A stretch of 64,000 nucleotides of DNA from Porphyra umbilicalis (Eukaryota; Rhodophyta; Bangiophyceae; Bangiales; Bangiaceae). The notes beneath the pieces were generated by a model. The model saw only the letters and a list, made by a program, of their open reading frames with translations, was not told the DNA's origin and searched no databases. Positions 1 through 64,000 of this stretch are shown in pieces. Both the position numbers and the translations under genes were made by a program. The DNA lies in NCBI GenBank assembly GCA_002049455.2, contig KV918838.1, forward strand, positions 123,971-187,970, read 5' to 3'. How positions within the stretch are numbered: position 1 is the stretch's first letter; the number at the start of each line of letters is the position of its first letter.

Positions 1-667
1 AAGACAGAGTGGGTGCCATTGGCTCGACCTTGAACTTCATAGTGTTCATACGCTGCAAGAACAACGAGGAAGCCCTCCCGGTCCCGGGCACGTACACGAC
101 CGGATTCTGAACACGGAGGGGAGTGGCGCGCGGGACGGGTGGTAGCAGCCCCGTGCCAACAGCCGCGTTGGCAGCCCCTGTGCCAGTCGGGTACAGTAGG
201 GCGCAAGCTGCGACCCACCCAATTGTGTCGAACGACCGCGCGCCCTCGCCGACCACAGAGTTTGTCGGCGACGCCTCCGCCGCGGCCGCCGGCATTCGCC
301 GCGTCAGCGCGTCGCATGTCGTGGACGCGGCCTTGCACCGCCGCATGCGCCGCCGCCGCCGTCGCTCACGCGCGGCGACTCTCTTGGCCGCCCACATAGT
401 GGCGACCTCAAAGTTGCTCGCGGCGGCAGCGACCTTCTGCTCCTTCCGACGTCGTCCGCGCTTGCGCAAGGTAGACTCGGCGGCAGCAAGGGCGACCGCC
501 GCCTGCTCGTCGCTCGGGTCGACCGCGGCTGCGACTGCCGCGTTCCTCACAAGGAAGACTAGCTTCCACTCCCCGTCGGACAGGCCGCACCCCATCCCGG
601 ACGAAGAGGTGTCCGAAGGCTCCGTGGACTCCCAGTCCGAAGCCGTCGGGGACGTGGACGACGACAT
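1..667 (-). CDS. Hypothetical Ala/Arg-rich protein, cut by the window edge
   Basis: An uninterrupted minus-strand reading frame runs from an ATG at 667 (peptide begins MSSSTSPTASDWESTEPSDT) to base 1 without a stop, about 222 codons, so the C-terminus lies outside. GC content is concentrated in its third codon positions, as expected for a real gene in GC-rich DNA. The N-terminus is Ser/Thr/Glu-rich, followed by a short segment DGEWKLVFLVRN, an Ala-rich helical stretch, and two strongly basic clusters (RKRGRRRKEQK and ARERRRRRMRR), which could bind nucleic acid or target the nucleus. I recognise no family. A plus-strand frame at 3-110 shares the same wobble position and looks coding too, but it is much shorter. 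Upstream of the ATG lie GC-rich minisatellites. Confidence 0.5.
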   Translation of the reverse strand, partial: MSSSTSPTASDWESTEPSDTSSSGMGCGLSDGEWKLVFLVRNAAVAAAVDPSDEQAAVALAAAESTLRKRGRRRKEQKVAAAASNFEVATMWAAKRVAARERRRRRRMRRCKAASTTCDALTRRMPAAAAEASPTNSVVGEGARSFDTIGWVAACALLYPTGTGAANAAVGTGLLPPVPRATPLRVQNPVVYVPGTGRASSLFLQRMNTMKFKVEPMAPTLS

Positions 668-818
668 GGTCACCCCTACACGGTGCGCCGGTGTCGTGCC
701 GTAGCTCGCGCGCAAGTCCGCACCACACAAGACGACACGGTGCCTCGCGGCGCACCGCCACCGCTCCGCTGCCACAACCGCCCTCCGCCACCGCTCCGCC
801 ACCACAGCGGCCGTGGTC

Positions 819-1052
819 TGACGCGACAGCGTCGACACGGCGGCCGCGACCGCGTATGTCACGGGCACACGGAAGCAACGCCGACAGCGGCCGTACAGCG
901 GCCGCCGGACGCGCGCGGTCGTCGCGACAGCGTGCGCCACAGGCGCACAGCAAGATGTGACAGCGTCGACACGGCGGCCGTACAGCGGCCGCCGGACGCA
1001 CACGGAAGCGACACCCACAGAGGCGGTACAGCGGCCGCCGGACGCGCGCGGT
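819..1052. repeat. GC-rich minisatellite upstream of the left-edge gene
   Basis: Blocks built from GACAGCGTCGACACGGCGGC and TACAGCGGCCGCCGGACGC recur at about 824, 890, 960 and 1025 with variable spacing. They lie in the presumed 5' region of the minus-strand gene ending at 667. No coding frame here is convincing. Confidence 0.6.
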
Positions 1053-1169
1053 GACCCGCAACACACGCCGCACAGCGACTGCAATAGGCCAGTGTGCGAC
1101 CACAGCACGGACCACATGGCGCCTGACACCGTACAGCCGCCCGCTTCACGCGGTGTGCGCCTCCCCATC

Positions 1170-1838
1170 TACGCCAACCAGTCGCCTTCATCCTGTGCAG
1201 GTGCCTGTCCGCACGCAGAGCCCCACCCGTGACGGGTGACGGAACGGGTCGGGCCTCGGCATCCCGTCGGCGAGGCATTCGGCACACTCAAGTCCCGGCG
1301 CTTTAGGATCCCCTCTGTCCGAGCAGCGGTCGCACCATAAATGACATTCGGTGGCCTGCGTCGTGGCGCGACAAAATAATGTGCTTGCTGGGGGGCACCC
1401 AATATGCGACGATGGGGTGGCCATTGCAGCCCCCACCGCAACGGTCAGTCACGTCGGCCAGAGGCAGCCCTCGCTCGTTGTGGGTGGAAATATACAGCAT
1501 CCTCCAGTTCCCAGGGCTGTTGAGGGAGCACTTGCTAAATTTTTTGGCGGCACACGACGCGTCCCGGTGCCGGCGCCGGTGATCACACAGCCAGCCCGTG
1601 TTCCGCTGCTACCCGTCGGGACGCCTGACCGAGACCAGGGGGTGCATCGTCTACAGACACGCACGTCGCATGACCCCCCCCCCCCCCCGCTCCCCCATCC
1701 TTCTGCCCCCCGCATAGTCGGTCCACCCGTCACCCACCCACCAACACACGCCACCGACCCGCCCCCTCCACCCACAAACCCACCCACCAACCCCCCCTCC
1801 CCGTACCACCCGCTCGTCGACAGACGTCGACCGTGAAA
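1170..1838. other. Non-coding stretch with a poly-C tract and CCACC-rich low complexity
   Basis: I see no supported gene. A long poly-C run lies at about 1673-1688 and a C/CA-rich low-complexity run at 1725-1812 leads directly into the next gene, so it may be its 5' leader or promoter region. Confidence 0.5.
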
Positions 1839-3232
1839 ATGCCCGGTCGCCGGCCTCCAGACGAGGCTATCCGCACCTGGGGTGCGGGCGCCAAGCGTAT
1901 GCGGCGGCAGAGAGTGCAGTTTGAGACGGCATGGTCGGCGATGCAGACGGCGACGGCCGAAACGCACTCGTCTCGCATGCGGGACTTGCACGACACTTTG
2001 CGGCGGCTGCAGGACACTCGGGGCGCACTCCTTGCCTTTATCCGCGCGGCGCCACCCGGCCAGCCCGGACGCGGCAACGCCGAAGCCGCGGCCACCAAGT
2101 TCGCCCTGTTTGTGGATGCCTGTGTGGCCCATGTTGGGACACTCCAAGTTGGCCACCCCCCCCACGCGACACCATCCCCAGTGGTTGGCGAAGGGTCTGG
2201 CGCCCCCTCCGCCGCCTGCGTACCGGCAAGAGGACTGGTCGGTGTGCCGGTGGTGGACGGTGAACCGTCGCAGCGTCTACCGGCGGCGACCGTCCATGCT
2301 TGTGACGACCCCACGGAACGCGCGCGAGACTATGGCACGCCGGCAAGGGGAGCGGGGACCGTATGTTGGGCGGCCGCCACTCCTTCTAATGTGCGTACCG
2401 TAGCGGGCGCGTCGTGGGTAGGTGGGGCGGACGACGGAGATGCGTCCCAAGTACGGGCCGGGGGCGCTCCATCGTCGCCATCCGGCCAGTCGCCACCGGG
2501 TACACCTGGTGTGGGCGAGGGACAACCGGTGGGCGTCATCAAACGGGTGGCGCTTACAAGTCTCGCGGTGCCAGCGGGCACCGTGTCTGGGGCCTCGGTC
2601 GCCCCTCCGGCGACTGCTTTGGGGGCACACGAAGCTGCCGGAGGCAACGCCGCGGCAACGTCGTCATCACCTGTAGGCGACCACTTGGCGGCCGTCCTCC
2701 ATGCGCCGCTGGTTGCCGCGGCAATTGAACAACACGTGCTGTTACAGCACCTGCCTCCGTCGGACGGTGCGTTGTTTTTGGAGGTGCAAACAGCCATGAC
2801 GCGAATGGCAGCAAGTGCCGTGACATCGACGTCGACCGCCACCCACCAGCGCGCGTGCCGGGACGCCGGCGCGGTCATGGTGACTCTGGTACGAGGGCTC
2901 AAGGCCAGTGGGGTACGGCCCGCACCCGGGGCGTCGGGTCACCGCACCCCCCCCGTGCCGGGTGCCCCTTCACCCCACGAGCCAGTCGGGGCGACTGTCA
3001 CGGCGGGGGAGGCTCCCGCTACGGGGGGGGGGCGACTACTCTGGCGGGTACACACGCGGTGGTCAGTGTACCGGACGGTCGGGCCCCACTGGGAGATTGT
3101 GCGTCACCCGTGACCAGGACAGCGCACGTGGAGAAAGTCGTCATGTCGCCAATGGGACAGCCCTCCGTGACACCCGCACACGGGAACATGGTCGCAACGT
3201 CGAAGGGTGACGTGGAGCATGCGCAGCAATGA
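1839..3232 (+). CDS. Hypothetical protein, probably frameshifted at a G run
   Basis: The ATG at 1839 opens a frame starting MPGRRPPDEAIRTWGAGAKR, rich in helical charged sequence for the first 100 residues and then Pro/Ala/Gly-rich. That frame stops at 3113, but a second frame covering 3030-3232 continues coding-like sequence (VTRTAHVEKVVMSPMGQPS to a stop at 3230-3232). The switch coincides with ten G residues at 3023-3032, so I infer one gene of about 464 residues with a homopolymer length error or a real frameshift. No domain is recognised. It sits just before the first array of 20-bp repeats (3541) and could belong to the neighbouring mobile unit or to the host. Confidence 0.45.
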
Positions 3233-3540
3233 GCTTGGGGGGAAGTGAACGCTTTCCCCTGTGTCTTTGGTGTCCCCAGAGGCCTCATTGCCTTTTCCTC
3301 AGCGTACCCTCATTCCCTTTATCTTGGCTGCCCTCGGTTCTGGCGACCCCCACACCGCCACCGCACGGAGCCGCCACCCGTCACCGACCATGGCGGCGGC
3401 ACCTCTCTCGCAACCGCGTAATCGAGTCAACACGGTCGCTACGATGCGTGCCGGTAAATTGATCAGATATTTTCGACACGCATCAGTTGGAGTGTGGGAA
3501 TTTGGAGAGAACGGCCGTAGAAGGTCTTTTCGACAGCAAG

Positions 3541-3670
3541 ACCGACACTTTGACCCAGTGAGCGACACTTTAACCCACTGACCGACACTTTGACCCGATG
3601 ACCGACACTTTAAGCCAGTGACCGACACTTTAACCATACGATGGACACTTTAACCCCTGTAATCGACAGT
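3541..3670 (+). repeat. Array 1 of the GACACTTTAACCC repeat
   Basis: About six imperfect copies of a roughly 20-bp unit (consensus GACCGACACTTTAACCCAGT). It is preceded by TTTTCGACAGCAAGACC, which is almost the same as the lead-in at 20249 and 23720. Because arrays in the same orientation occur at five places in the window, I read this as an end structure of a mobile-element family. No spacers are present, so it is not CRISPR. Confidence 0.85.
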
Positions 3671-3867
3671 TCAACCCTATGCTCCATACTTCGAACATTG
3701 ATTCGACCTGTCTGTAAGCCCTGGTCGCGACCCTCTGCATCCGAATTGAAACGGGACGCAACGCCAGCATCCATTGCCACGCAACGGACACCGGGCCTTC
3801 GCCCAGCGCCCGAGCTGCACTTGCCGTGTACGACCACCGCGCCTGTTCCCGAACCCTCGCACCCCCC

Positions 3868-4090
3868 CGCCCGCACCTTCCTCTCATCCCTGTTGCCGGC
3901 CTGTCACCCCCGCACCGCCTGTGCCTGTCTGGCTCCGCACCCCCCCGCCCGCACCTTCCTCTCATCCCTGTTGCCGGCCTGTCACCCCCGCACCGCCTGT
4001 GCCTGTCTGGCTCCGCACCCCGCCGCCCACATCTTCCTCCCATCCCTGCTGCCGACCTGTCACCCCCGCACCGCCTGTGCCTGTCTGGCT
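3868..4090 (+). repeat. About 70-bp tandem repeat in the helicase leader
   Basis: Three units containing CTCATCCCTGTTGCCGGCCT and CACCGCCTGTGCCTGTCTGG lie just before the helicase ATG at 4148. The counterpart in copy 2 (11885-12200) has a different, rearranged number of units, so the repeat is unstable. The frame through it is open, so it might be an N-terminal Pro-rich extension, but the ATG at 4148 looks better. Confidence 0.7.
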
Positions 4091-4147
4091 CCGCACCCGT
4101 GCGCCCCTTCCACGGCTGGCTTCCCGACGGAGGCCAGCGCGTTCACG

Positions 4148-7100
4148 ATGGACGGCTCGGACGCGACAGCTGGGGCCCTTCCGTCCGCTGCACCCCTGTC
4201 TTCGGTGCGAACACTCGCCGAACGCGTGGACGGGCGACATGGGTCCGCGGCGGCCGGAGACCGCCACAGTGTCTCTGTGGCCGACGTGACGGCAGACTGC
4301 GTGGACGTGTCATCCATTCTGTCGCATGGCGTCGGTGCACACGTGACCACTGTGCTTGTCGAGCGCTTCAAGTGGTCCTACTTTCTTCACGCGGACAACG
4401 CAGACGTCGTGCAATTATTGGCGCGCCTGGGTCGCCAGCTTCTACGTACTACCGAGGCCTCCCCGGCGACACTACCGGTTTTTGACCGCCTACTGTCGAG
4501 CCTCATCTTCCCGACGGTGAACGCACGAGTATGGGCTGCGCTGTGGACGGGCGACTCCCCGCACGTCGGGGCGTCAAGTAGCGTTGACGCCCTGCCCATG
4601 GTGACAAGGGGGCCAACACAAGTCGCGGCTGCACGCCCACCCCTCGCCGCAGAGGTACCGTTTTCACAAGCTTCCAGTGCAATGGTGGCGCACGCGCGTG
4701 GGGCTGTCGTGGCGCCCACTCCAGCGTCCGACGCCCTGCGACCTGTCGCCGACCACGCTCCCGTCGCTGTCGTCGACATCACGCTGGTCGCCCTCGTGTG
4801 TGACATCCTCCTTCTCATTCTCGAGGCCGGACAGTCTGTGGCGCTCCACCCTTTGTCGGCGTCATGTTGGCTCTTTCTGCAGGGTGCCCTTTCCCGCGGT
4901 CGGTGGCCTCCGCAGGCGGGTGCTATGCTGCGCGCAGCATGTCAAAGAGACGTCAGCGTCGTTTCAAAGGCCGTTACAACCTTTGCTGGGGTGGACGCAC
5001 ACGCCCGTGCCCGGGGTGAGGACCCTCCGACTGAATATCCGGACGGGCTCGGACATCTGCGCGAGCTCCACACCCTGATATGGTTTGGCTTGGCGCAGAC
5101 CCTGGACAAGGCAGACGCGGCCTGCGCTTCCAGTTTTGCTTGTGACCTGGACACGGTCAGCCTTTTTAGTGCGCTCCCCGGTTGTTGGCGCTCATCCCCC
5201 CGTCGTACGCCCCCACCGGGAGCGCGCTGTGGCGCTGGTGTCGGGCTCTGTGTGACGTCGCTGCACGCATCCTTGACGCTGTGAACGCGACGGCGCAGTC
5301 GGTACTCGGCAGTGGAACGCTCTTCCAAGGGTCCGACGCCGACTATGATGGGGAACGTCGAGAACTGATTATGCGAGACGCGCTTGGGTGGCTGCTCTCC
5401 CCACCTCCGCCACCAGAGGACGCTAGCAGCTTGCCACGTGCTGCAGTGTCGCTCATCAAGACGGAGATTGGGTTGGTCTCGGGAGGGGGGGGGGCTGCGG
5501 GGCACGATTGGCGTTGGGGGTCTGGGGCGTGTGTCATCACCCTTGCTCGTCTGCTTTCTACCGGTCCCCGCCGACTAATGCCACATGCGGTGGCCGTCGT
5601 GAGCCTGTCGGCGCTCAAGTTGTTGGACGTCGCGGCTTCCCAGTACGCCTTGCACCCGGGGGACCGCACGCCGCTGGCGCTGTTTGGGGCGTGTGCCGCG
5701 TTTGCCGACGCGAGTCGCACGTGCGGTGCCTCGGCTTCTGCTCGTCGTGCGGACGGCGACGGGGCCGGCGGGGGCGGGGGCGGGCCTACAATGCACGCTC
5801 ACGACGACCTCCGTGCCACGGTGGAGGCACTGCGGGGTGTTGGCGACGTTGCGTGGAGCGTGCCAGCAATTGAGAACGTGCTCAAGGCCGTCTTAATGCG
5901 CTGTGTTCGCGCATTGGCGAACTCACGGCGCATTGCACATGGCAGCTGGGCGGAGGCGGAGCACACGTACAAGGCGGACGTCGTTGGCACCTTCTTCGAT
6001 GCTCTACCCTGGCTCTGGGCAGCTGCACACGGCGCGGCGGGTGGTATCCCGGACAGCACTGAGATGATGCTGTGGCGGGTAGTGGGACACATATTCTCAC
6101 CCAAGCTGCGGTCGTCATCAAAGGGGCGGCGACCACTGTTCCCCTACTCGCGGCGCATCGTCATTTCCGCATTGGCGCACATGGCGGCCGCAGGGAACCT
6201 GCGCCGGACCGATAAGTGCCGGACCATGGTCGTCGAGTTTCTCCCCACACTGCAGCAGTACCAAAACTCCCTGAAGCGGACGGGAAAGTCGGCCCAATGG
6301 CTTGGCATTCACTCCAACTTGCTGGCCTGGGTGCAAGAGGCGGTCGCGACGGCAGCGGTCGACCCAGACACCATTGACAATACGGGGGGTGCAAGTGGTG
6401 GTGGCGCAAGTGGTGGCGGTAGCGGCGGAAGCGCTGGCGTCGGTGACGCAGTCGGTGCAGTGGACGGCAGCAGCGACGGCGCCTGCGCGGCCCGTACTGG
6501 TGGTTCCGGTGGTGGTGGCAACATGGACATCATTCTTCCCGCTGACGATGCCGGTGGCGACCGTGGTGGCAGGGACGGGCGTGACGTCATTGACGTCGAT
6601 CGAGTGCGTGCTGCCACTGACAGCAGCGGGGCCGACACCGGCGACGTGGTCGACATCGACGGAGCGGACGGTGGCCGTGTGGATGGGGACGGCGGGGATG
6701 GTAATGGTGGCGGTGGCGACGTCGTCGTCGACCTGTGCAGTGAGGACGATGACGAGGTGGAGCTGATGGCTGTGTTTTTAGCACCACGACCGCTGCAGCC
6801 ACCGCCAGTGTCGGGGGCGCTGCTTGAGGCATGTCGCCCCCGCCGCCGTTTTGCCGACACGGCGGGTGTATCGACGGTGTTTGACGTCGACACCATGGAC
6901 GTTACGGACGTGGACCACGTGCAGGGGCCACGGCCATCTGAGGTCCCGCGAGCACCCCGGGTGTCCGCAAGGCGGATGACACAGTCACCACCACTGTCCC
7001 CGGTTCTACCTGCGTCGGCGGTACCGCCGTCGCCTTTGAAGCGGCCGCGGTCCCCGGTTCTACCTGCGTCGGCGGTACCGCCGTCGCCTTTGGAGCGGCC

Positions 7101-9917
7101 GCGGTCCCCGGTTCTACCTGCGTCGGCGGTACCGCCGTCGCCTTTGGAGCGGCCGCGGTCCCCGGTTCTACCTGCGTCGGCGGTACCGCCGTCGCCTTTG
7201 GAGCGGCCGCGGTCACAGCACGTGCCCCCGCCTCGCGCGGTGCCATATCGACATGTGCCAGCGACATCTTCGTCACCACCCCCGTCGCACGCATCACGGT
7301 CTCTACCCGGCCCCGCCTCACCCCAAGCGTCAAGTGCGGGCGACGCACCCGTGCGTCAACTCCCAAACCCCCGCGCCGAGTACGGTCTGTCGGTACTGGC
7401 GTCTTCCACGGATGGCTGGGTGTTGAGGACGGGATGGGCCACGCCGACAGCGTCGACAGCGTCTCGTGGTTTGTCACCTGTGCACGCGGCGGCCGGCTGG
7501 CAGCGCGTGGTGCTCGCCGTTTCTGTGGATCGAGCGCGGCAGGGACTTCATCTCCTGGCGACAATGTGTGGTCACGGGGCCCCTCGGCGGGGGGTGGCGG
7601 GTCCAGTGTCGGTCAGCACGCGGCTGCTATTCAAGCACCCTCAAGTGTTGGTGGCGCATGTGAACGCACGTGCCGACGCGTTCCATCAACACCTCGCCAC
7701 GGCGTCGTTCGTGGACCAGTCCACAAGCACGTGGAATTTGTTGATCAAGGTCCGATGCCCCGCACGCTCCCCCGCGGCATCCAACGACGCTGTCAACCGG
7801 GTCCGTGGCGGCGTCGGGACACGCTATCAACGCAGAACAGGCGTCGACCGGGGCCGCGACATTCCCAGCGTACTGGACGTTGACGTCGGCGTGTTGTGCA
7901 ACGTGTGGTTCCCGGTGTGGGATGACAACCACACGCAGGACGCCACCAGTCGAGCGGTTGACGCGGTGCTGACCAGACGCGTCTTTCAAGACGCCAAGGA
8001 CGGAGAACCGCGACGGGTACAACTGATGGTCAGCATACGGGGACGATTACCTCGCGCGTGCCCATCCTCGGTGGCACTGAGCGTGACGGCAGATGCGAGT
8101 TCAGACGCCGCAGAGTTTCACGGCCTCGCGCGCTGGGAATCCCTGCCCGTGGACCTGCAGGCGTCCCTGGCCATGTACACCCCGCCGGCTGCGTACGTGC
8201 CCACGACGGATTCTGCCCACGGCAGCGGCTATCGTACGGACGCGCGCGTCGCCGAGTTTGGCGCCGACCTGGACGACTCGCAGCGGAGCGCCGTCTGTTT
8301 GGCACTCGACGCAGTGCTGGGGGGCGGGGACCGTGGGGGTGGCGACGTCACCACACAGCTCATCAACGGTCCACCTGGGACCGGCAAGACGCGCACTCTC
8401 GTGGCGCTGGTTCGGTGTGTCGAGGCCGCAGGGTTGGACGCGCTGGTTGTGTCGCGGACCAACGTGGCAGCCAACGAGGTGCTCGCTGCGCTGCACGAAC
8501 ACTTTCCAAGTGAATCGACCATCTCGCGGGACGCGCGACGTGTCGTCCGTATTGGCATGGCCCCACCCGACGGGCACCCGGCGTCGCAAGCGCACGTCGA
8601 CGCCGTCGTCGCCCGGTGTGTGGCTGCCGAACACCCCCATGTGCAGGCAGAGTACGAGGCGGCAAGCGGCCTCGTGGCGTCACTGACGGCTGGCCCCCGT
8701 CGGCACGACGGTTACCCCGCGCCGCCGGACCAACACGCGGTCGCCCGCGCCGTCGACGCACAAGAGCGACTGCGTCGGGCAGAAAAGGCCCTCGACGCCG
8801 CAACCCGGTCAACCCGTCGTGCTGTCTGCGCGACTGCCCGGATGCTCGTGACGACTATTGCCTCGAGCGTTTTATCGACATTGGTGGCCGCGGCTGCAGC
8901 CTCATCATTTGTGACGAGGCCGCTGCGGTCAGCACCCCAGCTGTCGTTTCTTCTGTCGTGCGAGCCCCGCGGTGTGGTCGAGGTGGCGCCGACGGTGGCC
9001 GCGGTGGTGACAGTGGGCGACGGCGCGGCGACACTGACCCGGCAGACACCACACGTTGTGTCGTACTGGTCGGAGACCCAGCTCAGCTACCACCGAGCGC
9101 CGGCCCAGTCTCCTATCGCGGTGCGACGGTCGCAATGGGGCTGAGTGCGTTTGAACGGTGCGTGTCGGGTCGTCGACACGTGTGTACGACGCTGCGACAC
9201 CAGTACCGGATGCGACCGGCGCTCTCTCGCATCCCCTACCTTCTTTTCTACGCTCGTACAACCGGGTCCCGTCATCAACCACACAGTGCGCGGTTGGCGG
9301 CTCTGGACGTCCCGGGGGGGCACCCGCCGTGGATGGCGAACATCCCGGCCGTCCTCGTCGAATCAACCTCAACGTCTGCTTTGCGTCACCAAGGCCGCGA
9401 CGTGGGCTCGTGTAGCGTACGCAACGACTTTGAGGTGACGCTCGTCAAGCGTTCCCTCGTCAACATCATTCGAGCGTGGCACGCGGCGGCGGCGCCTCAC
9501 GATCTGCGGGTTCGCGTCGTGGCGCCGTATGCGGCGCAGGTGGCCGCACTGGCGGTGGCGGTGGCCGACGTGACTGCGGAACACGTCACTCGGGTGCGGA
9601 GCTCCGTGTGCCGGCTCACCGTCAAAGTCGACACGGTTGATGCCAGCCAAGGGGCGTCCGACCACGTTCTCATACTGTCCCTGTGTCGTACGGCACGTGC
9701 AGAAGACCTGGGTACGCGGCGGGCGGGCATCGGTTTTGTGGGGGACCACCGTCGAATGAACGTCGGTTTGACACGCGCGGCACTGCACGTCCACGTCGTT
9801 GGTGACATTGATTGCATCGTGGCCGCCAGCCCGATCTGGCGCCAGTGGTTTCGTGCCGTGCGTGAGGAAGTGCGAGGCGGCTCCCCGCTTTACGCTGTCC
9901 GTGACACTGTACGGTGA
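4148..9917 (+). CDS. UPF1-like SF1 helicase, copy 1 (two frameshifts)
   Basis: Starts MDGSDATAGALPSAAPLSS; about 1,920 residues if the two one-base breaks are ignored. The C-terminal 500 residues carry all SF1B (UPF1/DNA2-type) helicase motifs: I GPPGTGKT (8368-8391), Ia SRTNVAANEVL, II ICDEAAA (about 8906-8926), III GDPAQLPPS (9072-9098), IV LRHQYRMRP (about 9192), V VDASQG (about 9633) and VI NVGLTRA (about 9759). This predicts ATP-driven unwinding or translocation on RNA or DNA. The first 1,400 residues match nothing I know; they include a Gly/Ser linker, an acidic stretch with VIDV and VVVDL motifs (6580-6760) and a 54-bp proline repeat. Copy 2 shows that one base is missing near 5183 and one near 8875, so this copy may be dead or mis-sequenced. 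Confidence 0.85.
6998..7214 (+). repeat. 54-bp coding repeat, four units
   Basis: Four in-frame units encode variants of SPVLPASAVPPSPLERPR inside the helicase protein. Copy 2 has three units at the same place, so the number varies by unequal exchange. The first unit has K where the others have E. Probably a flexible proline-rich spacer. Confidence 0.9.
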
Positions 9918-10104
9918 CATGGCCATTGCCGACACGTTGCCACGGACGGATTGGTTTCTTCCATCTGTGTGTGCCGGTCGTTGTTCAGGGTGTGGGGTGC
10001 CGGGGGTATAGCGTGACGCGGGCGTTTGTGCTCGGACTGAGAGGGGCGTGCCACGCACTCCCAATCCATCATGGCGTGCAGCTAGTAGAACAAGAACCAC
10101 GGCG

Positions 10105-10400
10105 TTTGTACAGGCGCCGGCCCAACGGGGTTTAGCCGACACCAGGAAACATCTCGAGCCGCCATCCGGCTCATCAATACCCTCCCCCCGAGGCACCCAC
10201 GAGGTCCTCTTCCTCTGCTGAGACACACACCCACCACAACACCTGTACAGGCGCCGACCTAACAGTGTATGGTCCACACAAGAAACATCACGAGTCGCCA
10301 TCCGACTCATCAGCACTCTCCCCGGAGCCCCCCGTCACGTCCTCTTCCTCTGTTGAGACACACGCCTCATCCAACTTGCGGTTGCCGGCCTCCCGCAGCA
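10105..10400. repeat. 136-bp imperfect tandem duplication at the minus-gene 3' end
   Basis: The segment beginning TGTACAGGCGCCG at 10107 recurs at 10244, and GAAACATC at 10146 recurs at 10282, an offset of 136-137 bp. The second unit encodes the acidic C-terminus (STEEEDVTGGSGESADESD) of the minus-strand protein; the first is a diverged copy beyond its stop codon. Present in both tandem copies. Confidence 0.75.
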
Positions 10401-11486
10401 CTGTCTCACGGGTGGCAAGCTTTGCCATTGCCGCTGCGTTCTCCGCCACCAGCTGTCGTTCCGTCGCGTTCGCAACCCACTCGTGGATGGTACGCACACA
10501 GGCAAGGTTGACAGGAGCAGGCCCGCCCTCCATGAATGCCGGTCCGGGCCCCTGCGACGCACGCACACCCGCGGCAGTGTTGGTCGTGCCGACGACCCCC
10601 CCCAAGGCCGTAGAATACATGGTCTCGACGGGCGCACCGGAGGCGGCAGGAGTAGACAAAGGCGGTGCCGTGGGCGGTCGCGCGGGGGTACCTCGTGCGG
10701 CGGCAGACAAAGCAGCGGCAGCTGCACTGACGAGCGTCATGGGAGCATGGGCGGTGCCCGTCGCCGGTGCGACCGCGTCGTTGGTGGCAACTGGTACCTG
10801 GGCATATAGTGCCGCGGCCCACATCGGGGCGGTGTCGACAGGCGTGTTGACCGCCGCAATCGCGGCCGGCGCACCGCCCGTCGGGGTGGCGAGCGCCGAG
10901 GGGCCTGCCGGTTGGTTGACCACGGGGAGCGTCGGCAAAGGTACCACCGGGGCGGACCGCCGGCGACCGTCGGGCGTTGCCTTCCAGCGACCGTTCTTGT
11001 TGTGCCGTTCGGAGTATAGCGCGTTGTACCTGGTCCGCAGCGCGGGAGCTGGTAGCCCTTGTCGTTCTTGCCGCGGGATGCCGTAGGCCACAGAGTTGAC
11101 ATCCGCACACGCGTCGTCATTGTCACTACCACCGCCGTTTGTCTTGCCACGTAGGGCTCGGGTGGCCACGGTACGGCAGGGAGCGTCTTCTGCCGAACAG
11201 TCGTGAAATCCCGCTGGCTCTGGCGCAGCTCTTGGAATACGGCGTAGGCCAGCTGGTCGTGGCTCTTGTACGCGCCGGCAAGCAACTCCACCAGAGCGGC
11301 CACATTGTCGTGCAGCCGGTCGCGCTTGCGTGCTCGAGAGGCAGCACAACGGGCCCGGTTGGACATCTGCTGGCCTTCCTTGGAGCGAGAAGCGCATGGT
11401 TGCTTCGCGGCGGGGTCACGACCGAGGCGGATGAGCGCCACCTCCACGGCCTCGTAGAAGTCGACACGCTGTGACGACGACGCCAT
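10288..11486 (-). CDS. Crypton-related GCR1_C-like motif protein, copy 1 (frameshift)
   Basis: Starts MASSSQRVDFYEAVEVALIR at 11486 and ends with an acidic tail at 10288, about 400 residues. A basic segment (RARCAASRARKRDR) follows the N-terminus. The key feature is RTRYNALYSERHNKNGRW at about 11002-11040: its pattern R-x-R-Y-x2-L-Y-S-E-R is shared with the GCR1_C region of the Crypton recombinase at 54971-55003. I infer a related DNA-binding module, not an enzyme. The rest is Ala/Pro/Thr-rich linker. A C is missing near 11131 relative to copy 2 (CCACCGCCGTTTG versus CCACCGCCCGTTTG), which breaks the frame. The gene is convergent with the helicase, 0.37 kb apart. Confidence 0.55.
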
Positions 11487-11565
11487 TCGTCCCGACGATA
11501 TGGACTGGCCGAGCAACGTAGTGAGGGGCGCCTCAGTTGGACACACCGCAGTGTGGGCGGGGGCA

Positions 11566-11596
<31 letters not shown>

Positions 11597-11600
11597 GGGN
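11566..11600. other. 30-G run and single N at the tandem junction
   Basis: Thirty G residues, then AGGG and one N at 11600, directly followed by the copy 2 repeat array. The equivalent G run in copy 2 (19748-19775) continues into unique DNA instead. The junction is therefore not well sequenced, and the length or even the tandem arrangement could be an assembly product. Confidence 0.85.
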
Positions 11601-11705
11601 GACACTTTAACCCACTGACCGACACTTTGACCCGCTGACCGACACTTTAAGCCAGTACCGACATTTAACATACGATGGACACTTTAACCCTGTAATCGAC
11701 AGTTC
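11601..11705 (+). repeat. Array 2 of the GACACTTTAACCC repeat
   Basis: Same array as 3541-3670 with small losses (GCCAGTACCGACATTTAACATACG instead of the full unit). It opens tandem copy 2. The upstream lead-in TTTCGACAG is absent because the sequence starts at the N. Confidence 0.8.
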
Positions 11706-12251
11706 ATCCCTATGCTCCATACTTCGAACATTGATTCGACCTGTCTGTAAGCCCTGGTCGCGACCCTCTGCATCCGAATTGAAACGGGACGCAACGCCAG
11801 CATCCATTGCCACGCAACGGACACCGGGCCTTCGCCCAGCGCCCGAGCTGCACTTGCCGTGTACGACCATCGCGCCTGTTCCCGAACCCTCGCACCCCCC
11901 CGCCCGCACCTTCCTCTCATCCCTGTTGGCCCGGTGCCTGGCTCCACCCCCCGCCCGCACCCGGCCTGTGCCTGTCTGGCTCCGCACCCCCCCGCCCGCA
12001 CCTTCCTCTCATCCCTGTTGCCGGCCTGTCACCCCCGCACCGCCTGTGCCTGTCTGGCTCCGCACCCCCCCCCACCCCCCCCCGCCCCTTCCCCCGCACC
12101 GCCTGTGCCTGTCTGGCTCCCACCCGTCGCCCACATCTTCCTCCCATCCCTGCTGCCGACCTGTCACCCCCGCACCGCCTGTGCCTGTCTGGCTCCGCAC
12201 CCGTGCGCCCCTTCCACGGCTGGCTTCCCGACGGAGGCCAGCGCGTTCACG

Positions 12252-15200
12252 ATGGACGGCTCGGACGCGACAGCTGGGGCCCTTCCGTCCGCTGCACCCC
12301 TGTCTTCGGTGCGAACACTCGCCGAACGCGTGGACGGGCGACATGGGTCCGCGGCGGCCGGAGACCGCCACAGTGTCTCTGTGGCCGACGTGACGGCAGA
12401 CTGCGTGGACGTGTCATCCATTCTGTCGCATGGCGTCGGTGCACACGTGACCACTGTGCTTGTCGAGCGCTTCAAGTGGTCCTACTTTCTTCACGCGGAC
12501 AACGCAGACGTCGTGCAATTATTGGCGCGCCTGGGTCGCCAGCTTCTACGTACTACCGAGGCCTCCCCGGCGACACTACCGGTTTTTGACCGCCTACTGT
12601 CGAGCCTCATCTTCCCGACGGTGAACGCACGAGTATGGGCTGCGCTGAGGACGGGCGACTCCCCGCACGTCGGGGCGTCAAGTAGCGTTGACGCCCTGCC
12701 CATGGTGACAAGGGGGCCAACACAAGTCGCGGCTGCACGCCCACCCCTCGCCGCAGAGGTACCGTTTTCACAAGCTTCCAGTGCAATGGTGGCGCACGCG
12801 CGTGGGGCTGTCGTGGCGCCCACTCCAGCGTCCGACGCCCTGCGACCTGTCGCCGACCACGCTCCCGTCGCTGTCGTCGACATCACGCTGGTCGCCCTCG
12901 TGTGTGACATCCTCCTTCTCATTCTCGAGGCCGGACAGTCTGTGGCGCTCCACCCTTTGTCGGCGTCATGTTGGCTCTTTCTGCAGGGTGCCCTTTCCCG
13001 CGGTCGGTGGCCTCCGCAGGCGGGTGCTATGCTGCGCGCAGCATGTCAAAGAGACGTCAGCGTCGTTTCAAAGGCCGTTACAACCTTTGCTGGGGTGGAC
13101 GCACACGCCCGTGGCCGGGGTGAGGACCCTCCGACTGAATATCCGGACGGGCTCGGACATCTGCGCGAGCTCCACACCTGATATGGTTTGGCTTGGCGCA
13201 GACCCTGGACAAGGCAGACGCGGCCTGCGCTTCCAGTTTTGCTTGTGACCTGGACACGGTCAGCCTTTTTAGTGCGCTCCCCGGTGTGTTGGCGCTCATC
13301 CCCCCGTCGTACGCCCCCACCGGGAGCGCGCTGTGGCGCTGGTGTCGGGCTCTGTGTGACGTCGCTGCACGCATCCTTGACGCTGTGAACGCGACGGCGC
13401 AGTCGGTACTCGGCAGTGGAACGCTCTTCCAAGGGTCCGACGCCGACTATGATGGGGAACGTCGAGAACTGATTATGCGAGACGCGCTTGGGTGGCTGCT
13501 CTCCCCACCTCCGCCACCAGAGGACGCTAGCAGCTTGCCACGTGCTGCAGTGTCGCTCATCAAGACGGAGATTGGGTTGGTCTCGGGAGGGGGGGGGGCT
13601 GCGGGGCACGATTGGCGTTGGGGGTCTGGGGCGTGTGTCATCACCCTTGCTCGTCTGCTTTCTACCGGTCCCCGCCGACTAATGCCACATGCGGTGGCCG
13701 TCGTGAGCCTGTCGGCGCTCAAGTTGTTGGACGTCGCGGCTTCCCAGTACGCCTTGCACCCGGGGGACCGCACGCCGCTGGCGCTGTTTGGGGCGTGTGC
13801 CGCGTTTGCCGACGCGAGTCGCACGTGCGGTGCCTCGGCTTCTGCTCGTCGTGCGGACGGCGACGGGGCCGGCGGGGGCGGGGGCGGGCCTACAATGCAC
13901 GCTCACGACGACCTCCGTGCCACGGTGGAGGCACTGCGGGGTGTTGGCGACGTTGCGTGGAGCGTGCCAGCAATTGAGAACGTGCTCAAGGCCGTCTTAA
14001 TGCGCTGTGTTCGCGCATTGGCGAACTCACGGCGCATTGCACATGGCAGCTGGGCGGAGGCGGAGCACACGTACAAGGCGGACGTCGTTGGCACCTTCTT
14101 CGATGCTCTACCCTGGCTCTGGGCAGCTGCACACGGCGCGGCGGGTGGTATCCCGGACAGCACTGAGATGATGCTGTGGCGGGTAGTGGGACACATATTC
14201 TCACCCAAGCTGCGGTCGTCATCAAAGGGGCGGCGACCACTGTTCCCCTACTCGCGGCGCATCGTCATTTCCGCATTGGCGCACATGGCGGCCGCAGGGA
14301 ACCTGCGCCGGACCGATAAGTGCCGGACCATGGTCGTCGAGTTTCTCCCCACACTGCAGCAGTACCAAAACTCCCTGAAGCGGACGGGAAAGTCGGCCCA
14401 ATGGCTTGGCATTCACTCCAACTTGCTGGCCTGGGTGCAAGAGGCGGTCGCGACGGCAGCGGTCGACCCAGACACCATTGACAATACGGGGGGTGCAAGT
14501 GGTGGTGGCGCAAGTGGTGGCGGTAGCGGCGGAAGCGCTGGCGTCGGTGACGCAGTCGGTGCAGTGGACGGCAGCAGCGACGGCGCCTGCGCGGCCCGTA
14601 CTGGTGGTTCCGGTGGTGGTGGCAACATGGACATCATTCTTCCCGCTGACGATGCCGGTGGCGACCGTGGTGGCAGGGACGGGCGTGACGTCATTGACGT
14701 CGATCGAGTGCGTGCTGCCACTGACAGCAGCGGGGCCGACACCGGCGACGTGGTCGACATCGACGGAGCGGACGGTGGCCGTGTGGATGGGGACGGCGGG
14801 GATGGTAATGGTGGCGGTGGCGACGTCGTCGTCGACCTGTGCAGTGAGGACGATGACGAGGTGGAGCTGATGGCTGTGTTTTTAGCACCACGACCGCTGC
14901 AGCCACCGCCAGTGTCGGGGGCGCTGCTTGAGGCATGTCGCCCCCGCCGCCGTTTTGCCGACACGGCGGGTGTATCGACGGTGTTTGACGTCGACACCAT
15001 GGACGTTACGGACGTGGACCACGTGCAGGGGCCACGGCCATCTGAGGTCCCGCGAGCACCCCGGGTGTCCGCAAGGCGGATGACACAGTCACCACCACTG
15101 TCCCCGGTTCTACCTGCGTCGGCGGTACCGCCGTCGCCTTTGAAGCGGCCGCGGTCCCCGGTTCTACCTGCGTCGGCGGTACCGCCGTCGCCTTTGGAGC

Positions 15201-17967
15201 GGCCGCGGTCCCCGGTTCTACCTGCGTCGGCGGTACCGCCGTCGCCTTTGGAGCGGCCGCGGTCACAGCACGTGCCCCCGCCTCGCGCGGTGCCATATCG
15301 ACATGTGCCAGCGACATCTTCGTCACCACCCCCGTCGCACGCATCACGGTCTCTACCCGGCCCCGCCTCACCCCAAGCGTCAAGTGCGGGCGACGCACCC
15401 GTGCGTCAACTCCCAAACCCCCGCGCCGAGTACGGTCTGTCGGTACTGGCGTCTTCCACGGATGGCTGGGTGTTGAGGACGGGAAGGGCCACGCCGACAG
15501 CGTCGACAGCGTCTCGTGGTTTGTCACCTGTGCACGCGGCGGCCGGCTGGCAGCGCGTGGTGCTCGCCGTTTCTGTGGATCGAGCGCGGCAGGGACTTCA
15601 TCTCCTGGCGACAATGTGTGGTCACGGGGCCCCTCGGCGGGGGGTGGCGGGTCCAGTGTCGGTCAGCACGCGGCTGCTATTCAAGCACCCTCAAGTGTTG
15701 GTGGCGCATGTGAACGCACGTGCCGACGCGTTCCATCAACACCTCGCCACGGCGTCGTTCGTGGACCAGTCCACAAGCACGTGGAATTTGTTGATCAAGG
15801 TCCGATGCCCCGCACGCTCCCCCGCGGCATCCAACGACGCTGTCAACCGGGTCCGTGGCGGCGTCGGGACACGCTATCAACGCAGAACAGGCGTCGACCG
15901 GGGCCGCGACATTCCCAGCGTACTGGACGTTGACGTCGGCGTGTTGTGCAACGTGTGGTTCCCGGTGTGGGATGAAAACCACACGCAGGACGCCACCAGT
16001 CGAGCGGTTGACGCGGTGCTGACCAGACGCGTCTTTCAAGACGCCAAGGACGGAGAACCGCGACGGGTACAACTGATGGTCAGCATACGGGGACGATTAC
16101 CTCGCGCGTGCCCATCCTCGGTGGCACTGAGCGTGACGGCAGATGCGAGTTCAGACGCCGCAGAGTTTCACGGCCTCGCGCGCTGGGAATCCCTGCCCGT
16201 GGACCTGCAGGCGTCCCTGGCCATGTACACCCCGCCGGCTGCGTACGTGCCCACGACGGATTCTGCCCACGGCAGCGGCTATCGTACGGACGCGCGCGTC
16301 GCCGAGTTTGGCGCCGACCTGGACGACTCGCAGCGGAGCGCCGTCTGTTTGGCACTCGACGCAGTGCTGGGGGGCGGGGACCGTGGGGGTGGCGACGTCA
16401 CCACACAGCTCATCAACGGTCCACCTGGGACCGGCAAGACGCGCACTCTCGTGGCGCTGGTTCGGTGTGTCGAGGCCGCAGGGTTGGACGCGCTGGTTGT
16501 GTCGCGGACCAACGTGGCAGCCAACGAGGTGCTCGCTGCGCTGCACGAACACTTTCCAAGTGAATCGACCATCTCGCGGGACGCGCGACGTGTCGTCCGT
16601 ATTGGCATGGCCCCACCCGACGGGCACCCGGCGTCGCAAGCGCACGTCGACGCCGTCGTCGCCCGGTGTGTGGCTGCCGAACACCCCCATGTGCAGGCAG
16701 AGTACGAGGCGGCAAGCGGCCTCGTGGCGTCACTGACGGCTGGCCCCCGTCGGCACGACGGTTACCCCGCGCCGCCGGACCAACACGCGGTCGCCCGCGC
16801 CGTCGACGCACAAGAGCGACTGCGTCGGGCAGAAAAGGCCCTCGACGCCGCAACCCGGTCAACCCGTCGTGCTGTCTGCGCGACTGCCCGGATGCTCGTG
16901 ACGACTATTGCCTCGAGCGTTTTATCCGACATTGGTGGCCGCGGCTGCAGCCTCATCATTTGTGACGAGGCCGCTGCGGTCAGCACCCCAGCTGTCGTTT
17001 CTCTGTCGTGCGAGCCCCGCGGTGTGGTCGAGGTGGCGCCGACGGTGGCCGCGGTGGTGACAGTGGGCGACGGCGCGGCGACACTGACCCGGCAGACACC
17101 ACACGTTGTGTCGTACTGGTCGGAGACCCAGCTCAGCTACCACCGAGCGCCGGCCCAGTCTCCTATCGCGGTGCGACGGTCGCAATGGGGCTGAGTGCGT
17201 TTGAACGGTGCGTGTCGGGTCGTCGACACGTGTGTACGACGCTGCGACACCAGTACCGGATGCGGCCGGCGCTCTCTCGCATCCCCTACCTTCTTTTCTA
17301 CGCTCGTACAACCGGGTCCCGTCATCAACCACACAGTGCGCGGTTGGCGGCTCTGGACGTCCCGGGGGGGCACCCGCCGTGGATGGCGAACATCCCGGCC
17401 GTCCTCGTCGAATCAACCTCAACGTCTGCTTTGCGTCACCAAGGCCGCGACGTGGGCTCGTGTAGCGTACGCAACGACTTTGAGGTGACGCTCGTCAAGC
17501 GTTCCCTCGTCAACATCATTCGAGCGTGGCACGCGGCGGCGGCGCCTCACGATCTGCGGGTTCGCGTCGTGGCGCCGTATGCGGCGCAGGTGGCCGCACT
17601 GGCGGTGGCGGTGGCCGACGTGACTGCGGAACACGTCACTCGGGTGCGGAGCTCCGTGTGCCGGCTCACCGTCAAAGTCGACACGGTTGATGCCAGCCAA
17701 GGGGCGTCCGACCACGTTCTCATACTGTCCCTGTGTCGTACGGCACGTGCAGAAGACCTGGGTACGCGGCGGGCGGGCATCGGTTTTGTGGGGGACCACC
17801 GTCGAATGAACGTCGGTTTGACACGCGCGGCACTGCACGTCCACGTCGTTGGTGACATTGATTGCATCGTGGCCGCCAGCCCGATCTGGCGCCAGTGGTT
17901 TCGTGCCGTGCGTGAGGAAGTGCGAGGCGGCTCCCCGCTTTACGCTGTCCGTGACACTGTACGGTGA
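12252..17967 (+). CDS. UPF1-like SF1 helicase, copy 2 (two frameshifts)
   Basis: Same protein as at 4148-9917, with GPPGTGKT at 16418-16441 and the other SF1B motifs in order. Compared with copy 1 it lacks one C near 13177 (CTCCACACCTGATATGG), causing a stop at 13179-13181, and one T near 17000 in the stretch after the DEAAA motif. It has the bases that copy 1 lacks near 5183 and 8875. Thus neither copy is open end to end but the breaks do not coincide, so a working source gene must exist or existed recently, or the indels are sequencing errors. The position opposite the minus-strand GCR1_C-like gene is conserved. Confidence 0.85.
15101..15264 (+). repeat. 54-bp coding repeat, three units
   Basis: Counterpart of 6998-7214 with one unit fewer, still in frame. 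Confidence 0.9.
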
Positions 17968-18337
17968 CATGGCCATTGCCGACACGTTGCCACGGACGGA
18001 TTGGTTTCTTCCATCTGTGTGTGCCGGTCGTTGTTCAGGGTGTGGGGTGCCGGGGGTATAGCGTGACGCGGGCGTTTGTGCTCGGACTGAGAGGGGCGTG
18101 CCACGCACTCCCAATCCATCATGGCGTGCAGCTAGTAGAACAAGAACCACGGCGTTTGTACAGGCGCCGGCCCAACGGGGTTTAGCCGACACCAGGAAAC
18201 ATCTCGAGCCGCCATCCGGCTCATCAATACCCTCCCCCCGAGGCACCCACGAGGTCCTCTTCCTCTGCTGAGACACACACCCACCACAACACCTGTACAG
18301 GCGCCGACCTAACAGTGTATGGTCCACACAAGAAACA

Positions 18338-19665
18338 TCACGAGTCGCCATCCGACTCATCAGCACTCTCCCCGGAGCCCCCCGTCACGTCCTCTTCCTC
18401 TGTTGAGACACACGCCTCATCCAACTTGCGGTTGCCGGCCTCCCGCAGCACTGTCTCACGGGTGGCAAGCTTTGCCATTGCCGCTGCGTTCTCCGCCACC
18501 AGCTGTCGTTCCGTCGCGTTCGCAACCCACTCGTGGATGGTACGCACACAGGCAAGGTTGACAGGAGCAGGCCCGCCCTCCATGAATGCCGGTCCGGGCC
18601 CCTGCGACGCACGCACACCCGCGGCAGTGTTGGTCGTGCCGACGACCCCCCCCAAGGCCGTAGAATACATGGTCTCGACGGGCGCACCGGAGGTGGCAGG
18701 AGTAGACAAAGGCGGTGCCGTGGGCGGTCGCGCGGGGGTACCTCGTGCGGCGGCAGACAAAGCAGCGGCAGCTGCACTGACGAGCGTCATGGGAGCATGG
18801 GCGGTGCCCGTCGCCGGTGCGACCGCGTCGTTGGTGGCAACTGGTACCTGGGCATATAGTGCCGCGGCCCACATCGGGGCGGTGTCGACAGGCGTGTTGA
18901 CCGCCGCAATCGCGGCCGGCGCACCGCCCGTCGGGGTGGCGAGCGCCGAGGGGCCTGCCGGTTGGTTGACCACGGGGAGCGTCGGCAAAGGTACCACCGG
19001 GGCGGTGTCGACAGGCGTGTTGACCGCCGCAATCGCGGCCGGGCCGGCGCACCGCCCGTCGGGGTGGCGAGCGCCGAGGGGCCTGCCGGTTGGTTGACCA
19101 CGGGGAGCGTCGGCAAAGGTACCACCGGGGCGGACCGCCGGCGACCGTCGGGCGTTGCCTTCCAGCGACCGTTCTTGTTGTGCCGTTCGGAGTATAGCGC
19201 GTTGTACCTGGTCCGCAGCGCGGGAGCTGGTAGCCCTTGTCGTTCTTGCCGCGGGATGCCGTAGGCCACAGAGTTGACATCCGCACACGCGTCGTCATTG
19301 TCACTACCACCGCCCGTTTGTCTTGCCACGTAGGGCTCGGGTGGCCACGGTACGGCAGGGAGCGTCTTCTGTCGAACAGTCGTGAAATCCCGCTGGCTCT
19401 GGCGCAGCTCTTGGAATACGGCGTAGGCCAGCTGGTCGTGGCTCTTGTACGCGCCGGCAAGCAACTCCACCAGAGCGGCCACATTGTCGTGCAGCCGGTC
19501 GCGCTTGCGTGCTCGAGAGGCAGCACAACGGGCCCGGTTGGACATCTGCTGGCCTTCCTTGGAGCGAGAAGCACATGGTTGCTTCGCGGCGGGGTCACGA
19601 CCGAGGCGGATGAGCGCCACCTCCACGGCCTCGTAGAAGTCGACACGCTGTGACGACGACGCCAT
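18338..19665 (-). CDS. Crypton-related GCR1_C-like motif protein, copy 2 (disrupted)
   Basis: Same gene as 10288-11486. Here the frame is intact through the N-terminus, the basic segment and the RTRYNALYSER motif (about 19180-19218), because the C missing in copy 1 is present. It is then broken by an insertion: a duplicated block of about 110 bp (starting GGTGTCGACAGGCGTGTTGA at 18886 and again at 19004, with extra GGCCGG bases) that shifts the frame in the Ala/Pro linker. The acidic C-terminus is preserved after it. As with the helicase, the lesions in the two copies lie at different positions. Confidence 0.5.
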
Positions 19666-19910
19666 TCGTCCCGACGATATGGACTGGCCGAGCAAGGTAG
19701 TGAGGGGCGCCTCCAGTTGGACACACCCTCAGGTGTGGGCGGGGGCAGGGGGGGGGGGGGGGGGGGGGGGGGGGGAGAGGGAAGGATGGGGTGAGAGTGC
19801 CAGTTGTTGTAAAGGCAGCAAAGCGGGGGGGTTGAGCGGAACGACAGCCAACCACCCGGTTGCAGCCGGAGCAACCGTGTCAGCAGCTCGTGCGACGCAG
19901 CGTGTGATGT

Positions 19911-20044
19911 ACAGCCGTTCTCTCAAAAACCTCGCACGCCGACTGTTGCGCCGCTCTGACAAAGCGGCCGCTGCGACCTCGTGAAGGCCGATTTGTCAGA
20001 GTGGTGCAACAGCGGGCGTGCGAGATTTTTGAGAGAACGGCTGT
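19911..20044. repeat. 134-bp inverted repeat (foldback or MITE-like)
   Basis: The left arm starts ACAGCCGTTCTCTCAAAAAC and the right arm ends with its reverse complement, GAGAGAACGGCTGT at 20031-20044. The match continues inward with few mismatches (CTCGCACGC / GCGTGCGAG; CTCTGACAAA / TTTGTCAGAG; GGCC / GGCC), leaving a centre of about 16 bases. It may be a foldback element or two transposon ends meeting head to head. A diverged GAGAGAACGGCCGTA occurs at 3509, just before array 1. Confidence 0.85.
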
Positions 20045-20260
20045 ATTTGGTGACGCGGGTGGGGGCGCGCCCGCCCCTCGGTGAGCGTGGCGGCGCCCGG
20101 TGCGTCCGTGCGGCCGGCGCGCCGGCACGCGCCACACGGGCCGCGAATGAGGTACTTCAGCTCGACATGTACGAATTATCAGATACTTTCGGTACATCGT
20201 TTCATCCGTCCTACGACTGAGTGAGAAGTGGGTTCACACAACTGTATTTCGACAGAAAGA
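20045..20260. other. Spacer before array 3
   Basis: No gene seen. It ends in ACTGTATTTCGACAGAAAGACC (20241-20262), the lead-in shared by the repeat arrays. Confidence 0.4.
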
Positions 20261-20340
20261 CCAACACTTTAACTCAGTGATCGACACTTTAACCCAATGA
20301 CCGACACTTTAACCCAGTGGTCGACACTTTAGCCCATGGT
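20261..20340 (+). repeat. Array 3 of the GACACTTTAACCC repeat
   Basis: Four copies of the 20-bp unit, followed by ATGGTACCGAGCTTCAGGTG, a diverged form of the sequence that follows arrays 4 and 5 (ATGTTACCGAACTTGAAGCG, ATGGTACCGAACTTGAGGCG). Same orientation as the others. Confidence 0.85.
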
Positions 20341-21385
20341 ACCGAGCTTCAGGTGGATAGCAGGCCACTTCGAATGTGTATTCACACGTCGTCGTCATCC
20401 GTAAATGTCACGCCCTTCGTGCCCGGCGCACTACCCCTAAGTACGAAGACGTACCGTACACGATTCTGGGGGGCCCCGAGCAGAACGGCACCACCTCCCA
20501 TCTCCCCAATGGTGGTGTTCAAGCAGCTGACGCTACCACCGAGGCCGTTGAGTGGTGCCGGGGGGCGCGTGCGACCACCCGGCGGCAAGCGTACAGGCGA
20601 CCGTTGCAGCTGCACGGTGCATGCAAGGCCGCGGCCTTGCCGTGCGGCTAAGCGGTCGCCAGCGATGCCCCGTCATGGTGACGGGGGGGGGAAGCGCCTG
20701 CCTGGCGGGTTGACGTGGCGGCGCACGGGGACACGCACACGCCGTCGCGGCCGCTCCGCGGTGAATTCAATGGCACGGGAAGACGGAGCCACACGGGTGC
20801 GCACGGGGAAAAGGAGCAGGCGTGCCTTTGGTGGTGTTTTTTCTCACTACCTTAGCTCGAGCGCACGCCTGCCGGTGAGCGCGAGCACAGTCGTCCCGCC
20901 GGCGAGAATTGTGTCGAGAGTACAGGTCTTTCTGGTCTTCTTTCCCGTGCCCGGGGCTAGTCCCCGGGCGCGGGCTCTCTTATACGCTCTGAGCGGTGCC
21001 CGCTCCACTCGCCCACTCGTCACTCGGTTCGGCTGTTGGCCAAACGGTTCGGGTCCGTTGGGCAGCGCGCTAGCCACGCTGCCGCCCTTGTGCTACAGTC
21101 GAACAGACGCGCCGCCCCTGCCCCCTTCCGGCCGTACGCCGTCGTCGCATCGGGCCCGTCGCAGTGGTTCACCCATTCTGCACCTCTCCGCCGCCGCCGA
21201 CGCCTCGGTCCTGCCTTTCGCTCCAAGTGCCGGCGCGCGGGCGCGGACCACTTGGGAGGTGCCCCCCCTGCGCCCGCGTGCCAACAGTGCTTCACTGCAT
21301 GTCGGAGCACCGCCAGGGATGGTGTCGCCCTCCCCCGTGGTCCCCGCAAGGCAGAGGCCACGACGCGTCGGGTGCAAGAGGGTTA

Positions 21386-23392
21386 CTACTCCCGCCGGCG
21401 CCGCTGCGACGGACGTTCCTCGTCGCGGGACGCCCCCCGACCACCCGAGGAGCGGGCTCGGCCCCGCTCCGTTGTGGTCGACATCCGGGGCCCGCTGGCG
21501 CCCCCCCCAGGCGTCCCCATCTGCCCGGTGCACAGGCGCTCGACTTCGGCGTCCAGGGCCTGGCGGCCTACCTGCGGCCCGAACGTCGTGCGAACCGCGT
21601 CAAGGAGCGTTTCGTACGCGACCTGGAGGGTGGCACCCTGCATGTCCCGCAGTGCCCGACGGAAGACCGTCGCGTCGCGGCAGCGCATGTGCGCCAAAGC
21701 CAGGGCCAGGGTCTCGGGCGGCGCCGTCCGCGCGGCCCATGCCGCAGACTCCTCCTGACGGATCGCGCGCACCGCCGCGACGACGCGCGCGGTGGACGCA
21801 AGGGGCTCCCGCGGGGGCTCTTGCGCGGCGTCCAGGACACCCCAAAGCGCCTCATCCTCCGACAATGGGACGACGGCCGCCGGGGCGTCTGCCGAAGGCG
21901 ACGCGGGCGCCCTTGAATCGACCGGGTGTGACGGGGTGGAGGGAGTCTTGGTCGTGGGGGGTGCCCGGTGGGACGCCGACTGGGCCGCGCTACGCTGGGA
22001 CCTCGCTGCCGGGGAGCCGCCGTCGGGGCTTGGCGGTGGGGACGTCCGCTCCGCCGGCGACCCGGGTGCCGACGCCGAGCACGCTCGCGGGGGCACACCG
22101 GATGCCCCCGGACTCGGTGGTGCACGGAGTGGGCTCTCAGGCGTACGGCGCGACACCGCGGGAAAATCCCCGGCGGGGTGGAGAAGCTCGAACGCGTAGA
22201 CCATCTCGGGTGCGTAGGCGACACGGATGGCTGCGACCGAACCGTCCGGGAACCGGTTCGTAACGTCCGCCTGGTGCACCTCCTCCCATGGGACGAGGGG
22301 TAGGCCCTGCCGCGCGGCTGCAAAACACAGGGGCCACGAGGGATCGGCCACCCCAGTGCCGAGCACGTTCAAGGGGATGCGCGTGATGAGGTGTGGCAAC
22401 TCACCCGGCAGCCGGTACATGAGCTGTCGTACACGTAACTCTGCAAACCAGGTGGCGGCCACCTTCGCCACGAGTTCAGCGAGCAGTGTGTGCCGTAAGG
22501 GGCGCTTGCGTGCCACAAGCGCGCCCCGAAAGTATGTGACGACCAGCGGCCACGTGGGCGCCAACGAGAAGGGCAGTTCACGAAAGATGTCGGGTACCTC
22601 CGGCAGCCAGCGGCGCATCGTTTCCGGTGAAGCGTCTTTGAAGAAGGAGCTCGCCCAGGGGGGGCAAATGAAGCCCTGGCGGGCGACCTGGCACGTCGCC
22701 TCCTGCACGGCGCGCCCGGGGGGGGCGGTTGACGGGACGAGGTGACCCTCACCCTGACACACAAACTCCTCCCAATTGAACCACGCCTCCGCGTCCTCCG
22801 TCTGCGGGTCGTCCGCGTGCTGCGATAGGAGCATCTGCACCGACAAGATGTAGGACTCGTCCGCGGGTGCAAGTAGCCACGGCAGCTCACTCTCAAAGAC
22901 GCCCACCCGGTCCGCGTAGACGGCTGTAGGCCACGCCCGCCGCAAGCGGGCAAACGCCTTCGCAGCCACGACGACGTCCACACGGTCGCGGTCCATGCAC
23001 CGCAGGGTGTTGAACGAGCCCCACCGGGCGAAGCGGAAAAACACGTCGGGGAGGTGTTCTTTCTCCGGGTGGCAGAGGACCTCGTTGCAAAACACGAGCA
23101 CCTCGAGTGTTGTCCGGTGATGGCCGCGTGGACCGGTGACCGGGTCGCCATGAAACTCGCCCAGCGGTCGCGCAGAAGCTGCGCGATCGCCCGTCTTGAA
23201 GACGTCCACGAACCCGCACGGGGTGCCCCACTGCCGGAGGCGCATACGCGCAATAGCAGTCACGCGGTTGGTGTAGGCGACTGCCCGCACCTTTGCCTCC
23301 GCCTTGGCACGACTGTGCTCCTGATGGGGCATGCCGTCGAGGTCGAACGGGGTCCAGCGGCGTAGGTCCGCATCGTCCATCGCACCGTCCAT
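21386..23392 (-). CDS. Orphan 668-aa protein between repeat arrays
   Basis: One intact frame from ATG 23392 (MDGAMDDADLRRWTPFDLDG) to a stop at 21386-21388. The frame is open further upstream, but only from non-ATG codons. Residues 1-420 look like a globular domain rich in Trp, Phe and Arg, with segments such as RFARWGSFNTLRCMDRDRVD and WFNWEEFVCQGEG. The rest is a Ser/Pro-rich linker, a short helical domain and a basic tail (SRDEERPSQRRRRE). I recognise no family and no catalytic motif. It lies alone between arrays 3 and 4 on the opposite strand to the arrays, so it is probably the cargo or mobility gene of that unit. It is unusual here in having no frameshift. Confidence 0.7.
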   Translation of the reverse strand: MDGAMDDADLRRWTPFDLDGMPHQEHSRAKAEAKVRAVAYTNRVTAIARMRLRQWGTPCGFVDVFKTGDRAASARPLGEFHGDPVTGPRGHHRTTLEVLVFCNEVLCHPEKEHLPDVFFRFARWGSFNTLRCMDRDRVDVVVAAKAFARLRRAWPTAVYADRVGVFESELPWLLAPADESYILSVQMLLSQHADDPQTEDAEAWFNWEEFVCQGEGHLVPSTAPPGRAVQEATCQVARQGFICPPWASSFFKDASPETMRRWLPEVPDIFRELPFSLAPTWPLVVTYFRGALVARKRPLRHTLLAELVAKVAATWFAELRVRQLMYRLPGELPHLITRIPLNVLGTGVADPSWPLCFAAARQGLPLVPWEEVHQADVTNRFPDGSVAAIRVAYAPEMVYAFELLHPAGDFPAVSRRTPESPLRAPPSPGASGVPPRACSASAPGSPAERTSPPPSPDGGSPAARSQRSAAQSASHRAPPTTKTPSTPSHPVDSRAPASPSADAPAAVVPLSEDEALWGVLDAAQEPPREPLASTARVVAAVRAIRQEESAAWAARTAPPETLALALAHMRCRDATVFRRALRDMQGATLQVAYETLLDAVRTTFGPQVGRQALDAEVERLCTGQMGTPGGGASGPRMSTTTERGRARSSGGRGASRDEERPSQRRRRE

Positions 23393-23730
23393 CGCGGCCC
23401 GACCCCGGGGTGGTGTGACGGTCGCCGCCGCCGTGGGTGTCGACCAACCCGAAAGAACGTGCACTCCCAAGGCTCCGGCACGCGCCGATAAAGTCGCTCG
23501 TGCGACTTGGGGGGCGCCGGGTGACAGGGACAGGGACACGCTGGCTCGCTGGCACCAGCCGGGGACCCGTTTGGAACTGGCAACGGGGATTTTGCGCGCG
23601 CGAACGAATGATCGGGTCTGGGAAGGATCTCAGCAGGTCACAGTAGTTCCCAGTTGCCCACAACAGATACTTTGAAATTGATGTAAACGCCAATTCCTCT
23701 GTTGGTCGATAGAAGTTTATTTCGACAGAA

Positions 23731-23826
23731 AGACCGACACTTAACCCAGTGAGAGACACTTTAACCTGATGATCGACACTTTAACCCAATGGACGACACT
23801 TTAACCCAGTGACCGACACGTTAACC
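23731..23826 (+). repeat. Array 4 of the GACACTTTAACCC repeat
   Basis: Five imperfect units, preceded by TTTATTTCGACAGAAAGACC as at array 3. Confidence 0.85.
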
Positions 23827-24276
23827 GATGTTACCGAACTTGAAGCGGGGTGTAGACCACTTTGAAAGTGTATTTAAGACTCGATGGGCGGCTGCTGTTC
23901 AATTGACACGACTCGACGCAACTACCGATCCGACGGCAGCAACATTCAGAAACGGGAAGCCCAACAGCCCGGCGGGAGTTTGATCCTCGTTGTCGAGGTC
24001 ACATGCTTTTTGTCTGTGTCGTGCGCTGGGCATCGTCTTGCTTGGCGGAGGGTTGCGGTGTGTTGGTCTGTCCCCTCGGCGCGCGCGGCGGGCAGCCTGG
24101 CTGTGCGTTCACGCCGACCCCCGCTCGACCCCCTTGACGCGTGCGCCCGGTCGAGGGGCGGTTTTCTGGGCGCCCGCCCCCGGTCTGTGGACCCCCTCGG
24201 CGCGTGCGCCCAACCCCCCCCCCCCCCCACTCCTCTCTACACCTCTTCTCCTCCACCCCCGTCGTCGCCGCACGGC

Positions 24277-24792
24277 ATGGAGGCCCGGCGTCTGGCGGCG
24301 CATGTCGTTCGCTTCCCTGGTCGGCCTGCAGCGGCTGCTGCCGGAGTCGTGGACGCCTGCCTGGACTTTCTACACCGCGAGTACCCGCTGGCGGCGTGCC
24401 ATCCGCTGGCATCGGAGCGCACGCGGGTGGGGATGATGGACCATCTAATGACAATGGGCGTTGTCATTCCCATGATCTTTGACCCTGACGAGCTGGGTAG
24501 GGAGCTTGCCCCCTTTTACGACGGCGTCTTGGACGCGGCCGGTATACGTTCGGCTGTAGGTAGCTGGGTGCTGCACGAGCAGATGGAGAGTGGGCACCGT
24601 GTTGGGTGGGTGCCGCGCGCCGTTGGGCTGATGTACAGAACTGCGTGTGTGCCCCCATTCTGTCCGGGCTCTGGTCTGGTCTCTTCTCGTGTGCTCCTGT
24701 ACGTCCACCCACCGCAACGTCGAGGCAGGCGGCAGGATGGAGGTGATGATAGATGCGCGACGATACCAGGCCCTGTGTGTCACAGCACGTGA
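24277..24792 (+). CDS. Hypothetical protein inside the 1.9-kb element
   Basis: The ATG at 24277 opens MEARRLAAHVVRFPGRPAAA, then DFLHREYPLAACHPLASERT and DPDELGRELAPFYDGVLDAA, which look coding. The last third (after about 24650) is less convincing and may be intron or untranslated sequence. No family recognised. It follows a C-rich tract at 24213-24227. Confidence 0.35.
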   Translation: MEARRLAAHVVRFPGRPAAAAAGVVDACLDFLHREYPLAACHPLASERTRVGMMDHLMTMGVVIPMIFDPDELGRELAPFYDGVLDAAGIRSAVGSWVLHEQMESGHRVGWVPRAVGLMYRTACVPPFCPGSGLVSSRVLLYVHPPQRRGRRQDGGDDRCATIPGPVCHST

Positions 24793-24929
24793 CAATACGA
24801 GGTGAGGAGACGACGTGTAGGCCGTACGCCCCGCTCCCCTGTTCCGTGCAGCACTTGGGTGTGCTTTTGCACGTCCTCTGGTGCCCGTGCACCCATGTGG
24901 ACTGCCGCCGCCTTTGTTGCTAACAGCCC

Positions 24930-25253
24930 GTGGAACAGCACGAGGGCCCAACTGACGAGCAGACTCCGAGGGTATGCCACTCGACACAGATGGAAATGCG
25001 TGACCACGAGGCGAAGCACGAAAGCCCCCCCGCTTATTTTAGGAGCGACACTGGCGCCACAAACTCATCAAGCGTCCCACGCATAGAGGGCTTTGCGGTA
25101 GAAGCACACGGCCTTGTGGTCCTCGAGGGGTACACCCAGCGAAGCCGGCACGGCGACGTAACCAAGGCGCGTGGCCAGGGCCCCAAGGTCGGAAACGACC
25201 TGTTCCGTTGTCCTCGGTACCGAGGTTGGTACAGAGCACCGCGGCACGTCTGA
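24930..25253. other. Coding-like stretch of uncertain strand
   Basis: A plus-strand frame ends ...CPRYRGWYRAPRHV at 25253 and a minus-strand frame (25268 to 25068) ends ...VPLEDHKAVCFYRKALYAWDA. Both look protein-like and they share wobble bases, so I cannot choose. Neither starts at a good ATG, suggesting an exon or gene fragment. Confidence 0.3.
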
Positions 25254-25432
25254 TGCCCCGTCTTGCACGTGTCATCGCAGGTGCGTGCAGTCGCGGACTT
25301 GCGGCGGGCACTGCAGCTCCTTAGACACAGGCTGCAGCAGGCCGTGGCGGGTCTCGGCGTGAGGCGCGTCCGCCACCGAGCACCCGAATGTCGGTGTTTA
25401 GTCGTCCCTGAGACGCCCCGTCCTCTCGGATT

Positions 25433-25549
25433 CCTCATTGTCCTCATTGTCCTCATTGTCCTCATTGTCCTCATTGTCCTCATTGTCCTCATTGTCCTCA
25501 TTGTCCTCATTGTCCTCATTGTCCTCATTGTCCTCATTGTCCTCATTGG
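25433..25549 (+). repeat. 9-bp minisatellite CTCATTGTC, 13 units
   Basis: Thirteen near-perfect copies in 117 bp, with degenerate units continuing to about 25612. The same repeat in degenerate form is at 32614-32740. Confidence 0.95.
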
Positions 25550-26097
25550 CCCTTTTCTTCATTTTCCTCATTGTCCTTTTAGTTCAGTATCCCCATTGTC
25601 CTCATTGTCTGTTTTGTCAGGCTGTGTAGGCGACATCGACCGCCGCCACCGCCAATCAGTCGCCGCCGCCTGCTCCATCCAGTGGTTTTCCTTTTTCGCA
25701 CTGGCATGACGTGATAGAGGACGCCACAGACACCTTTGGTCCACCAAGCCCGCGCCACCGCGCGATATCTTTCCGCGAGAACGAATCATGTTGAAACATG
25801 ACAATGTCACCCCCTTGTCCCAGTCACTCACAGGCCGATGTCTTCGATATTGGGAAGTGGGCCAAACCTGACAATGTCACCATCTGCCCCTGCAAGCTAC
25901 AAGGAAGGGCGCCGCTCGAAAATATTTTGGCAAGCTTGGAATCACTCGAAACGACTCCAGGTCAGAGAGGCTGCCGCACCCTGTCCTCGAGAGCGTGCAT
26001 CGGAACTGATCCCACTCGCCGTTGCGTGTCTCACTTCGAACCAACCCCATCCCCGTACGTCTTCTCTTCCATCCCCCCGTCACTGTCTCTCTTTGGC

Positions 26098-27341
26098 GAT
26101 GGCTGTTTCGGGCGCCGAGCGCAACCGGAAGTACAAGGAGCGGAAGCGCCTGGGCTTAGGGCCCGCTCCGCGTGGAGCCCCGCGCATATCCACCACGACC
26201 GAGGAGCGAGCGGCCGCTCTCGCCGCTGGTCGGGTCTACAAGCAGCAGAGTCGGGCAGCCAGGCGGGGGTGCACCTCCCCCCTGAATGCCCCCCGCGTCT
26301 TGACCGGGTGCCGCCCCATCACACCAGTCAACGCTGGCAGCGGTCCTGCGGCTGGGGGGTACTAGCCGCGTCCAACGACGCTACCGCTGCTCAAGCTGAT
26401 GACGCAGTTGCCGAGCGCGATGATTGTCTGCTACCCGCGGCTCGCCCCCCTTCTGATCCCCCTTTACTGCCTTTGGGTGATTCTTATCTGCATGTGTTTG
26501 GTGAGGACCGCGAAGAGCTTCAGAGCAGCTTGGTCCGAAGCGCGGACGCTGAGTCGTGCGCCGATCGGGGTGCAGCCGCGATGCGGGCGTCAACCTGGGC
26601 GGTGGGGGGCCCTTTGGAGCTGGCGCGTCGTGCGTTGAGTATTGGTGGACAGGGTCACTGGATGTTCTCGCTGGGTATCTCGCGGTCTTTGACGGCCAAC
26701 GTCCAAGCTGAGATGCGCGCTCTCGCTGGGTCGGGGCTCGTCACGACCATCTTCAACTCGACAAGCGTGAGGGCTATTGTCGCACAGGGACGGTCAGCGG
26801 ACCGAGGCCGCGGCATGGTGCACCTGTGCGACGAAGCTGCAGCCGCGATTGGTGGCGCGCCCGGCCTGATGGCAATTGTTGCGGCGCTGTCAGGGCTCTC
26901 GTTTCTTGTTTCGACTTTGTTTGGTTGGACATATGGCTACCACAGGCCTGCTGCACTGGTGTCTTCCCGCGGGCCTGCCAGCAGCTCGCGCACACTGACG
27001 ATCGACCACCGTTTGTGACGGCGGATCCCCCTCGGCTTCTTGGCGCTCTCTTGGCCGTAGGGCCGGACACACGCCTACGACTGTGGCCCGACTCGCACCG
27101 AGTGGTGCGTGGGGGCTCCACCACTGGGGGAGGACCGGGGGTTCTCGTTGACGTCAACCCTTATGATTGTCTGGTTTTTCGTGGGGATTCTGTGCACTGT
27201 GGTGTGCGCAACAGCTCCCGTCTACATCACTGCCGCATCCACGTGTATCTAATCGCTGCTGGGCATGAGACAGACGTCGACTTGGATGCAACCAACCCGC
27301 TGCCTCGCTGGGCGGGACCGCGCAGGGCGCGCAAGTGGTAG
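26098..27341 (+). pseudogene. Fragmented gene with a 2OG-Fe(II) oxygenase-like C-terminus
   Basis: Three plus-strand pieces follow each other in different frames: MAVSGAERNRKYKERKRLGL from 26098 (basic), then LPLGDSYLHVFGEDREELQ to EMRALAGSGLVTTIF (about 26350-26900), then a piece ending at 27341. The last piece contains AHTDD (about 26990), GDSVHCGVRNSS and CRIHVYL: an H-x-D, a distal H about 69 residues later and an R about 12 further on, the metal and 2-oxoglutarate pattern of the double-stranded beta-helix dioxygenases. Two introns or frameshifts would be needed to join the pieces; I see no clearly consensus splice sites. Function inferred only for the last 110 residues. Confidence 0.35.
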
Positions 27342-29100
27342 CAAGGTACGTTCTCTCTGTCGTGGTCGCCTTGGTGGGCGAGTGGTGTGTGAGTGTGTGC
27401 GTTGCTGTGATTGGTGTGATGTCGTCCATATGCTGCGAGGAGGAAGACACGGCACGCATCTGCGTCAGGATCCACAGTGGGTACATGATAACTGACGTCA
27501 CGGGGCTCGGTCTACGACTTCGGCGCCCTGCACCACTGTGCGCGGCAGCCACCTTCCCTCGTTTATCTGCGTATGTTTTTTATTGCGACCTCGTCCTGTT
27601 TTGTGATTCTCTGCTTCCCCTGGACAGCCTGGACAGGAGGACCCGACCAAATAAAAATGCCGGCAGACAGTTTGGGCGCCGGGTCGTGGGCCGCCGTGGC
27701 CGGGAGGGTGCCTATCACGACGTCATTTGCCGGAAAGGGGGTGGCGCAGCGGGCGTGCGCAGTCGTTATGTTAGGATAACCGACAGCGGCGGGCCGGGAA
27801 AGGCACTAGACCAACCCCAAATACAGTCAGCGTCTCCAGCATGACATTTCTCGTCCACGAATGCACCACCCGCTCCACCGTCCATTTTCCACCTCGCCAC
27901 CCCCAAAACACTTGTCGACACACAACTGTGTCCCTGCGGCAGGCGCTGTGGCGTGAAAAGAGTTTGTCAAAAAATAAAAGAACGTGGCTCCGCGGTGTCT
28001 GTTTTCGCACCGATAAAAGGCAACCAACCCTGCGGAGACCTCTTTCCCGCACCTCCGCTGCCACACACCACCTGACCACACCGTCTGCGTCACCTACTCC
28101 GCAACACCTGCCAGGTTTTCCTGTTCCGCCGTCGCCCCTTCACCGTCGTCGCCGCGTGCGACACGACAATGTTGCGGCAGAGGTGCAGTAACAGACGCAT
28201 GCGACCCACCCGGGACACGACGAAGGTATATGTGTGGTCGGCGGACGGCCTAAAAGACGAGGCCGGCCACGCGTGGTATTCTCCTGTCCCCAACTCTGCT
28301 CATTCAGCTCCAGGAGCAAGTCGTCCCCCGCCGCAGACCTCCCACACTCTCCGACCTGCAGCCATCCCCCGCCGTCTACACAGTCACCCCACTACCCCCT
28401 TCAAGTCAACGCTAGAACCGTTCTGCCGTCATCGTGACGTGCCGCTCAGTTGCCAACCAGCGGCGACGTCCCGCCGCCGCTGTCTCCGCCAGCGCCGACG
28501 GCCACGAGGCGGCCACAGCCAGAAAAGTGGCGTGCGCCACCGCCTGAGTGGGCGCCCCCTGTACCCAGAGACGAATACTCCTACCCCTGCCGGACAACGA
28601 CCCCTTCCACGCCACCGCAAAGCATCCTGCTGGCCGCTGCCCCGCCACAACGCTGACCGGCTGGCGCCGGTCGACGCGTCGCAGCCTTCATCGTTGGGCA
28701 GCAGTTCCAACTGGAGACCCGCAGCGTTAGGAACGAAGAAATCCATGGACGTTATAGCGGCGGTCCCCGCGCTCTCTGCACTGTCGCTGCCGCCCCAGCG
28801 CACCCCCCTGCTCTGGCGCCGGCAGCACTGGCGGCCGCACCGCGGCGCGGCTGCCGTTGAGTGGTTGTGGGGGGGGCGCCGACACTTTGCCGCCCCCCCG
28901 CCGCCGCGACCGGCAGGGCGCCAACAGCCGCAAGCGGCAGTACGTCATGGGGTGGCAGAAGGTCAAACTGGGAGTGGAAGGGGGGAGGGTCAAGAGGGAC
29001 TTTCAAGCGGACGGGGTATGGGGCATCATAGCACGGGGGTGCGACGAAGGGGGGGGGCGAAGAGGGCGACCTGGACCGACCCTGGCACTGTCGTCTCAAA
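27342..29100. other. No supported gene; scattered short open frames
   Basis: The best candidate is a 40-residue frame starting ATG 27657 (MPADSLGAGSWAAVAGRVPI) and ending 27779, too short to trust. TATA-like ACCGATAAAAGG lies at 28009. Frames at 28200-29317 are low-complexity and overlap on both strands. Confidence 0.3.
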
Positions 29101-29149
29101 TTTCGTGTCAAAAACCAGCTATAAAAACAGGAACGGGGCATTCTGCATC

Positions 29150-29235
29150 AACAGAAGCCGCTGCGGCTCAGTGGTAAAAAACCACGCTCGCGATCATGAT
29201 ATCACAGGTTCAAATCAGCAGTGCAAAAGCCGTTG
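29150..29235 (+). other. tRNA-like (possibly SINE-head) stretch
   Basis: GCGGCTCAGTGGTAAAA resembles a pol III A box and CAGGTTCAAATCAG a B box, about 50 bp apart, with CTATAAAAAC upstream at about 29119. The cloverleaf does not close (no good D or T stem), so this is not a normal tRNA gene. It could be a decayed tRNA-derived element. Confidence 0.3.
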
Positions 29236-29369
29236 GCTTGTAAATTGGTGCACCTTCCGAGGTGAGCAACACCTCCCAACTCCAAGGACCACGGACGCTA
29301 AGGTTAAGACATACTAAGGAAATGGCTCGTTATTCGCAATGAATGCTCCCTTGCCTACGGGCACTGCCG

Positions 29370-29480
29370 GAATTTCCGGATTGGGTTCTCCAGGCTTTGC
29401 CTGGCTAGGCGTTAGCTCCTTAGTTCTAAACTCGCAGCGCCGTAGTAGTTCGTGGTTTATCCCTGAATGAAATTCAGGTG
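29370..29480. other. Cluster of short perfect hairpins
   Basis: In about 110 bases: CCGGAATTTCCGG, CCAGGCTTTGCCTGG and CCTGAATGAAATTCAGG, each a 6-7 bp perfect stem with a tiny loop. This density suggests a structured RNA or a protein-binding region. No family match recognised. Confidence 0.45.
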
Positions 29481-29879
29481 GAGTTGGGTCGCACTTCCAG
29501 AGGACAACGTCCTCCGCTGTCTTTTTCTTTTCTTTCAACGTATCCCGCCCCCCCCCCCGCCTCGGTTGCGGGCTGCACCAAGACGGCTGTGCGCGACAGG
29601 GGAGACTTTGTGGCGACAGGTGGAGAGGGTGCCGACGCGGCGTCGCCCCCTCCCGCCGCCGCCCACATATTGGCGGTGGCCGCCAGCGCGGCGATTCTCC
29701 GCGGCGTGGCGGCCGGCAGCGGCGACGACTGTGGCCGTGTGCACGATGACGAGCGGGGCTGGCTTGCCCGTCGCCGCCGCCGCCGCCGCCGCCTATTGGG
29801 CGACTACGCGGGGTCGGGGACTGCGTGGGGCCGTGTGGCGCGCTGCGCCGGCCGTCGCGACCCCGTCGGCCGCGTCGGC

Positions 29880-30027
29880 CGCCGCAGCCGCTGCGCTCGC
29901 CGCCGCCGCAGCCGCCGCCGCAGCCGCCGCCGCCTCCGCCGCAGCCGCCGTAGCCGTAGCAGCCGCCGCAGCCGCCGCAGCCGCCGCAGCCGCCGCAGCC
30001 GCCGCCGCAGCCGCCGCCGCCGCACAG
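29880..30027. repeat. GCC/GCA triplet repeat
   Basis: Imperfect trinucleotide repeat that reads as poly-Ala, poly-Arg or Gly/Cys-rich depending on frame and strand. Open frames across 29300-30360 exist on both strands because of it and I do not accept any. Confidence 0.85.
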
Positions 30028-30333
30028 CGTGGGCAGTTCGGCGGTGGCCGGAGGGAGGACGCCACAGCGTCCCCCCACGGCGATCGCGCCGCGCCGCGGG
30101 CGCCTGCCGGTGGCCGCGCGGCGGCACTCCGGTTGGCGCCCGTGACGGCCGTGGCCGCGGTGGCGGCGGCAGCGGTCAGAGCTCCGCCTGGCGGCAGCGG
30201 AGGCAGCACGCTCGCTCGCCCGAGCAGAGGTCACCTTCCGCCGAGAGCACCGGCCAGAAGCCACCCCGCGTCGCGACCACCGGCGGTCGCCGCGGTGCGA
30301 CGGCACCGGCAGACGCACCATAGACTGTCATGC

Positions 30334-31150
30334 TTCTGGGAGGGGTTGCGTATGTTGTGAAAAAAAGCATCGCCGTTCGGTCTTTTCACGGCGCTTCTCG
30401 ATACAGAGCGGTCATGGGAGCAGCCTCCATTAGTTTTTGTACAGTTGCGTGAGGACCCCCTCTTTGGCATCACTTTTTCAGTGCACGTCTATAAAGTCGA
30501 GCCGTCGCTCAACGGCCGGTGCGTGGCACGTCTGTGAGTTTCGCATATGCACGCGATGCTCCTTTGCGAGCCTATCCGATGCCACACCCAAAAAGGCAGT
30601 TTGACAAGCTGAAGCGTCGCCAACGCGTTTTTCGTAGGCCCGAACCATTGAATTGATGCGTCTGGGAGGGGTTGCGTATGTTAAAAAAAAGCACCGCCGA
30701 TCGGTCTTTTCACGGCGCTTCTCGATACAGACGGTCTTGGGAGCAGTCCATAGGTTTTTGTACAGTTGCGTGAGGACCCCCTCTTTGGCATCACTTTTTC
30801 TGTGCACGCTATAAAGTCAGCGTCCTCAACGGCCGGTGCGTGGCGTCTGAGTTTGCAATGCACCGATGCTCCTTGCGAGTCCATCCGATGCAACAGCCCA
30901 AAAAGGCAGTTTGACAAGCTGAAGCGTCGCCAACGCGTTTTTCGTAGGCCCGAACCATTGAATTTGATGCGTCTGGGAGGGGTTGCGTATGTTACAAAAA
31001 AAAAGCACCGCCGATCGGTCTTTTCACGGCGCTTCTCGATACAGAACGGTCTTGGGAGCAACGTCCATCAGGTTTTTGTACAGTTGCGTGAGGACCCCCT
31101 CTTTGGCATCACTTTTTCTGTGCACGCCTATAAAGTCAAGTCGTCACACA
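30334..31150 (+). repeat. About 310-330-bp satellite, three units
   Basis: Unit starts marked by CTGGGAGGGGTTGCGTATGTT at about 30334, 30663 and 30972. Each contains CTTTTCACGGCGCTTCTCGA, TTTGTACAGTTGCGTGAGGA, CTATAAAGTC and, except the truncated third, AACGCGTTTTTCGTAGGCCC. The third unit ends about 31150. A diverged fourth unit is visible near 31230-31600 (ACGCAGAAGCGTCGTTGATGCGTTTTTCGTGAGC). Not coding. Confidence 0.85.
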
Positions 31151-31769
31151 CTGGGGGGGTGCCAGGGTGGCACACAACGCATCACTGATGAGCACCTTTT
31201 GTGTTTTTAAGAACGGGGGAGGTGTCGTGAGCACTCTCAATACGGGTTTTCAATCGCCGCGCAAAACGCCTGTCCGTAGCGTCTCTTTTTCCGAGCATAC
31301 ATACGAGCTCGGGCGGTGCGTCAACGGCCAACTCGTGGGCTGCCGAAAGGTTTGTGATACGTCGCGTGCATCTAGAGTGCTGGTTGTGACCTTGGGAAAC
31401 TGTTCGTGAGGTCGGTTTTTCTGTGCTCGTCGTCTGAGTCGTTGGTTCCCTCAAGTGCAAGCAACTGTTCGGTATGCATGATCGTCCTGTGTACCTGGTG
31501 CTTTAAAGAGAGCGCAATCGCCTGCGGCACATCACAACGGGCAGTTGGTGACGCAGAAGCGTCGTTGATGCGTTTTTCGTGAGCAGCGAAGCCCGACAAT
31601 GGATGCATCCGTGGGGGGAAGGGTGGCGTGCACGCACGACATGCAGCCAAAAAGGGGAACACGTGGCTGCGCCGGGTTGTCTTTGATGAGCAGTGACATG
31701 ACAATGGCTGTACAAAAACAACAAATGGCCCACAAGAGGCACGCAAAGAGAGCCCGCTGTGCTATCAGC

Positions 31770-31961
31770 CTACACCGTGTTCATCGCGGGATAGACCGAA
31801 CGCATGCGGGCTAGCACGGCCTTAGAGTTGTTCATCGTCGCGAACTTCTGATTGAGGTACGCCACCGCGCCGTCTACGCCGCAGCTGTGCCCCGCGCGCC
31901 CGTAATCCGTGTTGAATGCGCGGTACAACGCGATGCGTTCGGAGTACAGCTGACCAGGCTC
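31770..31961 (-). pseudogene. Relic of a Crypton recombinase C-terminus (GCR1_C)
   Basis: The frame between a TGA at 31962-31964 and a TAG at 31770-31772 reads LYSERIALYRAFNTDYGRAG and then FATMNNSKAVLARMRSVYPA. This matches the end of the Crypton protein at 54760-58635 (LYSERAALYRAFDTEYARRG, RNSKAVLKELRRDYP) at most positions. The rest of the recombinase is missing or decayed, so this is a fragment of a related but different copy. It lies between the satellite and array 5. Confidence 0.75.
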
Positions 31962-32154
31962 TCACGCGCCCTGTGCTCATGTCCGAGAGCGCCGGTCGTC
32001 GTTGCCTGTCGCACCAACAACCACACCGCAGCATCTCCTCGTCTCAAGAGTTGATAGTGCAATTTGGGTACACAACTACGCGTATGATCCCGGACGGCAG
32101 AGGCGCTGCCAAACTGACCGCCCACCACCAGACATAACCCCGCTGCCGACGACC

Positions 32155-32274
32155 CGATGATCGACACTTTCACCCAGTGATCGACACTTTAGCCAGTGAT
32201 CGACACTTTAGCCCAGTGACCGACACTTTACCCCAGTGATCGACACTTTGACCCAGTGATCGACACTTTGACCG
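32155..32274 (+). repeat. Array 5 of the GACACTTTAACCC repeat
   Basis: Six units with the variant GATCGACACTTT. Followed by ATGGTACCGAACTTGAGGCG, as at array 4. Confidence 0.85.
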
Positions 32275-32740
32275 ATGGTACCGAACTTGAGGCGGGTTGT
32301 AGACCACTTTGAAATTGTATTTAAGACTGCGCGGGCGGCTGCTTTTCAATTGGCGCGACTCGACGCAACTACCGATCCGACGGCAGCAACCGCGACGGTG
32401 TCGCCTGGCCAAAGCGCGAGTCGGCGCTCTCGCACTCGTGCCCGGCGGTGGTGGTGGTGGAGACGCGCGCCGCGTGTTGGTGGGTGTCGGTGGGTGTCGG
32501 TGGGTGTCGGTGGGTGTCGGTGGGTGTCGGCGTGGGGCCCGTCCGCCACGAGCGCCCGAATGCCGGTGTTTGGTCGTCCCAGAGACGGCCGCCCCGTACT
32601 CTCGGATGCCTCAATGTCCTCATTGTCCCCATTGTCCTCCTTGTCCTCCTTGTCCGTTTTCTTCAATTTCCTCATTGTCCTCATTGTCTGTTTCCTCATT
32701 GTCCACATTGTCCTGGTGTTCCTCATCGTCCTCATTGTCC
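32155..32740 (+). mobile_element. Internally deleted derivative of the 23.7-25.6 kb element
   Basis: Begins with array 5 and the roughly 115-bp arm shared with 23827-23942. After a short junction containing the 10-bp repeat GGGTGTCGGT (about five units, 32478-32528) it joins the other shared end (GGCGTGGGGCCCGTCCGCCA, GTGTTTGGTCGTCC, then degenerate CTCATTGTC repeats to 32740). The 1.3 kb that separates the ends in the longer element is absent. Confidence 0.6.
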
Positions 32741-33550
32741 CCGCCCCCCCCCCCCCTCACCAGGTATGGTGGGGGGTCTCTAGGGCAGCGGCGCCACCCG
32801 AGGCGACCGACACCAGCCGTGTTGGTCCAAATTCCACCCCACACGACCGACCACCCCCACCGCCACGACGACTCGTGCGACCGGGTTTCATCCATGTCGG
32901 CGCGTTCAACACCAGGTAGGAGGGGGTGTTTCGGCAAGGTGGTCGCACGCCCCGCGGGATGGGCGTGGGGTCGTCGCAGCGCTGTGGCTGGGCCCATCCG
33001 TCGGACCCGTGGACCTGTATGGCGGGCATGTGCTCTATGCGGCGACGCCGCCGCACCGCAGCGGTCGGCAAGACGTCGTCCAGGCGTCTCCATGATGGCC
33101 AACGGTGGCGTTCAACGCGCAACACCCCTTCTGTCCGTGACACGCCCGCGCGTATGACGTCAAAATTTTCCACACCCCACTCCGCGGAGGGGGGGGGGGG
33201 GGGGGCGGGAGGGGGGACTGGCGGTGCCCGTTCGTCCGTACATTGTCTGCTCCCACCATCGGGTGCCGACCCACCGGGTGCCGACCCGCCGACCCACCGC
33301 CCAGCTTCTCCCACGCCCGCCGGTGCCCGCATGGCGGCCTGTGGGTACACCCACCTGCACGAGCCGGCGGCGGCGTGGCGCGTGGAGCCGAGAAAGGAGG
33401 AGAGCGCGGCGGGAGTGCCTGCACGCGAGGGTGTGTTTGTGTCGTGCGCTCGGCCGGCCCGCAACCAGCTCCTAGACCGTCTCGCAGGGTGGTCTGGTCC
33501 CGCCCGTGTCGTGTGGTGGTCCGCGGCAAGCCAGCCACCGCTACCCGTGC
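32741..33550. other. GC-rich upstream region of the Fanzor gene
   Basis: Overlapping low-complexity frames on both strands; none preferred. A G run lies at about 33190-33206. Confidence 0.4.
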
Positions 33551-33557
33551 CGTTTCC

Positions 33558-33565
33558 TATAAAAG
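33558..33565 (+). promoter_or_regulatory. TATA box candidate for the Fanzor gene
   Basis: CCTATAAAAGTG, an excellent TATA match, lies 157 bp upstream of the ATG at 33715. No other core element is identified. Confidence 0.5.
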
Positions 33566-33714
33566 TGTGGTGGGTGCTGGCGCCGTGCACAACCATGCGC
33601 CCACAGGCCTGGCCGCCGTTCCGCCCCGCGCCGACACCCCTAGCGGGCGGCAAGGGCGCGCCACCGCCTTGAGGACGTCAAGCCCTCCCCGCCCGTGTGC
33701 GCTCGTCCCCCGCC

Positions 33715-36700
33715 ATGGACGACCAGTCGTCGACCGACGAGGAGGAGGCGCCCGGCACGTCGACAGCGCTTCGGGCGCGTCGCAGCGGCCACTGTCCCAC
33801 GACGCGGCGCCCCACGACGACCACCAGTTTGGCGACAGCGCCGCCCCGCGAGGCGACGGCGAGCGGCAACGACAATGGGGACAATGGCGGGGGTGTGCTG
33901 GGCCTGTGGGCGCAGACCTCGACGACGACGACGAGGTCACGCGCCTCGGTACGGCCGGCGAGGACGCGGCAATCAAGGCGGGTTGCCACCTCGACAGCGC
34001 GCGGCAGAGTGCGGCGTCTGCCGTGCGGTCGGCAACGGTGGAGGTTGCCGCCGCCGTCGCCGCGTGTGAGGCGGCCGGTGATGCGGGGCCGGTGGCGAGT
34101 TTGCGTGCCGCGAGTGCCCTCCTGTCCAAGCTCCTCGCATCAAAGCCGGTGCACGCGCGGGGCACTGGGTCGCCCGCGTCGGCGGCGATGGACGACGCCA
34201 CGTCGGCCTCTACTGCCGTGCTGCAAGCCGTCGCCGCGGTGACGGTGCCGCCGCCCCGGCCACCCGCACCAGACGACGGTGATGAGGGTGCCGCGGCACC
34301 CGCCGCCGATGCCGACACAAGAGCCGACGCCTCCGCCCGGGTGGCGTGCAGGCGCCTCTGCGCGCGAGCGCGTCACGCGGCGGGCAGCGTCTTGTCGGCG
34401 GTCAAGGGCCTGATCCCCATGGTGCAGCCCGACGCGGGGGACCACGCGGGCGACGATGATGGCGACGGCAATGGTGGCGACGCTGGCGCCACGGCGCGCG
34501 GCGGCGGCGGCACGCGTGGCCGCCAGCGTCGATGCGGCGGCTGCGGGGCGACGGGGCACAATGTGAAAACGTGTCCGGCCGACGCTGCCACCAAGGCGGC
34601 GCACGCGGCGCGTGGCGAGGCGGCCAGGGCGGCCAAGGGCGCCAAGGCCGGCAGCGGAAACAACAAGTGCAGTGCGTGCCACGCGCGTGGCCACACCCGG
34701 GCCAGCGCTGTGTGTCCGCTGCGAGCCGTCGCCCACGGCTGGTCGGGCCACAATGCAGACCGCGGGCGTGACTTGGGGTGCGTCGACCAGCACCGCATGA
34801 CGGGGGAGGTGACGACGACCGTTTCCGTGTCGGTCGACCGGTTTTTTGGTGTCCGACGACGGCTGGCGCCAGGGGGGCCGGCAAACTCTTTGCCCCCGAC
34901 GGGGCGCCCGCCTACGACGTCGAGCCGTCGCGCGCCGACGGGGACCGCCGCCGCTGTCGCAAACGCTGCCGCCGCTGTCGCAAACGCTGCCGCGGGGGCG
35001 GCCGCGCTGACCGAGTTGGCCACGGCACAGACAAAGCATCTGCGGCTCGTGTCCATTGTCATGGACGGCACGATGCGGTACCTGCTCGAGCGCGTCGATG
35101 GTGGTGGCGGCGGGCAGGGTGTGGGAGGGGGCGGCGGCGGTGGTGGGGATGGCGGCGGTGGCGGCGGCCACCGCCGGCGCACGCTCGACGAGTTTATCGC
35201 GGCCGTGCCGGCGTCGCTGACAAGCAACCACGGGCTTGCCTGGAAGCAGGTCGCTTCGACCGTCTCTTGTCGCGGTGTCCACGCGTTTGGCGGCGCCCCT
35301 CGGCGAGCGTGCGTCGACTGCTCGGGTAGAGGCGCACAAGTCAAGCCCCGCGGGGACATCAAGGCCGCCGCCCAAGGCGACGGCGACTACTCTGCCTTTG
35401 TGGCGGCGTCGGCGGCGGTGGCAGACGCGGTTACCGAGCCAAGCCAGTTGCCGTGCAGCACGCTGCTGCCGGGTCCGGGCGACACGTCTGGTTGGGCCAC
35501 CGTGGCGACGGCTTTTGAAAACCACTATGTGACGCACGTCACGTCGGCGGTCAAGGCCATTGCCAAGTGCATCGTTCACGACGTCTACCCACAGGCCCCC
35601 GGCGGTCTCGACGGACAGCGCCGCGCGGCACTGATTGCGGCCCTCGTTGCCGGCCTGCAAGCCGCCGACGGAACGCGCCCGCCGTCGTTCAAGTGGCCAG
35701 CGGGAAAAGTGTCTGCGGCGGATGGGGCTGCCATGGCGGCCGAGGCCACGCTGGCGTACGACACTGTGCTCGTCTACGCCGGTGGTGACGGTCGGCGGCG
35801 CTGTCTCCTCCAGCTCGACACGTCGGCCCTGCGACAGCGGCCGCTGCACATCTACCCGCTGCTCCACTATGCCCAGCTGTTGTGCATCCGTGCCGGCATC
35901 GAGGCGACCGACACGTCACCCGGCCGAGCCGCCACGTGCACCGCGTACGCGCGCGTCGGCGGCGCGCTGCTTCGCCGGCGCCTGGCGTCCGCAGGGGTGT
36001 CGCTGCCAGCGCCGACAACCGACGGGCTATTCATCCAAACGCTGCTCCGCCGCGCGCGCATTGTCGGCGCCAAGACGGTGGTCGGGCCCTCCATCGTGTC
36101 GGACGGTGTCGGCGTGCACTTTACGATACGGCACCCCGCCACCGCCGCGTCGACGGCGGCCGCTCGGCGGGCGCGTCGTAAGGCTGCAAGTGACGGTCGT
36201 GGGGGGGGGGGGGGGCCACCGAGACGGCGAGCGTGCGGACGCAGCTGGACCGCATGGCGTTTTCGACCGACGTCGTCAAGGAGCTGGCGTTTGTTGGTTG
36301 GGACCCGGGCGTCGCGTCGATTGTCGCTGCCTACTGCCCCGGGGCGGTGCCGTTTGTTCAGTCACCTGCGCCGCACCTGCACACGTATCGGGCGTACCGG
36401 GCGCTTCGGATTGCGGGCGACGCGCTCGCGCGGGCGGCCATGGCCGCGACCGCCGCCGCCGAGTGCCTCGTGCGGCGGGGTGGTCGGGTTTTGCCGACCG
36501 TCGACGCGCTACACGCCAAGTTGGCTGACGTTGCGCGCGCGGCCAAGGCCACCGCGGCGGGCCTTCCCGTCGGCGGCGGTGACGCGGTGAGGCAGACGAC
36601 CAAAAAGCGCGGCCGTGGAGCGCTCAGTGCGTCGACTGGGGCGGCGGGATCTCCCCCAAAGCGGACTCGTACACATCTGGTGGGCCCGCCGGCGGCCACG

Positions 36701-38662
36701 CCCGCGGCACAAGCGTCTTTGCCGCCTTTGGAGCACGCACCGACGGTGCCGACAGACGCGGTGGACCCCCCCCCCCCCAAGCGCCGGCGGTACAAGCAGC
36801 CGGCCTTTGGCGACGAGTGGCTGACCCCGATTCAACGGCAAGAGGTGGCCCGCAAGCGGGGGACGAGCGCCCCCGGCCGCCGATGGGCCATCCTTACGCG
36901 CATGCGCGCCACCGCGCACGCCACGATCAATGGCGGCAACGTCCAACCGTGGCACCTGTCCAACCACGTGTGTGTGTGGGTGGGCGAGGCGGCCCTGTTC
37001 AAAGAGGCGGCGCACGCGACGGCGGCTGTCAAGGCCAAGACAGAAGCGGCGGCGCACGCAGAGGCGGCGTGGCGTGCAGTGTCGGTCGACAGTGGGGCAC
37101 ACGCCGCGTGCCTCGTGCAGCGCGCGGCGCAGGACAAGCGCCAGACGGCGGCGGCATTGCGCACGGCAGAGCGAGTGGCGGCTGCGGCGGCCGCTGCTGC
37201 ACCCGCTGCGCCCCCGCAGCTCGGCGCGCCCGGCACGTCGCTGCCGTCGGCCGACCGCTTGCGCGTGTTGTGTGCCGCACTCAAACGTGCGGCCGCCGCC
37301 GGGGGGCACCGGCGCGTGCGCGTCCCGCCCACTGGTGCGACGCTGGTCGTCTCCAAAGGCGCGTACCGCGAGGCGACGGGCGCCGGTATGACGAGGCGCG
37401 CCGAGGCGGCAGCGGTCGCGGTGTGGGCGGCGGCACACCCAGGCGTGTCGCGCGAGTCACTGACGGCCGGGTGCTCCCTCAAGGTCACGACGTGGGGCGC
37501 GTGGGTGGTGGCGGCCACTGTGCGCATTGCGCGCACCTACACAGACGCCTATCAGGCGGCGTACGGGGCGGCCGCGACGTACGGTCAACGCAAGGCGCGG
37601 CTACACGCCCTCATCCAGCGCAACCAGTACGCGGCGGTGCTGGCGCGCCGCTTGACGGGCGGGTTGCTGCGGCGCACGGTGGACGGTACCAAGGCGGTGT
37701 TGGCGATTGGGCGGTGTCGGCCGCGCGCCGGCAGCGTCGACCTCGTGCGGCGCATGGCCAAACACGTGCACCTCGTGTACGTGGACGAGCACAATACGAG
37801 CCAGACGTGTGCAGAGTGCGGCCACGGCTTGTGCAACACGTACGTGTCGCCCGACTCGCCGGTGGACCTGACGCCCCTCAAGGCGGCAAGCAGCTACGCG
37901 CATCGCGCGTCGGTGTCGGCGGCCAAGCGCGCCTCGCCCCTCCGCGGCGGCCGGCGCGCGCGACGGGGTGTGACGACCGGCAGTCGGTCGGGTCCACGCG
38001 ACGGTGTGGCTGCCCAGCGCGCCAAGGAGCACGCAGAGGCGGTGCGGACAAAGGTGCTGCAGGCGATTGCGGCTCACGGCAAGTGGGCGTTTGGGACCGA
38101 CCCGCTGGCGCTGTGGGGGGTCAAGCTGTGTACCAACGTCGCCTGCCCGGCTTCGTACGTCGGGCGAGACACCAACGCGGCGCGCAACATGTCCAAGATT
38201 GCCATCAAGAGCATGCAGGTTCGGAGCATCTACCCCCACCTCCGGGGGTACACCGTGTCACGCGCGCCACCCCAGGAAGACCCTGTACAGGCGGTGCGGC
38301 ACGCGGCTGCGATCGACGCGGGTACCTACGAGGCCGGCTACGGGTGGACGCGGTGTTCACCCACGTCGTGGGAGCGTTGGCGCCGACCTGTCGTCACCGA
38401 CCCGGCGGTCGCGGAGGCGAGGACGGCCCCCACGGCCGTGCCAGTGGCGGCGCCAACGGTGCGGGTAGAGGCGCTGGGTGTGGGGGCAGACGGGGCGCAC
38501 GACGCAGCTGCTGCGTCGGCAAGCGGTGACCTGGCGACGAGTAACGTCGGCCAGATGGCTGCTGCCAGCCCCGCGCCAGCCGTGGGACGCAGCCACTCGT
38601 CTTCGAGCCGCCTCGAGCGGGTAATCGTAGACTGTTCACCAGGTTCATCTCGTGGGGTGTGA
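33715..38662 (+). CDS. Fanzor: eukaryotic TnpB-like RNA-guided nuclease (frameshifted)
   Basis: The ATG at 33715 (MDDQSSTDEEEAPGTSTA) starts an estimated 1,640-residue protein. The frame changes once near 33750-33900 and again at 15 G residues (36201-36215). Order: acidic N-terminus; two CCHC zinc knuckles (CGGCGATGHNVKTC at 34533-34574; CSACHARGHTRASAVC at about 34667); the VSDGVGVHFTIRHP motif (about 36095) that precedes RuvC in Fanzors; RuvC-I GWDPG (Asp codon 36302); NLS-like PPKRRRYK; the RuvC-II Glu in VDEHNTSQTC (37787); zinc ribbon CAEC (37808, 37817) with CTNVAC (38129, 38144); RuvC-III GRDTNAARNM (Asp 38168). All three acidic residues and four zinc ligands are present. Family knowledge: such proteins cut DNA guided by an RNA made from the 3' end of their own locus. 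Product may be inactive if the shifts are real. Confidence 0.9.
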
Positions 38663-38663
38663 A

Positions 38664-38760
38664 TAGGGAGCTTCGCTCCTCACCTCTTCCAGAGGTGACT
38701 ACTGGTGTCTCTTGGCTGACGGCAGAAACACACGCGATAGGTATTAGCCAATGTGATCAA
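38664..38760 (+). ncRNA. Candidate Fanzor guide-RNA (omega-RNA) scaffold
   Basis: Two bases after the Fanzor stop codon (38660-38662) a hairpin GGAGC-TTC-GCTCC (38667-38679) is followed immediately by CACCTC-TTCCA-GAGGTG (38681-38697). Fanzor and TnpB guide RNAs are known to come from the 3' end of the nuclease gene and its downstream flank, with stem-loops followed by the guide. The position fits; the guide boundary cannot be set from one copy. 38760 is an arbitrary limit. The hairpins could also act in transcript end formation. Confidence 0.4.
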
Positions 38761-40699
38761 TGGCGCTCGCTCGGCGGCCGATTTGGGCGGCGTTCTACAT
38801 GCTCGTCGCCCGCCTGTGGGGGGGAAAGGGTCTGGGGGGCGGGAGATCCAAAATGCGCCGGCGGTGGGGGTGTTGTGGGATGCGACGGGAGAGGTTGGGG
38901 TGCACGGAGTCGACAGACCGACGCGGGTGACGGCGGTCGCCGTGTTGGTGGCTGCCACGCGTTGTGGGGGATTCGGGGCGGGGTTGGGCTCGCGCTTGCG
39001 CCGCTTGGCGCGTGTCGTGTTGCCGCCGCCGCCGGCGTTGGCGGCGGAGGTGGCGGCGGACGGCTGGGACGCGGACGCGGCGTCCGACGGCGACGGCGCG
39101 GGGGTGGAGAGGGAGGAGCCAGGGGTGGTCACCGACGCGGTGCCGCCGGGAGAGGGGGTCTCCTGGGCGCTCGCCCTGTGGACGGTGGCGGTCGCGAAAG
39201 TGACCGCCCCGTCCTTCGGTCCGGGTGCCCAAGGCGCGCCTGGCGGCGGCGGCGGAGGGCCTCGTCGTCACCGTGCCGCCGCAACCGCCGCCGCCGGTAC
39301 CCGCCGACGGCGTGCAAGCGACATAGAGCGACGCGGCCGACACGGACGGGGCGGCCGACGGGGGCGTCCGCGGCAAACCGGGCGGCGGCGGCGCCAAAGC
39401 GGCCGCCGAGGCGCGCGACGACGGCGTGGCGAGTGTGGGCAGCGGCGCGGCGCCGCCTGCCGCGGCCGCGAGGGGCGCCCCGCCCCCCCCCGATGTTGTC
39501 ACCGGCCTGCCGCCGTGCAGGCCGTCGACGCCAATTACGCGCTGGCCTGGGCGCCCGCGGAGCGCCTCCGCCGCGCCCTCGGCGCCGTTGACGCCGCCTT
39601 CCTCGGGGCCGCCGCCCCGCCACCCGCCGCCGCCAAGGCCCCAGACGACGGCGCCGGCGCCGGCGCCGGCGGCGGCTCCGACGCGAGCAGCGTCCGTCGA
39701 CGCAGCGCGCGTCCGCTGGCTCCTCTACCTCATTGGCCACAGGGCCATGTGCTAGCTGGCGCGCGTCGAGGCGCTTGTCGCCGCCTTTGCCGCCGCCGAC
39801 CGCCGCCGCACGGCGGCCACCGCCACGGGCGGTGCCGACGGGGAGGGAGCCCGCGCCGACGCCGCGGCCGGCGCCCAAGCTCGTGCGCCGCGTGCGCCGC
39901 CGCGCCGCCGCCGACGCGGTGTCGGTGATAGACATGGACGATGGGGGTGGGGGTGGGGGCGGCAGCGGCGGCGGCGGCTGCCCCGCGGGCACGCCCGCGC
40001 CCGCCCACCGCCGTCGCGGTGGCGCCACCGCGGCCTACGGCACGCTCGCCGCCACGCCCGCCACGGCCAGCAGGCGGTCCTGGCGGCGCCCCCCCCCCGC
40101 CCTCCCCTCTGCCCGTCAGGGGCGCCGACCTCGACACGGTTGGGGGCGCTCCCCCGCCCCCCCCCGGCGTTGGTCTTGACGACGGCGAGGCCGATACAGC
40201 CCTCGTCGCTGTCGTCGGGGAGCTCCTCGCCCCCGCCGGCCTCGTCGGCGCCCACACGCGGCAGCTCGCCGGCCTCGTCGGGGGGGGTGGGGTGCCACCG
40301 GCGGCCGCCACAGTCAAAGCCGCGTCGGCGGCGGCCGCGGCGGCGCAGCCGCAGGCGCTGGCCGTCCCCGCCACTAGCGAATGCCCGTCGGCGGGCGCGG
40401 GGGCCCGCGTCGACGACGCGCTGCCAACGGCGGGCGGTGCCGCCGCGGCCGCGGCCGCCCGGGGACGACGACCGGTCGGCAGTGCGGGCGGCGGCCGCCG
40501 CCGCGGGGGGCGCCGACGTCGCGGCGGGGGGGAACCCGCGCCAGCGCCGTCGCCGGGGCCCAAGCACGGGCGACGCGCGGGCCGCCTCGCCGCCGCCGAT
40601 GCGGCGAGGCGTAGTGGCGGCCGCGGCACCGGGGGCGGTGGAGTGCGGCGGACGGCAGAGGGGAGGCGACGCGCCTTCGCGCCGGGCGGCCGGCCATGA
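38753..40699 (+). pseudogene. Fragmented low-complexity coding region, plus strand favoured
   Basis: Coding-like pieces follow each other in changing frames: VGVLWDATGEVGVHGVDR (about 38866), VPKARLAAAAEGLVVTVP (about 39220, then a TAG), GAKAAAEARDDGVASVGS, DANYALAWAPAERLRRAL (about 39530), KLVRRVRRRAAADAVSVIDM (about 39870) and GLDDGEADTALVAVVGELLA (about 40175). Many shifts coincide with G or C runs. Minus-strand frames also exist, including one ending at 38680 across the Fanzor hairpins, so the strand is not certain. No domain recognised; SVIDMDD resembles a SUMO-interacting motif. Confidence 0.3.
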
Positions 40700-40840
40700 C
40701 GTGCGCTCCCGCCTGTCAAGCCTGTGCGCCTTCAAGCGGGGCTGGCGGCGGTTCAAACTGGCTGGCAATCAAACGGGGGGGGGCTGCGAAGCAGGGGGTG
40801 CACCCGCTTGGCGGGTTACATTGCGCTCCGCGGTCGCCCC

Positions 40841-41161
40841 TAATGTCTATTCTAAATACCGAGTGCATCATTTGATGCCCTGGGCATCATTTGATGCACT
40901 TTTTTGGCACCACTTTTTTCGTGCTTCTCGGCCTCGCACGCTCCTTTTGACAACAGAAGCGGACTCAGAGAAGATTTGTTACAGTAAGTACACTTGGGGG
41001 AACTTGGAGCCATTGAGCTACGGGTACGAACGGGGGGTGCTCCAGACGCCAGAAAAAGGGGGGTCGAACCGTCGTTGTCTGGCCCTGTGAGAGGGTGCAT
41101 CATTCGATGCACCACTGGGCATCATTTGATGCCATTTCGCGGTACAGTAGAATAGACACTA
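40841..41161. mobile_element. 321-bp MITE-like element with terminal inverted repeats
   Basis: Left end TAATGTCTATTCTAAATACCG, right end CGGTACAGTAGAATAGACACTA; the ends are inverted repeats over about 20 bp. Next to each end are GCATCATTTGATGC-type palindromes (40869, 40887, 41098, 41119). A TA target duplication is possible, as for Tc1/mariner elements, which would place the true ends two bases inside. No coding capacity. Confidence 0.7.
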
Positions 41162-43871
41162 AAGCGGGCCTGTGGCGGCCAACCAGAAGGCATCCACCTC
41201 AATGTTGACGCGGGGCTGTAACAGAATTCTGCAGCCAATCATATATGGCCCTGGGGGGGTCCATTGTGGATTCGTTGCAACAAACCCCCCTCGTGGATGC
41301 TAGCATTTTCTGCATTGGTTGTAAATACCTCAGGTTACACGACTCGTGTGCGCCGCGTAAACGACTCGTGTGCGATGTGTGAGAGACGAAGACGCAAGTC
41401 GTCCGTGCACAGGTCATCCATTCGGGTCGTGTCCCGCACTTAAAGCCAAGGAACACATGCAATTCTGGTCACATGATAGCAGCGTTCTCGTACTGAAAAT
41501 TCCAGGCACCTACGTGCAATACCCTGGCCTTCAGGGCGGTGGCGCGCTCGGCGACGCATAGATACCGGGAAGCCGACCGGCTCCATGGCCGCGAGCACGC
41601 ACGGGGGCACGTGCAGCCACGTTGCCGTGGCGGGGGGGGTGTGGGGCGGGGAAAGGGGTGCCGCCGCCGCCGCCGCGGCGGCGGTGGCCCGCCGGCGTGG
41701 TGCAACGCCTACGGGCGGGGCCGTCACCCCGCCGCGCAGCGCACCTGCGCGCGGCCGAGATGGCGCACGGGCGGGCGGATGGGATCGACCACCGCGCGAC
41801 GGGGCGCCTCTAACCGTGCCGCGAGATGGCGTTAGAAACCGCCGACGTGCCGCCGCAACAGAAGCCGGCGCGCAGGCACGATCACCCGCGGGTCATCGCG
41901 GGCTCGTCGAACCCCGGAAGTCGCTGCACGTGGTCGCGGCGCGCAACTCGGGGCGGTGGGGGGGGCAGGGGGGCAGGCGCCGTCTGGGCCCTGTGACCCT
42001 TGTGGCAGGACAGTCCTTCTCAGCCGCGTAACTCTATTCGCTTTTAGCGTCATCGCGACCCTTCCAACGCTGACACGCCCTCAGATCCCTGAGGACATGA
42101 ATGCAGACTGCCACGTCTGAAACGGAGAGCAAGTCCCTTGATCTAAGTATATGTGTGCATCACTACACTTTGAGAGCACCCTGTCCTAAAGGCCAGGGTA
42201 TAACCAGTTGGACGAATATTTCACATCCAAAACCAGTTCGCAAGCGATATCCGATTTCTACCCAACGTAAAACAGTTTTAACCAATTACCATAAATCAGT
42301 TTGACATCCCTAGTCTATCATCCGTCTCCTCAACGACCCCTGTGCGAGACGCGCGGCAGTCGGGGGCGCCTGGTTGGCCAGCGCTCTCTCGTACTCGAGC
42401 GCCAATTGGGCGCGCGAGCAGGGAACGTCAACGTTTTCGGTCCACCCGTCCCAGGTGCGGTGCTACAGGATATCTCCGCCATGCCTTCTCGCTGGTGGCG
42501 GCCACAAGTGTATCTGCGCTGGTACGACGGCATGCGGCAAAGAGCAGCCCGACACGTCGCCCGTATGTTGTGATCTTGTCAGGCAATGAGGGTTGTGTGC
42601 CGCCTTCGAGGTTTGGCAGTCTTCAAGGGCGAAGAACAGCCGCCGAGGTTTGACAGCCAGGCGCGCGGCGCGGCGCCGAGAAAGGCCCAAGAGGACCAGT
42701 CGACAGCCTCATGTTGCAAACGTAGCTAGCGTCTCGTGCAAAGCTCACGCCCAGCTCTTGCGCGGGTGGCGTCCCTCGAACTGCCCACACTGCATGCCAG
42801 GCCGCTGACGGGACCGGAGGCTGGCGCGAGGGGCCCCACGCCCACGTGGGTGGCTGCCGCCCTCAGAGCCTCCCCTCGGTGCTCGCGCGAGCCGCGTCGT
42901 CGGTCGGCAACAAGACTCCGTCGACACGCCTCAGGAGCGGTACTGTAGCGCCTTTTCGCTGGCGACGACAGCACCGGGATCAAGGCGCTTGGCGCGCCGC
43001 GTCGCCACCGCCGTCCCCGTCCAATTTGAGGGATGTGTCGAAAGAAAGTGGCCGCCCAGTGGTACCCTCTGCAGGTCCATCTCGAGCCTTGACCCGCGAG
43101 CATAGCCCTCGGTGAGAGCCCGAGCGGCACTGGTGCCGGTGAGGCACCCGGCACAGTGATCCACGACGGCACTGTAGCGCCGGGAAGGGCCCCTTTCGAA
43201 AGGACGACGGTCACGTCGTTACAACGTGGACCCCGCCCAGGCAAGAGCGCTGAGCGCGCGGGGCCCCGCGCCAACCCCCTGTCAATCAGGATTCGACTCC
43301 TGCCGCCCACACCAGTCACTGTCAGAGTCGTCGTAGCGGGATCACACAGAAACCCAGTGCCGTGCCTTGCTTCGCCTCTCTCGCTTGCGAACCTGGCGAC
43401 CCGCGGTGTCAAGGCCCCCGCGCGGGCCGCACGCGCGAGGTTAACATGATGGAGCGCAGGCCGGCCCGTGCGTAGAGCAGCCCTTCCACACAAACCTCTC
43501 AGATACGTGCCGACACAGCCCCCGCACGAACGGTGGTGAGTTCTCCCACTCGGACGACACTTTCTGCTGTGTGCGTTAATCACAAGCGGGGCGGTGAAGC
43601 ACGAGAGAGACGCGTGACTGCGCCCGCCGTTGGGCTCAAAAGCCTCTACCGTGGTGGGCCGCACGCGACCCGCCGCCGCTCGCCCCGTCGCAGCGCCCAC
43701 CACCACCCATCCCCCGCAACTCTGCGATTCCATCCCAGTCGCGCCCCGTGTGTACCGGGCGGGTCGACGACTGGCCGGCCCCTCCGACCACCGCCGCCGC
43801 CGTCGCCGTTGCTCCCGTTGTTCCCGGGTTCCACCGCCGCCGCGCGCCGGCCACCCCACGGCGTCGTCACC
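41162..43871. other. Intergenic region upstream of the symporter
   Basis: No supported gene in 2.7 kb. It holds a short tandem ACGACTCGTGTGCG (about 41339-41373), a GC-rich low-complexity block (41630-41990) and a clearly AT-richer island (about 42080-42320). Open frames on the minus strand across 42726-44093 run antisense to the symporter start and are not accepted. Confidence 0.4.
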
Positions 43872-46159
43872 ATGGCGACGCTGACGGGCCCCCACCCGTC
43901 TATTGAAACGCTCGGGTGCACCAACGGCCCCGAGCTGGTGCGCAACTACTTTTCCGACCCGCTGTACGCCTGCGCGACGAGCTTTTTCGACGGCAAGCCG
44001 GTGCTCGACAAGTGGGTTGGCTACGTCATTGTCCTGGCATTTGGAATTGCGTTTGGCGTTGCCACCGTCGGGCTCGTCCTCATCGAGCAGCATGTGCTCG
44101 GGCGGCGGATGGACTCGGAGTTTTTCAACACGGCGGGGCGGTCGGTCAAGACGGGCCTGACCGCCTCGGTAATTGTGTCACAGTGGACGTGGGCGGCGAC
44201 GCTCCTGCAATCGTCCAACGTGGCGTACAAGTACGGCATCAGCGGGCCGTTTTGGTATGCGTCGGGGGCGACGCTGCAGATTATCGTCTTTTCGCTGCTG
44301 GCGGTGCAGGTCAAGCGGCGGGCGCCGACCGCGCACACGTTTTTGGAAATCATCCAGGCGCGGTGGGGCACCACCGCCCACACGGTGTTTCTATTTTTTG
44401 CGCTCGCGACCAACATCATTGTCACGTCGATGCTCATCCTCGGCGGAAGTGCCGTCGTCAATGCGCTGACGGGTATCAATGTCAACCTGGCGTCCTTCCT
44501 CATCCCGCTCGGCGTCATCCTTTACACGCTCGCGGGTGGCCTCAAGGCGACGTTCGTCGCGTCCTACTTCAACACGGCCGTCATTCTCATCGCCCTGTGC
44601 ATCTTTGTGTTCCAGGTCTACGTGACCGACTCGACGCTCGGCTCCCCGTCGGTAGTGTACGACCGCCTCCAACAGGTTGTGGCCATTGAGCCGGTAGGCG
44701 ACAACAAGGGCGGCTCCTACCTGACCATGTTCTCCAAGAATGGCCTGCTCTTTGGTTTGAGCAACATCTGCGGTAACTTCGGTACCGTGTTTGTGGACCG
44801 TACGTTGAAGGATGTGTGTCCCGCGATGACTGTGGGGAAGGAGAGCGGGTGAAGCAGACAGGCCGTGTTGAACGGGTCGATCTTGCTGTGTAAGCCCGAG
44901 ACCATCTATCAATCTATGCACGTGTCTCATATCTTCCTTGTCTGTATGGATTTGCTCGTCTCGCCTGTGTCGCGTCTACCTGTTCGCCTGCCTTGAATGG
45001 AAACCCTTCCCCCCCTGTGACAGAGAGCTACTGGCAGTCGGCCATTGCGGCAACGCCGCAGGCCGCATGGAAGGGCTACATCCTTGGTGGTCTGTCCTGG
45101 TTCTCCATTCCCTTCACGCTCGCCACGTCGCTTGGCCTCGCCAGCCTGGCCCTGTCTCTTCCCATCACGCTCGATGAGGCCGCCGATGGCCTCGTCCCCC
45201 CCGCCGTTGCCACCCATCTAATGGGCAAGGGCGGCTCTGTGCTCATCCTCATCATGCTCTTCATGGCTGTCACGTCGACGGGCGCTGCGGAGCAGATTGC
45301 CGTCTCGTCGCTCGTCGCGTACGACGTTTACGTGCCGATCCGCCGCGCCATGGGCCACACCCCGTCGGGCAGGGAGATCATCCTCGTCTCCCGCATTGCT
45401 ATTGTGGCGTTTGGTCTGCTCATGGGCGTGCTCGGCATTGCGCTCAACGCCATTGGCGTCAGCCTCGGGTGGGTGTACCTCGGCATGGGCGTCATTATTG
45501 GCAGCGCCGTTGCGCCTGTCGCCATGTCCATTACGTGGGCCAAGTGCAGCGGCGCCGGCGCGATTGCGGGTGCCGTCGGGGGGCTCGGTCTTGCCATTGC
45601 GTCTTGGCTCGGCTACGCATCGACGTTTGACGGGGGCATCTCTATTGCCACGACCGGCCGTGACGAGGTCATGGTCGTTGGCAACCTTGTCGCCATCCTC
45701 AGCTCCGCCGCCATCTGCGCCGCCGTGTCGCTGATCAAGCCCGACGACTGCGACTGGTCGGCGACCAAGTCGATTGCGCTCGTTGATGAGGACGCCAACG
45801 CGGCGCTGACACCCGACGATGAGGCGGCCATTGACCGGGCAATGAAGATGATTTCCGCGTGGGGCATCGGCCTGGCCCTCGTCCTCGTCGTGGCGTGGCC
45901 GCTACTCACGCTACCTGCGGGGGTGTTCAGCAAGGGGTACTTTACGTTTTGGGTCATCCTGTCGATCATCTGGGGGCTGATGGCCACGGGTGCGATGGTG
46001 TTGCTACCCGTGTGGGAGTCGCGGGCGGCCATCCTGGCCGTCCTCACGCTCGGCCAGATCAAGCCGGCGATGGAGCCGACAAAGACCCTAGAGGACCCAC
46101 TGGAGGACGACGCGTCCGACTCGGCACAGGAGGAAGTCTCGGGGGCGATCACGGCATAA
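43872..46159 (+). CDS. DUR3: DUR3-type urea (polyamine) symporter, two exons
   Basis: Exon 1 is 43872-44799 and exon 2 45024-46159, giving 687 residues, the usual size for DUR3 proteins. The intron starts GTACGT and ends TGACAG; joining it restores [19 protein letters not shown], which is well conserved in the family, so the splice is secure. The start ATG sits in CACCATGGCG. The protein is a sodium:solute symporter (SSS) fold with about 15 hydrophobic segments, e.g. [20 protein letters not shown], and the family motifs [20 protein letters not shown] and [20 protein letters not shown]. Known relatives carry urea, and in fungi also polyamines, across the plasma membrane with a cation. The C-terminus is acidic ([14 protein letters not shown]). 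Substrate is inferred from family only. It is the one clearly host-type gene here. Confidence 0.93.
44800..45023 (+). other. Intron of the DUR3 gene
   Basis: 224 bp, GT-AG, phase 1, with a C/T-rich run (CCCTTCCCCCCCTGTGACAG) before the acceptor. An in-frame TGA at 44850-44852 confirms that the unspliced transcript would end early. Confidence 0.93.
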
Positions 46160-46896
46160 GTGCCGGCTGGGATGGCCAGCTGCGGGCGGGGGGGCATTGG
46201 GCGTCGGCGGCCACGTCCGCGCCGTTTTCTGAGGGCGGCGTGCTGCCACGGCGGTGCGCCGCCGCATTGCATGGTTGTTATCGCGTATGCATGGGTCATT
46301 GTTTCTGCTGGTCGCGTGGACAACGGCCACGCGCTCGGCTGGTGGGGGCTTGCTCGGACGACCCACGTGACGGTGGGGGCCGCCCCGATCATGCCGGTAC
46401 TGTCTTGTTCGAGTATTGCAGGAGGTGAACGTGAGGCTGCCATTCCGATTCTGTTGGTCGGCCGCCGGGCGATGGCCTGCGTGGCCAAATGACCGAGATA
46501 AAGTCATGTTGCACGGCACCCCCGAGCCGAGCAAGACATGCTGCAGCGCCGCGCAGCCGGTCAAGTGAGATGCGGTCGAAACAAGAGACCATTCATGTAG
46601 ATTAACCACCTCCCTCGACCCCACGCCCGCGCCTCCATCTCATCATAGTTTCATCATCTTCGCCGCCCAGTCCAACAGCCGCTCCCTCTGCCTGGCTCAG
46701 AGGTCCACGCTCTCCGTCACGCACGGCATAAGAGGTACAGAATAGCAAAGAGCACAAAAAAGAGGGGGAGACAACATTCACTGATACAACGCATCGAGCT
46801 ACGAGAGCTCCTCTAGCACACAGTTGTTATGAACAAGAGCACAGCCTTAATCACATCGTCCTTCTCGTGTCCGAAGCCGCCGCAGAGCCACCCGCC
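46160..46896. other. 3' region of DUR3, no gene seen
   Basis: Overlapping weak frames on both strands. AT-richer sequence with AGCACAAAAAAGAGG near 46750. Confidence 0.35.
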
Positions 46897-47091
46897 CTAG
46901 TGGGGTTTGGTGACCGGATGCTCGTTGAGGCGACGTGACCCGGCGAGTGGTGCGTCGAGCCAGTCGCGGCCGGTGCGGAAGAGATTGTGTCGGCAGGCGC
47001 GAGCGAGCTGCTGGAGGATTGCGCTCGCGATTTGCAGTGGTTCTCTCGTTTTGTGGTTCTCTCGTTTTGCGTGGAGGGCTGCTTTGGGCAC
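46897..47091 (-). CDS. Possible short exon or gene remnant
   Basis: A minus-strand frame contains RENHKTREPLQIASAILQQL and RTGRDWLDAPLAGSRRLNEH and stops at 46897. The sequence looks protein-like with good third-position GC, but it has no ATG start. I do not recognise it; it may be the last exon of a gene or a remnant. Confidence 0.28.
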   Translation of the reverse strand: MPKAALHAKRENHKTREPLQIASAILQQLARACRHNLFRTGRDWLDAPLAGSRRLNEHPVTKPH

Positions 47092-47171
47092 CCCTAGTTA
47101 AGGTGGCTCTTCTGGGTCTCAGCATTACACAGATCCCGGAGCCACGTTGGGAATTCCGGTAGGCTCTGAGT

Positions 47172-47195
47172 TATTTGGTACGCGTACCAAATAAA
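47172..47195. promoter_or_regulatory. 24-bp perfect palindrome
   Basis: TTATTTGGTACG followed by its exact reverse complement. Such a perfect dyad can bind a dimeric protein or be a cruciform. It also contains AATAAA (47191-47196), a polyadenylation-like signal. Confidence 0.6.
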
Positions 47196-47213
47196 ACCGT
47201 CAGGACGGGGTCT

Positions 47214-47232
47214 CTGGGGGGGGTCCCCAGAC
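47214..47232. other. GC-rich 7-bp hairpin
   Basis: TCTGGGG, loop GGGGT, CCCCAGA. It lies 18 bp after the palindrome. Confidence 0.5.
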
Positions 47233-47669
47233 GGCAGTGATACAGACAAGAAGAGCTTCCAAATGATTCATTCATCGTCCGAGTCCTTTTCGAGTGCTGG
47301 ATTGACCGCTCACAGTAGAGCGCCCTGTGCGGTCGGGGCGCGCCGATCGTGTCAGCAGCCTCCTGCTAAGACGCACTGATCGCGTCTATGCGCGGCGAGC
47401 GGACACGCACCGTCACAACCATCCAAGTCTGCGCGCGGTGGACCCAGAGGAGGACAGGAAGGAAGGTTATGGACCGCAACGATGGCCACATGGTGTACGT
47501 TTGTTTCTCTTGTTCTGCGATTTTTCTGTAGGGAGGCAGCCGGGGTTTATGTGTGCGTTCGAGGGAGATGCGGGTGTACACAGAGCCACGACCGTGTACG
47601 GCGTCGTGCTGGGTTCTAACAGAGTCCTCGGATAGCCGTGTCAGACCCCAACGACGAAAGGTATGGACA

Positions 47670-47825
47670 CGTGGGGGGGGGGATCGCCAAACGGGGGTGG
47701 GGGGGAGGGGGGTGGAAACCCGCATCGGGGAGGGCGTTGAGTGGCCGCGGGCGGGGGGGGGGTGTATGGCCTCATGTGGGGGGAGGGGATGTGTGGCCTC
47801 ATGTGGGAGGGGGGGGTGCACGACC
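47670..47825. repeat. G-rich repeat GGCCTCATGTGGGGGG
   Basis: Two clear copies of a roughly 27-bp unit (GTATGGCCTCATGTGGGGGG, GTGTGGCCTCATGTGGGAGG) inside a longer G-run region. Frames through it on the minus strand are low-complexity and not accepted. Confidence 0.6.
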
Positions 47826-48487
47826 ACAGAAGCAAAACGTAACTCGGAGGCACCGACCGAGGCGAGAGGCGTGTGCGCGCACAGCAGTACCGTGTGTACA
47901 GGAGTGTGGCTGATACCGACGGGCGGGCGGCCCCCGGAACGGGGTAGGGAGGCATCCCCGCGGGCAGGAAAGAGGAGCCGAGGAGGTGGGTTGGACGAGG
48001 AGAGCGGTTGCAGAGAGGGAGCAGAGGCCTGGACACCCGTTTTGGTGTTGGGCGACTGGAGCCAAGCGGCCGTATCGGGACGGTAAAAGCGCGCATTTGC
48101 CCTCCAAAGATGAGAAAAACGGGTCGCCATCGACGAGAGGCGACCAACATTCTGTCATCTTCGACACTGGTCAGAGTGGCCACAGGAGAATATAACATAC
48201 GACACGTTTCCTTTCAATAGAAAAAGCAGCGGAATCTACAACATTCCATTGAACGGTGCTGACTCACATGCATCTGCCAATGGCAAGCTGAAATTGATGC
48301 TGCAGCGAATGAGACGCTGAGAAACCCAGAGGAGCCCCGACACTGGGCCTTAACTAGGGGTGTGGGGTGACGGTGCATCACCCCTGGTCGCCGGGTTGGC
48401 GGTGGGCTAGCTAGCACCAAACCTACTTCGGTTTGACTTCTTTTGGAATGATATTTCCTCTTTATTATGTAGGGTTGCTCAGAACGC

Positions 48488-48800
48488 CCGGGGCGTCGTT
48501 AAGGGCGTCGTTAAGGGCGTCACCAGGGCGTCATTTGGGCGTCGTGCGCCCCTAACGCCCCAACTCAAAAGGGCGTCAACAAGGCGTCGCGAAGAGGAAG
48601 TTTTCAGGGGGGTCCACATGATTCAGCAGGTGGCGGCTGTGCACCTTGGTTGGGGACAGGCACCCAGTCTGGACACAAAAATGAGATATGAGAGCGCGAT
48701 ATGGGTGCTACTTGAACGATATGGCGAATATTGAGGGTGCTACTTGGGGCGTCGTGAGGGCGTTTTGGCTGCCTAATGGGGCGTCAGTAAGGCGTCATAT
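48488..48800. repeat. Dispersed GGGCGTC motif cluster
   Basis: About ten copies of GGCGTC with variable ends (GGGCGTCGTTAA, GGGCGTCACCA, GGGCGTCATTT, GGCGTCGCGAA, GGGCGTCAGTAA) lie in 310 bp, in AT-richer surroundings, with GGGTGCTACTTG twice between them. It may be a binding-site cluster. No gene. Confidence 0.6.
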
Positions 48801-49138
48801 CTGTCCCCCCCCAGTTCGTGACAAACCTGCTCAGATGAGCACTTCAGCTCATCTCTTTCGAAGAAAAAAAATATGGCTGGACTCAGGAGAGTCTCACGAG
48901 GTGAGCGGTCTTTTCCGTTTTTAAAACAGTGCCGCCGATCACCTCTTAAAGAAAGGGCCTCAGAAAATGCCTGTACCAGTTCGTGACACAATGACTGATC
49001 GTGTGAGAATGGCTTGGATTCGCACATTGCGGTGAGAAAAACTTATCAGTATTTGACGCAAAACGACCACAACAGCGCTTCTCCAATCGAACAGGATAGT
49101 CTTGAGCGCACCCGTGGTGCAGAAGCCGGGCGGTTCAC

Positions 49139-49790
49139 ATGACACAGACGTGTAAAACTCTTCATCCCGGCCAGCCCCGGCGAGTGTTTAGTCGTCCAGG
49201 CCGCCCCGCGACTCGGATATACTGTCTCTCTCCGTGGCCTTCCCCCCTATCACGACCAGTTCAAGAGGGGCCATCAATAGACTTTCAGCCGCCCCTCCAC
49301 GCCTCGCCCCAAATGCCTTTCCAGCCATCGCAACACGCCTCCCGCCCCACGATGCGCAAGACGCGGGGGAGGGCGGGGGGGGGGGGGCGCCGCCCGCCTC
49401 ACCGCCCGCCGCGCCGCCGCCCCCGCCGCCCCCGCCGGCCGCCGCGGCCGGGTCGGGCCACCGCCCACGGCCGCCGCCCCCCCCCCCCCCCCCCGGAACC
49501 CCCAGCAGCCACCCCGTGCCCGCCCCAGCGGCTGCTCCGCGGCGTCACCGCGGAGGGGGCAGCCCCCCCCACCCCGCGACCCTCCCCCCCCGGCGCGGCG
49601 GGGGCTGCCGTCGCCCCCGCCATATCCACCACCACATTCAGCCGCCGGCGCACGCGTTCGCGGCCGTCCCACGAGCGGGGCAACCCGCGCCGACGGAGGC
49701 GGCGCGGGAGGAGGCGCCCGCACCCCCAGACTGAGCGCCTTCGACGTGGGAAAGTGCCAGTAAGATGGAAGACGAGCACGCAGCCCTGAG
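49139..49790. other. C-rich low-complexity region with a copy of the element end motif
   Basis: GAGTGTTTAGTCGTCC (49182-49197) and CGCCCCGCGACTCGGATA repeat the end motif found at 25395 and 32571. The rest to 49730 is Pro/Gly/Arg-coding low complexity with a C run at about 49480-49493. Open frames exist but none is convincing. Confidence 0.45.
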
Positions 49791-51063
49791 GGTGAGCAAA
49801 CGTGATGGGAGCGGTCGAAGAGGGACCGTCGCCTGTGTCGGGAAGGACGAAGAAGGGCAACACTGCCCAGATGGGTCGCCAGAACCTGTATTTATCAACT
49901 AATTTGATTGCCAGGAGCGCGCCCTTTTCTTGCTTATATCCTGTATGGGTAGACGCGATCGTCGGAGTGGTGGCGGACCGCATTCCGAGGGTGTGTGCCC
50001 ACATCACTCCGACGATCGCACCCCCGACTCCGCCAGCCCCACAGGATATGCAGAGTGCCGCACACGCCCACAGCGGCCCACACCCCCCCTCTCTCCCGAT
50101 CGTGTCGATCGTTGCGGCGGGCCCGCATGCGTGCGGCGGTCCCCGGCCGGATACCGTGCCGCCCCCGATTCCGCCAGCACGCGTGCGGCGGTGGTGCCTT
50201 TTTGTGGCCCGCCGCATGCACGCGCGGGTGCACACACACGCGCCGCCGCATGCACGCGCGTGCACACACACGCGCCGCCGCGACCACCGACCAACCCGTG
50301 CCCGCCGCCCGCCACCACCGACCTGCAGCCGCCACCCACCCTCCGCCCCCCCCTCCTCGCCGGCATCCACGCGTCCGCTCCGCGTAACTCGCCTTCCCCC
50401 CCACGCAGAAGCCTGCGTTGCCGGCTGCTGCTCGTTCCCCCGCCCTCCTCCGCCCCGGGCGTCGCTGCCGCGGCGGCGGCCGACGCGACTGCCCGTCGTC
50501 TGGCTGGTGCTGGCTGCCGCCGCAGCCGCAGCGCTCGGTCTCCGCGTCGCTTGTCCTCTTTTTTCGTTTTTTTTTGCTCCGTCGTCTTTCCCCCCGCTGC
50601 GCCCATCGGCGTCCCCACGGCAGAAGCCTCGGGTGTCGCCACCGCTGTGGCGGCGCGCCGATTGGGGCGGGGCGTCGTCAACGCCTCGGTCATCCAGTCG
50701 GACAAGGGGCGCTGAGCGGCGGGGAGGGGGGCAAAGCGGGCTCGAGGGTGGCTGATGAGGCCATTGATGGTGTGGGGGGGGGGTTGGGGGGTGCTAGGGC
50801 TACGGTGTTTTTCTTTGTTTGGCCTACCAGGCCTCGGTAGCAGCCTAAGCGTGGGGGTGATGTGGTTGCGGGGGGGATCGGGGGACGGAGCCGCGCCAAC
50901 AGTGGCTTGCCAACAGTGGCGTGCCAACAGTGGCGTGCAACCGCGGTGCCCCGTGCAGCGCCGCCCGGAACCTGTCCAGCCCGTGGTGGGCACCGCCGTG
51001 CCAGCTACAGTCACCATTGACACGCTGCCCGCTACCCCCGCCACACTGTGCCTACCCGCCGGC

Positions 51064-51426
51064 ATGGCTGCCCGCCGCCGTTGCGTCATGAGTGAGCTGG
51101 GGAGTGCTAGCCTACCACCCCACCGACAGCCCACCGACAATGTCACCAGTCATATCGGAGGGTGCACCCGCATCACTTGGCATGTTTGTTTTACTTTTTT
51201 TTTGACTTACGAGAAAAACACGACCGCCGATATTTGGACGGCGGTGTGTCACATTGTCGGCGGTAGAGACAGTACCGCTGCCGATTTGCAACTGCTGTAT
51301 TCTGTGCTGGGGAGAGCGACGCAGCCACCGCAGATTCGTGACGGCTCGTGTGCTGGGGAAGATGTCGACGTCAACAATCGAGGTCGATTTGTAGACGACG
51401 ACGACGGTGCCGTGCGCCCACTGTAA
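51064..51426 (+). CDS. Hypothetical 120-aa protein in the long repeat, copy 1
   Basis: ATG at 51064 (MAARRRCVMSELGSASLPPH), then FTFFLTYEKNTTADIWTAVC and DLQLLYSVLGRATQPPQIRD, ending DVDVNNRGRFVDDDDGAVRPL. It is identical in the second copy. The middle looks globular. No family recognised. Directly overlapping its end is a short Cys-rich frame (51407-51508). Confidence 0.35.
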   Translation: MAARRRCVMSELGSASLPPHRQPTDNVTSHIGGCTRITWHVCFTFFLTYEKNTTADIWTAVCHIVGGRDSTAADLQLLYSVLGRATQPPQIRDGSCAGEDVDVNNRGRFVDDDDGAVRPL

Positions 51427-51508
51427 AGGTCACGTGTATGTTTTTTTGTCATGGATGCCCGATGAGGCAGTGTGTGGCAAGTGCATGGCGGGGAACAAGG
51501 TCGGGTAG
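51407..51508 (+). CDS. 33-residue zinc-ribbon-like frame
   Basis: Reads VPCAHCKGHVYVFL, then DEAVCGKCMAGNKVG and a stop: a CxxC-x15-CxxC pattern typical of a zinc ribbon. The frame is opened by GATTTGTAG at 51386-51394, which could be a splice acceptor, so it might be a terminal exon. Too short to be sure. The same peptide is encoded in copy 2 (about 60828-60929). Confidence 0.25.
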   Translation: MPCAHCKGHVYVFLSWMPDEAVCGKCMAGNKVG

Positions 51509-52196
51509 CCGTCGCCGATCGTCGTCGCAGGGCCGTCGCCTTCCGTCGTCGCCGCGCTGCCGCTGCTGATCATCGTCACCGCGCTGTCGCCGTCCGTCGT
51601 CGCTGTGTTTCCGCCGTCGCTCGTGTTCTCCTCCCTGCCATCGTTCGTCGCCGCCGCGCCACCTCTGCCCATCACCGGCGCCGCGACGTCTTCGGCCGTC
51701 GTTGCCGCGTTGCCGTTGCCGTTGGTGACGACCGCCTCCGCCGCCGGGTCGGGCAGCGTCGGCGGCGAATCGTCGGCGACTCGTGGCCGCCCGGCGCCAA
51801 GTCTGTGGTCGGCGCCGGTGGCGTCCCCCTCACCCGCCGCGACGGCTTGCCGCCACAGAATGTCGCAACGGGGACTGCGGGGGCCGCTGACACCGGTGCG
51901 AGCGGACAGACCGCAGACGGTGCGAGGGTGGCGGTGCGGGGCGCCCCGCTGATGGCGCCGCCGCACTCAAAGCAACAGCGACGACGACGGAGGACGATGC
52001 CGGGCAGGCCGCGGTCCGCCTGCCGACCCCCAAAGCAGCCACCGTCGAGGAGGCGCCCGCCGCACGCGAAGATGGCGGGGGGGAGCGCGGCGCCCACACC
52101 ACAGCCGACCAAGACGGGAATTGTCGTCGGCTACGCGACAGCCGAGGCAGAGAAAGACGCTGGCCGACCGTCTTTTCGTCGCTGCCGCGGTGCCTG

Positions 52197-52598
52197 TTGT
52201 GGCTGGCGCGGCGGTCTTCGTCGCCCGACGACGTCGCCGCGGCGTCCGTCGCCGCGAGGCCGGTGGCAACCTATGACAACCACGTCGCGACGCGGCCGCG
52301 GCCCGACGCCGACCCGACGCCCACCACCACCAGTGAGTTTTCCGCCGCGCGACGGCCCGAGCCGCAGCAGCGCGCGGGTCACCGGGACGGTATCGCGGGC
52401 CGCGTTTTGCCCACTGCCTGTCGCCTATCGAGGTTGTCGTCGGCCTCCGGGGTCAACCTCGACCACGTCGTGGTCGTCCTCCACGACGCTACCGCCGAAG
52501 ACGTCCCTCCCCGCCGCCACCGCTGCGCCACCGCCGGCACGCCTACGGCGCCGGGCGCCGTCGCCGTCCTCCGACGCGTCGCCGACGCCGCCGGATGA
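52197..52598 (+). CDS. Low-complexity hypothetical frame in the long repeat
   Basis: Contains DDVAAASVAARPVATYDNHV and LSSASGVNLDHVVVVLHDAT; ends 52598. Its start is not an obvious gene start and earlier parts lie in other frames. Same in copy 2 at 61618-62019. No family recognised. Confidence 0.25.
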   Translation: MWLARRSSSPDDVAAASVAARPVATYDNHVATRPRPDADPTPTTTSEFSAARRPEPQQRAGHRDGIAGRVLPTACRLSRLSSASGVNLDHVVVVLHDATAEDVPPRRHRCATAGTPTAPGAVAVLRRVADAAG

Positions 52599-53594
52599 AG
52601 CGGTCGTGGGGGTTGCAGAACAGCATGAAATGGGAGCAGCGAGGGGCGGGGCAGTGGGGGGGGGTGCACGCGCGGAAGGGGGGGGCAGGATCGGCCGGGG
52701 CTGCAGGAGCGGGAATGTGGGGGTAGCCGCGCGTAAGAGAGCAGCAGCCACGGTGTGCGCCGTCAGCGGCAGTGGAGACAAGCGAAAAAATAAATGGCGC
52801 CGCTGGGGACCCAAAGAGAACGCTGAAAGAAGCCGCCACTCTTGCGAGCGTCTGCGCCGAGCAGATCCGGACACTGGCTGCTCAGAAAAGGCGGGCATCT
52901 GACAGCCGCCCTCAAATTTGGCCGCATGAGCGTATCGACGTGGGCGCACACCCCTCGACGCGCGCCCACCAGCAGTGTTGCTACGTCACGCCGCCGCTTT
53001 TGAGGAGGGGGCGGCGCGGTTTGACGACGGCGGCTGCCGCAGCGGCGGGCGCATGCCCCGCCGCTGGATTGACCAAGGGGAGCGGGGGGAGTGGGTCCTT
53101 GCGTGCACCGGCGCCAGCCATGGCCGGCCGGCCGACCCATGACGCATCACGGCAGCACTGCCCACTGCCGCTGCACAGGCAAGGGGGGAGGGGGGGGAGG
53201 CATCCGCGCTGTCCACGACCGGCGTGTCGACCCGTGACGTGCCGCACCAGCACCGCCCACCGCCACACACACTGCGTGGTTGCACGACCCGGGCGCTCGG
53301 TGTTGTGGCCAGCGCCGCCGGGGACGAGCTGTCCCTCAACACCTCCACCACCGCACCGCCGCCGCCGTCTCTTTGCCACTCCACCCCCACCGATATCCAC
53401 CGCCGCACCATCTTCGCCGCTGTTCTCCCTCACAGCTTGTCACGCGTCTGTTGCTCCCCCACACCACATATCACACGTCAGCGTGCGTGACCGGGCTGCT
53501 CTGGGGGGTCTCTTGTGTTGCCGGCGCATCGCCCGCAGCCTCTACGGTGGTCTTGTCGGCGGGAATGGACCGCGTGTGCGCTACTGCGCCTGTG

Positions 53595-53775
53595 CTCCCC
53601 TCGCTCTTAGTGCCTCCTCTATGGTTCTGTAAGACGATACGTCGGCCGCATTCGCGCGCAGTCCCCCCCCGCCCTTTCCTCTGCTGATCCTCTGCACGGC
53701 GTCATGTTTTGAGCTTGACACTTCCGTGACCGTCGTCTGTACGCCCGAAGGCAAAAGTGGCCTCGTCTTCGCTTA
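53595..53775 (+). other. Possible spliced 3' end of a gene with a 33-nt intron
   Basis: A coding-like frame ends ...LALSASSMV at GTAAGA (53629). Removing 53629-53661 (ending GCGCGCAG) would fuse it in phase to FPLLILCTASCFELDTSVTV ending VFA at 53775. The intron would be extremely short compared with the 224-bp DUR3 intron, so I give this little weight. The copy at 62.9-63.2 kb has the same sites. Confidence 0.2.
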
Positions 53776-54759
53776 ACTGCCCGTCTCGACACTGTCGGTA
53801 CTGCGTCGCAATGGTAAGAATAGCGCGTCGCGGGGCGAGCGTGGTCATTCAGAGGCGGGGTTGACATTGGCGCAAGCGGCGGCAGCGACTGCGGGCCAAT
53901 GCGTGCACCACGACAGTGCTACTCTGCTTGTTGCTTGGGTGGTGGAGAGGGCGGGTTTCTACGGCAAACAGGGTGTCTGACTATGTCCTTCTGATGGTCC
54001 CACTACTTTGCCGCTGGCCTTCCGTTCTTTTACCATCCCCTCTCCTCCCGTTCTTTCGCTTTCGTATCCTCCTTTCCTATTTGTTGCTTCTTCTCTACCT
54101 TCCATACACCCCACGTGCAAACTCTCAGTCACCCCCCCCCTCGGCAAGCGCTTGCGGGCAACATGGGACGACCCCATCCGGCCGACAGTGCATCAACGTG
54201 CGCGTCGTCGATATCAATGCGGGCAAGATGACGGCGGCGATGGCACGAAGCACGATGGGACGCCAACCGCCGACGTCGGGGGGGGAGGCGGCAGCGTCAA
54301 GCGTTGGCGGAAGTGCGGCGGCTGTGCAAGTTGATGCTGTCCGCGCGGAGGTGATCCCCGCGTATTGTGGTAATGGGCGTAGCCGATGCGAGCGACCGCG
54401 ATGAGTGGGGAGTGCGTGCGACGCCATTGGCGAGGGGGGGGTGAGACTGGGTGGAGTGCAGGGGTCGGTTATCAATGGAGGGACATGGGGTTCGGTTGGG
54501 CGCTAGGGTTGGTGAGCAGCAGCTCCGACAGGTGGCCGCGGTGTGGGGCGTTGTACTCGGGGGGCCGGCAGGGGGGGTGGGGGCACGCATGGGATGGGAG
54601 ATGGACCGGTTATCTGTGACGTCAAGGCGGCAGAGGAGAGGGATATGGAAGGGGGGCAAGCTCTGAAGGGAAAGTACTGCCGAGGCCTCCACTTTGCGTA
54701 AGGCTGGTTGCATTTGCGTGGTGGAGTGATGCCTCAAAGCAAAAGGAAAAAGGAAGCAT

Positions 54760-57700
54760 TTATTGATTCCCTGCACACAGTTCCACTCGTGCGCGCTTGC
54801 GTGTGCCCCTGTTGGGGTCCGGGTAGTCCCGGCGCAGCTCCTTCAACACAGCCTTACTGTTCCTGTCCCACGGCCCGTAGCGCTGCTTCAGGGCGTTGAC
54901 GACCACGCTGATTCCCACCACCCCACCGCGGCGCGCGTACTCGGTATCAAAGGCGCGGTACAGCGCCGCCCGCTCCGAATACAGCTTGATGTACCGGTCG
55001 CGCTTCGGTTCGGTATGACGGAGGCGCCACCGGTTGCCAAACAGCTGCTGCACCTCCAAGATGGATGCCATGCCGCGCCGTCCTTCTGCGTACTCGTCGA
55101 GCGCCTGGCCCCACTTGAGGTCGGGCATCATCTCGATGAGCGGCACGCACTCCCCGTGCGCATTGAAAAGGGGTACCCCGGCCAGCTTACCCTTGGCCTG
55201 CAGCGTGCGCACGCTCTCTCTATCACGTAACAAAGCCGCTGGCACCTCCACCTGCGTCATGATTGGCGTGATGGTCACCGGGATGCTCGCCGCCGCCCCT
55301 GCTTCGACCACAGTCGGCTCGGCCGAAAGGGCCACCAAGCCCGACGGGGGAGGGCGCCGCAGATCCTCGATCAGCAGGTCGCGGGCGCGCACATCCTGCA
55401 CCGCGCCAACGGCTACCATCCGTGCCATCAGCGAGCGCGTGCGGGCCATCTCGGTTGAAACAAGCTGCTTCACCTCCTCCATCGCCGCGTGGCCGTGCTC
55501 TTTCAGGTCCTCAAAGCCGGCCGCCGTGCACTTCTGGAGGCGCTCCGCGTTGTAGTCCATCTGCATCGACAGAGAGCGTTCCAAGTCCAGCGCGTCGGCC
55601 GCGGACCCGGCCGCCACCGCCTCCACTGCCGCCTTTACGGCTGCTGAGAGCTGCGGCAGCACCTGCTGGACCGCACTGGTGGCGACGTCGCCTGCCGCCT
55701 CCAAGGAGCTCCTCATCAGCGTGCAGGAGCTGGTAAAGTCTTGGTTGGCGAGGAGGGGATGAGCGAGGATGGCCGCATCCGCGGGCACGCTCGCCGTCGC
55801 GATGCGGGCCGCCCACGACTGGAAAAAGACGGACCGTAACATGCGGATGAGGTCGAAAAAGTCGCTCAGCGCCGAGTCGACCGCGTTGGCGTCCGCCGTC
55901 ATGCGCGCCGCCAGGGCAGCCTCCTCCGTCTCTAGCCAGGTGCAGATTTTGTCTTGCAGCACAACCGGCACGGGCACCGCAAACCGCGCCGTCGTCGGTG
56001 TGACGCAGTCAATCGGACGCCCCGATAGCGCTAGCAGCACTCTGAGGTTCGGAATTGGCCCGTCATACGCCCCCCCGCCGATGCCCACGTTCCAGCGGCC
56101 ATGGTCCCGGTTGTCACCGTCTGAGACGCCCCGCTCCTTGGCCTTTTGAGCCGCCGCCTTGCGGCCCAAGTGCGTTTTGGCGGCCCAGTCGGGGATTCCA
56201 GCCGCCATCATCACCGCCTTGAGGTGGGAGTTGTGGTACTCGTACGACATTGCCTTCAGCGGCCCGCCTGTCGCGCTGGGCACGACCAGCACGCGGTACC
56301 AGCGGCGGAAGCCGTACGTGTTGCCGGCCTCACGGAAATGCCGGGACTGAACGCCAGCGGCCGCCAGCGCCGCGTCGTCGGGCTTGAAGACCGGGGCAAA
56401 GTCGAAAACCGGCTTGGACGAGTCGCCACCGGGGGGGTGAAACATTGCAACCAAAGCATCCGCCACCGCCCCGAACGGGCAAAGCCACGGGTCCACGTGC
56501 GGGAGCGCCCCGATATTCCGCACGAGTCCCTCGGTCGTTTTGGTGGCAGAAATGTAGCAGCAAAGGACATCAAGGCCCTTGCCGTTGGCGGAAAACATCC
56601 CATCGAAAAGCCGCCGCGCAATGTCGCTCCACGTCAGGCCGCGGACCGTCTCCCCGCGCGCCTCCAACGCGTACTGTAGGATCCACAGGGCGTTCAGACG
56701 CAGGTACGCGTTGAGCTGCAGCTCTGTCGTCTGCCGCAGCAGCATGCCCTTGGATGTCAGCGCCCGCTGCTGGTCGGTCACTGACACGTTGCGCTTGCCA
56801 ATAGCCTTGGCCACCCCAGCAGCGCTCTCCTGCAGGATGCCGTCGCGCTTGCGACGGTCCAGGATGGCCTTGGCGGGCCGATAGCTGCCCGCCGACAGGT
56901 AGTCGTCCATACACCAGCGCTTGCAGCAGTCGCACTTGGCTTCGTGCCACAACAGATTGAACAGCTTGGCCACCTTTGAGAGCGCGTTGAGGTCGTTCTG
57001 CAGCACCCCCCGGCCGACCAGCCGTCCGACGGGAACGCCCTCGCCGGGGTGGGGGGTAGTTGGATCAGAGGCATTGCGGGGGGCCGTCGTGTGGGCAGGA
57101 AGGAGCACGTCGTGAGCCGGGGGGGGTGGCGGACCACCAGTGGTACCATGCGCTGGGGGGAAGCGGGGAGGAGGAGGTAGTGCATTGAACGCGCTCGAGG
57201 GGTGGCGGGCGGCAGCCGGCGCGGTCGAATTGGCCGATGCGGGCGCCGCCCCGATCGCCGATAAGGCCCCGTTGCGGGCGCCCCCATAATCTTCACCGAG
57301 TCGCAGCGGGATGGCAGAGGCACCCAAAAACCCTGCGGGTTGGCGGGGGAGGTGGTTGGCTGCCGCGGTTGGTCGCCGACCTGGGGCACTCGGGGGGCTA
57401 CCGGCGGCCCTCCGCTGCCATTTGGGGGCCGACGGGCGCTCCGGGCAGTCCTCCTCCGAGGTGTCGGAGCCATTGCCGCTCCTGTCCGACCCACTGTCGT
57501 CGTCGGAGTGGTCGTGCCGACCGCGGCTCCTCGGCGCCGGCAGGCGGTCGCCGCCAGTCTTGTCTGCGCGGGGGCGGGGGGGGCGTCGCTTCGGCAAGGG
57601 GAGGCGCCGTTTGGCCTCCTCCTCGAGGAACCGAACGACCACATGCCGGCTCAGCGGCATCAGACCCAGAGTGCCCCCCATAACGTCGTTTCCCCACGCA

Positions 57701-58635
57701 CAGAAGCGCTTGATGCACCCCTTATACGTGCATATGGTCTTCTTGGTGCCCTTGTGCGTGGCGCTGTGCGTGTGCCGCTGCATGTCATTGCACGCCGCGC
57801 TCCGTGCCACCTCCACCTGATGGTGGTTGTTTTGGCCGACAAGATGCACCACCTGGCGCGCTACCGCGCGCACACAGCCGACGTCCATTCCCAGAACTCG
57901 GCAGTGATTGGCTAGGACGACCAGGCTGTCGTAGGCCTGCCGGTCGGCCCGAACCACGGCCTGTGTGCGTTGGTCGGCCGCCCCTGCCGCCTCCGCCGCC
58001 GCCGCCGCGCGGGCCGCCTGCGCAGGGGTGTGACAGGCGCTCCGTCCCCTACCCGATTGCAATCCACCCATCCGGATTAGCGGTGCGGCGTCATCTGGCA
58101 TCCCGAAGAACAGGCGCGCCACCAGGTTGATCTGTGTGTAGGCCGGGTTGCTGTCTTGAAAGACAGAGCTCCCCGCTGACACCTCCGCCATGACGTCGCC
58201 CATGGGGGTGATGTGCAGGTGAGCGACCGGTGGGACCACCAACTCGGGCACAACCGCTCGTGCAGTAGCCGCCGAGCCATGTGGAAGGGGGGGGGAAAGC
58301 GCCTCCGCTGGCTCAGCCGTCCGTATACGTGGGTGTGGCGTACTTTCTGCTTCCATGCCGCCACCCGTTGCCCCACCCAGTTCGTGCAAGGGCCTCGACC
58401 GAGCACCCGTTCTTCCACCGACCCGGGCCGGCACCGGCCGGGCAGCGCTGCTCGGGCGGGACGCGCCGCCGCCCGCCAAACCGGACTCCCGCGGAGCCGC
58501 CAGAAGGGAGGGGCCTGGAAAGGAGAGGCCGCGTGGTAGGCTCTCCCGTAAATACGAGGGGGGGGCGCTTGCCACAGTTGGACGAGGCCCGCCCGACTGG
58601 CAGTCGCCAGAGCGGCGCCCGTCTCGCGCCGCCAT
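54760..58635 (-). CDS. Crypton-type tyrosine recombinase
   Basis: 1,291 residues from ATG 58635 (MAARDGRRSGDCQSGGPRPT); an ATG at 58356 would give 1,198. Middle: a Cys cluster (KCDCCKRWC) and then the tyrosine recombinase core: catalytic Arg in RGETVRGLTW (codon 56641-56643), HLGR (His 56170-56172, Arg 56161-56163), HGRWN, and the Tyr nucleophile in GGAYDGPIP (56065-56067), the R...HxxR...W...Y order of Crypton/NDC10-like enzymes. C-terminus: a GCR1_C-type DNA-binding domain, YAEGRRGMASILEVQQLFGN, RWRLRHTEPKRD, LYSERAALYRAF. These enzymes insert a circular DNA by strand exchange and leave no terminal inverted repeats. The frame is intact with all catalytic residues, so it could be active. AATAAA overlaps the stop. 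The N-terminal 400 residues are low-complexity and unknown. Confidence 0.9.
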   Translation of the reverse strand: MAARDGRRSGDCQSGGPRPTVASAPPSYLRESLPRGLSFPGPSLLAAPRESGLAGGGASRPSSAARPVPARVGGRTGARSRPLHELGGATGGGMEAESTPHPRIRTAEPAEALSPPLPHGSAATARAVVPELVVPPVAHLHITPMGDVMAEVSAGSSVFQDSNPAYTQINLVARLFFGMPDDAAPLIRMGGLQSGRGRSACHTPAQAARAAAAAEAAGAADQRTQAVVRADRQAYDSLVVLANHCRVLGMDVGCVRAVARQVVHLVGQNNHHQVEVARSAACNDMQRHTHSATHKGTKKTICTYKGCIKRFCAWGNDVMGGTLGLMPLSRHVVVRFLEEEAKRRLPLPKRRPPRPRADKTGGDRLPAPRSRGRHDHSDDDSGSDRSGNGSDTSEEDCPERPSAPKWQRRAAGSPPSAPGRRPTAAANHLPRQPAGFLGASAIPLRLGEDYGGARNGALSAIGAAPASANSTAPAAARHPSSAFNALPPPPRFPPAHGTTGGPPPPPAHDVLLPAHTTAPRNASDPTTPHPGEGVPVGRLVGRGVLQNDLNALSKVAKLFNLLWHEAKCDCCKRWCMDDYLSAGSYRPAKAILDRRKRDGILQESAAGVAKAIGKRNVSVTDQQRALTSKGMLLRQTTELQLNAYLRLNALWILQYALEARGETVRGLTWSDIARRLFDGMFSANGKGLDVLCCYISATKTTEGLVRNIGALPHVDPWLCPFGAVADALVAMFHPPGGDSSKPVFDFAPVFKPDDAALAAAGVQSRHFREAGNTYGFRRWYRVLVVPSATGGPLKAMSYEYHNSHLKAVMMAAGIPDWAAKTHLGRKAAAQKAKERGVSDGDNRDHGRWNVGIGGGAYDGPIPNLRVLLALSGRPIDCVTPTTARFAVPVPVVLQDKICTWLETEEAALAARMTADANAVDSALSDFFDLIRMLRSVFFQSWAARIATASVPADAAILAHPLLANQDFTSSCTLMRSSLEAAGDVATSAVQQVLPQLSAAVKAAVEAVAAGSAADALDLERSLSMQMDYNAERLQKCTAAGFEDLKEHGHAAMEEVKQLVSTEMARTRSLMARMVAVGAVQDVRARDLLIEDLRRPPPSGLVALSAEPTVVEAGAAASIPVTITPIMTQVEVPAALLRDRESVRTLQAKGKLAGVPLFNAHGECVPLIEMMPDLKWGQALDEYAEGRRGMASILEVQQLFGNRWRLRHTEPKRDRYIKLYSERAALYRAFDTEYARRGGVVGISVVVNALKQRYGPWDRNSKAVLKELRRDYPDPNRGTRKRARVELCAGNQ

Positions 58636-58806
58636 ACGAAGCGTCGGTGGGGTGGAGCCGAGGGGACAAAGGAACGGGGGCGCAGGAAATGAGGGGAGGG
58701 CGGGCGAGAGGGGCACTAGAGGATAGGATGCGGGCGGGGGGCAGGGGGGGGGAGAGGGAGACTGCTCGTGCCGTCCGCCCGAGCGGTCTGAGCGCGCGCC
58801 CGTCAC

Positions 58807-59351
58807 ACGGTGCGTGCTGCCCGGACCACCAGACGGAAGTCAAGGAGGTGGGCAGGCCCCGGCGAGCACCCGCTGCCGTGCCCGCTGGTGTGGGGCGCGG
58901 CTCTCCGTCCATGTTTTTGGACGGCAGACGGAGCCGAGCCGACGTAACCGGGACGTGAGGGGTGGCGTGCAGCCGGAAAATAGATTCCGCTGTGGGGGAA
59001 CGGCGGGGTGGCGGCGGTCCCCTTCCGCCCACTCTGCGTACGGACAGCTCGCGGTGGCGAGCGCAGGTGCGGCGCTCGCCCGGGTCGTTGCGGTCGCAGC
59101 GAGCGCGCGCGCGCGCTCGGGCCTGTGTCGGCCGGGGGCTCCGCCGCTATATCGGACCTCGGCTGGCACACTGTTTCGGGCGTGGAATTAGTCAACCTCG
59201 CTGGACGCCCACAGGGAATCACATATTTGCCACCCGAGACCCCCTTAGGCGAGTGCGCCCCGGACCGCCCACATCTGCGCCCCCTTCACGCCTCCGCCAG
59301 GCCTGATCCGCCGATCCGCCTGTGTGCCCAAGTCCGCCAGAACTGCTATAC
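58807..59351. other. Upstream region of the recombinase gene
   Basis: No gene accepted. Ends exactly where the second long direct repeat starts. GCCGCTATATCGG at about 59143 is a weak TATA candidate. Confidence 0.35.
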
Positions 59352-62300
59352 CTTGCTTATATCCTGTATGGGTAGACGCGATCGTCGGAGTGGTGGCGGA
59401 CCGCATTCCGAGGGTGTGTGCCCACATCACTCCGACGATCGCACCCCCGACTCCGCCAGCCCCACAGGATATGCAGAGTGCCGCACACGCCCACAGCGGC
59501 CCACACCCCCCCTCTCTCCCGATCGTGTCGATCGTTGCGGCGGGCCTGCATGCGTGCGGCGGTCCTCGGCCGGATACCGTGCCGCCCCCGATTCCGCCAG
59601 CACGCGTGCGGCGGTGGTGCCTTTTTGTGGCCCGCCGCATGCACGCGCGGGTGCACACACACGCGCCGCCGCATGCACGCGCGTGCACACACACGCGCCG
59701 CCGCGACCACCGACCAACCCGTGCCCGCCGCCCGCCACCACCGACCTGCAGCCGCCACCCACCCTCCGCCCCCCCCTCCTCGCCGGCATCCACGCGTCCG
59801 CTCCGCGTAACTCGCCTTCCCCCCCACGCAGAAGCCTGCGTTGCCGGCTGCTGCTCGTTCCCCCGCCCTCCTCCGCCCCGGGCGTCGCTGCCGCGGCGGC
59901 GGCCGACGCGACTGCCCGTCGTCTGGCTGGTGCTGGCTGCCGCCGCAGCCGCAGCGCTCGGTCTCCGCGTCGCTTGTCCTCTTTTTTCGTTTTTTTTTGC
60001 TCCGTCGTCTTTCCCCCCGCTGCGCCCATCGGCGTCCCCACGGCAGAAGCCTCGGGTGTCGCCACCGCTGTGGCGGCGCGCCGATTGGGGCGGGGCGTCG
60101 TCAACGCCTCGGTCATCCAGTCGGACAAGGGGCGCTGAGCGGCGGGGAGGGGGGCAAAGCGGGCTCGAGGGTGGCTGATGAGGCCATTGATGGTGTGGGG
60201 GGGGGTTGGGGGGTGCTAGGGCTACGGTGTTTTTCTTTGTTTGGCCTACCAGGCCTCGGTAGCAGCCTAAGCGTGGGGGTGATGTGGTTGCGGGGGGATC
60301 GGGGGACGGAGCCGCGCCAACAGTGGCTTGCCAACAGTGGCGTGCCAACAGTGGCGTGCAACCGCGGTGCCCCGTGCAGCGCCGCCCGGAACCTGTCCAG
60401 CCCGTGGTGGGCACCGCCGTGCCAGCTACAGTCACCATTGACACGCTGCCCGCTACCCCCGCCACACTGTGCCTACCCGCCGGCATGGCTGCCCGCCGCC
60501 GTTGCGTCATGAGTGAGCTGGGGAGTGCTAGCCTACCACCCCACCGACAGCCCACCGACAATGTCACCAGTCATATCGGAGGGTGCACCCGCATCACTTG
60601 GCATGTTTGTTTTACTTTTTTTTTGACTTACGAGAAAAACACGACCGCCGATATTTGGACGGCGGTGTGTCACATTGTCGGCGGTAGAGACAGTACCGCT
60701 GCCGATTTGCAACTGCTGTATTCTGTGCTGGGGAGAGCGACGCAGCCACCGCAGATTCGTGACGGCTCGTGTGCTGGGGAAGATGTCGACGTCAACAATC
60801 GAGGTCGATTTGTAGACGACGACGACGGTGCCGTGCGCCCACTGTAAAGGTCACGTGTATGTTTTTTTGTCATGGATGCCCGATGAGGCAGTGTGTGGCA
60901 AGTGCATGGCGGGGAACAAGGTCGGGTAGCCGTCGCCGATCGTCGTCGCAGGGCCGTCGCCTTCCGTCGTCGCCGCGCTGCCGCTGCTGATCATCGTCAC
61001 CGCGCTGTCGCCGTCCGTCGTCGCTGTGTTTCCGCCGTCGCTCGTGTTCTCCTCCCTGCCATCGTTCGTCGCCGCCGCGCCACCTCTGCCCATCACCGGC
61101 GCCGCGACGTCTTCGGCCGTCGTTGCCGCGTTGCCGTTGCCGTTGGTGACGACCGCCTCCGCCGCCGGGTCGGGCAGCGTCGGCGGCGAATCGTCGGCGA
61201 CTCGTGGCCGCCCGGCGCCAAGTCTGTGGTCGGCGCCGGTGGCGTCCCCCTCACCCGCCGCGACGGCTTGCCGCCACAGAATGTCGCAACGGGGACTGCG
61301 GGGGCCGCTGACACCGGTGCGAGCGGACAGACCGCAGACGGTGCGAGGGTGGCGGTGCGGGGCGCCCCGCTGATGGCGCCGCCGCACTCAAAGCAACAGC
61401 GACGACGACGGAGGACGATGCCGGGCAGGCCGCGGTCCGCCTGCCGACCCCCAAAGCAGCCACCGTCGAGGAGGCGCCCGCCGCACGCGAAGATGGCGGG
61501 GGGGAGCGCGGCGCCCACACCACAGCCGACCAAGACGGGAATTGTCGTCGGCTACGCGACAGCCGAGGCAGAGAAAGACGCTGGCCGACCGTCTTTTCGT
61601 CGCTGCCGCGGTGCCTGTTGTGGCTGGCGCGGCGGTCTTCGTCGCCCGACGACGTCGCCGCGGCGTCCGTCGCCGCGAGGCCGGTGGCAACCTATGACAA
61701 CCACGTCGCGACGCGGCCGCGGCCCGACGCCGACCCGACGCCCACCACCACCAGTGAGTTTTCCGCCGCGCGACGGCCCGAGCCGCAGCAGCGCGCGGGT
61801 CACCGGGACGGTATCGCGGGCCGCGTTTTGCCCACTGCCTGTCGCCTATCGAGGTTGTCGTCGGCCTCCGGGGTCAACCTCGACCACGTCGTGGTCGTCC
61901 TCCACGACGCTACCGCCGAAGACGTCCCTCCCCGCCGCCACCGCTGCGCCACCGCCGGCACGCCTACGGCGCCGGGCGCCGTCGCCGTCCTCCGACGCGT
62001 CGCCGACGCCGCCGGATGAAGCGGTCGTGGGGGTTGCAGAACAGCATGAAATGGGAGCAGCGAGGGGCGGGGCAGTGGGGGGGGTGCACGCGCGGAAGGG
62101 GGGGGCAGGATCGGCCGGGGCTGCAGGAGCGGGAATGTGGGGGTAGCCGCGCGTAAGGGAGCAGCAGCCACGGTGTGCGCCGTCAGCGGCAGTGGAGACA
62201 AGCGAAAAAATAAATGGCGCCGCTGGGGACCCAAAGAGAACGCTGAAAGAAGCCGCCACTCTTGCGAGCGTCTGCGCCGAGCAGATCCGGACACTGGCTG

Positions 62301-64000
62301 CTCAGAAAAGGCGGGCATCTGACAGCCGCCCTCAAATTTGGCCGCATGAGCGTATCGGCGTGGGCGCACACCCCTCGACGCGCGCCCACCAGCAGTGTTG
62401 CTACGTCACGCCGCCGCTTTTGAGGAGGGGGCGGCGCGGTTTGACGACGGCGGCTGCCGCAGCGGCGGGCGCATGCCCCGCCGCTGGATTGACCAAGGGG
62501 AGCGGGGGGAGTGGGTCCTTGCGTGCACCGGCGCCAGCCATGGCCGGCCGGCCGACCCATGACGCATCACGGCAGCACTGCCCACTGCCGCTGCACAGGC
62601 AAGGGGGGAGGGGGGGGAGGCATCCGCGCTGTCCACGACCGGCGTGTCGACCCGTGACGTGCCGCACCAGCACCGCCCACCGCCACACACACTGCGTGGT
62701 TGCACGACCCGGGCGCTCGGTGTTGTGGCCAGCGCCGCCGGGGACGAGCTGTCCCTCAACACCTCCACCACCGCACCGCCGCCGCCGTCTCTTTGCCACT
62801 CCACCCCCACCGATATCCACCGCCGCACCATCTTCGCCGCTGTTCTCCCTCACAGCTTGTCACGCGTCTGTTGCTCCCCCACACCACATATCACACGTCA
62901 GCGTGCGTGACCGGGCTGCTCTGGGGGGTCTCTTGTGTTGCCGGCGCATCGCCCGCAGCCTCTACGGTGGTCTTGTCGGCGGGAATGGACCGCGTGTGCG
63001 CTACTGCGCCTGTGCTCCCCTCGCTCTTAGTGCCTCCTCTATGGTTCTGTAAGACGATACGCCGGCCGCATTCGCGCGCAGTCCCCCCCCGCCCTTTCCT
63101 CTGCTGATCCTCTGCACGGCGTCATGTTTTGAGCTTGACACTTCCGTGACCGTCGTCTGTACGCCCGAAGGCAAAAGTGGCCTCGTCTTCGCTTAACTGC
63201 CCGTCTCGACACTGTCGGTACTGCGTCGCAATGGTAAGAATAGCGCGTCGCGGGGCGAGCGTGGTCATTCAGAGGCGGGGTTGACATTGGCGCAAGCGGC
63301 GGCAGCGACTGCGGGCCAATGCGTGCACCACGACAGTGCTACTCTGCTTGTTGCTTGGGTGGTGGAGAGGGCGGGTTTCTACGGCAAACAGGGTGTCTGA
63401 CTATGTCCTTCTGATGGTCCCACTACTTTGCCGCTGGCCTTCCGTTCTTTTACCATCCCCTCTCCTCCCGTTCTTTCGCTTTCGTATCCTCCTTTCCTAT
63501 TTGTTGCTTCTTCTCTACCTTCCATACACCCCACGTGCAAACTCTCAGTCACCCCCCCCCTCGGCAAGCGCTTGCGGGCAACATGGGACGACCCCATCCG
63601 GCCGACAGTGCATCAACGTGCGCGTCGTCGATATCAATGCGGGCAAGATGACGGCGGCGATGGCACGAAGCACGATGGGACGCCAACCGCCGACGTCGGG
63701 GGGGAGGCGGCAGCGTCAAGCGTTGGCGGAAGTGCGGCGGCTGTGCAAGTTGATGCTGTCCGCGCGGAGGTGATCCCCGCGTATTGTGGTAATGGGCGTA
63801 GCCGATGCGAGCGACCGCGATGAGTGGGGAGTGCGTGCGACGCCATTGGCGAGGGGGGGGTGAGACTGGGTGGAGTGCAGGGGTCGGTTATCAATGGAGG
63901 GACATGGGGTTCGGTTGGGCGCTAGGGTTGGTGAGCAGCAGCTCCGACAGGTGGCCGCGGTGTGGGGCGTTGTACTCGGGGGGCCGGCAGGGGGGTGGGG
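59352..64000. repeat. Long direct repeat, copy 2 (runs off the window)
   Basis: Matches 49929-54580 with only a few changes, e.g. shorter G runs, GCGGGCCTGCATG for GCGGGCCCGCATG near 59543, and loss of a few bases near 60300. The sequence left of each copy differs, so 59351/59352 is a breakpoint: either the repeat was placed next to the Crypton or a 9.4-kb unit (repeat plus Crypton) is tandemly duplicated. Confidence 0.85.
60485..60847 (+). CDS. Hypothetical 120-aa protein in the long repeat, copy 2
   Basis: Identical in translation to 51064-51426 (MAARRRCVMSELGSASLPPH to GAVRPL). Identity does not show selection because the whole block is nearly unchanged. Confidence 0.35.
   Translation: MAARRRCVMSELGSASLPPHRQPTDNVTSHIGGCTRITWHVCFTFFLTYEKNTTADIWTAVCHIVGGRDSTAADLQLLYSVLGRATQPPQIRDGSCAGEDVDVNNRGRFVDDDDGAVRPL

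Follow-up and report, generated by a model that had tools for sequence, protein, structure and literature searches.

The window analysed here, a stretch of 64,000 nucleotides, carries a mobile element with a Fanzor-type gene at its 3' end (Table 1). The gene opens with an ATG codon (MDDQSSTDEEE...) at 33715 and the last base of its stop codon is at 38662, which confirms the bounds proposed in an earlier sequence-only reading. Three frames are used across it: one from the ATG to about 33.9 kb, where the first frame change of this copy lies, then that of P0002, and finally that of P0001. The extent and the motifs given by the earlier reading were thus borne out and a single open gene was not; because of the two frame changes, a working gene at this copy is not supported. 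The frame changes may be due either to mutation or to assembly error, which are indistinguishable here.

Table 1. Features of the locus, with positions counted within the window.
Feature	Position	Strand	Remarks
Mobile element carrying the Fanzor-type gene	19715..38706	+	5' end AGTTGGACACACCC..., 3' end ...GAGGTGACTACTGGT; homologous to the L015 copy
5'-terminal region	19715..19900	+	5 genome places at 93-100% identity
212-bp module of short tandem repeats	32179..32390	+	upstream of the Fanzor-type gene
ORF P0002	33243..36590	+	frame holds the gene from ~33.9 to 36.2 kb
Fanzor-type gene	33715..38662	+	extent of ~1,650 codons; the window copy is broken, its frame changing twice
Two CCHC-type zinc knuckles	34533..34715	+	P0002 431-444 and 476-491
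SDGVGVHFTIRHP segment	36099..36137	+	P0002 953-965
Poly-G tract	36201..36215	+	site of second frame change; 15 G; 20 copies aligned
ORF P0001	36233..38662	+	RuvC-I D24, long insertion, RuvC-II-type E519, C4 zinc ribbon, RuvC-III D646
TNB (PF07282) match	37763..37828	+	profile search
3'-terminal 117 bp	38590..38706	+	occurs also on nuclease-less elements ("ghosts")
Candidate guide-RNA scaffold	38638..38706	+	one long predicted hairpin, ACCAG/CTGGT closing at the very 3' end

The length of the poly-G tract keeps the frame relation seen in copy L014 in 15 of the 20 aligned copies, and this relation is lost in the other five (the window copy, L009, L011, L012 and L018). An intron between P0002 and P0001 was considered and rejected, because the frames are separated by a poly-G tract that varies in length, across which most copies stay open.

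Fanzor motifs and family membership

The residues by which the sequence-only reading had recognised a Fanzor are all in place. P0001 contains GWDPG (D24), VDEHNTSQTC (E519 and C526), the four-Cys zinc ribbon CAEC...CTNVAC (C526, C529, C633, C638) and RDTNAARNM (D646), and the Fanzor-type segment SDGVGVHFTIRHP lies in the upstream ORF, from S953 of P0002. In the other copies the DPG of RuvC-I (P0001 24-26) is kept as D in 19/19, P in 17/19 and G in 17/19, E519 in 29/29, the zinc-ribbon cysteines in 29/29 (C526), 29/29 (C529), 28/30 (C633) and 29/30 (C638), and the RD pair in 28/30 (R645) and 30/30 (D646). Within residues 400-526 of P0001 glutamate is found at 408 and 519 only, so that E519 stands as E519-x6-C526 without a Glu some 50 residues upstream, unlike TnpB, where the Glu is usually about 50 residues ahead of the zinc finger (PMC10711439).

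Both published Fanzor fingerprints, DPG and a Glu six residues before CxxC (Yoon et al. 2023, PMC10711439), are found in P0001. It also has [TS][TS]xx with a C4 zinc finger and RD, here TSQTC, CAEC...CTNVAC with CX4C as the second pair, and RD. The motifs exceed chance: of the 346 window frames with 100 codons or more, 1 contains the pattern DPG...E-x6-CxxC...C-x(2,4)-C-x(4,8)-D, whose spacings were widened after the protein was seen, and none of 20,000 shuffles of P0001 does. The published spacings are exceeded: 495 positions separate D from E and 103 residues separate the Cys pairs, against D-x(125,275)-[TS][TS] in Bao and Jurka (PMC3627910) and, in the search pattern of Yoon et al., about 120-160 (printed 120160) to the Glu and 12-18 between the Cys pairs (PMC10711439). 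We have therefore lowered the claim to a Fanzor-family protein with large insertions.

The best matches of P0001 in four libraries (Pfam TNB, 1.1e-5; PHROG transposase, 0.0046; PADLOC Cas12f, 0.016, over 512-662; NCBIfam TnpB, 0.11) begin on the same ~20 residues, 511-535, and in the libraries searched no other RuvC or zinc-ribbon family matched better. PF07282 itself scored 26.0 bits by hmmscan (cut-off 26.3) and 26.6 bits in the genome search. A TnpB profile built from 58 viral-contig ORFs matched P0001 at E=7.1e-5, its two blocks taken singly giving 0.0059 and 0.45, and its first target besides the window frame containing P0001 came at E 4.2; hhalign gave 94% over 21 columns. The homology outside the motifs is thin. 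A PDB search with P0001 returned no chain at E 10; one with P0002 returned 36 sequences, most of which, going by where they align on the query, match its glycine-rich stretch. Profile A1 (6 sequences; L001, L003 and L015 were left out for their stops and L020 is also absent) gave 8 matches, none of them a Fanzor, and scans of viral contigs with A1 and with a C-terminal fragment gave no relative.

The protein shares with Fanzor1 (SpuFz1, GtFz1, PpFz1) the DPG, the shifted catalytic Glu, the C4 zinc ribbon and the RuvC-III Asp, and differs from it in the two spacings and in the zinc knuckles of its N-terminal part. With TnpB of IS200/IS605 and IS607 it shares the order of the RuvC-TNB motifs, whereas the 58 TnpB ORFs used here span 273-447 residues. 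In the main text of the open papers searched no Fanzor was tied to Porphyra or to a zinc knuckle, and no red-algal one was named in the passages of PMC6338049.

The N-terminal part and the genomic copies

Ahead of the SDGVGVHF segment the gene encodes some 800 residues that include the zinc knuckles. These matched PF15288 at E=0.0023, under the curated cut-off, and their Cys and His residues are each kept in 12/15 to 16/16 of the other copies covering the position; they probably bind nucleic acid. The dN/dS was 0.29-0.42 in 19 comparisons for the N-terminal part (P0002 residues 225-985), 0.30-0.54 for the middle part and 0.25-0.56 for the C-terminal part, or overall about 0.3 at both ends and about 0.5 in between. 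L002 has no row for the N-terminal and middle parts (too few codons), for which some codons may also enter the count twice where tblastn pieces overlap. These substitution ratios show that the reading frame, the long N-terminal part included, is under purifying selection.

In the 83.8-Mb genome 32 TNB zinc-ribbon matches were found among 54 candidates. L014 reads as one open frame of 1921 codons, the sole one above 1,500 codons among the 20 copies fetched; in a few of the other 19 the contig end is to blame. The earlier estimate of about 1,640 residues agrees with L014, though the start codon of the latter is not established, and the very large size is supported by L014 together with the selection on the N-terminal part. 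Set against Fanzor1 proteins of mostly 600-700 residues (PMC11423790), and of up to about 800 (PMC10711439), a length of ~1,650 is about twice the largest size that we found in print.

The carrier element and its 3' end

A eukaryotic mobile element encodes the Fanzor-type gene. The window element is homologous to the L015 copy over 19715-27867 and 31973-38709, and the element is 15.9-19.0 kb long, the L015 copy measuring 15.9 kb. The gene closes the element on its 3' side, with 44 bp between its stop codon and a sharp, conserved terminus: the exact 3' end is common to the window and 17 of the first 20 loci, with differing flanks, and the terminal 15-mer has 71 exact copies in the genome against one for the reversed control. 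Because of the zinc knuckles and a long flanking repeat, a LINE-type or LTR retroelement was considered; it was set aside, as no reverse transcriptase turned up among those ORFs that were scanned against Pfam.

Other elements retain this 3' end without the gene. Among 20 ends fetched, 8 were of the ghost type and keep 109-176 bp only; this is no genome-wide fraction, because the ends were chosen for lacking a nearby TNB match (20 of the 21 such ends among 40 scored). In two stretches, C82:34821-61499 and C116:9828-36028, a 5' end and a 3' end that probably form a pair, to go by their positions, stand about 26 kb apart, and the 3' end on C116 (L035) is of the ghost type. They resemble the ghost loci published, along with a 3'-end guide RNA, for SpuFz1 (PMC10432273). 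SpuFz1 likewise belongs to a multi-copy element with a conserved 3' end, of only ~2.1 kb (PMC10432273).

The last 69 nt can fold, by prediction, into one long hairpin, which is conserved along with the 3' end. For the last 117 nt the predicted fold does not reach significance (z -1.55; equalled by 9 of 200 shuffles), and that of a 67-nt piece has z -2.25 (7 of 200). Covariation is weak, with double changes at two pairs, and one or two such pairs also occur in 4 of 6 slid controls; the set of chosen 3' ends, A2, holds 16, three of them ghosts. Over the last 180 nt third codon positions vary little, as they also do in some upstream bins (30 of 41 sequences).

Interpretation and alternatives

The window probably holds a Fanzor-family (TnpB-like) nuclease gene that is carried by a transposon and present in many copies in an alga, most likely a red one; the copy here is broken. 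The family named by the sequence-only reading is upheld by the fingerprint residues, the constant active site, the TnpB/Cas12f-type best matches, the mobile element and the conserved 3' end. That another family of RuvC/zinc-ribbon nucleases has converged on the Fanzor motifs is very unlikely: the alignment is indeed limited to short motif blocks, but the order of the motifs, the DPG with the shifted Glu and the agreement of the four libraries argue against it. We also think it rather improbable that the family is a decayed relic, in which a once active nuclease survives nearly or entirely as pseudogenes and the window copy contributes nothing. The two frame changes, in-frame stops in L001, L003 and L015 and the scarcity of long open frames would fit such decay, whereas L014 is open, dN/dS is about 0.3 between diverged subfamilies too, and some copies are 97-99% alike, which suggests recent spread.

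Bao and Jurka 2013 described Helitron2 elements that carry Fanzor1 and are flanked by repeats of ~7-19 bp (PMC3627910), and the CRe-1/2/3 elements of Chlamydomonas resemble ours, by their description there, in the 3'-terminal hairpin (predicted for ours) and the common 3' end behind differing 5' parts. A Helitron2-type rolling-circle carrier, for which the lack of long inverted repeats and the 18-nt direct repeat flanking L015 would also speak, is nevertheless doubtful: only one of 28 Helitron_like_N places shares a contig with the exact 3' end, 111 kb off; this genome search yielded no RepHel protein with the same termini, and none was found near the ends here, unlike in CRe-1/2/3; asymmetric repeats are not clear; and the flanking repeat occurs in one of four copies checked (L015, not the window copy, L007 or L012; the 5' end is undefined in L007 and L012). 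CMe-1A of Cyanidioschyzon merolae, by description an unclassified red-algal Fanzor1 element without inverted repeats, is similar, though only ~3 kb long (PMC3627910). A somewhat stronger competitor, which we still hold to be the less probable case, is that the 3' end is a mere DNA terminus for the mobilising enzyme, with no guide RNA, and that the protein aids transposition otherwise. Ghosts need a terminus with or without an RNA, the significance of the hairpin is modest and the low third-position variation is shared with upstream bins; on the other hand, the terminus lies just past the stop codon, the predicted hairpin is nearly as long as Fanzor RNAs that have been characterised (75, 90 and 150 nt; PMC11423790), and in known OMEGA systems the RNA derives from the transposon end (PMC10432273).

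On the favoured reading, intact copies probably make a RuvC nuclease of ~1,650 residues, and RNA transcribed from the element's 3' end would fold into the 69-nt hairpin, with the flank just past the element (after 38706) as guide. The RNA-protein complex would then cut the matching empty site, by which the element would be kept or restored, and could act in trans for ghost elements as well. We tentatively suggest, as a conjecture we would not yet favour, that a Fanzor has grown to ~1,650 residues through a selected nucleic-acid-binding N-terminal module, and that one shared 3'-terminal RNA serves its own elements as well as ghosts, whose other contents reach ~26 kb, so that a common RNA-guided system would maintain the large mobile DNA of an alga. 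The characterised Fanzors that we found in print are compact, and one about twice the size of the largest of them and under selection would reveal further domains carried by eukaryotic RNA-guided nucleases; the ghost elements make Fanzor help to transposons in trans testable; and the N-terminal part, if active, could show a route of such enzymes to DNA in chromatin.

At the opposite end of the element, only the minus strand gives a predicted 5' hairpin, CACACC/GGTGTG, and it is no better than shuffles (z -0.62). A 7-nt CACACCC/GGGTGTG match was noticed by eye. The 212-bp module has related copies inside the element (20259-20336 and 23732-23943) and upstream of helicase ORFs (3540-3668 and 11601-11689).

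Family membership of the predicted nuclease

The window frame with the catalytic core (P0001) carries D24-P-G, E519 six residues ahead of C526-x2-C529, C633-x4-C638 and D646, and every motif named in the sequence-only reading was found where it had been placed. DPG together with a shifted Glu is described as the molecular fingerprint of Fanzors in the available part of Yoon et al. (PMC10711439). The other copies keep D24 in 19/19 cases, P25 and G26 in 17/19 each, E519, T522, S523, C526 and C529 in 29/29 each, and C633, C638, R645 and D646 in 28, 29, 28 and 30 of 30, respectively. A regular expression of Fanzor features, the spacings of which were widened only once P0001 was known, matched 1/346 window frames and 0/20,000 shuffles. 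The Pfam zinc-ribbon profile PF07282 (TNB) gave P0001 26.0 bits in one scan (cut-off 26.3) and 26.6 in the genome search, which yielded 32 matches among 54 candidates, every candidate being scored; the best matches from PHROGs, PADLOC and NCBIfam were weaker and started at the same residues as the TNB match. With a TnpB profile built from 58 ORFs and run on 401 targets (P0001, the upstream ORF P0002, 199 window frames and 200 shuffles), the two top ranks went to P0001 (7.1e-5) and to the window frame in which it lies (7.4e-5), followed by a target at 4.2; the profile aligns two blocks in the correct order, each of which is weak alone (0.0059 and 0.45). Sequence searches found no Fanzor chain in the PDB.

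The motif spacings of P0001 lie outside the published patterns, and we therefore file the predicted protein as Fanzor-family with large insertions. The Fanzor identity is supported at the level of the family (Fanzor1 or Fanzor2), by fingerprint residues and profiles, and does not extend to a typical Fanzor1. Jiang et al. have reportedly assembled a large catalogue of Fanzors. In the accessible parts of other publications, Fz1 proteins are mostly 600–700 residues long (PMC11423790), some Fanzors reach ~800 residues (PMC10711439) and the list of Bao and Jurka (2013) includes one red alga (PMC3627910); these parts and that of PMC10432273 contain no larger Fanzor, and a bigger one may be in print, for example in the catalogue of Jiang et al.

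Reading frames and selection

Of the single gene proposed at 33715-38662, the extent stood and the single open frame did not, three frames being used. One frame change, near 33.9 kb in the window copy, is deduced from comparison with L015, which has one frame there; the other, near 36.2 kb, coincides with 15 G (36201-36215). At this poly-G site the frame relation in the window, L009, L011, L012 and L018 is unlike that in the other 15 (20 copies aligned; tblastn frames). Between two stop codons L014 has 1921 uninterrupted codons, core included, and it is alone among the 20 fetched loci in having an open frame above 1,500 codons (L005 is next, with 1458). The very large size is supported by this copy, at ~1,650 residues counted from the region matching the window ATG at 33715, the start codon being presumed.

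By the Nei-Gojobori method, with the window copy as reference, dN/dS in the N-terminal part was 0.29–0.42 (19 comparisons), making it a selected part of the protein. The middle part with RuvC-I gave 0.30–0.54 (19 comparisons; diverged copies ~0.5) and the C-terminal part 0.25–0.56 (20 comparisons), the two top values there belonging to L018 and L009, close pairs with few changes. WED and REC domains, if any, must be confined to the N-terminal part, where two CCHC zinc knuckles, mostly conserved among the other copies, match PF15288 (E 0.0023, under its cut-off).

The element, its 3' end and ghost copies

In 17 of the first 20 loci and in the window, the element ends at the identical base, 44 bp past the stop codon, with differing flanks; homology stops before this common end in L002, L018 and L020. 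The element of L015 measures 15.9 kb, from AGCTGGAC at one end to CTACTGGT at the other, with TTGTCAGAGAAGAGAATG flanking it on either side. No flanking repeat was found for the window element, nor within the sequence examined of L007 and L012, whose 5' ends are undefined (homology ~19-20 kb). The copies form three groups sharing only their last ~4.8–5.8 kb, with different upstream parts. Helitron_like_N matched at 28 places, just one of them on a contig with an exact 3' end, 111 kb apart. At its far end, the L012 region has an N6_N4 DNA methylase match (E 8.4e-13).

Coordinates and composition of the element, its copy groups and neighbouring features
Feature	Location	Strand	Remark
Window element	19715-38706		by homology with L015
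Copy group 1	window, L009, L011, L015, L018
Copy group 2	L004-L008, L012, L013
Copy group 3	L003, L014, L016
Ulp1-type protease (E 1.3e-4) and leucine-rich-repeat ORFs	L023:5333-6337, L023:1690-2691	minus	5' part of L012-type element
N6_N4 DNA methylase match	L025:4504-6000	plus
~8-kb tandem duplication	3858-11599, 11983-19781
212-bp module, whole or partial	3540, 11601, 20259, 23732, 32179
4.65-kb direct repeat	49929-54582, 59352-64000
1348-aa ORF	54760-58806	minus
Symporter match	43533-44852

The last 69 nt are predicted to form one hairpin, closed by the terminal CTGGT pairing with ACCAG, which lies within the coding end. For a 67-nt piece the predicted energy is -27.2 kcal/mol (z -2.25; 7/200 shuffles equal or better), and 74 nt of L001, the copy with most changes, gave z -2.34 (2/200); for 117-nt pieces the fold was not significant (z -1.55 and -0.94). 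In an alignment of 15 distinct sequences the paired cells amount to 97.5%, slid versions reaching 45–64%, and double changes occur at two pairs, as reached by 8/500 shuffles and set against none to two in slid versions. These predictions support pairing of the 3' terminus, on which covariation says little.

Searching with the terminal 107 bp yielded 107 candidate places, the best 40 of which were scored, all 98–100% identical; from the 21 scored places without a nearby TNB match, 20 ends were fetched. Eleven run on for at least 438 bp into the gene (L029, L030, L031, L033, L036, L037, L039, L041, L042, L043, L045), seven share only 109–117 bp (L028, L032, L034, L035, L038, L040, L044), the shared stretch is 176 bp in L046, and in L047 the contig start truncates it. 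Because six of the seven short ends have common upstream DNA, the independent ghost junctions, where the 3' end persists without the nuclease gene, number about three. The exact terminal 15-mer occurs 71 times in the genome (reversed control, 1); for 22/71 a TNB match lies no more than 3 kb upstream, and 22/32 TNB matches have such an end. The remaining 49 are not all ghosts, since 11 fetched ends without a listed TNB match do bear the gene. The ghost-type ends resemble ghost loci of Spizellomyces, for which the accessible part of PMC10432273 reports functional guide-RNA scaffolds. By homology, a guide RNA would arise from the element's 3' end and draw its guide sequence from the flank, cutting at the empty site would lead to retention of the element, and ghost elements would be served in trans.

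Genomic surroundings

The assembly comprises 83.8 Mb in 665 contigs, the window occupying C78:123971-187970, and G+C in the window is ~66%. Such a size and G+C are like those of Porphyra and allied genera. Phycobilisome linkers (PF00427) gave 12 matches, four on contig C665, which we take to be the plastid genome, and eight on other contigs. Linkers encoded in both plastid and nucleus make a red alga the most likely host, a glaucophyte being less probable. The ~8-kb duplicated unit (main pieces 98–99.8% identical) contains a helicase-type ORF (AAA_11, E 6.7e-12) and takes in the 5'-terminal 67 bp of the Fanzor element; ~6 kb upstream of the window, the helicase stretch is found once more. The 212-bp short-tandem-repeat module stands ahead of the helicase ORFs and at three sites within the Fanzor element, as if it were a 5' module common to genes of one mobile family. 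The 4.65-kb direct repeat (99.8% identical) surrounds the 1348-aa ORF, which has NDC10_II and GCR1_C matches under their cut-offs and is reminiscent of Crypton-type recombinases. A sodium:solute symporter family match (E 1.2e-10) is perhaps a host gene.
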